From contig OY723322.1 in the NCBI GenBank assembly GCA_963210315.1, positions 434,001 through 498,000 on the forward strand: a DNA stretch of 64,000 bases, given 5' to 3'. The position numbers were made by a program, and so were the translations under genes. Origin of the DNA: Rhynchopus euleeides (lineage: Eukaryota; Euglenozoa; Diplonemea; Diplonemida; Diplonemidae). Positions 1-64,000 of this stretch are shown piece after piece (position 1 is the first letter of the stretch; each line of letters opens with the position of its first letter). Under the pieces are notes generated by a model that saw only the letters and a program-made list of their open reading frames with translations, was not told the origin of the DNA and did not search any database.

Positions 1-1690
1 GCAGCAGCGGCGTGACTGCCTCCAGGCAGTCGCTGATGTTGTGGACACTGCTGCTGTCTACGGTCTTGAGGGAGAGCACGCCAATTGTCGCATGTTTCTC
101 GAGCACGTCCGCCGCAGGGTGATCAGAGCGGACACGGCCGTGGCGTGAAGACACAGAGGAGCGGCTCACAGTGGCAGACGCACCGTCGGATGGGCCTTCC
201 GGCAGTCTGCGCGTGGCCCTGCCTGCAAGACTTGCAGGCCACAAGTTACGCACACGCACCGCTTCGCTCACACCCTTCAGATCTGTCACCGCCTCGTCAC
301 CCGCCACAGCAGGCGCACACGCACCGCACACCTGCGACCACATAGCACTCGGCACAGCCACCGCACCAGGGACACACGTGCTCTCCAGACGCGACGCGAC
401 GTTCACCGTATGCCCGAAGTAGTCCACACGCCCCGTCAGCATGTTCGTTTCCGTCATCACAGGACCGTGGTTCACGCCGACACGCACCGTCAGCCCGCCC
501 CACTCATCAACCCGCCTGCAGATCGGCACCTCCAGCAGTGCGGCAGGCCAGTCCGCAGCGAGCAGCGCCTCCTGCACCGACAACCCGAAGTCCACACCCG
601 CACACGGACCCTCGAACGCAACCATGAAGGCGTCCCCGATCGTCTTCACCTCGTATCCGCCGAACAGCGAAATGGCCGCACGCATCACCACATTGTGTGT
701 ACGGATAGCTTTCTGCATCGCCTCTGGCGCCGCCTCCCACACAGCCGTCGACGCACGGATGTCTGTGAACACGAGTGTTGCCTCCGCACTCTCGGTGCCA
801 GGTGCGGCAAAGAGTGCAGGGGACCGGCACATGTCGCTGTCGCCAGGCACACGTTCGAACAGCGCAACAGGGAGGTACGGGCGATACGACCGCAAGTTCT
901 GCTCGAGACGTTGCAGCGCAGCGTGCATCGCGGGCGGAAGACGCTCCTCCGCCGCCTCCAGCAGCTCCGCCACTGTGTCCACATCGTAGCCCGCAAGTAG
1001 CTGTGCCGCCGCCTCCACAGTCTCGATGGTCCGCGCCATCGACGCCCGCTCCTTCTCCGCCTCATCCGCAAACCCGCGCGTCGCGAGGAAGTCAACCACA
1101 ATCACCAGGCAGAACACCACCATGTCCAACAACATGAACGACACACCCTTCGGACAGGGCGGCGAGGTGCAGTCACACACTTTCCTCAACTCCTCGAGGC
1201 GGTGCGACGTGTCGGCGCTGCCAGGAAAGTCCAGCAGTCCGAATCGGAACTGCAGCTCCAGCTGCATGAGGGCGATCCAGAACAGGATAAACCCTGCGAG
1301 GTATGTGGCGAAGGTCCTGCCGAGACGCATCACGAGGGAGAGGTCCAGCATCATCACAAACAGAGACCAGCGGGGCGTCAGGCTCACTGTCTGGTTGTGC
1401 AGATGGATGAAGCAGATCGAGGCAGTCCACATCACAACGTATATCTGCACCATGCGCTTCGTGATGTAGAAGCGGAAGAGGCACTGCACGAAGATGACAG
1501 GCGTGGTGACAAAGACAATGCTGGAGTGCACCAGCACCAGAGAGGTCATCTGCCCGTCAGGGATAGTCACGCAGGAGTACAGCACGGAGACGAATATGAA
1601 CACAGATATGATGAAGAGGAGCCGCCTCTCGCTGCGCTCCTTCCCCTTCAGCCGCCCGTCCATCGACACCATGTCTTCAAACCAACCCAT
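1..1690 (-). CDS. Membrane adenylyl cyclase (class III), C-terminus cut by window edge
   Basis: The minus frame is open from an ATG at 1690 to the window edge (563 codons) with no stop. Six hydrophobic segments lie at about residues 24-41, 51-75, 81-98, 108-124, 128-145 and 184-205. A helical linker and the motif RSYRPYLP follow, then a class III nucleotidyl cyclase domain from about residue 300. Its catalytic set is complete: metal-binding Asp310 (VFTDIR) and Asp353 (KTIGDAF), purine-selecting Lys349 and Asp423 (VDYFGHTVNVASR), and Asn430/Arg434 for transition-state contact. Lys and Asp at the purine positions indicate ATP rather than GTP, so the product should be cAMP. After a Ser-rich spacer a new hydrophobic beta-like segment (ATIGVLSL) begins just before the edge and may open a second cyclase-like domain. 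Membrane location and chemistry follow from the family. No intron is needed. Confidence 0.9.
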   Translation of the reverse strand, partial: MGWFEDMVSMDGRLKGKERSERRLLFIISVFIFVSVLYSCVTIPDGQMTSLVLVHSSIVFVTTPVIFVQCLFRFYITKRMVQIYVVMWTASICFIHLHNQTVSLTPRWSLFVMMLDLSLVMRLGRTFATYLAGFILFWIALMQLELQFRFGLLDFPGSADTSHRLEELRKVCDCTSPPCPKGVSFMLLDMVVFCLVIVVDFLATRGFADEAEKERASMARTIETVEAAAQLLAGYDVDTVAELLEAAEERLPPAMHAALQRLEQNLRSYRPYLPVALFERVPGDSDMCRSPALFAAPGTESAEATLVFTDIRASTAVWEAAPEAMQKAIRTHNVVMRAAISLFGGYEVKTIGDAFMVAFEGPCAGVDFGLSVQEALLAADWPAALLEVPICRRVDEWGGLTVRVGVNHGPVMTETNMLTGRVDYFGHTVNVASRLESTCVPGAVAVPSAMWSQVCGACAPAVAGDEAVTDLKGVSEAVRVRNLWPASLAGRATRRLPEGPSDGASATVSRSSVSSRHGRVRSDHPAADVLEKHATIGVLSLKTVDSSSVHNISDCLEAVTPLL

Positions 1691-2901
1691 TTTTTTGGGG
1701 GGGTGGGGGGGGAAGTGCGCTGCCTGTGGGAAGACTGTGGGGTGGGATAAACAATGTGGCGCATGGCACCAAAGAGGTGCGGCACACAGCGCGTGCCACA
1801 CTCTGCACAGGACAGAGAAACGGGGCGGGTGGGGGGTGGGGGTGGGGAGTGGTGACGAACTCACTGGATTTTTTCGGAGGGTGGGCCCGGCCTGGCCAGG
1901 TCTGCATGGTATGGCACCCCTGCTGCTGGAAAGCACCGGGGGGTGTGGGACGGCCTGCCTTTGGGGGCACGGCAAGATGAGAGGAAGAATTGGCGCCCGC
2001 TGCGCCTCGGGCACTGCACCCACTGTTTCTGTTGGAGTGGATTTTTCAACGCTGGCAGAGAACACACGAACGGTGCATGTATGGGGCTGTCTGAGCATTC
2101 CGTCTATAGTGCAGAGGAGTGTAGTGAGCCGCACTAATGAAGTCGGGCTTCACACTGTGGCAGTTTGGCACGGAGATAGTGAAGGCTCATACACTCCATC
2201 AGACGAACGAGTTTGCCCTGATTTTACTGTAGTGTTGGAGTGCGCCAAGGCGCAGAGTATTTCTGGCCTGTGTTATTTCGAGGCCTGGTCAGAACTTTGG
2301 TGATGTGTCGCAGTGAAGACCCCCTGAAGGGATATCCCGCACTGAACTGCCTGAGTTGGGGGGTACTCCTGCTCGCTGACCCACGGGGTTGACTGCCCTC
2401 TCCAATAAAAATACATTCGCGAAAAATGAATGCTGCCCCTGGCGTGAGACACGGGCACCGCACATTCATTTGAAAACTGCCGGCGGCCCCACTTCGGAGG
2501 GCAGCCCATCCCACCACCCGGACCAAAAGCAAAACACTACTTTGCTACAGGAAGCCGCTGCCCAGAAGAGCACCGAACCTCCGAAGCACTGGTGTACCCC
2601 TCCTTGCGTGCGTCACAGACACGCCCACAACGGGGTGCGGGCGAGGGCATCCCAGCTGTGCATATTGGAACAGGGGCAAGGACGCCTACCTCCTTGAGGG
2701 CTCCGAAGTGCCCCGCGTACCCCCAGCACACACCTCTGTTGGCTCGATATTGCAGGGTGTCAGGAGCTCGTATAGCCCGCTCATCTCGCAATTGCGCCGC
2801 CTGTGTGGGTGGGGCAGTGAACCTCGGTGGACAGCAGTGTGTTTTGGTTGACTCACCTCAAGTCAAAACGTGCCTCGGCTAAGGGGTACACACACAGAAC
2901 A
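1691..2901. other. Gene-free stretch upstream of the cyclase
   Basis: It holds a T/G run at 1691-1711 just upstream of the cyclase ATG and several open frames, all with unnatural composition and no recognisable domain. I see no RNA gene and no repeat shared with the rest of the window. Confidence 0.5.
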
Positions 2902-3462
2902 TCAACATGCTTCACTGGGAGACATACCACCAGCGACGTTCACCCCTGCGACATTGCCCTGCCCGACAGCGGAGATGTAGCCGGGCTGAATGCCGATCTT
3001 GATGTTCGCCGAATTCGGGGGCGGGTACATCACGGAGGGTGCACAGCAGGTGTACCCAGGGTTGACGCCGTTGCGGTGAAGGGTCTTGTGCATCTGGCAG
3101 ATGGCACATTCGCTGCAGAACAGCGCGACGCAGCAGTCGCCACACCCGCTGCCCGGGATGCTGTATTTGCGTCGGATGGGCCCGCGGACAAGGCAGACGT
3201 GGCAGGCGAGTGACAGCTCGAAGAACCCCACGAAGCACATCAGGCTGTGGAGGACGCACGAGCAGACGTTCAGGCTGTCCGGGATCCCGTTGTGGGCGTC
3301 GTGCACCCGCCCCATCGCACAGGGCATGCAGAAGAACACATCGCAGCACAGCCCGCAGTCGTCGCAGCACCCGCAGATCCCAGACGCCCAGTCCTGCGGC
3401 AGGGCGCCTGCCCCTGGCAGCCCCCCGACGTTGACATTCAGCTGCGCTGTGACATTTGGCAT
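2902..3462 (-). CDS. PLAC8-family cysteine-rich protein
   Basis: A single 186-residue exon. The frame is open upstream to 3612, but the Met at 3462 (MPNVTAQLNV) is preferred because the extra 50 codons cross an inverted repeat and look non-coding. Clustered Cys pairs (CGCCDDCGLCC, FFCMPCAMGRV) are followed by a hydrophobic Cys-rich stretch, then RRKYSIPGSGCGDCC and CSECAICQMHKTLHRNG, which is the pattern of the PLAC8/DUF614 family (plant FWL/PCR, animal placenta-specific 8, cornifelin). Members are small membrane-associated proteins linked to cell-size control or metal tolerance. The biochemical role is not settled, so I call the family, not a function. A perfect 24-bp inverted repeat sits about 35 bp upstream of the chosen start. 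Confidence 0.82.
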   Translation of the reverse strand: MPNVTAQLNVNVGGLPGAGALPQDWASGICGCCDDCGLCCDVFFCMPCAMGRVHDAHNGIPDSLNVCSCVLHSLMCFVGFFELSLACHVCLVRGPIRRKYSIPGSGCGDCCVALFCSECAICQMHKTLHRNGVNPGYTCCAPSVMYPPPNSANIKIGIQPGYISAVGQGNVAGVNVAGGMSPSEAC

Positions 3463-3495
3463 ATCGGAACCCTGCGTGTGCCCCCGGCCTGTCTG

Positions 3496-3577
3496 TCGGT
3501 ACACACACCTCTCCCCAGTCCCAGGCCCACCTGAGTTACTCCCTCCTGATTGCACTGGGGAGAGGTGTGTGTACCGA
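3496..3577. repeat. Perfect 24-bp inverted repeat upstream of PLAC8 gene
   Basis: Arms 3496-3519 and 3554-3577 are exact reverse complements, separated by a 34-bp spacer. The arm reads TCGGTACACACACCTCTCCC and onward. The structure lies immediately 5' of the PLAC8-family ORF on the minus strand, so it could be a 5'-UTR hairpin, a promoter palindrome, or the remnant of a very small inverted-repeat element. Confidence 0.9.
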
Positions 3578-4371
3578 ACAAGACTTGGAGGTGCGTTCTT
3601 TGTTTGTACCAACGGTGCCTGCTAGTGCATGTGTGCAGATACCGAACGCTGCCACGAGTCTTTGTAGTGCGAAAAGCTAGATGTTCCTCCAAAAATCGTC
3701 ATCTTTTTCACTCGTAGACCCTGCCCACAACTGTGGGAGAACAGTTCCAAACTACGTTTTCATTGAGCGCACAAAAGCAATGCAGCAGCAGTCTTTCGGA
3801 TATTCCTCACAGATGATTTTGGTTTGCATTGTGCGCTTCCACCAAATAAACCCCCTTTCCGTACAACAATGAAGAAGTTGGTATGGCGCAGAAAACCAGG
3901 CGGCAAACAGACAGTGCGGGGTGGGGTTGGGCGCAGGGGGCTTCGTGGCTCTGGTTGGTACAGCGGCTGATCTCCAGGTCCCGCCTTCGTTGTTCCACCT
4001 CTCGGAAAAAAACACACTAGATCACTCGCAAGGTCGCAGGGGGGGAGGGCGAGTGAGGCGGCACACGGGGCGTGAGGATCAGGTGATGGGTGGAGCCCTC
4101 CCTTATCATCACACCCGTCCCGCCATCCGCCGCACGGTTGCCCACCCCCTGTCACACATCACATCACACCACCCGGTGCTGAGGCTGGCGCTCGGCAGCA
4201 ATAGCCTCGACGCCAGCACCGTAACTGCTGGAACATAAATCAAGGGAAAACCGGGGAATGGAACAAAAGGTTTTTTGGTGGTGCTTTTTGGGAGGGGGGG
4301 CAGTGGGTGAGAGGCAGATCGTTGGTGGGGTGGTTTAGCCCCTGGCAGGCAGGGGCGTGGGGCGGGGGGGC
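3578..4371. other. Gene-free spacer between PLAC8 gene and cathepsin
   Basis: No supported ORF, RNA gene or repeat. It contains short homopolymers only. Confidence 0.5.
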
Positions 4372-5388
4372 TCACTGCCTCTTGGCCAGGGGCACGCCGT
4401 TCACCGAGGGGTCGACGTAGCGGCCCGCCTCCTGGCAGTTGCCACCGTCCTCGTTGCAGGGGTAGTTGCGCTCCGTCCAGGTGTTGGGGGTGGCCCAGCT
4501 GCAGCTGTTCTCCACGCACAGGTCCTGGCCGAACGAGCGGGACACGCGGAGGAACCCACGCTCGCCCCAGTACTCACCCCAGCTGTTGCGCACCACCCAG
4601 TACTTGTCGCCGTTCTCCTCACCCCAGCCCACCACGGAGATGGCGTGGTCAGCACCACCGCAGAACCCCTTGGCGATGCCGCCAGCGTAGTCCAGGATCT
4701 TCGTGGCGTCGATGCCGCAGGAGATGGGGCCACGTGCGTAGATCTCAGCCATCATCTTCGACTGGCCGGAGACGGTCCCGTGCTCGGCAATGGTGGCGTT
4801 GGGGAACTTCTTGATGGCGACGCACTTGCCCCCCGACTCCGTGAAGGTGGAGCACGTCCTGCAGATGTTCTCGTCGGTGCACTTCGTGTTGACGCTCCCG
4901 CAGAACCCCTCCTTCGCGTCGGAGTTCTCGCTGGAGCACGCGATGTAGGGCTGGCAGGTGTCGAAGACAACACCGTCCTTGTTCTTCGCGATCCACGAGT
5001 TGGCGAGAGGCTCCGACCCACCGTGGCACGACCCGGCGTTGCCGCAGTTCAGGATGTGCTGCACCGCCAGGTTGATCTCGATGCCCTTAGCCTTGCGCGC
5101 GATCTTGATACGGTCACCCAGGGCCGACACAACGGCGTGTGCCCAGCACGACCCGCAGTACTGGGGGATGTGCTGGTTCAGGTTCTTCGTCAGGTAGTTC
5201 GTGCCGTTGACGTTGTTCCACGAGAAGTCCGTGGGCAGGTCCTCCAGGTTGAGGTACGTGTGGGGCAGGGCGCTCACCACCTGCTCCTCGTAGCCAGCGG
5301 CGATGGACTCCTCAAGGGTCCACAGGTTGGAGCGCTTGGCCTCAACGGTGGCGCACAGCAGTGCGCCGGCAATCACGAAGCGCGACAT
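4372..5388 (-). CDS. CTSZ: Cathepsin Z/X-type cysteine protease
   Basis: An intron-free 338-residue papain-family (C1A) preproenzyme. A signal peptide (about residues 1-17, FVIAGALLCATVEA) is followed by a very short pro-segment, typical of cathepsin Z. The mature part starts near LPTDFSWNNVNG (51-62). The cathepsin Z-specific HIP mini-loop is present (73-75), directly before QYCGSCWAH with nucleophile Cys81 and oxyanion Gln76. Catalytic His248 (GADHAISVVGWG) and Asn268 (VRNSWGEYWGERG) complete the triad. The closest family would be lysosomal carboxypeptidase-type cathepsin Z. Compared with the human protein it carries an inserted Cys-rich segment around 150-190 and a Cys-containing C-terminal tail of about 35 residues. 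Lysosomal or secreted proteolysis is inferred from the family. Confidence 0.96.
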   Translation of the reverse strand: MSRFVIAGALLCATVEAKRSNLWTLEESIAAGYEEQVVSALPHTYLNLEDLPTDFSWNNVNGTNYLTKNLNQHIPQYCGSCWAHAVVSALGDRIKIARKAKGIEINLAVQHILNCGNAGSCHGGSEPLANSWIAKNKDGVVFDTCQPYIACSSENSDAKEGFCGSVNTKCTDENICRTCSTFTESGGKCVAIKKFPNATIAEHGTVSGQSKMMAEIYARGPISCGIDATKILDYAGGIAKGFCGGADHAISVVGWGEENGDKYWVVRNSWGEYWGERGFLRVSRSFGQDLCVENSCSWATPNTWTERNYPCNEDGGNCQEAGRYVDPSVNGVPLAKRQ

Positions 5389-5710
5389 GTTGACAGATGA
5401 TCACCTGCCGTGGATGTGTGTGGTGTTGTGCAATGTGTAATGCGCAATGGTATTGCGGCACGCCACCAACCTGACATGACATGCGGGAGGGGGTGCTGAC
5501 AAGGTGCTGCGCTCGATCCACACGTTGGTGCGCCAACGCTGTGCTGCGTTTGCGGGTGCCCGTGGCTAGTGGTGGCACCGCGCGTCGCACTGTCTGCAAC
5601 CATAACCTTGCCAGCAGCTGTCCCGTGCGCGCCGAGCGTTGCTCGCAAGGCGGCTGAAGAGCCACCGCAGCACAGGCATCGCACACACCCTACACTGCCG
5701 TCGCATGCTA
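5389..5710. other. Short intergenic spacer
   Basis: 322 bp between the BUD32 stop and the cathepsin start. I see nothing distinctive in it. Confidence 0.5.
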
Positions 5711-6602
5711 TCATCCCACCATGCTGCGCTTCCGCCCTCTTGCCTTCACCTTCTCGAGGCGTTCCAGGGTTTTTGCCCCTTTCGTGGCGTGTGACTCGTA
5801 GCTCGCGAGAATTTGCGCGCAGAATCCATCCTTGTCCGTATGCGTGCTCTGCGACGGGTGGTGGTGGGTCCCCTAACAGCAAACCTGGCTCTAAACAACA
5901 CAACAGAGGGTCCACGAAACGACACGGGCGGGACCCAATGCGGCAGCCTGCGACATACCTCGATAGCCCTCTCCAGCACATACAGGTCCACTGCAAAGTC
6001 CTCCGGCAGGGAGCTCTGGGTCGACAGCCCGAAGTCGATGACCCACACATCCTGTGCAGGTGGGTGGGTAGGTGGTGTGCTGCCCCCGGCAGTCTGTAAC
6101 CATAAGAAACAAAGTGCTGAATATTACGTTGGACACAACCCGCACAACACCCCCCTGGCGGGCAATGCTCTTCGGGACATACCCCACCCTCGTCCACCAG
6201 CAGGTTTGACGTCGTCAGGTCGCCGTGCACAATATCGATGTTGTGCAGCGATGCAACGATGCGCCCCACATGTGACGCTATGGACGCAAGCTGGCGGGCA
6301 TCCGACAAGGAATCAATCACCTCACGCAGGGGGCGGCTCCCCTGCACCAGCTGCATATACAGTGACATCGTCTTCAGATCGCAGTGGTACACACATGGCG
6401 CATGAATCCCTGCTTTGCGACACCGCATCAGAGCCTTAGCCTCTGCGACAATACGCCGACCGCGCAGCTGCTGGTCGACCTTCTCAATGCGGTATGTTTT
6501 GCTGAAGCGCTCCTTAATAATGCAGGGCTTCCCGTGGAACTGCCCCCGATACACACGCGCTTCCGCGCCGCTGAACAGCAGGTCATCCAATTCGATCCCC
6601 AT
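5711..6602 (-). CDS. BUD32: KEOPS-complex kinase BUD32 / TP53RK, three exons
   Basis: Exons are 6183-6602, 5959-6051 and 5711-5848 on the minus strand, with introns of 131 and 110 bp. Both donors are GTATGT, the acceptors are CACAG and CGCAG, both introns are phase 0, and the spliced frame gives 216 residues, the usual size. Exon 1 has the glycine-rich loop (FSGAEARVYRG), the lysine (CIIKERF) and the catalytic loop IVHGDLTTSNLLVD. Exon 2 has IDFGLS and the family signature EDFAVDLYVLERA. Exon 3 ends in RGRKRSMVG, the diagnostic Bud32 C-terminus. The protein is an atypical kinase/ATPase in the KEOPS complex, needed for N6-threonylcarbamoyl adenosine in tRNA and linked to telomere maintenance. 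The long unspliced frame at 5373-6602 is read-through into introns. Confidence 0.96.
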
Positions 6603-8567
6603 CGCGCTGCCCGGGGGGAGATGGGGGTTTCAGCTGCGCACGGCAATAAGACCCACCACCACCACCACCCCTCCCTCCACTCCACACGGTGTCTTGCCCC
6701 GACGCTTGCTGCAAAGCGGCGCGGTGCAGATCTACAAGACAGGCTCCCCTGTGCGCTGCTGAAAACAGCCCGCGCGTGTACCCTGAAGGTTTTGAAGGTT
6801 GCGAGTGAAAAGGTTGAGTTGTGTCAAGTGGTAGTGGCAGTGGCAGTGGCAGCGGAGATGGCTCGGGAGGAAAGGCCCCAATGGACCATCCATCCGCCTG
6901 CTGTCGCTCAGCTGATGGCTGGGGGATGCCCGGGTGGAACGGGGTGGGTTGGGTGCGGCCTCTCTGACATCTGTTCTCACCCCAGGCTGTTCTCCTTGAG
7001 CTGGAGTGTCCAACGGAGCCCAGCAGGCCGACTCACGGAAGAGAGAGACTTCGGGGGTGTGGGGGTGGGGGTGCAAGAAGGACAGGGCGCACGACAGGTG
7101 TGCAGCCAAACGGGGCAAGAATCCGCACTATTATCACACGCAGAGCGAGGCTGCCACCCATACATCGGGGAGGGGAAGGCGGCAGCGTGGGGAAGGGTGT
7201 CGAACACACCCACCCCCCCACCTGAAGGGAACCGCAACCCAAGCCAGAAATTTATTGGTTTCTGGCATGGGCACCCCGCCAAAAAAAATAGCCAGCGCCT
7301 TGTGATCAGCACCACCCAGAATCCCACCAAGGTGGGGCGGGGCGGGGCGGCCACAAAGGCTGCATCGAGGAGGGGAGGCAGCGCGTTCTGCAGGCACGTT
7401 TTGTTGATTATTCTTTTCACGCGAGTTATTATCCAAAGCGAAGGAGCTGCAACCAGCCATCCTGCTTGGGTCGCTGTGTTGGTGTGTCGCGTGGGTGTGC
7501 CTAGCATTGTGCAGAACATGCGTGCTGTGCTGCGGCCTCAGAGGCGCATTGTGTAATAACCTGACACCCCCGCCTGCCACAGCACACGCCATCCCACAAG
7601 GGCACACCCATGCGATACCAGCATCGGAACCCACAGGAAACAGGAGGGCACATCGACGGCACGCCTTTCTGAAGTCTATCAGACCCAGGACGCGCTGGGT
7701 CAGGGGATCAATCAAGACAGGGATTTGAGTGTATGACACGACCCACCGAACACCCTCTGCACAGTGGAAGGCGATAAGGTGCTATACTCTGCCGTGTATG
7801 CCTAGAATCAGCACCCGCCTTTCGGTGCGAAGGTTCCAGCAACGGGATGACGAGGGTCGAACCTAAGGAGCTCTCCCACAACAAAGTCTTGAGAGAAGGC
7901 ACGTCGGCAGAAGGCCGATGGGATCGTGAGAAGACAAGCGAGGGGGGGGGGGGGGTGGGTAGCACGAGGAGACAAGAGTTTCACAAAAAAAACACAGCTT
8001 CTGAAAATTAGTTGAATCTTTCCCGGAGTGGAGGTGGGGAGTGTGGATGTGTCGATTTGTTTTGTCCATTGTGTTCGGGGGGAGGTCGGGGTAAGGGTGT
8101 GGAGATGGACGGGTAAGGTCAGGGAGAGAGAGAGAGAGAGAGAGAGAGACTGTGTGTGTGTGTTTGGGTAAGAAAAATATGAAACCCAACAAAAGGTAAT
8201 ACAGCAGCAGCAGGTGTGTGCAGAACTGTAGCGCCTGGCTCATCGGACCCACAGTGGGGTGCGATGAAGGGCGCAAACAAACTGCAGAGGCACCGCAGCA
8301 GGGAAGAAATATGGGCGCTGAGGGAGAAAAGACCGATCGGGGCGACAGTGTGTATGTACCCAGCACGGCCCGTTGGGGAATGTGTGGAGCGACTGAACTA
8401 CATAACGGCCAGAACCGGAAAAAAAAAACGAAAAATCAGAAAATCCCCCACCTCAGCCAACACGTGCCGCCGGGGGGTGCGTTAGATATGCCTGGAGAGC
8501 CTCCGCTGGGGACAAGGAGAAGTGCGGCAGCGTGCTGCCCCTCCCCCCCCCCCCCTCACCACAGGGC
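6603..8567. other. Gene-free stretch before the transposon
   Basis: It contains a G run near 7941-7956, C-rich tracts and the microsatellite at 8123-8163. A minus frame at 7134-7739 begins with protein-like sequence (IPVLIDPLTQRVLGLIDF) but soon degenerates, and I recognise no family. It could hide a short lineage-specific exon. Confidence 0.4.
8123..8163. repeat. GA/GT microsatellite
   Basis: An (AG)n run of about 13 units is followed directly by a (TG)n run. Similar GA runs occur at about 16646-16662, 16808-16830, 26167-26186 and 61289-61305. Confidence 0.9.
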
Positions 8568-8569
8568 AT

Positions 8570-8836
8570 CACGGTGCGCTAGTGTTGGCAACCACTAGTG
8601 GAGTCGACAACTGAAACCTCGACAACTGACTGGGTTGTTGACGACAAGTGCCAGTTGTCGACTCGACAACTGGCACTTGTCGAGTCGACAACTGGCACTT
8701 GTCGACTCGACAACTCTATACACTGTACTGCAGGAAGAACGCCCAAGTATGAAGGGGAAAACGCACAGTTGGGTGTGTGCTTGGGATATGAGGTGTGGTG
8801 GCATATCAGCGCTGGACTTTGTTGCGAATTTCCTTG
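8570..8836 (+). repeat. Left terminal inverted repeat of the 3.4-kb transposon
   Basis: It starts with CACGGTG, has a palindromic GTCGAC-rich block at about 8599-8712, and then a unique segment (about 8713-8836) that is the reverse complement of 11714-11835. The two arms differ in the number and order of the short palindromes. Confidence 0.9.
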
Positions 8837-8955
8837 TGCCGTTTCTCCCTCCCACAACCCACATCACCAGGGTCTTGCAAGCCCTGACCAGATTACCTCC
8901 ATTGTTGAATAGATACACACACGCCAACAGACACACACACACACAGCTATCAATC

Positions 8956-9684
8956 ATGCCTGCCTCTGCCAAAACCACGGCGAAGAGAAGCAGAACGGAG
9001 GAAACCGCCCCGAGCTCGGCCCCCCCGACGAAGCAGCCCGCCACTCAGCCGGGCTTTATTCAACTTTTTGTTGAATACTACGTCGAGCCGGAGGAGGGGG
9101 GGCGGCTGTCGAACACAGCCCTGAAGGCACTGATCGGGAAGATCACGGGCAAGCCCATAAAGGGCAACGACGGGACCGTGAGCGCGGCGATGGGGGCCAG
9201 GTACAAGGAGTACCAGGGGGGGACGGTGTCGGAGAAGTCGGCGAAGGAGGCGCAGCTGGAGAGGTACTCCATCCGCACCAAGGGGGGGACGGATACGGAG
9301 TTCATTGGTGTGAGGATCACACCATCTCCATCAGCCTCCGCCAAGTCCAAGGCGAAACTGGAGCAGATGCAGAAGCTGCACCCGCACGCCGCCCTCACCT
9401 CGGGCGTAAAGATGTCCCGGCTCTACGCCGCAGAGGTGAAGCTGGCTGCCCCCCAGAAGACGAAGGCATCCTCGAAGGCAGACAAGATCTTTCCTCAATA
9501 CTCAGGAAGGAAGAGAGACGTGTCGTCGTTGCAGGGAGCAGCCAACACCTTTGCTCCAAGAACCGTCGGGGGATTCTACGAGTTCATCGTGGAATCTGGG
9601 CTGTCGACGGTACAGAAGGTGACCCAGAATGGGCACATTCTGCGCCTCACCCTGCGGAGGCTGACATTTGATGATCCAGTGTGA
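8956..9684 (+). CDS. Transposon ORF1, unknown basic accessory protein (242 aa)
   Basis: The frame opens at 8635 inside the terminal repeat, but the Met at 8956 (MPASAKTTAKRSRTEE) follows the repeat and a plausible 5' leader, so I choose it. The N-terminus is Ser/Thr/Lys-rich with a nuclear-localisation-like KRSR. The middle (about residues 35-130) looks globular, with FIQLFVEYYVE, TALKALIGKITG and AQLERYSIRTKGG. The C-terminal third is Lys-rich, ending near GFYEFIVESG and LRLTLRRLTFDDPV. I recognise no family. By position, between the left repeat and the transposase-like gene, it may be a DNA-binding helper comparable in role to TNPA of Spm. It could also be a first exon of a longer transposase, but the GTGAGT at 9681 does not join the next ORF in frame with either obvious acceptor. 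Confidence 0.72.
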   Translation: MPASAKTTAKRSRTEETAPSSAPPTKQPATQPGFIQLFVEYYVEPEEGGRLSNTALKALIGKITGKPIKGNDGTVSAAMGARYKEYQGGTVSEKSAKEAQLERYSIRTKGGTDTEFIGVRITPSPSASAKSKAKLEQMQKLHPHAALTSGVKMSRLYAAEVKLAAPQKTKASSKADKIFPQYSGRKRDVSSLQGAANTFAPRTVGGFYEFIVESGLSTVQKVTQNGHILRLTLRRLTFDDPV

Positions 9685-9824
9685 GTGTGGAAGCGTCAAC
9701 GTATATGAAAGCAAACGGAAGAAAAGGTGCAGAACGATCGCAGTGACACTTTCCCTTTTTTGGTTATCACTCTTGACGTCATCCTCCCCCCGCCGGTTCC
9801 TCAGGCATAGCCTTTTTTGTTGGG

Positions 9825-11705
9825 ATGCACACACACACCACAGGAGAGCCGGGTGGGAATGGTTCCGAAGAGACAATGCAAGATGAAATGTCCTTGATGG
9901 CTGAGGGTATTCGCAGGTCACGATTTGTGGCAGGGACGTCCATCCGGAAGTGCGGTGAAATCTCGAAATGCATTCGAGAGACGTTTCGGGAGCACGGGAA
10001 GGCGCCTGAGAGGCACGGGCTCTCCCCGGCGACGGTGAGGAAGCATGAAGAGCACCTCCAGAGAGTGGTCGAGGCAAGGAGGGGTAGTTTGCTCAAAACT
10101 CTCGAGCACATTGTCGAAACACACCTGCATCGCATCGACATGGAACACCCTCGTGTTGTCCTGACTGCTGATGGCTATAACCCGGGCAGCAGGGACCTCA
10201 CAGCCAGGATCCGCTTAGCTGCAGGTATTGCTCACGGCAGTTTTACCACACCTCTCTGCACGGTGACAGATCAGAGAAAGGATGAATACATCTCATTCGC
10301 GACGTTCAGCCTGGCCGATCAGATAAGGGAGGTGCAAAATGCGTTCTTCAGAAAAGGAGACACCGTTTTTTTAGCAAAGCAGTTTCTGCTGGGGGGTGAT
10401 CACGCGGAGCTCACGGGTTTGTTTGAGGGCATAAGTTCTGGATCGAAGTCACACAGATCGGCGTTCTGTGCCACAGAGATGAAGGACTGGCTTGATATGC
10501 TACATTCGTGCAAGAGGCTGTCCCTCCAGGAATTGCACAAGCAGGGCTTCACATGTCACCTTTCCAAGGCCTTTGAGAGCGAAGCGTACTGTATCACTCC
10601 TGCTCTTCACGACGTCAAAGGCGTCATATCTCTCATAGTACGCCTCATCCCGGAGGGGAAAGCGATCAAGACAGCTGTGGTTGGGAGTGCGAAGTCGAAC
10701 ATGACTGGGAGTCAGGCCCGACAAGTTCTGCAAAAGCTGATACAGAGCACAACGGGGCTTAAAAAAATGATCTGTCTTTTGATGGACGTGCTTGTGTCGT
10801 TCAGATACAACAATATACCCGTGAAGTTTTGGGTACACGGCCAGAATGGGGCAGAGTTTGCAGTGAGTATGTTATCGATGCACTTGTTAATATTTCTTTG
10901 TGAGTGGGCGTCACCGGGCGTGACGACAGGTCCGGGCGCAACGTATGTGCACAGCCTGACGCACTGGTTTGATTCCATAGATGCGCACTGTCTCTCCCTC
11001 AGTGATGAAGCTTTGGAAGCTGGCAACGGTCGAAGCAAGATCTACTCAGCCTGTGCCTCGGAAAGGACTATGGAGCGCGACCTCATTCTTTTCGAGATCC
11101 AACAACTTCAAAGTTGGGGCGAGAATGGGCTTTGGGGGGGTTCAGGACATACTCCGAAGTTAATGACCGCCGTTGGGGCATTCAATGTGTGTTCATGTGT
11201 TGTTGCGGGCAGCTGGGAAAAGGCAACAGGATCTCTCTACCGAAGACTTGAGTCTGCTGGGCTGGCGGACCACGTCAAAGAGAGAGGTCAGAGCGGGTGT
11301 GTCTTTTGGATTGATCCGAAAAAACCACCGAAAACCATACTGAACGTGTGTGTGTGTGGCAAGGAACCTTGGGGTGTGCCTCCCACCCCTACTCAAGAAG
11401 AAACCCAGTCTCTCCCGGAGGAGGTTCATGAATTTCGATGCATTATTTGTGACTACTCCTCAGCAAAGAAAACGTCTCTGTTTGCACACTACGATGCAAA
11501 GCACAGACCAGGGAGCAATGTCCCTTGCTCGTCATGCACAATCGAATGCAAAATATGTCACACAACAATAAGATTGAAGGGACAAAGCCAGCACTACCTG
11601 GCCCACCACCCCCGCTCTCTCACAACAAAACGTTGCTTACTTTGCTTTGAGACCTTCCGTAGTGTCCGTGAACGCGATCTCCACATGAAGACTGACCATC
11701 CTTGA
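9825..11705 (+). CDS. Transposon ORF2, DDE-like transposase candidate with three C2H2 zinc fingers
   Basis: A 626-residue frame without interruptions. An alternative Met at 9876 gives 609 residues. The N-terminal 100 residues look helix-rich and DNA-binding-like (SPATVRKHEEHLQRVVEA). Three acidic positions in the right kind of strand or helix context could form a DDE triad: Asp116 (VVLTADGYN), Asp192 (LLGGDHAEL) and Glu398 (DEALEAGNGRSK), with spacings of 76 and 206. The C-terminus has three C2H2 fingers: C539/C542/H555/H560, C575/C578/H590/H594 and C604/C607/H620/H625. The stop codon lies 9 bp before the right inverted repeat. The domain order is a catalytic core then fingers. The transposase role is inferred from the surrounding element. 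I cannot place the superfamily by eye. Confidence 0.82.
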   Translation: MHTHTTGEPGGNGSEETMQDEMSLMAEGIRRSRFVAGTSIRKCGEISKCIRETFREHGKAPERHGLSPATVRKHEEHLQRVVEARRGSLLKTLEHIVETHLHRIDMEHPRVVLTADGYNPGSRDLTARIRLAAGIAHGSFTTPLCTVTDQRKDEYISFATFSLADQIREVQNAFFRKGDTVFLAKQFLLGGDHAELTGLFEGISSGSKSHRSAFCATEMKDWLDMLHSCKRLSLQELHKQGFTCHLSKAFESEAYCITPALHDVKGVISLIVRLIPEGKAIKTAVVGSAKSNMTGSQARQVLQKLIQSTTGLKKMICLLMDVLVSFRYNNIPVKFWVHGQNGAEFAVSMLSMHLLIFLCEWASPGVTTGPGATYVHSLTHWFDSIDAHCLSLSDEALEAGNGRSKIYSACASERTMERDLILFEIQQLQSWGENGLWGGSGHTPKLMTAVGAFNVCSCVVAGSWEKATGSLYRRLESAGLADHVKERGQSGCVFWIDPKKPPKTILNVCVCGKEPWGVPPTPTQEETQSLPEEVHEFRCIICDYSSAKKTSLFAHYDAKHRPGSNVPCSSCTIECKICHTTIRLKGQSQHYLAHHPRSLTTKRCLLCFETFRSVRERDLHMKTDHP

Positions 11706-11713
11706 GAAGGGGA

Positions 11714-11970
11714 CAAGGAAATTCGCAACAAAGTCCAGCGCTGATATGCCACCACACCTCATATCCCAAGCACACACCCAACTGTGCGTTTTTCCCTTCA
11801 TATTTGGGCGTTCTTCCTGCAGTACAGTGTATAGAGTTGTCGAGTCGACAACTGCCAGTTGTCGACTCGACAAGTGCCAGTTGTCGAGTCGACAACTGGC
11901 AGTTGTCGAGTTTGAGGTTGTCGACTCCACTAGTTGAGGTCACTCGTAACTACCAAACTAGTGCACCGTG
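11714..11970 (-). repeat. Right terminal inverted repeat of the 3.4-kb transposon
   Basis: The reverse complement of the left arm, ending CACCGTG at 11964-11970. The outer 20 bp match the left end with one substitution and one single-base gap (CACGGTGC, then A or G, then CTAGT). Confidence 0.9.
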
Positions 11971-12243
11971 ATCACACTGGCACGACAGATCCAGGCACAC
12001 AGAGCGAAGCCCCCCCTCACACACCCCAAACCTCCCCAAACAACTCGAAGAAGAAGAAAAAAAACCCCCCTGCCCCACACCTTCTTTTGATGAAGCGTGG
12101 GGAGACGCACTGTATCAAAATAGAGTGGGGGATAGAGAGGGGAGAGAAGTCACGGAAGGCTGGGCTGCCCCCCAGCCGTCATCTCTGTTGCAAGCAAAAT
12201 AAAGGTTGGGTTAACTCACGGCTCTCCCCCCCTTGCAAGGGAG

Positions 12244-13332
12244 TCACGCCGCCTGCGCTGTGTGGTGCGTATGCATGGCTTGAATGGAGGTGACCGCCAC
12301 GGTGCTCACAATGTCCGCCACGCTGCACCCCCGACTCAGGTCGTTGATGGGCCTTCTCAGCCCCTGCAGGACTGGGCCCAACACCATACACCCTGTCGAC
12401 TGCTGCACGGCTTTATAAGTGATATTCCCACAGTTGAGATCCGGGAATACAAAAACAGACGTATCCCCCGCGCGCTGCACCCCCTTCTGCTTCGCAATAT
12501 TAAAGCAGAACGCCGCATCATACTGAATGGGCCCGCTGATAGGCACCGGGTGTCCGCCACCACCATTCCTCCCTGCCTGATCCCCCTCGCCTCCGAGGTT
12601 TTTCAGCAGGGTCTCGGCGATCTCAACTGCCTTTCGGACGTGCGACACCTGTGGCCCTTCATTCGACATGCCCGTGGCATACGACAGCATGGCAACATTG
12701 GGGTCAACCCCAAAATGGGACGAGGTTGCCGCAGACGAGGTTGCGATGCAGGCCAGCTCCTCGCTGCTGGGCTTGACCTGCAGGGCGCAGTCGGCGTAGA
12801 CAACAACCCGGTCCTCCAGCAGCATAAACATAAGGGAGGAGACGATGCCGTCCTCCTCACGCCCCACCAGCTGCAGCGCAGGGCGGATGGTGTCGGCAGA
12901 CGTGTGGCAGGCCCCGCTGACCATCCCGTCGAGATCCCCGCATGCCACCATCATGGTGCCGAAGACAGGCGTGTCCGCAAGGGCGTCGTAGGCCTCCTCG
13001 ATGGTGAGTCCCTTCTCCTTGCGCTTCTCATGCATGACGGCTGCGTATTTCTCCCGCCGGGCGCAGGTGTTGTTGTCGACAATCTCAAGCCCCCTGTAGT
13101 CCAGCTGCAGCTCGTTCATCCTCCGCCTGATGTCGTCCGGGCACCCCAGCAGCGTCACCCGGGCCAAGCCCTCCCTTTCGATCTCTGCTGCTGCGCGGAG
13201 GACGCGTTCGTCCTGTGCCTCGGGGAGGACGATGCGCTGGTGCCCTGCCTGGGCGTCGCCCCACAGTTTGTCAAGGAAGGCACGTGCAGACATGTGCCGG
13301 GACTGATGCAACCCGCATCGCCTGCCCCACAT
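12244..13332 (-). CDS. pta: Phosphate acetyltransferase
   Basis: A single-exon 362-residue enzyme that interconverts acetyl-CoA plus phosphate and acetyl phosphate plus CoA. Family hallmarks are present in order: RIVLPEAQDERVLRAA near the N-terminus, DTPVFGTMMVACGDLDGMVSGA, VYADCALQVKPSSEELA, MLSYATGMSNEGP, GPIQYDAAF, VFVFPDLNCGNITYKAVQQS, and a C-terminal GLRRPINDLSRGCSVADIV. It is the short form (no DRTGG or P-loop N-terminal domain), as in Firmicutes and in algal PAT enzymes. A Met at 13293 aligns with the bacterial start. The 13 extra residues before it (MWGRRCGLHQSRH) could be an organelle-targeting extension. One Gly-rich insertion (GGEGDQAGRNGGGGHP) is unusual. No acetate kinase is present in this window, though it would be the usual partner. 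Confidence 0.95.
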   Translation of the reverse strand: MWGRRCGLHQSRHMSARAFLDKLWGDAQAGHQRIVLPEAQDERVLRAAAEIEREGLARVTLLGCPDDIRRRMNELQLDYRGLEIVDNNTCARREKYAAVMHEKRKEKGLTIEEAYDALADTPVFGTMMVACGDLDGMVSGACHTSADTIRPALQLVGREEDGIVSSLMFMLLEDRVVVYADCALQVKPSSEELACIATSSAATSSHFGVDPNVAMLSYATGMSNEGPQVSHVRKAVEIAETLLKNLGGEGDQAGRNGGGGHPVPISGPIQYDAAFCFNIAKQKGVQRAGDTSVFVFPDLNCGNITYKAVQQSTGCMVLGPVLQGLRRPINDLSRGCSVADIVSTVAVTSIQAMHTHHTAQAA

Positions 13333-14459
13333 GGCAACCGCCGGAGGGGGGGAGATGGGGGAAGGGTGAGGTGGGGTGGGGGTGGTGTGTAGCTCTCCAG
13401 CAAACCCGGCCCTCGTGTCGGGGGAATACGGTTCGGATCACTGTGGAACGGAGGGGGTGCGGTGGGGTGGTGGTGGTGGTGGTGGCGTCAGGCGATCTCA
13501 GAAGGGGGTGGGGCGGGGCTGGGTTGGGGGGGGGGGGAGACCATCAAAGACCCGTTTCTTCTGGTTTCTGTTGTACAATAAGCACCGTCTCAAAGAAAAC
13601 CCCCACACCCGGTTCAGCAGAACACCGCTAACGCCACTCCGCTGCCAACAGAGGCGCACCCCCCCCCCCCACCCTTCGGCTTGTTCGTCAAGAGATCCTT
13701 GTTTTCGTATTTTTTTGAACCTCAAATGGCTCTTATGCATAGCGGCTGGTAGGACGTATCAGCCGCACAAGCTCGAGGCCGTTTTTTTCCGTCCAATTCT
13801 TGACAACGCGTTGCAGCCTGGCCGGTATGAACAACACGCGAGCCGCACTGAGACCCACGCGCCGCCTCGTTTGTTAGTCGGGATAGGTTGTGGTGACCAT
13901 GTCCGGGAGTATCAGGATGAACAAGAAACTCTCCCCAAAAAACATAAACAACAAAACCCTCCCCTCCTTCACCCCGCAGTCAGCATGCATCCACCCTTCT
14001 CGGAGACACTTCCTCCTCGGCATTTGGAGCAGCCTCGTGAAAGCATCACATGATATGATCGTGCACACCATCTTCAGGGGTTAGGGGTTAGAAACAGTGC
14101 TAGCGTCCCCTCCCCCACGCCCCCCCCCCTCCCCCCTATAACCTGGAACGACCCGGAAGCGGGGGTCCCAAAGCCCGAAAATAATACAACACAGCACGTC
14201 ATGTGCCCTGCATCCTGCCCCATGCCACGGAGCAGGCGGCGTTCTCACCTCACCTTTCTCTCTCTCACCCCAGTCTCCTCATGCATGGGGGCGGTGCCTC
14301 CCCATGCGATGGCGTTGCTGACGACCCCCATCTCCTTCTGTCTGTCTCTCTCTCACTTGCTCTCCCACTGTTCTTCAAAACCCAACCCATCAACCCACCT
14401 CCCTCTCCAACTTCAACCCACTCCTGCATGACGGAACAGATTGTCTTATGAATGATTCG
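13333..14459. other. Gene-free intergenic stretch
   Basis: It contains a (GGT)n tract near 13463-13486, a G run at about 13527-13538, C runs at about 13660 and 14120, and a pyrimidine-rich region 14230-14420. No supported gene. Confidence 0.5.
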
Positions 14460-16481
14460 TTACATCGAGGGGGATGTGGGGCCGCTGGGTGCTGACCCGC
14501 TGACTTCTGCCGGATCAGCCTCGGGCTCCACGAGGCTGTGCTTCGGCTCCCCAGCTCCGGGGTCGAGCTGCTCGAGGCGGGGTTCGGAGGCACCAGACAG
14601 AGACATGCGCCTCCCTGATATGCCCTCAAACCGCACATCGTTGTTCGGCGAGTTCAGGGTGCTGCTGCTTGCCACACCTTGCACACTCCCCCGCTGGGCC
14701 ATCTTCAGGGACAGCAGGATGCCAGAGTGGTCCACACCCTCGCGCAGCAGCTTCTGCACAACACGCTCACGGCGGAGGTCGGCCTGCGTCCGGTGCATGC
14801 AGACAAAGGGTTTGATGTACCGCACATCAGCCTCATGCAACCCACGGAACAGCCTCCACGTCTTCTGCCGAAACCGCCTCCAGGATCCCGCGCAGCAGGA
14901 CTGGTCTTCGTAGGTCGGGGGGGGGCCGAATGTCGCGCCGAAGTTTACCCCGACATCCTCGTCGAAGAGATCCAGCGCCTCGTGGGAGTCCATGTGGTTG
15001 TCGGTGAGGGGGCCGAGGAGGCGGGACGCATCAGGGCCTGCGTCGTCGTGGTCGTCGTCCTCCTCGTCCTGCTCATGCGACAGCCCGCTGGACCTCCGCC
15101 GCTGCCGGATCTCCGATGGGGCCAGCTCGAGGTACACCAGCAGGGGCTTGGCAAAACCCCCGAAGACAAACACCGTGAACATCACAGTCACCAGGGTGGT
15201 GGTGATGAGCCTGTCGCCGTTCTTCAGAACCCCGGTGTTCGTCCCATAGCATGCAAGGGCGAAGGCGATGGCACCGCGCAGCCCGCTGAACCACATGAAG
15301 ATCTGCTCCTTCGCTGTGATCTGATCGGAGTTCTCCGAGCGGAACTGGTTGGAGAGGAAGCACAGGGGGAAGATGTTGGCGGCACGCCCCAGGAGGATCG
15401 CCGCAAAGGTTGCCAAGATGAAGGGCACGTCAACCTTCAGCCCGGTGGTCCAGAAGGCTGAGCCCAGGAAGGCAAAGACGTACAGCTCGGCAGTCTCGGA
15501 GATCGCCTTAATCAGCCTCGGCAGGAATATCTTGTTTGCAACCGACACGTTATGGAGGGACCAGTGCTTCATCAGCCTGCCTGCGACGAAAATAGCCATG
15601 ATGCCCGACAGATCCACTGCCTGTGCGATGGAGTACGTCGACATCGCAGAGAGCAGCACTGTGACAAGCTCGATTGTGGGGTGGTCCCTCAGGTCCACCA
15701 CCTTCAGGAAGAATGACGTCAGGAGGGTCATGATGATCCCCACCAGAATCGACCCCAGGAAGACACCCCAGAACTTGAGGAATACGGCGAAGGCGCCTGC
15801 GGCAGCATCGACGGGGCCACTCGACTTCTCTTCGTTGTTATTCTCAAGCTTGAGCACGCCCTCGCAAACTGTGTAGAGCACAATCGACACCGCGTCGTTG
15901 ATCACACTCTCCCCAAACACGAGGTAGAACATGCCAGGCTTTGCACCGGGGAATACCTCGCTCAGCACGGCAAGGGTTGCGACCGGATCCACGGCACTGA
16001 TAAGCGCCCCGAAGGCGAAGCACTCCCAAAGAGATATGTTAGCCTCCAGCAGAGGCCCAAACAGAAGGAACAGGAGGGAGCCGACGATGAGGGTCGAGAT
16101 CATGGTGCCAGCGATGGCGAGCAACAGGATGGTTCCGGTATTAGATGACAGCGACGACTTGCTGCTGGTCAGGCTGAACCCCGCCTCGAAGATGATGGGT
16201 GGGAGGATCACGAGGAAGAACGCCTCCGCGGGGAACTTCGCCGCAGCCTGCCCGAATGACGGCTTGATTAAATGCAGCAAACCCCCGAAGAGAAACCCCG
16301 TCAGGATCACACTCCCACACTCCGTCATAAGCGGCACCTTGAAGCGGTGGACCAGCTTCACCGAAAGAAAGGCCAGCGCAACCATGACACCCTGCGCAAG
16401 CATCACCCATGCTTCCTCCTCAAGCTCCCCTTCGGGCTCCTCCACGGGTGGGAGCACACATGGCGTGGAATTTCCCGGCAT
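14460..16481 (-). CDS. Na+/H+ exchanger, CPA1/NHE family (organellar NHE8-like)
   Basis: An intron-free 673-residue membrane transporter with about 12 hydrophobic segments between residues 25 and 455 and a hydrophilic cytosolic tail to 673. Characteristic NHE motifs are in order: FFLVILPPIIFEAGFSL (88-104, inhibitor-binding segment), ISAVDPVATLAVL (161-173), FGESVINDAVSIVLY (189-203) with the transport Asn195-Asp196 pair, and SGLRGAIAFALA (399-410) with the conserved Arg. It should exchange Na+ or K+ for H+ across plasma or endomembranes. The tail carries an acidic EQDEEDDDHDDAG stretch and a later basic, Ser-rich region, both plausible regulatory parts. Overall order and short loops resemble NHE8 and plant endosomal types more than plasma-membrane NHE1. 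Confidence 0.95.
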   Translation of the reverse strand: MPGNSTPCVLPPVEEPEGELEEEAWVMLAQGVMVALAFLSVKLVHRFKVPLMTECGSVILTGFLFGGLLHLIKPSFGQAAAKFPAEAFFLVILPPIIFEAGFSLTSSKSSLSSNTGTILLLAIAGTMISTLIVGSLLFLLFGPLLEANISLWECFAFGALISAVDPVATLAVLSEVFPGAKPGMFYLVFGESVINDAVSIVLYTVCEGVLKLENNNEEKSSGPVDAAAGAFAVFLKFWGVFLGSILVGIIMTLLTSFFLKVVDLRDHPTIELVTVLLSAMSTYSIAQAVDLSGIMAIFVAGRLMKHWSLHNVSVANKIFLPRLIKAISETAELYVFAFLGSAFWTTGLKVDVPFILATFAAILLGRAANIFPLCFLSNQFRSENSDQITAKEQIFMWFSGLRGAIAFALACYGTNTGVLKNGDRLITTTLVTVMFTVFVFGGFAKPLLVYLELAPSEIRQRRRSSGLSHEQDEEDDDHDDAGPDASRLLGPLTDNHMDSHEALDLFDEDVGVNFGATFGPPPTYEDQSCCAGSWRRFRQKTWRLFRGLHEADVRYIKPFVCMHRTQADLRRERVVQKLLREGVDHSGILLSLKMAQRGSVQGVASSSTLNSPNNDVRFEGISGRRMSLSGASEPRLEQLDPGAGEPKHSLVEPEADPAEVSGSAPSGPTSPSM

Positions 16482-17480
16482 TTTGCGGGGGTCGGGGCGG
16501 TGGTGGTGGTGGAGGGGGGGGGGGGTTAGAAGTTAGAAGATGGGTGAGAATGAGAGTGTGAGAGAGAGGGATCAGTCGGTAGAGGGGGTGGGAAAGGGGA
16601 GTTGTCTCGTCACAAGGGGGTATTCACAAATATAAGGTACACAACAAGAGAGAGAGAGAGGGGGGGGGGGTGTGATAGAGATGGCGTGTGCCGTTTGCTG
16701 TTGGCTGGCGCTAGCGTTGGTGAAGCTTCAGGGGGGGAAGCAAGCCAGCGTCACGGTGGCAGTCACTTGAGAGAGATGGAGAGACAAGGCAGACAGAGAG
16801 AAGGGGGAGAGAGAGAGAGAGAGAGAGAGATCTGTTTTTTGTCACCGGCCCACAGTAGTTTACCAGCGGCACCCGCTGGCAAACTCACTTCAGAAAGGAA
16901 GGGGGGGGCGAGTGGGGGACAGTGTGGGAGTGAGATGAAGAGGGTGGGCGGGTGTGTTCCCCACCCCACCCTCCCCGCCTGGGAGTGGGGCCTGGGATGG
17001 GGTCTGGGGAAAACCGGAGTTTGCCGGTTTTGCTGTGTGTTCTGTGTCTGGGTGTGTGGGAGTGTGTTCCCCGCAGTGGGGGGGGGGGGTGGCGTAAGGG
17101 ATGCAGCGCATGGGAGACGGGGAGGGGGGGGGGTGCATGGGTTGCGGGGAGGGGGGGGGGGCTGCGAAATACGAACCGCCCGCATCACTGAATTGGTTGT
17201 GCAGAGCACACCGATCTCCTGTTCGTTATTCTACTGCCACACACTGCATTTTTGGACAAAAAGGTGATGGCCTTGGCATGGGACATTGCTGGTCCTGTCG
17301 GTCTGGAGGGCCAGCGCAGGTGGTGGCGGGCGAGATGTGCCACATTAAAATTTTCTGCCATCTATGATGTGGCGAGCTCCTCATCGGGTACAAAACAGGA
17401 TAAATGTACTTCGTGGTTATTCCGTTTCTTCTCCGTGCTGAGACTATCTATTGTGACAACGTTGTGGAGACAAAGAAAAA
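16482..17480. other. Gene-free, G-rich intergenic stretch with GA microsatellites
   Basis: It holds G runs at about 16518-16526, 16661-16670, 17080-17088 and 17151-17160, and AG-dinucleotide runs at 16646-16662 and 16808-16830. No ORF with natural composition. Confidence 0.5.
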
Positions 17481-19409
17481 TCATTTCCGGAACGCCACCA
17501 CCACACTCCGGAAAGGCTTCCTCCGCCTGTTGGCGGCACGCTTGGGACGGGCCTTAATATCGACACGACGGATTCGTGCCACAAGAGGTTTGTACTCCAG
17601 CAGCAGGTCGAGGCATGCCCTCTCCCCTTTCTGTGCAGCAAAGAAACGCGCAGAACGGCCTGCGGGTTCGCGAGGGTTGGGGTCCGCACCTGCCTCCAGC
17701 AGGGTGGTGGCACACTCTTCCTCGCCGTGTGAGATTGCAAGGATCAGTGGCAGAGACCCGCTGCCATTTGGCATGTCCGCTGCAGCACCATTGGCCAGCA
17801 ACAGCTCGGCACACTCGGCGTGCCCGTGCTGCACAGCAAGGTGCAGTGCGGTGGACCCATCCTCATCACGGGTGTTGATCGCAGCACCCGCCTCCAGCAG
17901 AAGTTCCACGCATGCAGTGTGCCCGTGAAAGGCAGCGTGGGTCAGCTGCGTGCTCCCACGGCTATTCGGAATGTCTACTGCCACACCTCTGTCAATCAAC
18001 ATCTGTGCACACTCGACGTGGCCGTGCTGCACAGCGCTGTGGAGGATGGTGAAGCCTCCACCGTTCTCGCACCCGTCAGGGGTGGCGAAGTGGGGATCGG
18101 CACCGGCTTGCAGCAACAGGTCGAGGCACTCTGTGGATCCGCTGCAGGCAGCGAGGCCCAAAGGCGTGAGGCCGACACTGCTGACGGTGCCGACCGATGC
18201 GCCCTTTGCAAGCAGCAGCTTCAAGCATCCCAGAGACCCCACTCGTGCGGCGCGGTGCAGGGGGGTGACCCCATCTGCGTTGCCCGTTTCGTTGGGATCG
18301 GCACCGGCCTGCAGCAGCATATCGAGGCACTCGGTGTGTTCTCTTTGGGTGGCCAGGCTTACCGGCGTGTTCCCCTGGAGGTCGCACGCATCCAGGAGCG
18401 CGCCGTGTTTGAGGAGGAGCTGCAGGCAGGCGGTTTGGCCTTGCTGTGCAGCAAAGTGGAGTGCGGTGAAGCCGGTGCGTGTCTCGGCGATAAAGGCATT
18501 GGCACCTGCCCCAAGCAACAAATCGAGACAAGCGGTGTGTCCTCTTGTGGCAGCAAAGAGCAGAGGTGGGTAGCCACGTTCACACACCGCATCGAGTGGT
18601 GCGCCGTGCTCCACGAGAAGCCTCGCGCACTCGATGTGTCCCTCCCTCATCGTGCCGTGCAGTGCCGTGATGCCGATGTGATCGATTTTCTCGACCATGG
18701 CTCCTTCCTGGATCAATATGCGGACACACGCCTCAAACCCGGCGAGGCAAGACAGCATCAGTGGGGTAAACCCGACCTGGGCTGGGGTATTCGGCGACAA
18801 CCCCGCCTTGACGAGCAGCTGCACGCACTCGGCGTGACCAACAATGGCAGCGTGATGCAGTGCGGTGAATAATGTTGCGTCACGGGCATGTACATCAACA
18901 CCTGCCCGCAGCAGAAGGGCAATACACGCTTGATCACCGTTTGTGGCTGCAAGGTGCAGCGGCACGGTCCCGTCATCGCTTGCCATGTCCGCTATGGCAC
19001 CCTTCTCCAGCAACTGTTTGGCGAACTCGAAATATTTGATATCGACAGCGCGGTGCAGTGCGGTGAATCCATCTACGTCGCGGGCGTTGACATCAACACC
19101 TGCCTGCAGCAAGAGAAGGGCACATTCAGCATGCCCGCTAATCTGCAATTTCGAGAACGTGACAGCCATCAGCGGCGTCCCACCGTCAGCAACTTCTGCC
19201 GTTATGTTGGCGCGTCGGGACAGCAGCAGCTCCATGCAGTCAACAGACCCCCACAGAGCAGCATAGTGCAGCAGAGACATGTTTGCGGGTTGCATCGCTG
19301 CGTCTACACTGACGCCGCCATCGAGCATCTCCGTCAACACTTCCACCTCCCCGTGGCGGCACGCGACGAAAGCCTCGCGTTCGAAGTAACTCAAATCATC
19401 GTAACTCAT
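17481..19409 (-). CDS. Ankyrin-repeat protein, about 17 repeats
   Basis: A single exon of 642 residues from the Met at 19409 (MSYDDLSYFEREAFVACRHG). The frame stays open upstream to 19763, but that part is Pro/Arg/Cys-rich and not ankyrin-like. About 17 consecutive 33-residue ankyrin units of the form GxTALHxAAxxGHxECxxLLLxAGAxxx fill almost the whole protein. They are unusually rich in Cys at the HxxC position (HAECALLL, HTACLDLL). No kinase, ZU5, BTB or membrane segment is visible. The last about 30 residues are strongly basic (RRVDIKARPKRAANRRRK), a possible nuclear-localisation signal. The role is a protein-interaction scaffold. The partner is unknown. Confidence 0.93.
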   Translation of the reverse strand: MSYDDLSYFEREAFVACRHGEVEVLTEMLDGGVSVDAAMQPANMSLLHYAALWGSVDCMELLLSRRANITAEVADGGTPLMAVTFSKLQISGHAECALLLLQAGVDVNARDVDGFTALHRAVDIKYFEFAKQLLEKGAIADMASDDGTVPLHLAATNGDQACIALLLRAGVDVHARDATLFTALHHAAIVGHAECVQLLVKAGLSPNTPAQVGFTPLMLSCLAGFEACVRILIQEGAMVEKIDHIGITALHGTMREGHIECARLLVEHGAPLDAVCERGYPPLLFAATRGHTACLDLLLGAGANAFIAETRTGFTALHFAAQQGQTACLQLLLKHGALLDACDLQGNTPVSLATQREHTECLDMLLQAGADPNETGNADGVTPLHRAARVGSLGCLKLLLAKGASVGTVSSVGLTPLGLAACSGSTECLDLLLQAGADPHFATPDGCENGGGFTILHSAVQHGHVECAQMLIDRGVAVDIPNSRGSTQLTHAAFHGHTACVELLLEAGAAINTRDEDGSTALHLAVQHGHAECAELLLANGAAADMPNGSGSLPLILAISHGEEECATTLLEAGADPNPREPAGRSARFFAAQKGERACLDLLLEYKPLVARIRRVDIKARPKRAANRRRKPFRSVVVAFRK

Positions 19410-21171
19410 TGCAAGATGGGGCTGCCCCTGTTGATGACAAACACGGAACCTGTGTGCAGGAGGGTGGATTCTACAACACTTCAGGACACGGCGACCCCAG
19501 CGAGGCAAACAACCGACGGGGGGGAGGGTGCGCGGGCACTTCGTTTCGGCCACCACCACCTGGCGTGCCTCAATTCTAATCGTATTCCCCCCACCCACCA
19601 ACACCCCCACCCCCCACCCCGTCTGCCACTTCCTTCTCCACCCTAAAGCCACACACCATCGGGTCGGAGAGGGGCATCTACAGGTGGTGGTCAAAAACCA
19701 CACCTGGGGTCTCCGGGATTCGCTGCAGGGCAAGTTGGCCAGCTCTGCTCTTCCTGACAACATTTCTAGGTGCTACACTGGCGCCTATGTGTTGCACCGG
19801 CACAGGGTGTGAGGGGGGGTCCCTCCCCTCGGCACGTTCCCGTCAGGCCCATGTTGCCTGCATGAGAAAAACAAGAAGGGGCACAGACAATTGCAGGCGC
19901 ACTCAACAGGCAGGGTGGGTGGGGGAGGAGGAGGGAGGAGGCACCACGAGAGGGGGAAGCAGCGAAAAAGGAGAAAAGAAAAGCGATTCCAGCGGCACCT
20001 GTTGCCGAAGCACTTTAGGTGAGAGGGGGTGCTGTTCCGAGTTCGCCTGGCCATAAGGTGGCTTGCTTTTTGATTTTTTTTCTCTTTTGAACTCGCGAAA
20101 TGGCATCGCACTGTGCTGGATCCCACAATGCGAGCAACGAAGCTCATTTCCTGCACAATTCGCCGTCACAACTTGATGGCTCATCAGACCCGAAGCCTCC
20201 CCACCGCCGGATTTTCCAATTCCCGGCTCCCTCCACCCTGCACACACGATGCCTCATTCCGAACCAAATTCTTGTCGTCGGGCACATCAAGGCAACACAC
20301 TCCGATTCGACCCCCTCCCCCCCCCCCCTTCCCCCATGTGCACCCCCTCACCCACGCTCTGCTGTGGAGACCTGCAGAGACGCGTCATACATTGCAGCGC
20401 GGAAGATGGCGGATCGCTCACCCCGCCCCCGTTTGTGAACAACTCAGGAGGAGGCACCAGCCTGGCCCCTCCGCTTCAGTGCCACCCCCCCCCCCCACCC
20501 GAGGGATTCCCGCGGCTACAGCCACGCGAGGGGAACATTATTCGATGCCCGACGTGATCTCCTCCCCCTTGGCGAGTCCCCCCCACCCCCCTCCATCCCC
20601 TCTGCGAGAAGTGAGACGCATTAGCAAAGCTGCAAAATCAAAAAGATCGCCCCACCACCACCCACCGCCACACCTTCACTCAAGTTGCATGCTGGCGTCT
20701 GAGGGAAAGGGTTCGTTCTGGGAGAAGACTTGAAACTGACGAGACACTCATTTGCAGCCTTTGCCATCACAGGGCATTCACTCAGGGAAGAAGCCCTGGG
20801 CCAGCCCTCAAATCAAACCCCATGAGACGGGAGCGGGTGGGGAGAACAGGAAGGTCAGGAAGGGTGTCGGGAGTCTGAGATGCGCGTGTGAGCGGGTGGC
20901 GATGGAGAGGGCTAGGGTGGGTGGGGGGGTGGGGGGGTCGCCACAACAACACAGTCAAAAAGGCTTCTTCTGCAAGCCCCGATGATTCCGCCATGCCCTG
21001 TGTTGGCCGTTCGAGAGGCACAAACATCTCACAATCCCGGCCAACCCGGGTGCTGAGAAACAATCGAGGGGTGGGGGTATCGCCCCACTGCACTGGGTGC
21101 TAATGGATGATGTGATTGCATGCATTGCATTCCGTAGTTTTTCAGCAGTTCGGATGCCATATTGACGCGGA
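19410..21171. other. Gene-free intergenic stretch
   Basis: It holds C runs near 20321-20330 and 20487-20497 and G-rich DNA at about 20920-20938. Open frames are low-complexity Pro/His/Gly-rich and unsupported. I see no RNA gene. Confidence 0.45.
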
Positions 21172-24100
21172 TTAAGTGAACTCTGCAAAGTCACGCTCGG
21201 TGATGGTGGAGTACTGGCCGTCGACAGACTTTGTGATATGGTACACTGTTTCCGTCCCGCAGACACGCCCGATGCGCCGCACAAACTGCTCGTCGTGGGT
21301 GATGATGATCAGCTGGAAGTTCTGGTGCAGCTTGCGAGCCTCAATCAGCTCTGTCAGGGCGTAGGCGAGCGAGTCGATGTTTTCGATGTCGAGGTTTGTA
21401 GTCGGCTCGTCCAGAGCGAGAATGCCACAGTCACAGCAGAAGGCCTGCGACAGGGCAATGCGCACCACGAGAGAGGCCAACACCTTCTGCCCAGCACTGC
21501 ATCTCCCGCGCATGTCGAGCGCCACACCGTTCTTCACCATCACCACACGGTAGTTGTAGTTCCGCCGTGTGGTGCTCGCTTCCACGTCGCTTCGCAGCTC
21601 GACGTGGTCAATATCGTTGCCTCGGTAGGTGCGAACCCACAGGTCACGGATCACCTCGTTCACCTCGGTGATCTTCTCATCGTGGTACTTCATCAGAGCC
21701 TTGTCCAGGGCCTGAGAGTATTTCCCCAGGTCGTCGTCTGCAAGCTGTGCCGTGGTCAGACGGATCAGCGTGCTGTTGTAGCGCTCGTCGATCCTGTCGT
21801 ACTTGATGCTCTGCAGCTCCGTCTGCCGCTCGTTCAGCAGGTTCTCTGTGGCGTGCATCTGCCCTGCGAACATGGCACGCTCCTTCTCATGCTCAGACTT
21901 CTGTGCGCGCAGCTTGTCCAGAGATGCCCACACACCCTCGTGCCCGCGTGTGCGCTCGCTGATGACCTTGCGAAGCTGGGCCAGCTGCGACTCGCCGCTG
22001 CGCACCTCCCTGCAGACTGTGCGGTACTGCAGGTTCGCCTCCAGCTCCCGCCGCGTCTGGTCCTGCTTGCTGAGCTTTGCAAGCAGCTCAGAGGCCTTTG
22101 CCTCGAGCATCTCTTTCTCGTGCCCGCGGTGCTGCTGCCGCTCCTCGAACTCGCGGAGCCTCTGCTCCAACTGCACCACCCTCTCAGGCGTGTTCTCCTC
22201 CAGGTGCCGCTTCACGTCCCCCACGATGGCGGCAATCCGCGACAAGCCCTCCTGCCGCTCCTCCACATGCGACGTGATCTCCGCCTCCTTCCTGTCCCCC
22301 TCCTCCCTCCGCCGCAGCAGCTCCTGCTCGTGCGCCGCAAGCTGCTGCTCGGCAGGCGCCAGCGTGGCCTTGATATCGGCACATGTGTTGTTCCCCCGCG
22401 TATACTCCTCATGCAGCGACTCATACTGCACCTTGACACGCGCTCGCTCTTCAACTGCTGCCTTCTTGCCATCCAGCAGGCGCTGCTGCTGCTGCACCTG
22501 CTGCCCGAGAAGCGTCGACTCGCTGCGCTGCCTCTCGAGGGTGGCCATGAGGTTCTGCTGCTCGCGCACCAGCCCAGTCATGCGTGACTGCACCTCGTCT
22601 ATCTCGCGCTCCACCAGGTCCAGCGGGCGCACGCCCTCGCCATACTGTGCGGCGATCTTCGTCTCCTCACCGCGGATGCTCTCCTCCACACCCCTGGCGC
22701 TGGCCTGCAGCTCCTTGACCCTGTCTGCTGTGTGTAGCAGGCCTTCGAAATCCTTCGCCTCCTTCGCCAGTGCATCCAGCTTAGCCGTGAGGCCGCGCAG
22801 CGACTCGGTGCGGATCTCGAAGGTATCGCGTGCCTTGGCCTGCTGCTCGTCAAGCTTCTGCACCTCGTCGCGGAGGCGCTGCACGTCGCTGTGGACAGGC
22901 AGCAGGCGGCGCACCTCGTGCACCAGTCGCTGTGTCTTCTCCAGCGTGTCGCGCTTGGCGGCGATGGTGGCGGGTACCTCGCGCAGCTTCTGCTGCATCG
23001 TGTGGGCCATCACGCTCAGCTCCGACTCCGTCATGTCGCGCGCACAGATGGGGCAGCACCGTTCCTCCTCGGCAGTCTCCTTGAAGCGTTCGTGGCACAG
23101 CTGCAGCGCCTCCATGGAGGCCACGGTTTTGCGCTCCTTCTCCTCCTTCGTCACCGCCTTCGTCAGCAGCTCCGGCAGGGCCTTGTTGTGCTTCTGCTGC
23201 AGCGGCGCGTAGCTGTCCTCCTTCAGCTTCACCTCCGCCTCCAAATGCATGTGGCGCTGCGAGAGCTGCGCCACCTGCTGCTTCGCAATGGCCAGCTCCC
23301 TGTCACACTCGGTGGCCTGCTTCTGCACCTTCGCGACAGCAGCCTGCTTCTGATCGACTGCAGCGCGCACATCCTCCTTAAACTGTGGGGGGAAACATGG
23401 GACGGGCCGTGCTGTCGGATGCATACATTCGCGTGTGGCTTGCGCCCAGCAAGCCTCTGAAACCCATCCTCGAGCTGCTGCTTGACAGACGCTGCGGTGT
23501 GTGTGTGGTGTGCGCCTCAATGCACGCAACGTGCAGCGTGCATACCTTCATCCCTCCCGAATGACTCGCGCTGCTCCCTCAGGAGGCGCAGCTTGTGCGC
23601 CGCCTGCTGCTCGTCACGCCTGCTCTGCGCATCCGCCCGCAACGCATCGGACTGCACCTGCAGGGCTGTGTGCTCCTCCCGCAGCACAGACAACCGCGAC
23701 CCCACCGCCTCCTCCTCGCCCCGCTTCTCCCCGAGCTGCTGCTCCAGGCGTGCCAGGTGCTGGTCCGCGTCGCCCTGTTCCTTGTCCGCAGCAGACAGGG
23801 CGTTGTAGCGGTCCTTCAGGTCACGCAGCTTTGGGCGCGACTGTTCATTCTTACTCTCGAGAGCCTTCAGCTCTGCAAGCATCTGATCGCGCCTCTGCCG
23901 CACGCCGCTCATCTGGCGCTCGACATCCTCCTGAGCCCAGCGTGCCTCGGAACGCTCCTTCTCACGCTGCCGCTTGAGCTCCTCCAGCTTCTGCACCAGC
24001 GTGTCATACAGCTGCAGCACGGCCGACTCGTCGAAATGATGCTCCACGTCAACACTGAGCTGCAGATTGCTGGCGGAGGCGATGCCGCGCAGCATCCCCT

Positions 24101-25214
24101 GCAGACGGGCCATGCGCCCCTCGTGCTCGCTGCGCTGTTTGAGGAGAAACTCGCGCTCGCTGCGGATGCGCATCAGCAGCCCATCCGCCTCGCGGATCTC
24201 CGTGGAGAGGCTGCGGGCCCGCTGCTCCGCCTCGTTGCGCTGGTGCTTCAGGCTGTCGAACACGCCGTCGAACTTCTGCAGCGCCTCCTCCAGCTTCTCG
24301 TCGGTCTCCTCCGACACCGCGGCGAGCGACCGCCCCAGGGTCTCCCGCTGGTGCACCAGCGCCTCGACCTGCCCCTGCAGCTTGATGGTATCACTCTCCA
24401 GCTGCTGGATCTCCTCCGCCTGCTGCCCCGTCTCGTTGATCTGCGCCTGCACCTGCCCGATCACCCCGTCGATGCTCCGGATCTGCTCCGTAACAGAGGT
24501 GATCTTCTTCTGCGTGTCCTCCACCTGCGCCCTCAGGAGATGTGCCTGCTCACGCTTCTGTTTGAACACCGCGAGGTTGGCGATGTGCTCCTTGATCTTA
24601 TCGCGATTGTCCTTCCCTATGCGCCGCAGCTCCTCCAACGCTTTTGTATACCGAGTGGAGGAGAAGATCTCGTCGAACCGCTTCTTCAGGGTGCGTGCAT
24701 CAGAGAGGGGCCAGTTGGTGTCATCCTGATGCAGGAAGATCACATTGTCAAGGATAGGCTTCGATATGCCCAGCAGGTCCGGCACAAGCTTGTCGATGTC
24801 GCTGCATTTGTATGACTGTGACACGATCTGCCCCGTTTTGGGGTCGCGTGTCTGCAGGGATACGTCAAGCGTTTCAAACTTCTGCTTCTCACTCGACGAC
24901 TGTGTCAGCTGGTAGCTCCGCCCGATCAACATCTGCTGACCCGCATTGGTGCGGAACTGCAGTCTGATCTGCGCCTTCACCTCCGTCTCCCCTGCAACCT
25001 TTGGGTCATGGATGAAGGCGGCACCCTTCCCGGTGTTCACCGGCAGCTCGCCTGTGCACGCATTGCGCAGACTCTCAATGACAGTCGTCTTCCCACACCC
25101 GTTGGGCCCGAGGATAATCGTGACAGGCTTGTGGAAGCGCAGCGACTGCCGTGCCGATGTGTCAGGGTTGAATGACCGGATCCCCGCGATCTGCAGCTGC
25201 TCGATACATGCCAT
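21172..25214 (-). CDS. RAD50: RAD50 double-strand-break repair ATPase, two main exons
   Basis: Exon 1 runs 25214 to about 23546 and exon 2 from about 23382 to 21172, together about 1290 residues (human 1312). Exon 1 begins MACIEQLQIAGIRSFNP, carries Walker A GPNGCGKTT (residues 36-44) and the Q-loop region NVIFLHQDDTNWPLSD, then heptad-rich coiled coil. Exon 2 carries the zinc hook CCPICARDM in the middle of the coil, the ABC signature RCSAGQKVLASL, Walker B CGILALDEPTTNLD and the H-loop IITHDEQFV. It is the ATPase of the MRE11-RAD50-NBS1 complex, which tethers and processes DNA ends in the nucleus. The junction is uncertain: the donor G|GTATGC at 23546/23545 is phase 1, while the strongest acceptor (TTTCCCCCCACAG before 23382) is phase 0. 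Acceptors further upstream that fit phase 1 exist. Confidence 0.95.
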
Positions 25215-26595
25215 CTCTGCAGCAGCAGCAGGGGCTGTGTAGGCCGATGGGGGCGCCCAGGCCTACCCCCAGTTCGGCGGCACGACTAGGGTCTCTCGTG
25301 CCGAGGTGGGCCCAATGTGAGGCCTGTGGTGTGTATAGTGTGGTGTGGTGGTGTGTCAGTGTGCATGCACTGCGCATCACTCCGTCCGATTAAGTGGTGT
25401 AAATGGGGGAGGCGCAGATAAAGTTTGGAAAGGGGACTGCAGCCGGATGAAGTAGCGGAGTGGGGAGGTGTGGGGGCGTCAAGCTTCTCCGATTCGGGCC
25501 GTTACAGCCGCCCGAGCGGCACATGCTCAACCCTCAGCTGCCTCCTTCCCCGCCCCCCCCCCCCCCCGTCCAAAAAATATAACGGCGCACATCGCAACCT
25601 CCCAACACAAATCGCACCACCCAGCCCGCCACTCCCCTCTTCCCAGCCGCGAAAGGGGCTCGGAAGCCTTGCTGGCCAGTGGTGCGGTTTTTGCCCCCTC
25701 CTCCATTGCTCTCGTGAGCTCTCCCGTAACGCTGTCACAACAACCAGTGGGGTCAGCCATATGCTGCTTTCGGCACCCAGCTGCTCGCTGGCATCGGCAA
25801 ACAATGCATTCCTACAGTGTTGTACATCCGAATTGCAGCGGCTGGTGGGTACGCCGGTGAAACAATATACCGTTGCCTAAGCCGGTTAAAATCCCCTCAC
25901 CCACACTCACGACAGCTGTCAGAAGGGCATGTTGCAAATAGTATACTCTGCGTCAAGTCATGCCGAGGCCCCCAGCGCGAAGGAGGTATTTCCGCCAAGA
26001 CCTACCACCCTTCCAACTCCTTGCCGCCGTGACCCTTCAGACTGTCAACATAAAGAACACAACCGCCGAGTCTGAAACATTGCATTGTGGCAGTGCCGCT
26101 GCAAACCCACCCAAAGGGAGGGCTGCTTTACCTCAACAGGAGTGAGGACGAGAGAGGAGAAAGAGGAAGAGAGAGAGAGAGAGAGTCGAACACGTTACGT
26201 GTGACGGTACATTACGTTGTTATCATTTTGTGCAGGTGCCATGCGGCAGCTGCACGTGTGTGGGGAGGAGGGAGGGGGGGTGGGGGGGGGGGCAAAAAAA
26301 AGATGCCTTTTTCGTCGGCTTTACGAATAGGGCACCTCCAAAAAGGTGTGAAAGATATATCCGGGGGGGGGGGGGGGGGGTGGGGTGGGGTGGGGGGGTT
26401 TATTCCTGGAGCACATTTTTGCACCCCATCCGAAAGGGCAACACTTTGTATCTCTCTTTTGTCTTGGAGCAAAAATAACATCTTCGGTCTGGGGGTTTAA
26501 GTGTTCATTGTTCCTCTGCGTGGCGGTGGCCTTGGGCCACACCAAAATAGGATCATGTTCGGGTAGCCAAACCCAGAGCAAATGCCGCTCGTAGC
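25215..26595. other. Gene-free stretch with C16 and G18 homopolymers
   Basis: It includes a C run at about 25551-25567, a GA microsatellite at 26167-26186 and an 18-base G run at 26363-26380 followed by further G blocks to about 26398. No supported gene. Confidence 0.5.
26363..26398 (+). repeat. G18 homopolymer and G-quadruplex-type tract
   Basis: Eighteen consecutive G, then T-separated blocks of four, four and seven G. This is the longest homopolymer in the window. Confidence 0.9.
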
Positions 26596-27096
26596 TGGTG
26601 TCAGGACGACCCGCCCCCAATACTAAACTGCATCCCAACCAGACCACCCTCTCTTGCGTCTTGGCCGCGTCTCTCAAGACAGCACATAAAAATCAATTAG
26701 CGGCCGATATCTTGCCACTTCAGGTTTTCTACAATTTCCTTCGACCTGAAGCGTTCAGCAGGAACAAAACCGAATCCCCGCTGCACATGTTGCCAATGTT
26801 AATCACGGTGGAGGCCCCCCCGCCCCCCCACCTGGGATAGCATCCTGTGGATGCAGCAGCCCTCCGATGACAGGACACCCGACCTTGCGCACATCCCGCA
26901 CACGATGCGTGGCGGGGGTGATGTGCGTTGGCTTGCCGGGCCTGCCATCCTCTGTTCCCCAGAAGTGGGAGGAACAGAAAAGTATCTGCGAAAGGCTGCC
27001 ACAAGAGATGAAACAATCCAAGTATTAGCGTGTGTGTCGGAGACCCGCGCCCTGCGCAAAAAAATAAAATCGGCACAGCGTTTCCGACCACCGAGA
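26596..27096. repeat. 501-bp array block T, copy A (3' flank of RRM gene A)
   Basis: From TGGTGTCAGG to CCACCGAGA. It is exactly 501 bp, as in the other three copies, with only about eight differences from copy B. It ends six bases before the stop codon of gene A. Confidence 0.93.
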
Positions 27097-27102
27097 TCAA
27101 GC

Positions 27103-28223
27103 CTAGTACCCACCCTTACCGGCACCGCCATCACGGTCCTCGCGGATGAAGAGGGGACGCCCGTGGAGCTGGACCTCGTTCAGCTCTGCGATGGCCCTCT
27201 GCGCGTCGTGCGGGTTGGAGAACTCCACCATCGCAGACCCCTTCGAGCTGTGGTGAAGGGCGGTGTGCGTGCAGTCGAGGACAAGACTTGGAGTTGCGTA
27301 AATTGTTCGTATGAAGGCCCAGGCATGTGTACAGGCTCAGGTCATTTGTGACAATATCACCACACAAATAAAGGCATGTGACTCAAGTGTGTGAGGCGGT
27401 GGTTTGAAAGCATACCGGCCGTCGTGCCCCTCGAACAGGTCGGCGCGCGTCACATCCCCGATCTGGCGGAAGTAGTCCTTCAGGTCCTGCCAGCTCGTGC
27501 GCCACGCCAGGTTCGTGACGAAGATACGGCAAGAGCTGTCGCCCCCGCCGCTGTGGAAGTTCTGCTGGCCCTGCATCAAGGATGATGTGTTGACGCCTCT
27601 GACTGAGGAGGGAAGGGGAACTGAATCAGGGCACAGGAAGGGAGACGAACTGCAGAAGGCACCGAGAGCACCCTGCAGGTCGATCTCCACTATACAGAAC
27701 ACACGTGTCGCAGCCGGGGCCAAGCCCACTGTTCCTTGTCTCATAAACATACCCGACCACCACCGCCAGCGCGGCCGCCACCACCCCTGCCACCCTTCCC
27801 CTTGCCGACGAAGCCACCCTTGCCACCCTTGCCGCCGTAGCTACGGCCACCACTGCCACCACGCGAGCCGCCCCCGCTGAAGCTGCCGAAGTTGCCGGTC
27901 GAGCCAGGCAGACCAGTGATGTCACGGTCGTCCTTGTCCTGGCGGACGAAGATCTTCCTGCCCTGGAACTCCCAGTCGTGCATCAGCACCATAGCATCAG
28001 CAGCCTCGCGTGCCGTGGCGAACTCCACGATGCCACACCCTGCGCTGCGGCCCTGGCGGTCCTCCTTCACGTTTGCGTAGACAACAGTCCCCTCGCCATC
28101 GTTGAACAGGTCCTTCAGCTCCTGCCACCGTGCCCTGTAGGGCAAGTTTCCGACGTAGAGACGGCGACCAACGGTCACCTGCTCACCCTGGTGCTCCACA
28201 GTCACTGTCTTCTCCTCCGCCAT
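27103..28223 (-). CDS. Two-RRM RNA-binding protein, array copy A (256 aa)
   Basis: Exons are 27753-28223, 27416-27570 and 27103-27247. Donors are GTATGT and GTATGC, phases 0 and 2, and the spliced frame closes exactly. RRM1 spans residues 20-98 with RNP2 LYVGNL (22-27) and RNP1-like AGCGIVEF (61-68). A Gly/Lys/Arg-rich linker (GGKGGKGG, about 117-157) follows, then RRM2 with RNP2 IFVTNL (173-178) and RNP1 KGSAMVEF (211-218), split by intron 2. The layout resembles hnRNP M/GBP2-type nuclear RNA-binding proteins. The target is unknown. It is the most diverged array member. Its intron-2 side acceptor differs: the acceptor matching the other copies would put an early stop in frame, so exon 2 probably starts at GQQNF (27570) after a downstream CAG. 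Confidence 0.9.
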
Positions 28224-28493
28224 TGTTCCACCCTCGTCCCGACACCCCCTCTGGGATGGTGGTGCTGCTGAACACAATGAAAGACATAAGACAGCACTAA
28301 GACGGGAGTCTGATGATGCCCCGAACAGGGCACTGGTGCACTGGTGCCCGTTGACACGGAGGGATGCCACATGGGGGTCGGGGTGATCCAACGGAGATGG
28401 GCAGGGCGCAGGGCACAGGGGGCCGACACAGGTGGTTGCGTTGCTCAGTACATAGAACCCGATGTGGACCACTCGTCATCCGACAGTGAGGTT

Positions 28494-29030
28494 CGCACGA
28501 AGCGAGGGTTAAAGAAGCAGGAGAGGTCGGGTTTGAGACGACGACCTGTGGGTGGTGAACCCACCGCGCTGAGCACTGCACCATCCCCTATGGTGGAGTC
28601 GCCAGGAGTCGCAGCTCAAACCCGTGTGTGGGAACGTTTCTGTTCACACATAACTAAAGGAACGGCAAAACGGAAAGTCAAAAAGTATCACCTCCCGCTG
28701 AATTCGGACCAACAAGCTGCAGAATGCAGCCAGGCGCACTGCCCACTGCGCCAAGGAGGATCTGAAAGGAAGGGCAAGGGGACAACAGACGCAGCTTCGC
28801 ACTGGAAACACTTCCAGTGTTCTGTTCCGTCAGTTTGTCCGAAAGAAAGCGACGACCTCTCGCGTGTGGTGCGAGTGTGTCGCCAATATGAGCGGTGATG
28901 CAGTACAAACATCAATCTGGGTTCTTTTCCTCTGCGAAGCCGTGGTCTTCCACCACACCAAGGGGATCTTTTCTGGGCAGTCGAGCGTAGTGCTCGAAAC
29001 TGCAGCAAAAAAGCAATCACGCGCACAGTG
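28494..29030. repeat. Array block S, copy 1
   Basis: About 537 bp shared almost identically with 33775-34310 and 36200-36793. It lies directly left of a 501-bp T block in all three cases. It contains the tRNA-like segment 28519-28590 on the minus strand. Confidence 0.9.
28519..28590 (-). repeat. tRNA-Val(CAC)-like segment, probable SINE head, copy 1
   Basis: Read on the minus strand it folds as a cloverleaf: acceptor TAGGGGA against CTCTCCT (weak), T8, D-arm GTGC/GCGC with an 8-nt loop starting A14, anticodon arm GTGGG/CCCAC (perfect) with loop TTCACCA, a 5-nt variable region, and a T-arm GTCGT/CCGAC with loop CTCAAAC. The anticodon would be CAC. The A box (TGGTGCAGTG) is good and the B box has drifted. 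The weak acceptor and decayed B box argue for a tRNA-derived repeat rather than a working tRNA gene. Confidence 0.55.
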
Positions 29031-29531
29031 TGGTGTCAGGACGACCCGCCCCCAATACTAAACTGCATCCCAACCAGACCACCCTCTCTTGCGTCTTGGC
29101 CGCGTCTCTCAAGACAGCACATAAAAATCAATTAGCGGCCGATATCTTGCCACTTCAGGTTTTCTACAATTTCCTTCGACCTGAAGCGTTCAGCAGGAAC
29201 AAAACCGAATCCCCGCTGCACATGTTGCCAATGTTAATCACGGTGGAGGCCCCCCCGCCCCCCCACCTGGGATAGCATCCTGTGGATGCAGCAGCCCTCC
29301 GATGACAGGACACCCGACCTTGCGCACACCCCACACACGATGCGTGGCGGGGGTGATGTGCGTTGGCTTGCCGGGCCTGCCATCCTCTGTTTCCCAGAAG
29401 CGGGAGGAACAGAAAAGTATCTGCGAAAGGCTGCCACAAGAGATGAAACAATCCAAGTATTAGCGTGTGTGTCGGAGACCCGCGCTTTGCGCAAAAGTAT
29501 AAAATCGGCACAGCGTTTCCGACCACCGAGA
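29031..29531. repeat. 501-bp array block T, copy B
   Basis: The same boundaries and length as the other T blocks. It runs up to six bases before the stop codon of RRM gene B. Confidence 0.93.
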
Positions 29532-29537
29532 CCCAGT

Positions 29538-30726
29538 TTAGTAACCACGCCTCGCACTGGCGTCACGGTCCTCGCGGATGAAGAGGGGACGGTCATGCAG
29601 GTGAACCTCGTTCAGCTCTGCGATGGCCCTCTGCGCGTCGTGCGGGTTGGAGAACTCCACCACCGCAGACCCCTTCGAGCTGTGGTGGGAGGGCGGTGTG
29701 ATGCAGCGTGCACTCCCGAGAGCCAGAGGCGGAGATGCAGCGAGCCAGAGGCGGGGTGGAATGGATGAGAGAAGTGGAGACATTGTGTGTCCTCTCCTCC
29801 TTGTATTTCATTTCATGCGTTGACATGCGCACACTTTCAAGCCCCATTGTCTGATGTATGGAGCACTGTTGGCTGAATGACACTCGTAAGTCGTGCGTAG
29901 TAATCCCCTCAGACAGAAACCCCCTGGAGACCCACCCAACCCCACTTTGCACAACTCCTCTGCTTGAAGCATACCGGCCGTCGTGTCCCTGGAACACCTC
30001 AGCACGTGTCACCTCACCGATCTGGCGGAAGTGGTCCTTCAGGTCCTGCCAGCTCGTGCGCCACGCCAGGTTCATGACGAAGATGCGGCAAGTAGGGTCA
30101 CCACCACCGCCGCCGCCACCGCCACCCCCCTGGTGGTAGCTCTGCTGGCCCATGTATGGCGAGTCGTACTGAGGAGGGAGGGTGTGGGTATGTGAGCATC
30201 TGCACTATCGAGGAGGGCGAACACATGACTCTCAGCAGCAACGCGCGGAGAGGACCCTGAGCCCTCCGCAGACACACACAAAGAAACAAGACGGACGATG
30301 CAAGCTAAGCTCTTTGAGCATGCATACCTGACCACCCTTGCCGCCACCCTTACCGCCCTTGCCGCCGTACTGGCCACCACGGTTGAAGCCACTGAAGTTG
30401 CCGGTCGAACCAGGCATTCCGGCAATGTCGCGGTCGTCCTTGTCCTGGCGGACGAAGATTCTCCGCCCCTGGATCTCCCAGTCGTTCATCGTCATCATCG
30501 CATTGGCAGCCTCGCGTGCCGTGGCGAACTCCACGATGCCACACCCTGCGCTGCGGCCCTGGCGGTCCTCCTTCACGTTTGCGTAGACAACGTTCGCCCC
30601 ACCCTGGATGAACAGGTCCTTCAGCTCCTGCCACCGCGTCGTGTAGGGCAGGTTTCCGACGTAGAGACGGCGACCAACAGTCACGGGCTCGCCCTGGTAG
30701 TCCACAGTCACTGTCCTCTCCTCCAT
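29538..30726 (-). CDS. Two-RRM RNA-binding protein, array copy B (244 aa)
   Basis: Exons are 30328-30726, 29975-30168 and 29538-29679, with phases 0 and 2 and donors GTATGC. RRM1 (MEERTVTVDYQGEPVTVGRRL, then YVGNLPY) is followed by a shorter Gly-rich linker (GGQYGGKGGKGGGKGGQ), a second linker YDSPYMGQQSYHQ with a Gly run, and RRM2 ending DRDASARRGY. Exons 1 and 2 and intron 1 are nearly identical to copy D. Exon 3 (LNEVHLHDRP) is closer to copy A. Intron 2 is 295 bp, about twice that of C and D, because its middle holds unrelated sequence. The 87 bp upstream of the ATG match copy D. Confidence 0.92.
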
Positions 30727-30813
30727 TTTTGCTGTGTGCTACTTTTTGTCTTGACAACCTGTGTGGAAGGGTGATTATCGCCTGTGCAACACACACGCAA
30801 GCCAGGCCACGAC

Positions 30814-31944
30814 ACTGTGCGCACTAGACGGGGGCTGGGGTGTGCAGCATGCCGGGTATTCTGTTGGACACACACGGAGTGTTCCCCAGGTGTTCCCCAA
30901 GTCTCCCGGGAAAGGTGACGGGGGTGTGGGCTGGGGCCTGTCGCGTGGTTCGGACTCGCGGGCGTCTTGTTGTGCGCTCCGACTCTTCACCGGAGTGTGC
31001 AGGGGGTGCGCTGTGCATCCCCAGAACACACCGCGGCGATAACGATGGCACGGCTTGTACGACTTTCTTCCTACCCAGCGGCCACCTTCCACACCCCTCC
31101 ACGAGGGGGTGCACAGTGATGCCGGGTAAATTGGAGCAGGTGGATATGAACAACCACAGCAACAGCAGGCGCAAGTGCAAAAAGAACCTGTTGGGTGGTT
31201 GCAACACCGCATCAGAACACAAATGGGAACAGCAAAGAGGAGGGATTGCAGCATGGCAGGGAGGGACGAGGGGGTCCGGCAATCGGCACGTCAGAAGCCA
31301 AAAACAAAACAGGCGCGCGAAAAGCGCAGCGTCACTGTTCTGTTGCGGCACCAGATCACGTCGCCAACGGGGCCGTAGGTTAGCAGAGGGGAAGATGGTG
31401 GGGAATGATCAGCGGTGGGGCGAGATCAATAAGAAAGGCACGGGAATACGAACGACAACCCAACCCACCCGTCCAGTCAGCCGGGTGAGGGGTGCAGGCT
31501 GTCACTGGCATGCACCCTCCCCCGCCGCCATCAGGCAGGAATGAAAAAAAGACAAACGTCCAACGGGTGCTGTGAACAGCCCAGTGCGAGGGCACAGTGC
31601 CACGCGAACACAACGGAGGGGTCGGCAAGCAGCCCGTAGCTGATGACAAAATAGACACGACGCCTGTGTCCGTATCGCACTGGGAGTGAAGAGGCGCGAG
31701 ACGGACACCGCGCGTGTGGAAGAGGGTGGGCGGTTGGGGAAGGCGAAAACCTGGAAGCAGGAAAAGGGAATGGATCAGTCTTTCGGATGCAGTGGCCTTG
31801 AAGGGAGGGAAGGATCTGTTGTGTGGTTTGGGGAGCCCTGATGTGGTGGTTTGAGAATGCATGCCGCGCCGAGTGCGAGCACGGCGGTAACAGCAAGGCA
31901 TGAGGCAAATGAAACCCCATGCAAGTCACGGAAACCATGCACCA
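30814..31944. other. Gene-free stretch inside the array
   Basis: Unique sequence between the 5' flank of RRM copy B and the end of the secreted Cys-rich gene. No supported ORF and no shared repeat. Confidence 0.45.
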
Positions 31945-33414
31945 CTAAGCACTGCAGTGGCACGTGTCTGAGGAGTAGTCGTACTTGCAACCAGCCTTCA
32001 TGCCGCTGACGACGCACAGTGACGACAAGCATGAGCGCGGGCTGCCGTGGAACGAGCTGCAGTCATCGGAGATCACAGGCCAGGGTGTGGCGGGCGCCTT
32101 CGTCTCCACCTTCTCAGGGCAGAAGCAGTCACCAGAGTACTCGTTGTACTTGCAGGGCACCTTCTTCCCAATCTGCACGAAGGCAGGGCACAGCGTGTTG
32201 ACACATGCCTTGTGCTGGAAGTTCAGGTCCTCGCAGCGCTGCGGGGCTGCGGTTGCCGGCGCCTTCGTCTCCACCTTCTCAGGGCAGAAGCACTCACCGG
32301 AGAGCTCGTTGTACTTGCAGGGCACCTTCTTCCCAATCTGCACGAAGGCAGGGCACAGCGTGTTGACGCACGCCTTGTGCTGGAAGTTCAGGTCTTCACA
32401 GCGCTCAACGGGCGGGGCGGGAGTTGGTGGGAGTGGTGTCGCCGGGGCAGGGGTCGCAGGTGCATCCGTCTGGATGGCGCACACACGGATGTTGTCCACA
32501 CGCACCTGCGCCTGCACATTGTTCGGGGGTGCGCCGGTCAGCAGCGGGTAGATCCACAGCTGTGCGTAGGCGGCTGTCGCGGTGTAGTCGAATGTGATCT
32601 CATCCCAGGCGGGGTAGACCATCCCGTTGGAGAACATCACATCGCTTGGCCCGAAGGCCGGAAGCGATGTCGCAGTCTGCAGCACCAGCCCGTTCACTGC
32701 CCGGACAAAGAACTGCCCAGCCACAGAGTTGCCTGTGGTCACCCACATCGTGACGCGGTACAGCTGCCCACTGACAAATGGGACGTTCGTCACAATCCCC
32801 TCACCGATACCGCTGTGCGACCACATCCACGCAGACCGCAGTCCCTGACCAGGGGCACCGCCAAACACGGAAGGGGTCCCGTGCGACACGGACCACGACT
32901 GCATCTGCCCGTTCACCAGAGCCTGCCCGATGTTTGTGGTTGTGGTGATGAGCTCGAAGCTGGGGTTCATCACGAGTGTCGTCTCGTTGCACGGCGGGAG
33001 TTCAGGTGCCTGTGTGGTGGGAACAGGCGTTGCGGGCGCACCTGTTGCCGGTGCAGAGGTCGGAGGTGCGGATGTGGATGGGGCAGGGGTCGTAGGTGCG
33101 GCCGTCTCTGCAGCCTTGGGGCACCAGCACTTCTGCGTGTCGTGGTCATACTGGCACGGCACGTGCTGCTGCGGCAGGAGGGAAGGGCACGCGCTGTTGA
33201 CGCACAGCTCCAGGTTCAGCCCTGAGTACTCGGCGCATGAGGTCGGACACCCGCAGGACCCTGCCGCCACATTCCACACGCAGTACTGCATGTCATTCTC
33301 ACACAGTTGCCCTTCACAGTCTGACAACGACCCATGGGTGCTGCACGGCTGTGACTGTGCCCATGCCGCGCTGGAAGCCAGCAGCATGACACTTACAACC
33401 CGGCTGACCCGCAT
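31945..33414 (-). CDS. Secreted Cys-rich protein with CBM/jelly-roll-like domain and Thr/Pro/Ala linkers
   Basis: A single exon of 489 residues. The start is the Met at 33414 (MRVSRVVSVMLLASSAAWA), which gives a clean signal peptide. A second Met at 33423 is three codons upstream, and the longer open frame to 33759 runs into repeat block S. Five six-Cys modules are visible: two near the N-terminus, then two almost identical ones (CEDLNFQHKACVNTLCP and a following CxCPEK) and a last one ending DTCHCSA. Linkers are runs of TxAPxTxAP, probably O-glycosylated. Between modules 2 and 3 lies a domain with LVMNPSFE, a YRVTMWV strand and VRVDNIRVCAI, resembling CBM4/9-like galactose-binding folds. No membrane segment or GPI-type tail is seen. 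A wall or matrix glycoprotein is the likely role. Confidence 0.85.
   Translation of the reverse strand: MRVSRVVSVMLLASSAAWAQSQPCSTHGSLSDCEGQLCENDMQYCVWNVAAGSCGCPTSCAEYSGLNLELCVNSACPSLLPQQHVPCQYDHDTQKCWCPKAAETAAPTTPAPSTSAPPTSAPATGAPATPVPTTQAPELPPCNETTLVMNPSFELITTTTNIGQALVNGQMQSWSVSHGTPSVFGGAPGQGLRSAWMWSHSGIGEGIVTNVPFVSGQLYRVTMWVTTGNSVAGQFFVRAVNGLVLQTATSLPAFGPSDVMFSNGMVYPAWDEITFDYTATAAYAQLWIYPLLTGAPPNNVQAQVRVDNIRVCAIQTDAPATPAPATPLPPTPAPPVERCEDLNFQHKACVNTLCPAFVQIGKKVPCKYNELSGECFCPEKVETKAPATAAPQRCEDLNFQHKACVNTLCPAFVQIGKKVPCKYNEYSGDCFCPEKVETKAPATPWPVISDDCSSFHGSPRSCLSSLCVVSGMKAGCKYDYSSDTCHCSA
32074..32403. repeat. 165-bp tandem duplication of a six-Cys module
   Basis: Copies 32239-32403 and 32074-32238 (55 codons each) differ at only a few positions (NELSGE versus NEYSGD). 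This is a recent in-frame duplication inside the secreted protein gene. Confidence 0.92.
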
Positions 33415-33628
33415 CGTCACCATCTGACTGGTAGGGCAATTCACCCTTCTCGGTTGCTCCTGTTGCGGAAGTTGCTCCTGCGAGGGGTGGTGGCGGTGCA
33501 CGAGACACACGTTGTGACTAAATGGGAGCCTGCGCCTGACGTGTGATGCAGAAGCGGCTCGTTCGTTGTGCAGTCCTTCTTCACGAGTGTGTGCGGAGAT
33601 GCAATACAACTGCAGAGTGACAACATGC

Positions 33629-34310
33629 AAAGCAAGGTGCGGAGCCGACACGCCTCGCTTCCAACTCTCATGCACTGTTTCGGTATCAGGCACTCCCCAT
33701 TCAGCCACAGTCCCAGAAAAAAATCCAAACATGCAGGGCGGTGCACTTGCAAGGCCCAATAGAAAGGTTCTAGGCGCACGAAGCGAGGGTTAAAGAAGCA
33801 GGAGAGGTCGGGTTTGAGACGACGACCTGTGGGTGGTGAATCACCGCGCTGAGCACTGCACCATCCCCTATGGTGGAGTCGCCAGGAGTCGCAGCTCAAA
33901 CCCGTGTGTGGGAACGTTTCTGTTCACACATAACTAAAGGAACGGCAAAACGGAAAGTCAAAAAGTATCACCTCCCGCTGGATTCGGACCAACAAGCTGC
34001 AGAATGCAGCCAGGCGCACTGCCCACTGCGCCAAGGAGGATCTGAAAGGAAGGGCAAGGGGACAACAGACGCAGCTTCGCACTGGAAACACTTCCAGTGT
34101 TCTGTTCCGTCAGTTTGTCCGAAAGAAAGCGACGACCTCTCGCGTATGGTGCGAGTGTGTCGCCAATATGAGCGGTGATGCAGTATAAACATCAATCTGG
34201 GTTCTTTTCCTCTGCGAAGCCGTGGTCTTCCACCACACCAAGGGGATCTTTTCTGGGCAGTCGAGCGTAGTGCTCGAAACTGCAGCAAAAAAGCAATCAC
34301 GCGCACAGTG
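33629..34310. repeat. Array block S, copy 2 (with 146-bp left extension)
   Basis: 33775-34310 matches block S copies 1 and 3. The extra left part 33629-33774 is shared only with copy 3 (36055-36199). The tRNA-like segment is at 33800-33870 and lacks one base in the anticodon stem, so this copy cannot fold properly. Confidence 0.9.
33800..33870 (-). repeat. tRNA-Val-like segment, copy 2 (degenerate)
   Basis: The same segment as 28519-28590 with a one-base deletion in the 5' half of the anticodon stem. It supports a repeat or pseudogene reading. Confidence 0.5.
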
Positions 34311-34811
34311 TGGTGTCAGGACGACCCGCCCCCAATACTAAACTGCATCCCAACCAGACCACCCTCTCTTGCGTCTTGGCCGCGTCTCTCAAGACAGCAC
34401 ATAAAAATCAATTAGCGGCCGATATCTTGCCACTTCAGGTTTTCTACAATTTCCTTCGACCTGAAGCGTTCAGCAGGAACAAAACCGAATCCCCGCTGCA
34501 CATGTTGCCAATGTTAATCACGGTGGAGGCCCCCCCGCCCCCCCACCTGGGATAGCATCCTGTGGATGCAGCAGCCCTCCGATGACAGGACACCCGACCT
34601 TGCGCACACCCCACACACGATGCGTGGCGGGGGTGATGTGCGTTGGCTTGCCGGGCCTGCCATCCTCTGTTCCCCAGAAGCGGGAGGAACAGAAAAGTAT
34701 CTGCGAAAGGCTGCCACAAGAGATGAAACAATCCAAGTATTAGCGTGTGTGTCGGAGACCCGCGCCTTGCGCAAAAGTATAAAATCGGCACAGCGTTTCC
34801 GACCACCGAGA
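34311..34811. repeat. 501-bp array block T, copy C
   Basis: The same boundaries and length as the other T blocks. It lies immediately 3' of RRM gene C. Confidence 0.93.
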
Positions 34812-34817
34812 CCCAGT

Positions 34818-35961
34818 TTAGTAACCACGCCTCGCACTGGCGTCACGGTCCTCGCGGATGAAGAGGGGACGGTCGTGGAGAGGCACGTCGTTCAACTCCG
34901 CAATGGCCCTCTGCGCGTCGTGCGGGTTGGAGAACTCCACCACCGCAGACCCCTTCGAGCTGTGGTGGGAGGGCGGTGTGATGCAGCGTGTGTGACAGAT
35001 GCGTGGATGTGGTGAAGTCTACAGACACAGGCAGGGAGACGGCATGATCCCAAATCCCCTGAAGAGCCACCCAACCCCACTTTTCCCAACTCCTCTGCTT
35101 GAAGCATACCGTCCGTCGTGTCCCTGGAACACCTCAGCACGTGTCACCTCACCGATCTGGCGGAAGTGGTCCTTCAGGTCCTGCCAGCTCGTGCGCCACG
35201 CCAGGTTCATAACGAAGATGCGGCAAGTGATGTCACCGCCACCGCCACCCCCCTGGAAGCTCTGCTGGCCGCCCGAGTATTGCGAGTCGTACTGAGGAGG
35301 GAGTGGCGGTGCATCGAATGAGTGTCAGGTTCAGCAGCAATCCGAACAAAAATTCCTTGTTTGGACGTCTAAAACCCTCTCCTGTCCCCTCTCTTGAGTT
35401 GTGTGTGATGACAAACAGAGGATGTGTCCAACTTGTGCACAAGTTCCGCATCTTTCCCGTCCATTCTTGTGAATTGAAGATTCTTGTGACGGAGTTCCGA
35501 GGTCCGGACCGAACTCCTTGACTGGAATGAGACACTGTTCCTTTCGCCATGCATACCTGACCACCCTTGCCGCCACCCCTGCCCCTGCCGCCGTACTGGC
35601 CACCACCATTGGGGCCACGGTTGCCACCGAAGTTGCCGGTCGAACCAGGCATTCCGGCAATGTCGCGGTCGTCCTTGTCCTGGCGGACGAAGATTCTCCG
35701 CCCCTGGATCTCCCAGTCGTTCATCGTCATCATCGCATTGGCAGCCTCGCGTGCCGTGGCGAACTCCACGATGCCACACCCTGCGCTGCGGCCCTGGCGG
35801 TCCTCCTTCACGTTTGCGTAGACAACGTTCGCCCCACCCTGGATGAACAGGTCCTTCAGCTCCTGCCACCGCGTCGTGTACGGCAGGTTTCCGACGTAGA
35901 GACGGCGACCAACAGTCACGGGCTCGCCCTGGTAGTCCACAGTCACTGTCCTCTCCTCCAT
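34818..35961 (-). CDS. Two-RRM RNA-binding protein, array copy C (242 aa)
   Basis: Exons are 35557-35961, 35110-35291 and 34818-34959, with introns of 265 and 150 bp, donors GTATGC, phases 0 and 2. RRM1 is identical to copies B and D. The Gly-rich linker differs (NFGGNRGPNGGGQYGGRG), as does the inter-RRM linker (YDSQYSGGQQSFQ followed by a Gly run). RRM2 has LNDVPLHDRP like copy D. Intron 1 is not shared with B or D, so it marks an independent lineage within the array. Product and role are as for the other copies. Confidence 0.92.
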
Positions 35962-36054
35962 TTTTGCTGTGTGCTACTTTTTGTCTTGACAACCTGTGTG
36001 GAAGGGTGATTATCGCCTGTGCAACACACACACGCTAAGTTTCGGCAGTATGAA

Positions 36055-36793
36055 AAGCAAGGTGCGGAACCGACACGCCTCGCTTCCAACTCTCATGCAC
36101 TGTTTCGGTATCAGGCACTCCCCATTCAGCCACAGTCCCAGAAAAAAATCCAAACATGCAGGGCGGTGCACTTGCAAGGCCCAATAGAAAGGTTCTAGGC
36201 GCACGAAGCGAGGGTTAAAGAAGCAGGAGAGGTCGGGTTTGAGACGACGACCTGTGGGTGGTGAATCCACCGCGCTGAGCACTGCACCATCCCCTATGGT
36301 GGAGTCGCCAGGAGTCGCAGCTCAAACCCGTGTGTGTGAACGTTTCTGTTCACACATAACTAAAGGAACGGCAAAACGGAAAGTCAAAAAGTATCACCTC
36401 CCGCTGGATTCGGACCAACAAGCTGCAGAATGCAGCCAGGCGCACTGCCCACTGCGCCAAGGAGGATCTGAAAGGAAGGGCAAGGGGACAACAGACGCAG
36501 CTTCGCACTGGAAACACTTCCAGTGTTCTGCTCCGCCAATTTGTCCGAAATGAACGACCTCTCGCGTATGGTGCGAGTGTGTCGTTAATATACCGGGTGG
36601 CTCTTCATGAAGCACGTTTACGTTCAAACTGAAAGGGCAATGCTTATAGCTCTCTGTCTGGCGCAGTACAAACATCAATCTGGGTTCTTTTCCTCTGCGA
36701 AGCCGTGGTCTTCCACCACACCAAGGGGATCTTTTCTGGGCAGTCGAGCGTAGTGCTCGAAACTGCAGCAAAAAAGCAATCACGCGCACAGTG
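36055..36793. repeat. Array block S, copy 3 (with left extension and internal insertion)
   Basis: It matches copies 1 and 2, but about 55-60 bp are added around 36580-36662 and a few bases lost near 36550. The tRNA-like segment is at 36225-36296. Confidence 0.9.
36225..36296 (-). repeat. tRNA-Val(CAC)-like segment, copy 3
   Basis: As copy 1, with one base change that breaks the last pair of the anticodon stem (GTGGA against CCCAC). Confidence 0.5.
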
Positions 36794-37294
36794 TGGTGTC
36801 AGGACGACCCGCCCCCAATACTAAACTGCATCCCAACCAGACCACCCTCTCTTGCGTCTTGGCCGCGTCTCTCAAGACAGCACATAAAAATCAATTAGCG
36901 GCCGATATCTTGCCACTTCAGGTTTTCTACAATTTCCTTCGACCTGAAGCGTTCAGCAGGAACAAAACCGAATCCCCGCTGCACATGTTGCCAATGTTAA
37001 TCACGGTGGAGGCCCCCCCGCCCCCCCACCTGGGATAGCATCCTGTGGATGCAGCAGCCCTCCGATGACAGGACACCCGACCTTGCGCACACCCCACACA
37101 CGATGCGTGGCGGGGGTGATGTGCGTTGGCTTGCCGGGCCTGCCATCCTCTGTTTCCCAGAAGCGGGAGGAACAGAAAAGTATCTGCGAAAGGCTGCCAC
37201 AAGAGATGAAACAATCCAAGTATTAGCGTGTGTGTCGGAGACCCGCGCTTTGCGCAAAAGTATAAAATCGGCACAGCGTTTCCGACCACCGAGA
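36794..37294. repeat. 501-bp array block T, copy D
   Basis: The same boundaries and length as the other T blocks. It lies immediately 3' of RRM gene D. Confidence 0.93.
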
Positions 37295-37300
37295 CCCAGT

Positions 37301-38344
37301 TTAGTAACCACGCCTCGCACTGGCGTCACGGTCCTCGCGGATGAAGAGGGGACGGTCGTGGAGAGGCACGTCGTTCAACTCCGCAATGGCCCTCTGCGCG
37401 TCGTGCGGGTTGGAGAACTCCACCACCGCAGACCCCTTCGAGCTGTGGTGGGAGGGCGGTGTGATGCAGCGTGTGTGACAGATGCGTGGATGTGGTGAAG
37501 TCTACAGACACAGGCAGGGAGACGGCATGATCCCAAATCCCCTGGAGACCCACCCAACCCCACTTTGCACAACTCCTCTGCTTGAAGCATACCGGCCGTC
37601 GTGTCCCTGGAACACCTCAGCACGTGTCACCTCACCAATCTGGCGGAAGTGGTCCTTCAGGTCCTGCCAGCTCGTGCGCCACGCCAGGTTCATAACGAAG
37701 ATGCGGCAAGTGATGTCACCGCCACCGCCGCCGCCACCGCCACCCCCCTGGTGGTAGCTCTGCTGGCCCATGTATGGCGAGTCGTACTGAGGAGGGAGGG
37801 TGTGGGTATGTGAGCATCGGCACTATCGAGGAGGGTGAACACATGACTCTCAGCAGCAACGCGCGGAGAGGACCCTGAGCCCTCCGCAGACACACACAAA
37901 GAAACAAGACGGACGATGCAAGCTAAGCTCTTTGAGCATGCATACCTGACCACCCTTGCCGCCACCCTTACCGCCCTTGCCGCCGTACTGGCCACCACGG
38001 TTGAAGCCACTGAAGTTGCCGGTCGAACCAGGCATTCCGGCAATGTCGCGGTCGTCCTTGTCCTGGCGGACGAAGATTCTCCGCCCCTGGATCTCCCAGT
38101 CGTTCATCGTCATCATCGCATTGGCAGCCTCGCGTGCCGTGGCGAACTCCACGATGCCACACCCTGCGCTGCGGCCCTGGCGGTCCTCCTTCACGTTTGC
38201 GTAGACAACGTTCGCCCCACCCTGGATGAACAGGTCCTTCAGCTCCTGCCACCGCGTCGTGTAGGGCAGGTTTCCGACGTAGAGACGGCGACCAACAGTC
38301 ACGGGCTCGCCCTGGTAGTCCACAGTCACTGTCCTCTCCTCCAT
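37301..38344 (-). CDS. Two-RRM RNA-binding protein, array copy D (244 aa), mosaic
   Basis: Exons are 37946-38344, 37593-37786 and 37301-37442, with phases 0 and 2 and donors GTATGC. Exon 1, intron 1 and the right part of exon 2 match copy B. Exon 3, most of intron 2 and the left part of exon 2 match copy C. A short B-like patch sits at about 37543-37600. The protein therefore combines B-type linkers with C-type RRM2 (LNDVPLHDRP). About 90 bp upstream (38345-38434) are shared with copy B, probably including the promoter. Confidence 0.92.
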
Positions 38345-38434
38345 TTTTGCTGTGTGCTACTTTTTGTCTTGACAACCTGTGTGGAAGGGTGATTATCGCC
38401 TGTGCAACACACACGCAAGCCAGGCCACGACACT

Positions 38435-41331
38435 GCAAGGCACACAACCAAGGCGTCAAATATCTCGAACGGGCTGTCGCATGACACACATGGGCCACAA
38501 TAGAACACAGAATACGCCTCCGACAAACCAAAAGGGCGAGTGCTGATGGCGGATGGTGGGCCCGAGCTCCGGGGCGTGGCCGCCGATCCACAAAAGGCGT
38601 GGTGTGGGAGTGCGGGTGGGCCTCTCTGGCTGTCTTCCGTCACCTCCTCCCCCTCCCCAGCCACAACAGGCTGGTTTCCGCAGCTTCCCGCAGCACGCGA
38701 ATTGGGTCCGGGGACTTGTTGCAAGACCACGTGGTCCTCACCCCCGCCATCCATGAATCACAGAAAAAGCCAACTGGCAACCAGCAATTCCTTCTGCACA
38801 TCGAAGCAAAAATGGCTTCATAAAACCTTGTAAACAATCACAGCCACCGGCTATCGCTGCTGGATACACTCACACAGCTGCAATCCCAAGAGAAGAGACG
38901 GGCAAACAAAACGCATCGGTCTAAACCTGGCACCTTTGCCCCCCCCTCCCCTCCGCTGGAGGGGAGGGGGCAAGGGCAAGGGGAGGTGCGCCACAAAACA
39001 CCCCCCATCATTTGGTCCAACGTCCCCCAAATCCCCCCCCCCCTCACCCAGTGCGCTGCCGCACAGCGGCGGGGGGTGGGGGTGGGGGTGGGGAGGTAGG
39101 GTGACGTAGAACGACCTCCCGTTGGCCCCCGATTCATTCCTAAAATTCATTCCAAATTTTTTAACAAAATGAGTTCAGATGAGAAAAGCGCTGGGGGGGG
39201 GTGGGCGGGGGGTAGTGTGTGGAGAGTTGGTCGGGTTGGTGGGCGGTGGGCGGACCACACTATACATTCCCCCACTTCTCCACCAACGGGCAGCTAGGTG
39301 AGTGGCTTGGCCTCCCCCAGCCTGTCTAACATGACTCCTAAATCCACGCCATGCTGTGGCGCTGCTGACCACCAGCCTCTGCTGCGCAGTTTAGGCCAAG
39401 GGGTGTGGCGGTTGTGGGGAGCGGGGGCGATGACAACGAAATAAACGATGCCCCCGCAGCAAAGGCCCCAGCTGCGAGACCTGCCAGACCACTCGTCTGT
39501 TTGTGACGTTCGTGAGGCACCGGGAGTGACACAGAGACGGAGTGGCGGGGAATGCAAGAGGGGCGGGTGTGTGTCTACCATGAATAGAAAATAGAGGGAG
39601 AAGAGAGAGAGAAAACCCCAAAAACAAAAACCAAAAGCTATCTGCACTGCCCCCATCCACCCTCTGGGTGAAACGACGGGTCGTGAAGTCAGACCACATA
39701 AAACTTCCGGGAAATATTTCGCTTCCTCTTCTGTTGGGGAAACGCAAAACCCCCCCCCCACTCTTTGTACACACCACCACCCCCAAGCCTCTGAAGCGGC
39801 GTGAGCTGGGGGGGTGTCGCAAGATCCGGCTCAAGGCACAGAATGTCTCTCTCACCCCCCCCCCCACCATGTGCAGTCGGCGAGGCCGGAAGACAACGAG
39901 AAAAAGGGAAAGAGCGCCTGCATTTACTGATAGGCTGCAGGGGAGGGATCTCTCTATTTTGCGCACGGTGCTGCAGCTGGGTTACTAGTAACGCAATGAC
40001 AAAGTGCAAGCAAAAGCGAAAAATAAAAAAAAAGGGCGGTGAAAAAGGCGGGGGGATGGGGAGGGGGACAACTAGTAACTTCCACTTGCCACGGCTGAAC
40101 CACAGCACCGTGCGGACGCCCCATCGGGGGGGTTTCAGGGGGGCGGGGAGAAGGCTGCAAAGTAGATGAGAAACGACACTAAGAGCACCCCCTTTACTCT
40201 ACATCACAGAGATCACCCATGGTGTGTGGGTGGCTTGTATGTTATGCGCTTTGAACGATTTAGACGATGTATATTTTTTTTTTGGGCCGCGTTGTGTGCA
40301 GAGAAGCATCTCCCAGTGAGAGAGAGGCTGCACTCTGCTGCTGCACCTTCCGCCACCTCCTCCCTCTAAGCGGGCAGTGCGGTGCGGCCCCTCCACGCGC
40401 CGTGCCACCCACTCGGCACCCATTGCAGGGCTGACATGCCCCACCCGAGCACGCTACCTCCACATGCCCCGATACTGACTGTGGCACACAGGCACGCAGG
40501 AAAGGAAGAAGAAGAACCATACCCCCGAACAGGCCTGCCTTCCGCCTTTCCACCCCCTTGTGGAGACAAAGGCAGTGCCAAGAGAAGACCGCTGCAGGTG
40601 GGGTGGGGTGGGGGGGGCCGTACGTGCGTTGCCTTGCACGGGGTTCAGCCTGAGACCCGCCTCCTGCCAACCAAGGCTGAGGCTCGTGGTGCGCGCAGTC
40701 GCTGGGGGGTGCCGTTGTGGTTGTGGTTGTGGCTGTGGGGGGGGCGCTGGCCCTGACACCCGACACCTGACACACACCACACATACACACACCCAGTGCG
40801 TTAGTTATAGGCGGGGAGGAAACCCGGCTGGCTCGAAGGAAACAAGTATTTCAAGGCAAATCCTGCCGACTTCTTGACTGTATGCCTGGCGAGGGCTTGG
40901 CACATGCAAAGAGGACTGACATTTGTCCCTGCGTCTGCCCCATTGTTTCTTTCAGTTCACTTTTCTCGACAATGGTGTTGCAGTATGGCCCGTCCGAACA
41001 CCTCGCGGGCCACGCTTTAATAAAGTTTCCTTTGCGCCTTTGGAACCACCCGCAGCAGATGTGCATCGCGTAGACAGAACACAGCACATCGCACCTCCCC
41101 CCCCCCCCTTCCCCATATTCACATCTGAAAAACCCCACCACCCTCATTTCTTTTTGACTAACAAGCGCTCGTCCTACCCGACATAAAGACAAGGGCATCC
41201 GCATTACACAGCTTGACAACACACGCACTCCTCCCTGCACCAGCAAGTAACCCCACTTTAAACACAGCCCTCCCCCCCCCCCCCGGATCGCAAGGCCAGC
41301 CAGCAGCAAACCCCACCGACACATTTCCTTT
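38435..41331. other. Gene-free stretch of about 2.9 kb
   Basis: Low-complexity DNA with a perfect 13-bp hairpin at 38942-38970, G runs at about 39193-39200, C runs at about 39750 and 41095-41107, and a (GGTTGT)-type tract near 40713-40740. No supported gene. Confidence 0.45.
38942..38970. repeat. Perfect 13-bp hairpin, 3-nt loop
   Basis: Arms CCCCCTCCCCTCC (38942-38954) and GGAGGGGAGGGGG (38958-38970) around GCT. Confidence 0.9.
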
Positions 41332-43122
41332 TCATATGATGTCTCGCAACGCATCGCGCGATTCGCGCGGCGCGCTCCGTGGAGACGCTGTCGTTATAAG
41401 GGGAAGCGTGCTGCCTGTCGACGGGACCGGATCCTTCTCCTTCTCGAGGAGCGGCTCTGACGCCGCTACACCAAACTCGCCCCCCGCTGCGCTGCTGCCT
41501 TTGTTGGAAAACACGATGCGGGAGGACTGCGGGGTTGTCGACCGCCCCACATGCAAATAATCCATCCCCGGAGTGCTCACAGTTGCATCGAGCGAAGCGG
41601 CCGGCATGGCAATCCCTGCCCCAGGGTTGTCCGAGGCACTGTCAGCATCCAACATATACTGCACCTCCTCACCCTCTCCATACGGCTTGTCATCCATCCA
41701 CGTCTTGGGCCCCCTCTGTGAGGGCAACCTCCCCATCTCCCTGTCGCGCAGCCTCGCAACGTGATCGATGATCACCAGCTCCGGATCCATGAGGGATTCA
41801 TCATCCCCCCTCGAGACGCTACTCTGCCTGTTGGGTCCATTCGGACCCCTGCAGCACAGGCAGTAGATAATCACGATCAGCACCAGCAGGCCCAGCGCAG
41901 CTGCGAGGATGATCACCAGGACATTTGAATCCCCGTCGTCACCCTCCTCCACCGGAGGCGCCGCAATCGTCGGCTCCGGCGTCTCCGGCGTGAGGTTCAA
42001 CGTGAGAGTGAGGGTCGGCGTGACAGAACCCCCACCCCCTGTCCCTCCGGGCGCCGCAGTGTCTGGCGCTGGTGTCGCGGGTGCCTCTGTGGATGCCACA
42101 GCGGTGGCCGTCTCGGTCACCTCTGCCACCAGGGTGGCGGTGGCCATGGCAGTGGCAGTGGCAGTGGCAGTCGGCGGAGCAGGCGTGGCTGGCACCGGGG
42201 GTGCAGGTGTCTCCGGAGGGGAGTCTGTGGGGGGCGGCGGGAGCGGCGTCTCCGGGATGGGGGCCGTGGTGTCCGGAGCGGGGGTCGTGTTCTCGGCGAT
42301 GCAGAGCTGCCCGCTGATGGCAGCGGTGGAGGTGGGGTCGGAGGAGTCGCACCCCACAAAGGTCGCCTGTTCGTTCAGCTTATACCCCGCGACGCACACG
42401 TCGGACATGATGAGGTCGCCGAGGGGGGAGTCAGCCCGGGCTGCTTCGAACACAGCTGCGATGGTGTTCGCCCCGTTGACAAACAGATGCTCTGTCCAGA
42501 CCCGGACAGCAAACTGCGGGCTGACATGCAGGCAGGGTGCAGTCTGCCCATCGCACACCGCTTCATAGAGGGGAAGGTATGTGCACTGCTGCCCTGTTGC
42601 GAAGCAGATTACATCGTCATTTGGCTCCCACTGCCCCCGCGTGCTGCAGGTGGCTGTCTCGCAGCGGTATCCCAGCTTGGCGAAGGTGCACACCTGCGAG
42701 TAGGGCGTGTACCCCGACTGGCACTCCGTCTCCACCGCAGACGCGCCTGATGGGATGGTCAGGTTGACCAGGGCACACCCAGAGATGGGTGGCGCAGGCG
42801 TGTCGGGCGCGTCTGTCGGAGGTGCTGGTGTCTCTGGTATCGCCGTTGGGGCGATTGTCGGGGGTGCCGGGGTGTCCGGGGCAGGTGTGGGGGCAGCGGT
42901 CGGCGGTGCCTGCGTGTCGGGGACGAGGGTGTCGGGTATGGCTGTGGGGGGCGCAGGCGTCGCGGGCGCGTCGGTGGGTGGTATGGGTGTGTCCGGGGCA
43001 GGCGTGGGGACAGCCGTCGGGGGCGAGGGAGTGTCGACCACAATCACAAACCCGGGGGTGTCGGTCATCTGCGCCGATGCGGCGGCGAGCGCCGCGCACA
43101 CACACCACAGGATACGGGACAT
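41332..43122 (-). CDS. Type I membrane protein with mucin-like Pro/Thr stalks
   Basis: A single exon of 596 residues. The start is the Met at 43122 (MSRILWCVCAALAAASA), a good signal peptide; seven codons upstream is another Met. Layout: signal 1-17; Pro/Thr/Ala stalk about 31-112 (repeats of APDTPAPPT type); a Cys-rich ectodomain about 116-275 with sushi-like spacing (GYTPYSQVC, GYRCETATCSTRGQW); a second stalk about 276-390 with an Ala/Thr/Val-rich run; a transmembrane helix 401-424 (VLVIILAAALGLLVLIVIIY) followed by CLCC, probably palmitoylated; then a cytosolic tail of about 170 residues rich in Asp, Ser and Pro. It is a surface receptor or adhesion protein by architecture. I recognise no named family. 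Confidence 0.86.
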   Translation of the reverse strand: MSRILWCVCAALAAASAQMTDTPGFVIVVDTPSPPTAVPTPAPDTPIPPTDAPATPAPPTAIPDTLVPDTQAPPTAAPTPAPDTPAPPTIAPTAIPETPAPPTDAPDTPAPPISGCALVNLTIPSGASAVETECQSGYTPYSQVCTFAKLGYRCETATCSTRGQWEPNDDVICFATGQQCTYLPLYEAVCDGQTAPCLHVSPQFAVRVWTEHLFVNGANTIAAVFEAARADSPLGDLIMSDVCVAGYKLNEQATFVGCDSSDPTSTAAISGQLCIAENTTPAPDTTAPIPETPLPPPPTDSPPETPAPPVPATPAPPTATATATAMATATLVAEVTETATAVASTEAPATPAPDTAAPGGTGGGGSVTPTLTLTLNLTPETPEPTIAAPPVEEGDDGDSNVLVIILAAALGLLVLIVIIYCLCCRGPNGPNRQSSVSRGDDESLMDPELVIIDHVARLRDREMGRLPSQRGPKTWMDDKPYGEGEEVQYMLDADSASDNPGAGIAMPAASLDATVSTPGMDYLHVGRSTTPQSSRIVFSNKGSSAAGGEFGVAASEPLLEKEKDPVPSTGSTLPLITTASPRSAPRESRDALRDII

Positions 43123-46086
43123 CTGACGGGAAAACAGCGCCACCGCAAGTGTGCAGGGGGAGGCAGAGGGGGGGTCGTTTGTTTACAGTTTTATGGCGCT
43201 TCTATCTCGCAAGCATGGTAGGGCCTTCAGCGAGGCGTGTGTGTGTGTGATGTCCGATCCTGTGGCGAGGGTCGGATGCAGGGGTGGGTGGGTGGTGGGG
43301 CTGGGTGGTGGGCAGCTGTGTTGAAAGTTTGGCTTGTGGGTGAAAGAGAGAGGGTGGGTGGGTGGGGGGGTGCCTGCGTTCTCCTCGGCGCTGCGCTGCA
43401 TGTGCCCAGAATGGTCCGACAGTGCAGATGAGTCCTTGTTATCATCGGCGATGTACGAACCTGGCGTGAGGGTGGCCGGGCAGTGAGATGTAAACAGAGT
43501 TTCAGTTTCGCACATCTCCAGTGGTGGGGATGCAGCCGACAACAAATACAGTGGAGTAACAGCAGTGACTATGGGCTTGAGAGAATGCTTCGGGGTGGCC
43601 CACATAAGCTAGGCCGCTGGTGTTTGCTGGGTGGGTGTGGTTGGATGGTACTGTATGCAAGAAACCCCACAGAGATAATTAACGTTTGATTTCGTTCGTC
43701 CCCAACCCTCCGAACTTTTTCGCCACCGCCATCCCCTGCCTCCTTTCTGCGAACTTCTCGTGCTCGCACCGAGGCTTGCATGAGATGAACAAAGAAGAAG
43801 CGGAGAATGTCTGACAATCCTTCTCTCGACGTAACGGCGTGCCTGCCGTTCCCAAGGAAAGTGCACTCGCTGAAGGGATAGGAAGAAACCACCACAGCAC
43901 AGTGCAGTGGGCATTGCTATCAAGATAGGTTGTTCGTGACAATGTGCGCAGTTCAGGTGTTTCGACGACAAGGCCGGCACGCCCTTTGTCGGAAACTTTG
44001 TTTGCCAGAGTCAGCGGCACTCGCAGAATAAATACAACATAATATGAGCTGCAGCGAACCCGCGTTCAATTGAGGAATCGGGGGGTGATTTTCAAATTCG
44101 GTTCAAGCCCGCCTGCACGTGAAGCAGACACCGGGTCTTTTTGGAGAGGGGAAAGGGGGAGCTTTTTTTGTGCGCCACACAAATCGCAAAACCGTACTCA
44201 TTATGATTGATGGTAGAAACACACCTCTCCAGCGACTGATAAAAAAACAGCTCCGAACCACTGTTCATCGAGCGAACACTGGTGTCAAGGCCGTGTTACG
44301 GCCCTGGGAAGTGGCATGGTGTGGTGGTGCTTATACCAACAAAACTTTGCTGACAAACAAAACAGTCGTACAGTTGACTTCGTGACTTCGTGCCTTCGCT
44401 ACGCTTGTCGAGTAACGAAAACATTGTCTGATGCGAATCTGAAGGAAATGGAAAAGAGCCGAACGGCACGAGTCGATCGCGAGAACACCTCACCGGGTAC
44501 CTCTCGATCGACGGGCCCCTCGGCTCGCCGACCAAAAGAACAGAATGACGCCTTCTGCTGCGTGAGTGAGGCCCTGCAAGGGCTTTGCACTGCCCCAGCT
44601 TCTTTTGTTGTGAACACAAACCACGAAAAATAAACACGAAATAACAGGAAGAAGATTCGATTCGATACTACATGATGCAAACAAGAGCGTGATGACACAC
44701 AAATGGAAGACAGTAACAAGGGGAGGTGCCGCGAGGCTGTATCGGCAGGACGGCAGGAGACGGGGATATCCGCAACACCATCAGCCTGCGAGCAGCAGCT
44801 ACTGCGTCTCCACTGTAAATGACACCTTCTGCCCCCGGGTTGCGAGTTGTGACACAAATGCGAGTGGGTGATTTTAAATCACACATGGGGGGTGTGATGT
44901 TCGATTCTGAAATACCGAAACATTGGCCCTGCTGTGTCAAACTGAGACAGTTTGACACCGATTTATGCAAAGGGCACTCTCGGGTTTGCACTCTCACTTT
45001 CTCTGCATTTCTCAACGAAGGTTCCCACTACTCCTGCAAGCCGCGCATGCACCCACAGAATCTTGGTGTGGCAAAAGGTGCTTCGAGGATACCTGAATCC
45101 ATCCGGTGGCGGGATGAGAGCTAACCCAACAACCACACCCGGCCACGGCTAACTCATGCAGGCGGGACACATGCTGTGCTGCAGGATTTTGACGCAAACT
45201 GGGTACACAAACATTGGGGTGCAAAAAAATAGGGGGATGTTCGTTCACTCGATTGGCTGGCGGAATCCCCCTTTGTGCGTAATATTATGGGAAGGGGCGT
45301 CCGGGGAGGGAGGGGAGGGGTGCATCAACAAAAGCGAATTGGCAAAGAAACTGCGAGGGGGGCCTTTTGGTATGTGCAGCGTCCGTTCGGACGGCAGGTG
45401 ACGGCGGAGCTCGCACAGTTCTGCACTGATCAGCTACGGGCAAGCTGGAATTCTGGCCCACGGTGCTGACGTACAACACGTCCAATGTAGTGACGTACAC
45501 GGTAGCCCCAACTGCCCTGGAGAGAGCAGGTATGTGAGCAGGAGTCTGGGGCTCCTACAGTGAGACTCCCAAGAGGGCTCCAACTCTGGGGCCCACCGTG
45601 ACAGAAAGGTGACAAGGATAAGAACGGCAAGCCTACGGCAGAGCGGGGGGTGCAAAGAGGCTGGGAGAAACGTATCACATAGCCAATCCACCCACTCCGC
45701 TCGACAATGTAAACAGGCCGTGATTGGGAGAGCACCCCGAGTGAGTTGGTTTCGAGTCAGGGCAGGCCAAGGCCAGGGGCACACCCTTCTCGTGTTTGCT
45801 GACTCCTCGGTGTGGAGAAGGGGACATGCTGGTTCGAAATAGCCAAAACGGTGTTGCAAAAAAAAACATGGCACCACAGGATGACTCACCAACTCTATTG
45901 CATTGGAAACACACCGCTCTTCCACTCTTTGGGCACAGCACTCCCATGGCCCGCACAAGCGGTGTGAGTGGGGAGGGGAGGGGGCCTCGATAAAATCGAT
46001 GCTACCTCAGCCACACATCCCGCAAAGCTCCTTTGGCTTGGGTGTGACAACCAGCGGAGGAGCGCATCAAATGATCGGGGCGCAGA
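43123..46086. other. Gene-free stretch of about 3 kb
   Basis: It has C/A-rich and GT-rich tracts at 43230-43380 and otherwise mixed sequence of lower GC (43680-45000). No ORF looks like a protein. I find no tRNA or snRNA signature. Confidence 0.45.
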
Positions 46087-48564
46087 TCACATCATATCCA
46101 CGAGGGACTGCTGCCACACCACAGGATGGCTCGACACATTACCGGCAACCACAGAGGCTGTGAGGCTTGGGGGCTGCACCGTGATGCTGACTGTTGCAGA
46201 CCCACTGCAGAACACATCGTGCGCAGCACGCACCGTGCTGTTCAACGAAACATAAGAGAACTGCTGGAGGGACGCAGAGTGGCTGTAGTGAAGGTTGCAG
46301 ATCAACGCATCCTGGACGTGCCTCCGCACCTCCATGGATACAATCGATGTCTCGGAATGCACCGACCCCTCCCCATGCGCTGCATCGTGTGTGTTGAGCA
46401 GGTTCAGCGCCTCCTCTGGGGAGAGAGAGCCTCTGAACACCTGCAGGCGGTGCCCGAAGTTGATGCACAGCGTCAGGGCACCAGTGGTGCTGCGCCCGCA
46501 CACGCGACGCATGAAGAGACGTGGCTCGTGTGATTTATAGGCCCGCATGATCTGAATCCCCGTCTCGCCGCCTGCGTTGGGTTGGTTTGGATGAAGCCCC
46601 GCTTGTCCCAGCATGTGCAGGTTGGCAGGGTGCATACCGGTGAGCCCTGGGTACACAGACCCATCCTCGATGGCCAGCATGTGGTGCAGTGTGAGCACAG
46701 GGTGCCGCCCCACGACGTCGTCGATCCATAGACCTGTCTGCTCGTAGATCTGCAGGGTGTGGGGTGGGGTGGGCTGCGTGGTTGTCACGAGCATACCGAA
46801 GGGCAGTTGGGGCAGGTGTCGCGGACGATGCGCAGCATCTCCTTTGTCCCGACGATGTCGAACTGGTGCATGCCGTGCATCGCGGTGCGCGTGAGAGTTG
46901 TCGACGCGTCATCGGCTGCGACCTTGAGGCATCTACAGAAGGCGACATCCCCACCCACAGCGGAGCACCGCCCGTCCTGGAGGATGGCGCGCGTCGCGTT
47001 TGCCTGGCCGCCCAGCCACTTGCGCCCCCACAGCTTGCCGGCCTTGTTGGAGACAAGCACGCCGCCGCCTCCGAAGGCCATGTTGCCGTGGAAGAAGCCT
47101 TTGACCTTCCACTCGGGGCCCTGTCCTACGTACCATGTAGTGCCGAAGGGGTCCGGCAGGTACGTCAATGCCCATTGGATGTTCTCAGAGAAGACGAGGG
47201 TGTCGTCATCAATCATGAAGTACCACGCAGTGTCGGGGTATCTGTGGGCGGAGGGCAAGTAACCATCATTGTCAGAATACAATGGCAACAATCAAATCAC
47301 AGTGGAAGCGTCAGCCACACCGCCTGTTGGAAGGGTCAAATACTGGCAGGCAGGTTGCTTGAGCTGAACTCACAGAAAATATATCGGTAAAAAAGGCCAT
47401 ACCTTTCGAAGGTCCAGTGCATCACTGATGCAACACGCACCGTGATCATCTCAGTATCAGCAGGCCCAGGCCCAACAGGGCCGACGAGCTGTGTGGGAGT
47501 GAAAATGGGCAATGCGACACACAGAGCCAACACTGGAAACCCGCCCATGCAGCCAAAAAACATGGCACAAGGAAAACCACCGCACCGCATACCCACTCGG
47601 TGTCTGGAAGCGTGGTGTCGATGTCGCTGCTGAAGGCATCGATGCTGATAACAGCCCTCCTCCAAGGCTTGTGACATCTCCGCTGCAACGCACCCAGGAG
47701 CCACGCATCCAGCAGGGAGCGCCGCTTCCCTATGGTGCGCACGCTAGAGATGACCACCGCAACCACCTCCCCCGAAGACGGATCACGGGACGGACCCGAC
47801 ATCGCTGGACTCGGCATCCGCACCTGCTCCGACTGCACGTTGCAGCACCCTTTGTGGGAGCGGCTACACGGCGGCCCACCTGCATCGAGCACCACAGGCA
47901 CCCGCGCGCCTAACGGCACCGGGTGGTGCAGCAGATGCACCTGCCCCTGCGCAGCACCCCCCCCTGCACCCACAGGGTGGGCCAGCCAGGCGCTGTCCGG
48001 GCCGAGCCCCTTCCGGGCGTAACCTGCCACAAGACGCACGCCACGCCTCGAGGCCACGGCGTGAAGCAGGGGTGGCACCGCCGTCTCCACGACGCTGTAC
48101 CCCTCGTGGCGTGGGTGGGGGCGGACGCGGAATGACGCGGATTCCCGAAAGGCCTGTGCCTCCAACTGGGGCACCACCGACACGCCATCCCCGTGGCGCA
48201 GCAGGAACCGCGTGGGGCGGGAGGCGTCGCGGCTGCACACCGCAAACGACACCGTACCCGACCCCCACAGGCCCGGCGAGACGACACGGATGAGAAGTGG
48301 GGTGGCGTGTTCACCCGCAGGGAGGATGGGTGCCGTGCCTCCAGGGCTGCTGGGTACAATCCATGTGGTGCTCTGGGCAGACCGCGCGTGCATGCGAAAG
48401 CACTGTGCGCGTGGCGTGGTTTCCAGGGGGGCACGCAGTAGGCTCTCGTCAGAAGTGCGGTCAACAGTAGAGCACCACCGGTGTATCATATGCATGCCGC
48501 TGACCCATCCCGCCAGGGTGTACAGAACAGCGCAGGCGAGTACTACTGCGCCTGTGCAGCATCG
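46087..48564 (-). CDS. Fringe-like glycosyltransferase with AbfB-like lectin domain (5' end unresolved)
   Basis: Exons are 47593-48564 (start uncertain), 47403-47449, 46797-47241 and 46087-46749. Donors are GTATGC, GTATGG and GTATGC, and introns are 143, 161 and only 47 bp. A hydrophobic segment (GAVVLACAVLYTLAGW) just inside 48564 suggests a type II Golgi anchor, so a first exon probably lies upstream. Without it the first Met is 48495. At about 47967-48213 (FLLRHGDGVSVVPQ, ASFRVRPHPRHEGYSVVE) is a beta-trefoil resembling the AbfB carbohydrate-binding domain. The catalytic part starts near EVVAVVISSVRTIG, has the DxD-type metal site YFMIDDDTLVF, and GTTWYVGQGPEWK and MAFGGGGVLVSN, which are Fringe/GT31 hallmarks, then IYEQTGLWIDDVVG. 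It should add a hexose to protein glycans in the Golgi. Donor and acceptor are unknown. Confidence 0.85.
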
Positions 48565-51500
48565 CTGTGGGTTTGCACGTTTGTGAGTAATTTTGAAATG
48601 GGAGAAAACTCGCTCACCTCCCTCCCCACCGACACAAACCTGCAGAGGTTCGTGCAGGGATGCCGAGCGAAGGGGGAAGAGGGGGGAGGGGTGTGTGTGT
48701 GTGCCTGTGGTGGATCCGGGTGTGGATGTGTCGGGTGTTGGAGCAGGGTATTGCAGGAAAGAGGGGCAGGGTTGTCTAGCGGCGGGGTGGGGTTGTGGGA
48801 AGGGGCGGCGCGACGGTTTCTGCCCTGGAGCGTGGACATCTCGGTAGTTCTCAGGCAGGATATCGGTGTCCTGCATCCTCATGTGGACGGACAGATTGGC
48901 TGTCTTCTTTCGTCGATCGAGTGCAAGGACCGTGGCACACGTCGTGGTACCACCCCACCCCCGCACCCTCGTACACTTTGCCCGCTTGGCCGACGGTTCG
49001 TTGGCAATTTTGAGCATTGTTGCTTCTGCTGGCTGCTGTGTTCTCCCAGCACCCCCGTTCTTTGGCAGCGCCTGCAATGGCACATACAAAAGACAGCAAC
49101 GAGATAAGACCAAATTCTGGGTATTTTCATTCGTGCGATGTAAGTTCAATCTCCAGTTTCTCGCGGCCTTTGTTGACACAACGACATAATGCAATGTACG
49201 TTGAATCGTGAGAGTTCTTGTGCAGCACAGTTAAGGGCACCAGGAACCGCTAACTAGCTTTGTGTATACGGGAGATTGAACGACGGCGGTGTATCGACGC
49301 GAACCCAAAATAAATCCGGTTTCTATTGGTTTTTCAAGCGCGGCAGAGGGCAGAATCCCTCTTGGGATCAGCCCCGCCAATCATTGCGTTCCTTTGCATT
49401 CGAGACAACATGCCCTGGGCCAGCAACCCTACACCACGCGTCATTTGTGCTTCTCCAGGCCTGCCGACGTTGGAACGAACCGCCACACCCCCCGCCCCCA
49501 CCCCACCCCCCTCCACAAGAACACAATCCTCATCCCACATGTGCATCTGCGTTTGATTTATTCTAGGGTATCGGGGGGGATGGCGTGGCCTTTTGTGCAA
49601 AGAGCCAACAGGAGCAAAGAAGCACAGGAGGCACCCTCCTGTGCCCACTCTGCACGAAACCCCCCACCCCCACCACAGGCGGACAGGCCTAGAATTCAAG
49701 TATAACAACGAACCGGTAACCGTGAGCCGTCTCGCCCTCGCGCAACAGAAGAAGCCACCAGACGCTCGCAACCAAGGGGTACGAACCTCCACGGTAGGCG
49801 TATGGAAGCTCAACCGGCACAGATGCGGGAGAGGACAAGCAGGAAACCCACGCACAGGGCAACAGCGGAGGGTGGGTAAGGGATGGACATGGGCAGGGGA
49901 TGGGTGTTGGGTGGGCATCTGCAAATCCCTTCTCTCCCTGTCTCTCTCTGGCATCAAAGGGGGGGGGGGGTGTGGCAGGCGATTGCTGCGCTGAACTTTT
50001 AAAGAAGCAGCAAGAAAAGGCACAGCGTCGAATCCGTTTTACGAAAAAAACAAGAAATTGTGCTGTTGGGGGGGGGGGGTACGGTGAAACACAACCGTAC
50101 CTCTTTTTTTTGATTCTGTTTTTCAAAACTGCGCACCAGATCTTCCCTCCCCCCGGGGCTCGAACAGCCCCCGACAACGAACTCAACTTAAGTTTCTTTC
50201 TCTTCGCGAGAAGCTTCTGCATCACACAGGTTCTGATGGGGTATTTTTTAGGAATGGTAAAAAGACCCACCTGATTTTGCCCTGAGTTTGGCGGAGTTGG
50301 GCGGAGTTTGGCGGTGTTGGGCGGAGTTTGGTGGAGTTGGGCGGTGTTGGGCGGAGTTGTACGGAGTTGGGCGGTGGGAGACCCTTTAAATTGGAATATC
50401 CCTATGGGGGGATAGCTTTCTGGTCCAAGGAAACCTGGTGCGGAAGGAGCTACCGACCCCTTGAGTCACCCACCAGCACACATTGTCAGCGAGGATGACG
50501 AGCATGGCGTTGTAAGCCTGCATAAACATCGCACCCCTTCAACCTGACTTCACATGTCCTTCAGCATGTCCTGAGTAGGCACTGCCTGCCGTCAGCTCCG
50601 GGCATCACCTCACCCCTCACCCCCAGTGCTGCTCAACCACGTGTCCATCAGGAGCCACGTCGCTGCGTGGTGCACTCCAGAGGGAGGCCTCTGCACCACC
50701 TCATGCCGGCACACCAAACGTGCTCCCTTCGAGGCGAGGGCACCGGGAGGGGAAGCCCGGGTCGGCACCCCCCCCCCAAGGCCTGAGGTCCTGCCTGATA
50801 ATTGACGGTCCCGGGTTCAAAACCCGCTCAGGTGCTGCGTGTCGTCGACACCGTGACTGCGGCAGTCGACATCCCAGACGGGTCGCCCCTCCTCTGTGCA
50901 AAGTACACCCGGGCGAGGCTCCCCTCGGGGGAACGCCGTCGGGAGATGTGCTGGAGCCACCGCGCTCGATTCTGGGTTGTCCGCCATGTGCTGTCATGGA
51001 GCCTGTGTATTCGGGCGTGAAAACCGTAGGTGGTGGTTCGATTCCCAGAACTTGGGTAGGATATCCTATGGGATAACCTCCACGGGATGTTGCTTCTCGC
51101 GTTGGATATCCTACACCAAGGTGGAACCCTGCAGAAGACACGAGAGTAACAGCGAGGGACATCCCACGGATATCCCGCTCTGTTACCTCTCTGTTCCCTC
51201 GGGTACCCCGAGAGAACGTCATCCCCCTTCGGCCTGGGCTTGTGCCACTGGCTGGGCTGCTTCTTGTACAGGTCGATAGAGTGAACGCGCTGGGTTATTG
51301 CGCCAGGTACTAGCTTCGGCAAACTGCAGCATAGTGGGTGGCTCTCCAGTTGTGCTGGGAAGATGGTGGAGGGTCACCAATATTGTGAGGCGGCTCATTT
51401 TTCAGCATTCCTGAGCGAAAATCCCTCAGTACAACACCTCCCCCCCCCGTCTGCAAAGGCAAAACGGGTAGTGTCCGCCACTTTGGAGCTAATTTTGACC

Positions 51501-53280
51501 CGAGTTTGGCGGAGTTGGGCGGCGTTCGGCGGAACCCGTTTTGGGCCAAATCAGGTGGAAAGAGATAAATGCTGCCAAATGCTGCGACAGCAAATATAAG
51601 AGAACTCACTCCTCCTAACACACTGTGCGGCAAAACGCGGTAACTACGGGTGTCGTTTGTTTGTTTTCAGCCAAAACAGTGAAATAACGGATAGGAAAGG
51701 GCTGGGGAATGGAGTATGTGCCTTTCTTGTGTGTGTGACGGGGCATGCTCGTCGAAAGCGGAGAAGTGATAATCGCCCGACACCCTCCAGCAGTTGTGAG
51801 TCCGGTAGGGCGGGATGATTTGTGCGGAAGTCAGCTGATGCTACTTAAAACTGTTGTTCTCCATACTTTGATTTGGAGCTGCACCCGGTGAGAGCGGCAG
51901 ATATTCCCCGTGGGCAACAGAGGGCTGGAGCCGCTGTTGCCTGCGATGACCAGTTGTTGTGCGCAAATCAGATCCCGGAGGAAGAACGCTCCCAAGAGGA
52001 GTGGTCCACCGCCTGCGTTCAGTTTGCTCTTTGTCGGTTTTTCTATCGGTCCATTTTTTTGGAGGGGGGTGTCTTTTGCAAAGGGTTGTGTTTGAAAAGT
52101 GCGATTTCTTTTTGGCACACTTCCCCCACCCCCCCCCACCCCCGAAACAAGATGGCCGACGATTCCAGTTACCCGTTATTCAAGTTACCGGGGCGGGAAG
52201 ACCACCTCCCTTCCGTACTGGACCGACCATTGTTACTCTTATTTGATGCCAACCCAACTCAAACACACGCTGTGCAAACGCCCCTGGCGACAAAGCTGCG
52301 GACGGGGGCGGGAAGCGGGAGGGAGTAATCCCCCGCGGCAGCCAAGAACCAGAGCACAAGGAGATAACGAAGCCGGAAGGTGGGCGAAGCAAGCTAGGGA
52401 AGGAAGGAGTGGGGGGGGGGGGGGGCACAAAAACTTAGAAACATGACAAAACTGACGAAGATATGGATGGATGGATGGTTGGGGCATAGGGGTGCCTACA
52501 AATAGGGGGTGAGGGGGCATCTTTTGATAGATTCATTTCGCTGACGAGGTGGGGGGGGGGGGGGCGGCAAGGCTGAGGGAGACTGGGGAATGGGGAATAC
52601 ACTCACTCCCCTCCCCCCCTCTCCCACACGCATTGCAACCACACCTCGCACTTCTAGATGCGATATCATCAACTGCGCACACATCCACACACACCCCCGT
52701 TTCCACCCCCACCCCACCCCCTAATGGGTAGCCCGACAGCGGCTCGTAGCAAAAGCGTGGCTCCCTGAGGAGGGAGGAAGGGCGCCAACGAGACTTTTTG
52801 TTTGCTCGAAGTGCAAACAAGCAGGCCGCAGGCGAGGCCAGCCCAAAAAAAATACAGCACAACACTGCAGCAGGTGGTGGGGCGGGGGACTGCAAGACAC
52901 AGATATGCCGGGTGCGGGTGACGCAGTTGTGTGTGTTTGTGGCAGGTTTGCCAGGCCCGATGAGAATGGCAGATTGAATGACACGGGTTGAAGGGGGGGG
53001 CGGGGCGGGGGTGGGATACAGGGTAGGGGGGAGATATCCTGTTGCTGAAGAGTACTTCCCCGAGGGAGGGGGTGTGGGTGAGGCAACGGGATGGAGGGGG
53101 TGGGGTGGGGTGTGCCCACAGGGGGCAGCTCTCCTCATCATCCTCTTCCTGATGGTGCTTGCCGGTGGGGTGCCGCAAGGTTCAACAAAGAAGAGTCCGG
53201 GGGGGTTTTTTGTTGTTTTGTGCGCACGCCTCCCGACAGCTCTGGAACCTGCGCCGAACCATCAAAAGAAATGATTCCCT
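48565..53280. other. Gene-free stretch of about 4.7 kb with minisatellite and pol III box-like motifs
   Basis: No ORF is convincing. It contains G runs at about 49961-49970 and 50070-50079, the 10-bp minisatellite at 50284-50378, two perfect B-box-like motifs at about 50814-50824 and 51037-51047, repeated GGATATCC words at about 51058-51175, and G runs at 52411-52423 and 52551-52563. A missing first exon of the glycosyltransferase may lie at its left end. Confidence 0.45.
50284..50378. repeat. 10-bp minisatellite, about 9.5 units
   Basis: The unit is GAGTTGGGCG with variants (GAGTTTGGCG, GTGTTGGGCG, GAGTTGTACG). A short related stretch recurs at about 51494-51530. Confidence 0.9.
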
Positions 53281-53329
53281 CACGGTGGGCTAATGAAAAA
53301 GTGATCACTATTTTGTGCACTATAAATTG

Positions 53330-53710
53330 CCACTATATAGTGACAACTTACTGAACACATAGTACTATATGGAAATGGGATAGTGACTAATGTTTCCGAC
53401 TCACTCGACACATACTGGACACAATCTAAATTATAGTGGACACATAGTGACAAATAGTGGACATGTCAACTATTATAGTCGACATGTAAGTAAAATAGTC
53501 GCATGTCCACTATAATAGTGACTATAATAGTGGACATGCGACTATTATAGTCACTATAATAGTCGACATGTCACTAAAATAGTGACTATTATAGTGGACA
53601 TGCGACTATAATAGTCACTATTATAGTCGACATGTCGACTATTCTAGTCGACATGCGACTATAATAGTCGCACGTGCCACTATGAGACCACTATAATAGT
53701 CGACATGTAT
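53330..53710. repeat. Left subterminal palindromic repeats
   Basis: Many copies of CTATAATAGTCGACATG-type words in both orientations. Similar words recur at 58098-58148, 58962-59100 and 60387-60530. Confidence 0.85.
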
Positions 53711-55957
53711 AGGGGGACCCTTTTCGATTTTTTTTCGGATGGGTCCATTTTGCACGTTTGAGCCCAATTTCGAAGGAATTTTTGAGTTTTGAGCCTGTTT
53801 TGAGGCCTAAAACGCGCTAAAACGGCCCCGCGAGTTTGGCGTTTTGGCCTTGGTGAAAATTCACCTCAAAAAAAAATCTGGCCCCAAAATCTGGTCCTTG
53901 TGGTCTGGAACCTTTCATTTTCGAAGGAAATCGTCGAAAAACTGAGACCTTCGATCCTGGCATCACACAGACGGCCCCAAAAAAGGCAATGCCTCCGTGC
54001 GGCCAGGAGAACACGAAATAGCGACCCCCTCAACGGGGAATGCTACGAGCACGGCCAAAAATCGTTCAAATCGTTCAAAAATGAAGCACACGAAGTTTGG
54101 GTCATTTCGTGGGCGAAGTACAGACGTGTGTCGAAATTGACATGTTGTTATCAGTATGTCAAAAGAGTGAATACAAAGAGCAATGTTCTTGACATTGCTC
54201 AGAACCATGGCTGATTCTTCAGCTATTTAAAATAACCCCGACCCCGACCCTGCCCGGCCCCGGCCCTTCCCTGTGCAAGCTCGTGCCCCCACCCATCGCA
54301 TTGCTCCCTTGTTGCCTTGCTTTGCGCTGCTTTTCTTTTTCAGAATTTTCAGAATTTTAAAGTTCAAGACGGAGTGCTTTTTTGCCGAAAGTTTAGGTGA
54401 CCCGATGATGGGGATGCAGCACCCCGAGGGTCTTACCTACCGGGCGGTTGGGGGGCGGTGGGGCAGGGCAACTTTGGGTGCAGATTTACGTACACAAAGC
54501 GGCGTGAGACTGTGCATGTCAGCGGCCTTGCGTGGTGGCCCCCCTAGGTGACTATGTTCGGATGTCTGGGAATGGAATGAAAACCCCCATATGGCTGCCT
54601 GCGCCCTTGTGGAATTAGAGGTGGTCGGGAATCGGTCGGAAACCAGTACTCCTGCTGGCGCTCGTCGTGTGTGTGGAGCATCTGTAGACGCCCGGCAACT
54701 CAGCCATCTTGCCCCCGCGCAAGCTCTGCCTGGCCGTGGAAGAGGATGACACACGGTCTGAATCTGGACTCTCTCTCGTGGTGGCACCGAATAACTGTGA
54801 CTCTAGGTGACTCCACATAAACATACTCCCACTGGTCTGTGGCAAAGGGAGAATGACTATATGCCTTGAGAGAGAGACCTCCGGCCTGAAAGGACAAGCA
54901 TGAAAAGCCGGAATAGATCAGATAGGGGGTCTTCGCTCCATCCGCCAAAAAAAACCAAAAAAAACCGGAAAAAACCCGTGAAAAAGTCGGAAAAAAAGAG
55001 TGTGGGGAGTTGGGTCCAGTTTAGCAAAGTGAGCTTATTTTTCGAAAATTGAAAAATTGGGGACACCAAAAGTCCCCAGAAAAATCTTCGACTTGGCCCG
55101 CAGAGTGATTTTTTTTTGGTGAAAAACGATTTCAACAGTTGTCCAACAGTTGCTGTACAAGACGGCACACCGTTCTCTGCGCATGGGCTGCTGCACGTGA
55201 ATCATTTGGATGTCCGAGGGGCTATCGGAACGAGGAGGGCCACGAGCCTGAACTACCCGCCAGCAGTGATCCCGTGCCAGGGCTGGCAGGGGGCCGCGGC
55301 CCCACCTCCCTTTTTCTGTAATTGTTTGGGAGGGTGGGCCGCCAGGGGTGGCATGGCCCTACCCTCGGCCCTACCTCCCGGGTCAGATTTTGGGGCTTTT
55401 GGGTTCGGCCTTGTGGCCGAGTTTTCATGCGCCGCAGCGTATGAAAACCCAACGGCATGCTGGGGGCTTGATGGTGTTCATCGAAGCGCACCTCATCATG
55501 CCCCAAGCGAAGGACCATCCCCGCCTGGAATGTGCAACAGCACCAACCGGTGTGGGGACTAGCCTTCGAAGACTTTCAGGATGTTCACTACCGTGGCCTC
55601 CGGCGGCTGGGGGGCTGGATTCCTGATTTTTGATCCAGCAGGACGACCAAAGGCAGGAACATCCGGTGCCTCTCGAATTGGGTGAATGTGTGGCCGTGCA
55701 TTCGATCCTGTTTGCATCATACCACGGGAAGTCGGGGCGGGGTTGGGCTGCACTTTTGTTCTCGCGAGCTCGGCCACCCTGTGCCCGACTTCTTTTATGG
55801 TTTGCCCGACCCCCAGCGAGATCACTGGCAGCCAGACCTTGTTCAACATAAACAGCAGACAAGAGAGCAGAATGGAGTGTGGGGCAGCTGCCGTGCTCCC
55901 ACACATAAACATCGCAGCTCTCGCGCTGCCTGCACGAAAGGGACGGGTAACCTGCAG

Positions 55958-57331
55958 GATTCCGATTTTTGGGTCAGACTCCAAGTTTGACACAAGGGAA
56001 AATAGGCAAAAATTTTCACCTATTTTTGGTCACCTAAGGGGGGGGGCTTCGCTCCGGGTCACTGACCCAAGCTGACCCAGATTGACCCGGAGCGAAGCCC
56101 CCCATTTTCCTAAGGTGAAAAACCCCAGGGTGACCCAAATTGACCCAAGTTGACCCAAATTGACCCGGAGCGAAGACCCCCATGTTCGTTCCCATAGGAA
56201 AAAATTTGGGGTTTTTTGGCCTATTTTTGGCCATTTTCCGCTGCATTTGTTTGATTTTGGGTCGGGAAAGGTATGGCCAGGAAGTGGGAAAAATTGAGGA
56301 AAAAGTCGGAAATTTTCAGGTTTGCCCATATAAACCATGGGTCACAGATTCCGATTTTTGGGTCAGACTCCAAGTTTGACACAAGGGAAAATAGGCAAAA
56401 AATTTCACCTATTTTTGGTCACCTAAGGGGGGGGGCTTCGCTCCGGGTCACTGACCCAAGCTGACCCAGATTGACCCGGAGCGAAGCCCCCCATTTTCCT
56501 AAGGTGAAAAACCCCAGGGTGACCCAAATTGACCCGGAGCGAAGACCCCCATGTTCGTTCCCATAGGAAAAAATTTGGGGTTTTTTGGCCTATTTTTGGC
56601 CATTTTCCGCTGCATTTGTTTGATTTTGGGTCGGGAAAGGTATGGCCAGGAAGTGGGAAAAATTGAGGAAAAAGTCGGAAATTTTCAGGTTTGCCCATAT
56701 AAACCATGGGTCACAGATTCCGATTTTTGGGTCAGACTCCAAGTTTGACACAAGGGAAAATAGGCAAAAATTTTCACCTATTTTTGGTCACCTAAGGGGG
56801 GGGGCTTCGCTCCGGGTCACTGACCCAAGCTGACCCAGATTGACCCGGAGCGAAGCCCCCCATTTTCCTAAGGTGAAAAACCCCAGGGTGACCCAAATTG
56901 ACCCAAGTTGACCCAAATTGACCCGGAGCGAAGACCCCCATGTTCGTTCCCATAGGAAAAAATTTGGGGTTTTTTGGCCTATTTTTGGCCATTTTCCGCT
57001 GCATTTGTTTGATTTTGGGTCGGGAAAGGTATGGCCAGGAAGTGGGAAAAATTGAGGAAAAAGTCGGAAATTTTCAGGTTTGCCCATATAAACCATGGGT
57101 CACAGATTCCGATTTTTGGGTCAGACTCCAAGTTTGACACAAGGGAAAATAGGCAAAAATTTTCACCTATTTTTGGTCACCTAAGGGGGGGGGGGCTTCG
57201 CTCCGGGTCACTGACCCAAGCTGACCCAGATTGACCCGGAGCGAAGCCCCCCATTTTCCTAAGGTGAAAAACCCCAGGGTGACCCAAATTGACCCAAGTT
57301 GACCCAAATTGACCCGGAGCGAAGACCCCCA
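55958..57331. repeat. 389-bp tandem repeat, 3.6 copies
   Basis: Units start at 55958, 56347, 56716 and 57105 (lengths 389, 369, 389, and a partial of about 227). The 369-bp unit lacks one 20-bp internal repeat (GACCCAAGTTGACCCAAATT). Each unit contains a perfect hairpin of about 21 bp (GGGGGCTTCGCTCCGGGTCA with its complement) and a further copy of the TGACCCGGAGCGAAG word. Confidence 0.93.
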
Positions 57332-57817
57332 TAGAGTACAGACTCAGGTGCACGAACCGATCCTTCGGCAGCTACCTGCTTGGTTTGCTGGTGTATGGTT
57401 GAGCGCTGCTTGTGTACGTAAATTTTGCTTATATGAACACTCCGCCTTCACCAAAGGTGAAGAACTTCCCAAGACAAGCGGTGTGGCACCCCCTGTGGTG
57501 TTGCGCCCCTTTGGACATCGGCCCCAGCGGTAACCCGCAGGTTGTTGTTTCTTCAAAGAAACACGTCGATTCTGTCCCCCACAGCAGGGTTTTCCCTGCT
57601 TACCCATGGATGTTTTCTCATTATTATTATAACAGTTGATACAATACACTAGCTCGGCAAATGCCTGGAGCGCCACTGGGAAGGTGTGTGCCGGGTCTCT
57701 GCTGAAGCACTCCGCTACACAGGGGGCTTCCGGTTCCTGTCCATGCAGAGGTTCTCAAGGCAGATAATGCCGAGACTTGTGGTGCGCTCTCGTTTGTTGA
57801 TCCAGGGCCAACCCAGT

Positions 57818-57930
57818 GACGAAAAATGTGGAACGGCATGCTGCCCGTTTCTTCATTTTTCACCTTGCGTTGCAAGGGGGTCGCCCTCACGAGGGAAAAA
57901 TGTGGAACGGCATGCTGCCCGTTTACTCAT
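57818..57930. repeat. Short direct repeat inside the 7.3-kb element
   Basis: AAAAATGTGGAACGGCATGC and the CTGCCCGTTT that follows occur twice, 73 bp apart (about 57823 and 57896). Confidence 0.85.
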
Positions 57931-58149
57931 TTTTACCTTGGGATCACCTCGTTCACTAGGGAAAAGCGCCAAGGCGTCTCCCAAAGGTGGAACCGCTCCA
58001 CTCATATGGGGCCGTCTCCCAATTCGTGTTGGGCGGCGAGCCTTGAGAGTGCTGAGTATTGCACTTGGCATGAACTTGCAGACTGGTCACAGACAATGTC
58101 GACTATAATAGTGACTATAATAGTCGACATGTCACTAAAATAGTGACTA

Positions 58150-58959
58150 CCGTAAACGGAAATATTGTGGACCGTAATAAAGGTGAACCGTACTATAGGT
58201 GGACCGTAAAAAAGATGGAACAAATGGGATTTTTCCGGAACTTGGAACATTTTTACGGTCCACCTATTTTACGGTTGGGATAGTGGACTTGGCGGTTTTT
58301 TTTACGAGTTCCTTCGTGACGAAGTCGCGAAGGAACCAAGGAAATCGTACGACTGAAGCTGCAGGATTAACACCACAGAGCCTCAGCACAGAGTGTGCGC
58401 TCACCATCGTCCGGGAACTGTTCTCCCACAGTTACTGCAGGGTGTACTACACTAAAGGAGTACGATTTCCCTGAATTTTCCGGGCACTGATTCACGAATT
58501 TACATCTGGAGGGAGCCCGGTGGTCTCAGCTTCTGTCTGCGCGCCCTGCCGTACTGTGGCTGCTTTTGTGGGCTCGTGCATCAGGTTCTACTTTTACTTC
58601 TACCGGAACGCTCCTTGCATGGTACTACACTTCTCGAGGTGTGGTGGTGGGTGAGTCTCGAGGTGAGTGGTGGTGATCGTGCCCTTTCCACACGCAGGGA
58701 GGACTTGCTTCTCTTGCTGGTGTTGGTTGCGGTGGTGGAGGGAGGGTCCAAAGCTGGGAGGTCGGGAGGCCTACGTGCGGGAGTCTGCGGCGTGGAGGCC
58801 GCAGTCCGCGCCCCGCAACCCACCAGCCCGCGGGCGAAAATCGCATTGTCTTTTCCATATGCAGTCCCAATAAATAGTGGACCGTAAAAAAGATGGAACG
58901 TTTGGCCTTTTTTTGGGAACTTGGAACATTTTTACGGTCCACCCTTTTTCCGTTTACGG
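58150..58959. mobile_element. Nested TA-flanked inverted-repeat element 1 (about 0.8 kb)
   Basis: The ends read CCGTAAACGGAAA and its inverse TTTCCGTTTACGG, each preceded or followed by TA, as expected for insertion at TA. Inside, ACGGTCCACC and GGACCGTAAAAAAGATGGAAC words recur at both ends in inverted order (58170-58280 and 58880-58945). No coding capacity is seen. It sits inside a GACATG/TAGT palindrome cluster of the larger element. Confidence 0.75.
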
Positions 58960-60057
58960 TATTATAGTGAACATGTTCACTATATCCTGGACATGTGTGC
59001 ATGCGTACACTATAATAGTGGACATGTTCAGTAAATGCTGACATGTTGACTGCGCATCCACTATAATACTGACATGTTAGTTGCGTGTCAGTCAATATAG
59101 TCGCAGGAGGATCCTTGAAATCGGTAGTGGACAGTAGCGGACAGGGCGGACATTTCCTTGTGGAAAAAGTGCCCGAAAAAAAAAATCGAAAAGGTCCCCC
59201 TTACAGAATTAGCCTTTTTTCAAAAAATCGGAAAATTTCGGACCGCAATTTGTACCCAAGAAAGTGCCGAATTTTCGGACTTGGTCCGATTTGAACGATT
59301 TCCGTGCCTCTTGCAACCCCCATGAGGGGGGGGCTGCTGTTTCGGGTTCTTCCGGTGGCACATGCTGGGGTGTCAGGACAGGTAATCCTGCTCGCTGTAC
59401 CCGGTGATCCCTGACGCAGCCAGGAAGTGGAGAGCCTTGGAACCCTGGTTGAGGCCTGTAACACCCGGCCTTCCTGCCACTTGTGGCATTGTGGAGTGGA
59501 GGTGGTTATGGAGAAGTTTCTCTCTCCGTCCGGTCGAGCACAACCGTCCTCTCCAGCCAGGGGTCATCTACTTTCCAAACAAGGGCCAGGAACATGCTCA
59601 AACAAACTAATTGATCAGAAAATCTGGCTTGCCGTGGAATCATTGAGCAAAATTTGGGGTGTGGTTTGCCCCCTTGCTGCATATGACATGTCCATTTTTG
59701 ACGATTTTTGGGCAGAATTTGGTGCGTGGGACCTTTCGATTTTCATGAATTTTTCGGAATTTCGTGGGGACCGGTACCCCATTTGAGGGCCAAAAATCTC
59801 ATTTCCGAGGCCTGGGAATGGTCGCAGTGGCCTCAGATGTCCAAAAACGTTCAATTGACCTCTCCTCGAAAAAAAATTCGAAAGGTCCCCCCTACTGGCA
59901 CCCCGGATTAGGACATGTCTCTGGGGGTGTCCGGGGGGCATTTTTGGCCCATTTTTGGCTGGGGAAAATGGGCCATTTTTCACGATTTTTTCGGTTTTTT
60001 GTCCGGACCGGGACCGCATTTGAGGGGCAAAAATCTGATTTCAAATGTCACTAAATA

Positions 60058-60386
60058 CCGTATACGTAAATATTATGGAACGTAAATATTATGGAACGGG
60101 CCCATTTTTGGCCGGTCCGTTCCATAATATTTACGTTCCAAAATATTTACAGGGCCAGTTGGGGACTCGGTGGTGAGGACGGCTTGCGTCAGGAATCGCG
60201 CGAAAAGTGCACGAGTAGGTCCCGTCAGGGACTCTGCATGCCGTCCGATCACCTGGTCCAAGTCCCCGAGTCGCAGAAAGCCCTGTAAATATTATGGAAC
60301 GAAAAAAATCTGGAACGCCAACCCACCAGCGTTCCAAAATATTTACGTTCCATAATATTTACGTTCCAAAATATTTACGTATACGG
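60058..60386. mobile_element. Nested TA-flanked inverted-repeat element 2 (about 0.33 kb)
   Basis: The ends read CCGTATACGTAAATATT and its inverse, with TA on both sides. The interior repeats GTAAATATTATGGAACG words as further inverted pairs. It is a MITE-like non-autonomous element, related in its terminal CCGTA..ACG to element 1. Confidence 0.8.
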
Positions 60387-60530
60387 TATAGTCACTATTA
60401 TAGTTGACATGTCGACTATATAGTGACTATTATAGTCGACATGTCGACTATTTTGTGACTATAATAGTCGACATGTCAACTATATAGTGACTATTATAGT
60501 CGACATGTCACTATTTATAGTACTATTTTT
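60387..60530. repeat. Right subterminal palindromic repeats
   Basis: The same TAGTCGACATGT-type words as on the left side. Confidence 0.85.
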
Positions 60531-60547
60531 TTCATTAGCCCACCGTG

Positions 60548-61825
60548 CTACCACCTAGCCCCCCCCCCCCCCCCCGAAAAGAGCTCTAATGTACACTCTT
60601 TTTCCCGCCAAGCCCAATGTCAGTTCATTTTCATCTTCAACTCCCTCAGGCCGACGGCTGGAGGTCATTTTTTTGTTTGCCTTTTTGCAGGTATTGCTGC
60701 ATGTTTGCTCTGAGCACCCGAAAGCCCCCCGTTTCGAGCGCGGCACAACCGCGCCACGAGAGTTGTGCTGCTGGCTTGATGTATTCTGTCGGAGCAATGG
60801 AGCCACAGCTCAACAGAACTGCCAGCTGCACTGTCTCTGGTATTTTTGCTCTCTCTCTTTCTCTCGACAACGTGCCAGGCATGGCCGACACAGCTATATT
60901 GTTCGGTGTCGACAACCAACCGCCTGAAGTAAACACGACCAGGAATGCCGCATACAATCAACGCCCCGATACACCTCCACCATGCAAACAGGATCGAGTG
61001 ATACTGTTTCACATAGGTGAGCACCACCCTCACACCCTCACCCTACTGGTGGGGTGAATATACCCGGCACTGTATCAGGATAACCCAACGGTGAAGCTGA
61101 AGGATGGGGAGATGGGGTGGGTGGGGGGTGGGGAGACGGAAACTCAGAAGGGCCGCGTCTGGCACCATAGCCCTGGCCGAGTTGTGCAGCTGATGTGTCC
61201 AAACCGGAAAAGGGCGTGGCAGACAACAGTGCTTTACGCTGGCGCAACACACATGATGCAGAAGGACTGCGTGCACCTTCGAGGAGACAGAGAGAGAGAG
61301 AGAGATCGCCACAGCCTCGGTATGACAGAAGAGAGTTAAAAAAATAGGGGGGGGGAACCGATGCCAGAGGAGTGAAAAATAATGACACGCATTGTCCCCC
61401 CAAGAAAAGAAGAAGAGAGAAGGCAAAATGGCTGTAGGGAGTAACGGACGGTTGTAACGGGACACAGGCAGGGGCGTGTATTGCATGCCTTCGATGCTCA
61501 AACCACACCAGCTGTGGGACGCCGCACTCCGCACTGTCACACCCGAAAGCAGCAAGGGTGTTGGCGAGAGAGAGAGGTAGGGGGCGAGGGGCCGCTCATT
61601 CGGTTTATTTGTTCCCAGCGAAAGCGTGGGAGAGGGGGTGTGCGCAGTCCCAACCATTTTCCCCCCTTTGAGTGCGGGCAGACCCCTGTTGTGTATGCAG
61701 GCGATGCTTCGGGGTGGGGCGACACCACCCGGACCCCGACCCCCGACCCCTTCGCGTCCTCTCACAGAACACAACCCAGGGTGGGCCTCAGGATGGACAG
61801 AGCTGAGAGATGGGTGCCAAAAGGC
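60548..61825. other. Gene-free stretch between composite element and FAR gene
   Basis: It starts with a C run of about 16 (60559-60575). A GA microsatellite lies at about 61289-61305. No supported gene. Confidence 0.45.
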
Positions 61826-63666
61826 CTACAGGTTCGCGCGAGCGTAGAGGCGCGACCCAGACATGTGGTTTGAGTGGGGCTCCTGTGTGTGGTGTGTGTG
61901 GTGCGGAAGGTTATACACGGAGGTGGTGCGGGTGGGGGGTGTCGGTCGTAGGAAACCGGCTCAAGGATGCGCCGAACGAATCAAAAAAAATCAGATCCGA
62001 GACACCAAACACAACACGGGCCAGGGCCTAATGTGCATACCTCGACACCCTCCTCCTTGATGACCCACCGCATGATGCCGTAGCAGTAGTTTGCCAGGTA
62101 GACGTGCCACGAGATGTGGTGCACGTCGGTGTGCCAGTCCGCTGCCTCGGAAGGCGACAGAATGTCCTGCAGCGAGTTGGTGTTGGTCGGCATGAAGTCC
62201 CACGAGAAGTTGTTGAATGCGCGGAACTGGGAAACGAGGTCGTACGCCTTGCCGGTCGCTTTCTTCAGCTTGTCCGCGTTCTTCGCGGCCGTCGGGCGGG
62301 CCCCGGGGAAAGGCAGGCGGGACTGCGCGTAGTACAGCTGGGCGGGCAGCTTCCTCTTCAGGTGGAACTTCCCCTCATACTCCGCACGGTTGGCAATCAT
62401 CACCACCTCACACTTCCGCACCTGGTTCTTCGGGGGGTTCGACTCCCAGTGCCCGCGCACGCTGGTCACCACGTTGCCCCATGTCAGGGGGTTGTCCGTC
62501 CCCGACGTGCAGATCTGGTACACAGGCACCATCTTCCCCGCACGGTCCACCGCACCGGAGGTCACAACAGACGACACCACGGAGCGCCCCTCATCCGGCA
62601 TGCCTGCGAAGTTAGGCCGTGTCGGAACCGCCGACGCCTTCTGCAGGTTCCCCTCCGTCAGGGGCAACGAGGGCGACACCGGCGCAGCCGCAGCCACCTC
62701 CTTCGCCACACCCCCCCTGTGCTGCGAGGCGGAGTCCTCCATCTTCGTCTCACGCGCAATCTTCGCGCCCGCCAGGAGGATCCCCTTCACGACGTAGTCC
62801 ACCGGCACGATGTCCGCCTTACACGACGGGTCGGCGTGCACCTCCTGCACAATCCCAAACCCGGCAGTCACAAACAGGGCACCCGAGGCGCTCAGCGTGT
62901 CAACCCACCCCGGGACAGGCTCCTCCAGGGCAGACCCGATGATGGAAGGGCGCACGATCGCCATCGGCACATTCCCCTTGTTGAGGTTCAGGAGGTGCTC
63001 CGAGATGGACTTCGTCATGGTGTAGGTGTTGGGGAAGCCAAACTTCTGCAGCAGGGCAGGCGTGTCCTTCTCCAGCTGCACGGGGTTGCTGTTGAGGATC
63101 TGCTTCGTCATCGCCTCCGCCTCGAACGGCAGCGGGTACAGCGTCTCCTCCACGATGTCACCACGCCTCTGGTAGTTGCAGTAGCAGGTGGAGATGTGGA
63201 TGAACGCCTCGAACCCGCCCTTCTGGTGGCACTTCCTCGCGAGCGAGAGGATCTGCAGCGAACCCAGCACGTTGAGGATGGCAGACGTGTGGAGCTTCTC
63301 GTTGAAGTCGATCGTCGCGGCGAGGTGGAAGATCATGGTGCAGTTGTCCACCAGGGTCTGGTACACCTCCTCCGTCATGCCGAGGCGGTCATCCGTCAGG
63401 CTGCCCTCCACCGCCACAACCTTCTCGCGGAAGATCTTCTTGAAGTTCTCCTCGCCGTACTGCTCCTTCAGCCGCCCCATCACGGGGCTCTCGAAGAGCT
63501 CCGCCTCCAGGCGCTTCTGCGTCTCGACACCCTTCTTGGGGCGGATCAGCAGGTAGAGCTTCTCCACGCGGGGGAGGGACCGGAGGATCTTCTCGACGAA
63601 CACCTTGCCGACAAACCCGGTCGACCCGGTGATCAGAATGTGCTGCCCAGCATATGTCTCGTCCAT
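61826..63666 (-). CDS. Fatty acyl-CoA reductase (alcohol-forming), two exons
   Basis: Exon 1 is 62041-63666 (542 codons) from the Met at 63666 (MDETYAGQHILITG). The frame is open further to 63882 but that part is low-complexity. The donor is GAG|GTATGC. A CACACAG acceptor before 61882 gives a second exon 61826-61882 coding 18 residues to a TAG, total 560. The extended short-chain dehydrogenase fold has the NAD(P)H loop GSTGFVG (14-20), a KLYLLIRPKKG segment, FHLAATIDFNEKL, and catalytic Tyr215/Lys219 (YTMTK). The middle has RPSIIGSALEEPVPGWVD, a family mark of FARs, and the C-terminus contains the FAR/Sterile region (SWDFMPTNTNSLQ). It reduces long-chain acyl-CoA to fatty alcohol for wax or ether lipids, usually at the ER or peroxisome. 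An Ala/Ser-rich insertion near 330-380 is unusual. Confidence 0.93.
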
Positions 63667-64000
63667 TGTGAAGAAAAGAGCGAGTGAGAGAGAGAAGGGT
63701 AGCCTGTGGTGTGCGGGAATGGGGAGGTGCTGGGGAAACACAGAAAGCTGTGCCATGTGATGAGCATTTGGCGGCGCAAATCCGGGGGTGGGTGGGTGGG
63801 CGGTCTTTTTATCACGGTGATTGGAGCTGGAGGGCGACGAGGCTCCGTGTGGTTCATCGCGGCCAAGCGGTTGCCGTTGCATATGAGTGCTTGAGTTTGT
63901 GTGAGAATGAAGCTTTAGTGATTACAATCAATCTAAGACGGACAAATTGCAGCGGAGAAACACTGAGAGCCACGCGTATGTGTGATGGGAACACCACACA
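63667..64000. other. Upstream flank of the FAR gene
   Basis: A CT-rich leader at about 63672-63700 on the minus sense. No other gene is seen before the window edge. Confidence 0.5.

Follow-up and report, generated by a model that had tools for sequence, protein, structure and literature searches.

The locus at 8570-11970 raises the question of what kind of mobile element it holds, and to which group of transposases the product of its longer gene, ORF2, belongs. It lies in a window of 64 kb (1-64000), by which we mean the whole stretch of DNA that was analysed. A two-gene DNA transposon had been proposed in a sequence-only reading. The ends, the arms, the GTCGAC palindromes, the AT flanks and the two uninterrupted ORFs on which that proposal was built were all recovered here. 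Outside its genes, the element has the following parts.

8570-11970, plus strand: whole element, 3,401 bp, with two genes and CACGGTG ends
8568-8569: AT to the left of the element, one copy of the 2-bp target duplication
11971-11972: AT to the right of the element, the other copy of this duplication
8570-8843, plus strand: left inverted arm, terminal 15 bp CACGGTGCGCTAGTG
11707-11970, minus strand: right inverted arm, terminal 15 bp CACGGTGCACTAGTT
8603-8716: left subterminal repeats in 22-bp steps, GTCGAC-centred palindromes of the GTCGACAACTGGCACTTGTCGA type
11834-11931: right subterminal repeats, of the same type as on the left

The inverted arms are about 270 bp each, and the right arm starts just past the ORF2 stop (ORF2 ends at 11705). 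Complementarity was highest between 8642-8843 and 11707-11908 (202 nt, 97%), and reached 89% between 8594-8628 and 11900-11934. The outermost 70 bp or so are also inverted, but several indels separate the two sides. GTCGAC palindromes were located at 8603, 8657, 8684 and 8701 in the left arm and at 11844, 11861, 11888 and 11920 in the right arm.

The window was then searched with the terminus of this element. An inverted pair of termini at 53281 and 60547 was found, delimiting a second element.

53281-60547, no strand assigned: the second element, which lacks a transposase and has ends of the same type (CACGGTGGGCTAATG on both sides)
53279-53280: left copy of its 2-bp target duplication (CT)
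60548-60549: right copy of its 2-bp target duplication (CT)

The second element is 7,267 bp long, has inverted ends of 31 bp at 84% and contains no long ORF between 53281 and 60547. Its subterminal repeats measure 32 bp and are centred on GTCGAC (ATAGTCGACATGTCGACTAT). In a blastn comparison, the two elements showed no likeness beyond the termini and the GTCGAC centres. A 15-bp terminus is common to both at 13/15. Sites with at most two mismatches to this terminus occur four times in the 64 kb, versus 0.17 expected, and these four are the four ends of the two elements, all in the right orientation. The CACGGTG ends named in the sequence-only reading held for the second element, which likewise ends in CACGGTG.

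The flanking dinucleotides are AT...AT at the first element and CT...CT at the second, and in neither does the match extend further. AT had been read as a target duplication and does stand on both sides. Taken alone it is ambiguous, since this dinucleotide is a palindrome and the inverted repeat could include it. CT cannot be included in this way, and the CT...CT flanks of the second element therefore favour a 2-bp duplication. By chance, a 2-bp flank match is expected at about 1/16 in each of the two cases. Our best reading is a target duplication of 2 bp, taken from two insertions only, which is a small number of cases.

Further repeats were observed inside the second element. Two more elements are nested in it, at 58150-58959 and 60058-60386. 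They have inverted ends CCGTAAACGG / CCGTATACG with TA at both flanks and are Tc1/mariner-like MITEs. When the flanks of 58150-58959 are joined over one TA, a subterminal repeat unit of the second element is regenerated, which gives an internal empty site. A tandem array at 55958-57332 consists of a 369-391 bp unit in about 3.5 copies that are up to 99% alike, and carries the inverted motif GGAGCGAAG / CTTCGCTCC.

Pfam-recognised genes in the window all lie on the minus strand in long open frames, and the transposon genes lie on the plus strand. The minus-strand genes encode a cyclase, a papain-like protease, a RIO kinase, a phosphotransacetylase, a Na+/H+ exchanger, an ankyrin protein, Rad50, RRM proteins and a fatty acyl reductase. 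Neither a tRNA nor an Rfam family was found within the 64-kb window. As a guess, the one-strand arrangement resembles the gene arrays that euglenozoans such as Diplonema have. A Diplonema spliced-leader sequence had no match in the window, a result that says little. DNA transposons of the TATE, MULE and Helitron kinds are reported in the paper on the Diplonema genome (PMC10161547). At 21175-25262 on the minus strand, a Rad50/SbcC-like gene is split into two overlapping ORFs in different frames, with AAA_23 and Walker B parts. Their summed length is about right for one protein, and the split may be due to a frameshift, a short intron or an assembly error. An RRM protein gene is tandemly duplicated at about 26800-38600 on the minus strand, in about four copies with repeated flanks (examples at 27744-28475, 30235-30738, 35236-35973 and 37853-38356, minus strand).

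We next turn to the two genes of the first element.

8956-9684, plus strand: ORF1, 242 aa, uninterrupted
9825-11705, plus strand: ORF2, 626 aa, uninterrupted, a proposed DDE transposase with three C-terminal C2H2 fingers
11439-11699, plus strand: the three C2H2 fingers, C539-H560, C575-H594 and C604-H625

Both reading frames are longer than expected by chance. The stop-free stretches comprise 361 codons for ORF1 and 642 codons for ORF2; among 300 Markov copies of the element, no stretch exceeded 278. Read in its own frame, ORF1 agrees with host-gene codon usage. ORF2 also fits it best in its own frame, but poorly, with a GC3 of 0.57 compared to 0.66-0.92 in host genes. This difference bears on the idea that the locus is not mobile and merely represents an inverted duplication around two host genes. 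Only a single gene-bearing copy is present within the 64-kb window, as such a duplication would have it. However, ORF1 and ORF2 run on the strand opposite to the Pfam-recognised host genes, and a second element with a different interior has the same ends and 2-bp flanks of its own. We consider an immobile duplication extremely unlikely.

ORF1 had no match in Pfam, NCBIfam or PHROGs profiles or in viral contigs. We infer that it may encode an accessory DNA-binding protein. We also looked by eye for a splice between ORF1 and ORF2, but the evident GT donors where ORF1 ends and the AG acceptors ahead of ORF2 break the frame. ORF1 and ORF2 were therefore assumed to be two separate genes.

The transposase family of ORF2 was not recognised by any match in Pfam, NCBIfam, PHROGs or PDB sequences. 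In the profile libraries, only weak C2H2 fingers were seen, at its C-terminus. By eye, the fingers are regular (C539-C542-H555-H560, C575-C578-H590-H594 and C604-C607-H620-H625). AlphaFold, run without relatives on the full ORF2 and on its core, returned unusable models (pLDDT 34.1 and 35.3). No relatives of ORF2 were detected in viral and prokaryotic contigs or in phages and plasmids. Searches with two alignments, A1 of the E block and A2, found no relatives either. A1 also contains a Transib-like fragment. A2 is ORF2 aligned with invented motif variants, and served as bait for searching that was counted as no evidence. The subterminal repeat was not found in viral contigs. The best six-frame match of the window to the Transib fragment, at 41722-41925, is without the motif and was dismissed as chance.

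A catalytic core had been suggested at D116, D192 and E398, ahead of the three fingers. All of these were found where they had been placed, and the following motifs surround them.

10170-10172, plus strand: codon of D116, proposed first catalytic Asp (TADGYNP), based on position and the DG dipeptide only
10398-10400, plus strand: codon of D192, proposed second catalytic Asp (LGGDHAEL), resembling the surroundings of RAG1 D708
10950-10964, plus strand: H376-x3-H380, an H(3)H motif (H376-SLT-H380), 18 residues before E398
10998-11027, plus strand: the block LSDEALEAGN that contains E398; its counterparts in the alignment are LSEEASEARN (HzTransib) and WASEGNESGN (RAG1)

The resemblance of D192 to the RAG1 D708 surroundings is not significant by itself. 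For the E block, the HzTransib and mouse RAG1 reference sequences were checked against PDB chains, and only PDB-checked sequences were used in the tests. Aligned ungapped against the blocks of these two proteins, LSDEALEAGN scores 30. This score was reached by 41 of 20,000 ORF2 shuffles, and together with a correctly placed H(3-4)H upstream by 1 of 20,000, figures that are somewhat optimistic since the motif was noticed before being tested. E398 itself had been named independently in the sequence-only reading. Among the 1,002 six-frame ORFs of the window, ORF2 scored best (30; the next reached 24). E398 aligns to the Glu that we take to be E962 in RAG1. Thus the H(3)H motif and the E block fit the catalytic-Glu block of HzTransib and RAG1, in line with the earlier choice of E398. 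A local pairwise alignment of ORF2 with HzTransib was matched by 243 of 2,000 shuffles and is not significant, and plain local alignment to RAG1 fragments gave no significant similarity. A C(2)C motif is absent between D192 and E398, where only C215-A-T-E is seen; every CxxC motif of ORF2 lies at residue 539 or beyond. We conclude that a predicted DDE core in ORF2 is supported by motif, for E398 more strongly than for the two Asps.

The lost C(2)C and the indels between the outermost 70 bp of the two arms would also suit a transposon of this type that is dead or has been domesticated, and whose ORFs stay open after movement has ceased. In contrast, 242 and 626 codons without stops and 202 bp of arms that are still 97% alike speak against such decay, and we regard it as fairly unlikely. 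It concerns present activity and is compatible with the classification given below.

Based on these observations, we asked how the element fits the CACTA/Mirage/Chapaev/Transib (CMCT) clade of Kojima. The termini of this clade are CA...TG, its duplications measure 2-5 bp, an H(3-4)H stands between the second D and the E, and its members have in common a C(2)C motif between D2 and E (PMC12730594). The order D, D, H(3)H, E in ORF2 is the order of this clade. The ends, the duplication, the H(3)H motif and the DDE order lead us to the reading that 8570-11970 is probably an autonomous-looking cut-and-paste DNA transposon of CMCT type. Counted against it are the missing curated profile, the insignificant pairwise alignment and the absent C(2)C; moreover, within the 64 kb neither a further copy of this family nor an empty site of it was seen. 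The earlier pointer to CACTA/CMC elements gained weight, as CAC...GTG ends together with 2-bp duplications are known from CACTA elements (PMC6004678), and 2-5 bp duplications from CMCT (PMC12730594). The earlier statement that ORF2 cannot be placed in a named superfamily is strictly true, given that it is matched by no curated profile and lacks the C(2)C of the clade. For the same two reasons we do not file it as a proven CMCT member; by its features it behaves like the CACTA type. The element is likely to be a divergent transposon of CMC type, with zinc fingers and an accessory gene, and probably a new, odd branch of a known kind.

Two other placements were weighed against this. ORF2 could be an RNase H-type transposase from outside CMCT (KDZ, hAT or undescribed) that now uses CAC...GTG ends, with its E-block likeness due to convergence or chance. 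The lack of a profile match, the missing C(2)C, the insignificant pairwise alignment and the unusual C-terminal fingers would agree with this, but ORF2 has both H(3)H and the E block, and the duplication is 2 bp compared to 5-8 bp for hAT and 7-8 bp for KDZ (PMC12730594). We judge such an origin unlikely. Alternatively, the element could belong to the Transib/RAG1 family proper, with an RSS-like heptamer (CACGGTG versus CACAGTG). CACGGTG does have the heptamer-like CACNNTG form, and among the few sequences compared the E block is nearest to Transib and RAG1. However, Transib, RAG and RAGL make 5-bp duplications (PMC7204232), and the flanks of both elements here agree over 2 bp without any 5-bp match, which disfavours membership. 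Moreover, the C(2)C (ZnC2) is missing, and no RAG2-like gene accompanies ORF2; ORF1 has just 242 aa and matches nothing. Membership in the Transib/RAG1 family is therefore very unlikely.

For the preferred CMCT-type reading, the following mechanism can be proposed. ORF2 would act as an RNase H-like DDE transposase (D116, D192, E398), predicted from the protein sequence, and would recognise the CACGGTG...CACCGTG ends. It would excise the element and join it to the target with a 2-bp stagger, which would give rise to the 2-bp duplications. The transposase of Spm/En is TNPD, and the subterminal repeats are bound by TNPA; both are needed, and deleted relatives move in trans (PMC2613891). By analogy to TNPA, the C-terminal fingers of ORF2, the ORF1 protein or both may hold the GTCGAC subterminal repeats and in this way pair the ends of the element. 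Elements like the one at 53281-60547 retain the 15-bp terminus and lack the genes, and could be moved in trans by a related transposase.

A more far-reaching placement is possible, albeit doubtful. ORF2 might found its own superfamily-level lineage between CACTA and Transib/RAG1. Such a lineage would combine an RSS-like CACGGTG heptamer and 2-bp duplications with a catalytic-Glu block of the RAG/Transib type that lacks the C(2)C half of the zinc site, and its end recognition would have moved to a C-terminal C2H2 array and a separate DNA-binding protein. The Transib transposases, part of the CMCT group, gave rise to RAG1 and hence to V(D)J recombination. If the placement is true, a non-animal branch that has an RSS-like heptamer and a catalytic block of the RAG/Transib type, yet lacks C(2)C and differs in duplication length, would help to show which parts of the RAG/Transib system are old and which are dispensable. 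Should the element be no more than a further divergent CACTA element, it would add something useful but unremarkable.

Finally, we compared the elements with known systems. CACTA (EnSpm) elements with 2-bp duplications, namely ENS1_Cis of Ciona and the CMC-NA MITEs, are alike in CAC...GTG termini and duplication length (PMC6004678). The terminus here differs (CACGGTGSRCTARTG), and no relationship between the transposases was detected. The plant-type CACTA definition in the strict sense (CACTA terminus, 3-bp duplication, tnp2) does not describe the elements, which have CACGG, 2 bp and no tnp2. Two-gene layouts are nevertheless known for CACTA elements, and their subterminal repeats diverge between families while the termini stay alike (PMC2613891). 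The two elements of the window match this pattern, with termini alike and subterminal repeats unlike. Spm/En of maize and Tgmt* of soybean (TNPA/TNPD) share with them two gene products, repeated subterminal motifs and transposase-less relatives with common termini (PMC2613891). In contrast, Tgmt* makes a 3-bp duplication (PMC2613891), and both systems have a profile-recognised tnp2 and spliced overlapping transcripts, whereas the two ORFs of the first element are separate and intronless, and neither matches tnp2. Transib (HzTransib, PDB 6pqn) and RAG1 are alike in the catalytic-Glu block, the H(3-4)H spacing and the heptamer-like end; they differ in their 5-bp duplications, in having C(2)C, and in having neither a three-finger C-terminal C2H2 array nor an ORF1. 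The ESTA, Plavaka and Lanisha lineages are also divergent CMCT members, and ESTA likewise has 2-bp duplications (PMC12730594). However, ESTA duplicates TA, and the reported families carry a TET/JBP gene and all share C(2)C (PMC12730594). A parallel in layout is Sly1-1 of Neurospora, a two-gene CMC element with a transposase gene and a second gene of unknown function inside its inverted repeats; it differs in that C(2)C and H(3)H are both present and that the genes are divergently transcribed in a Chaetomium relative (PMC4592977).
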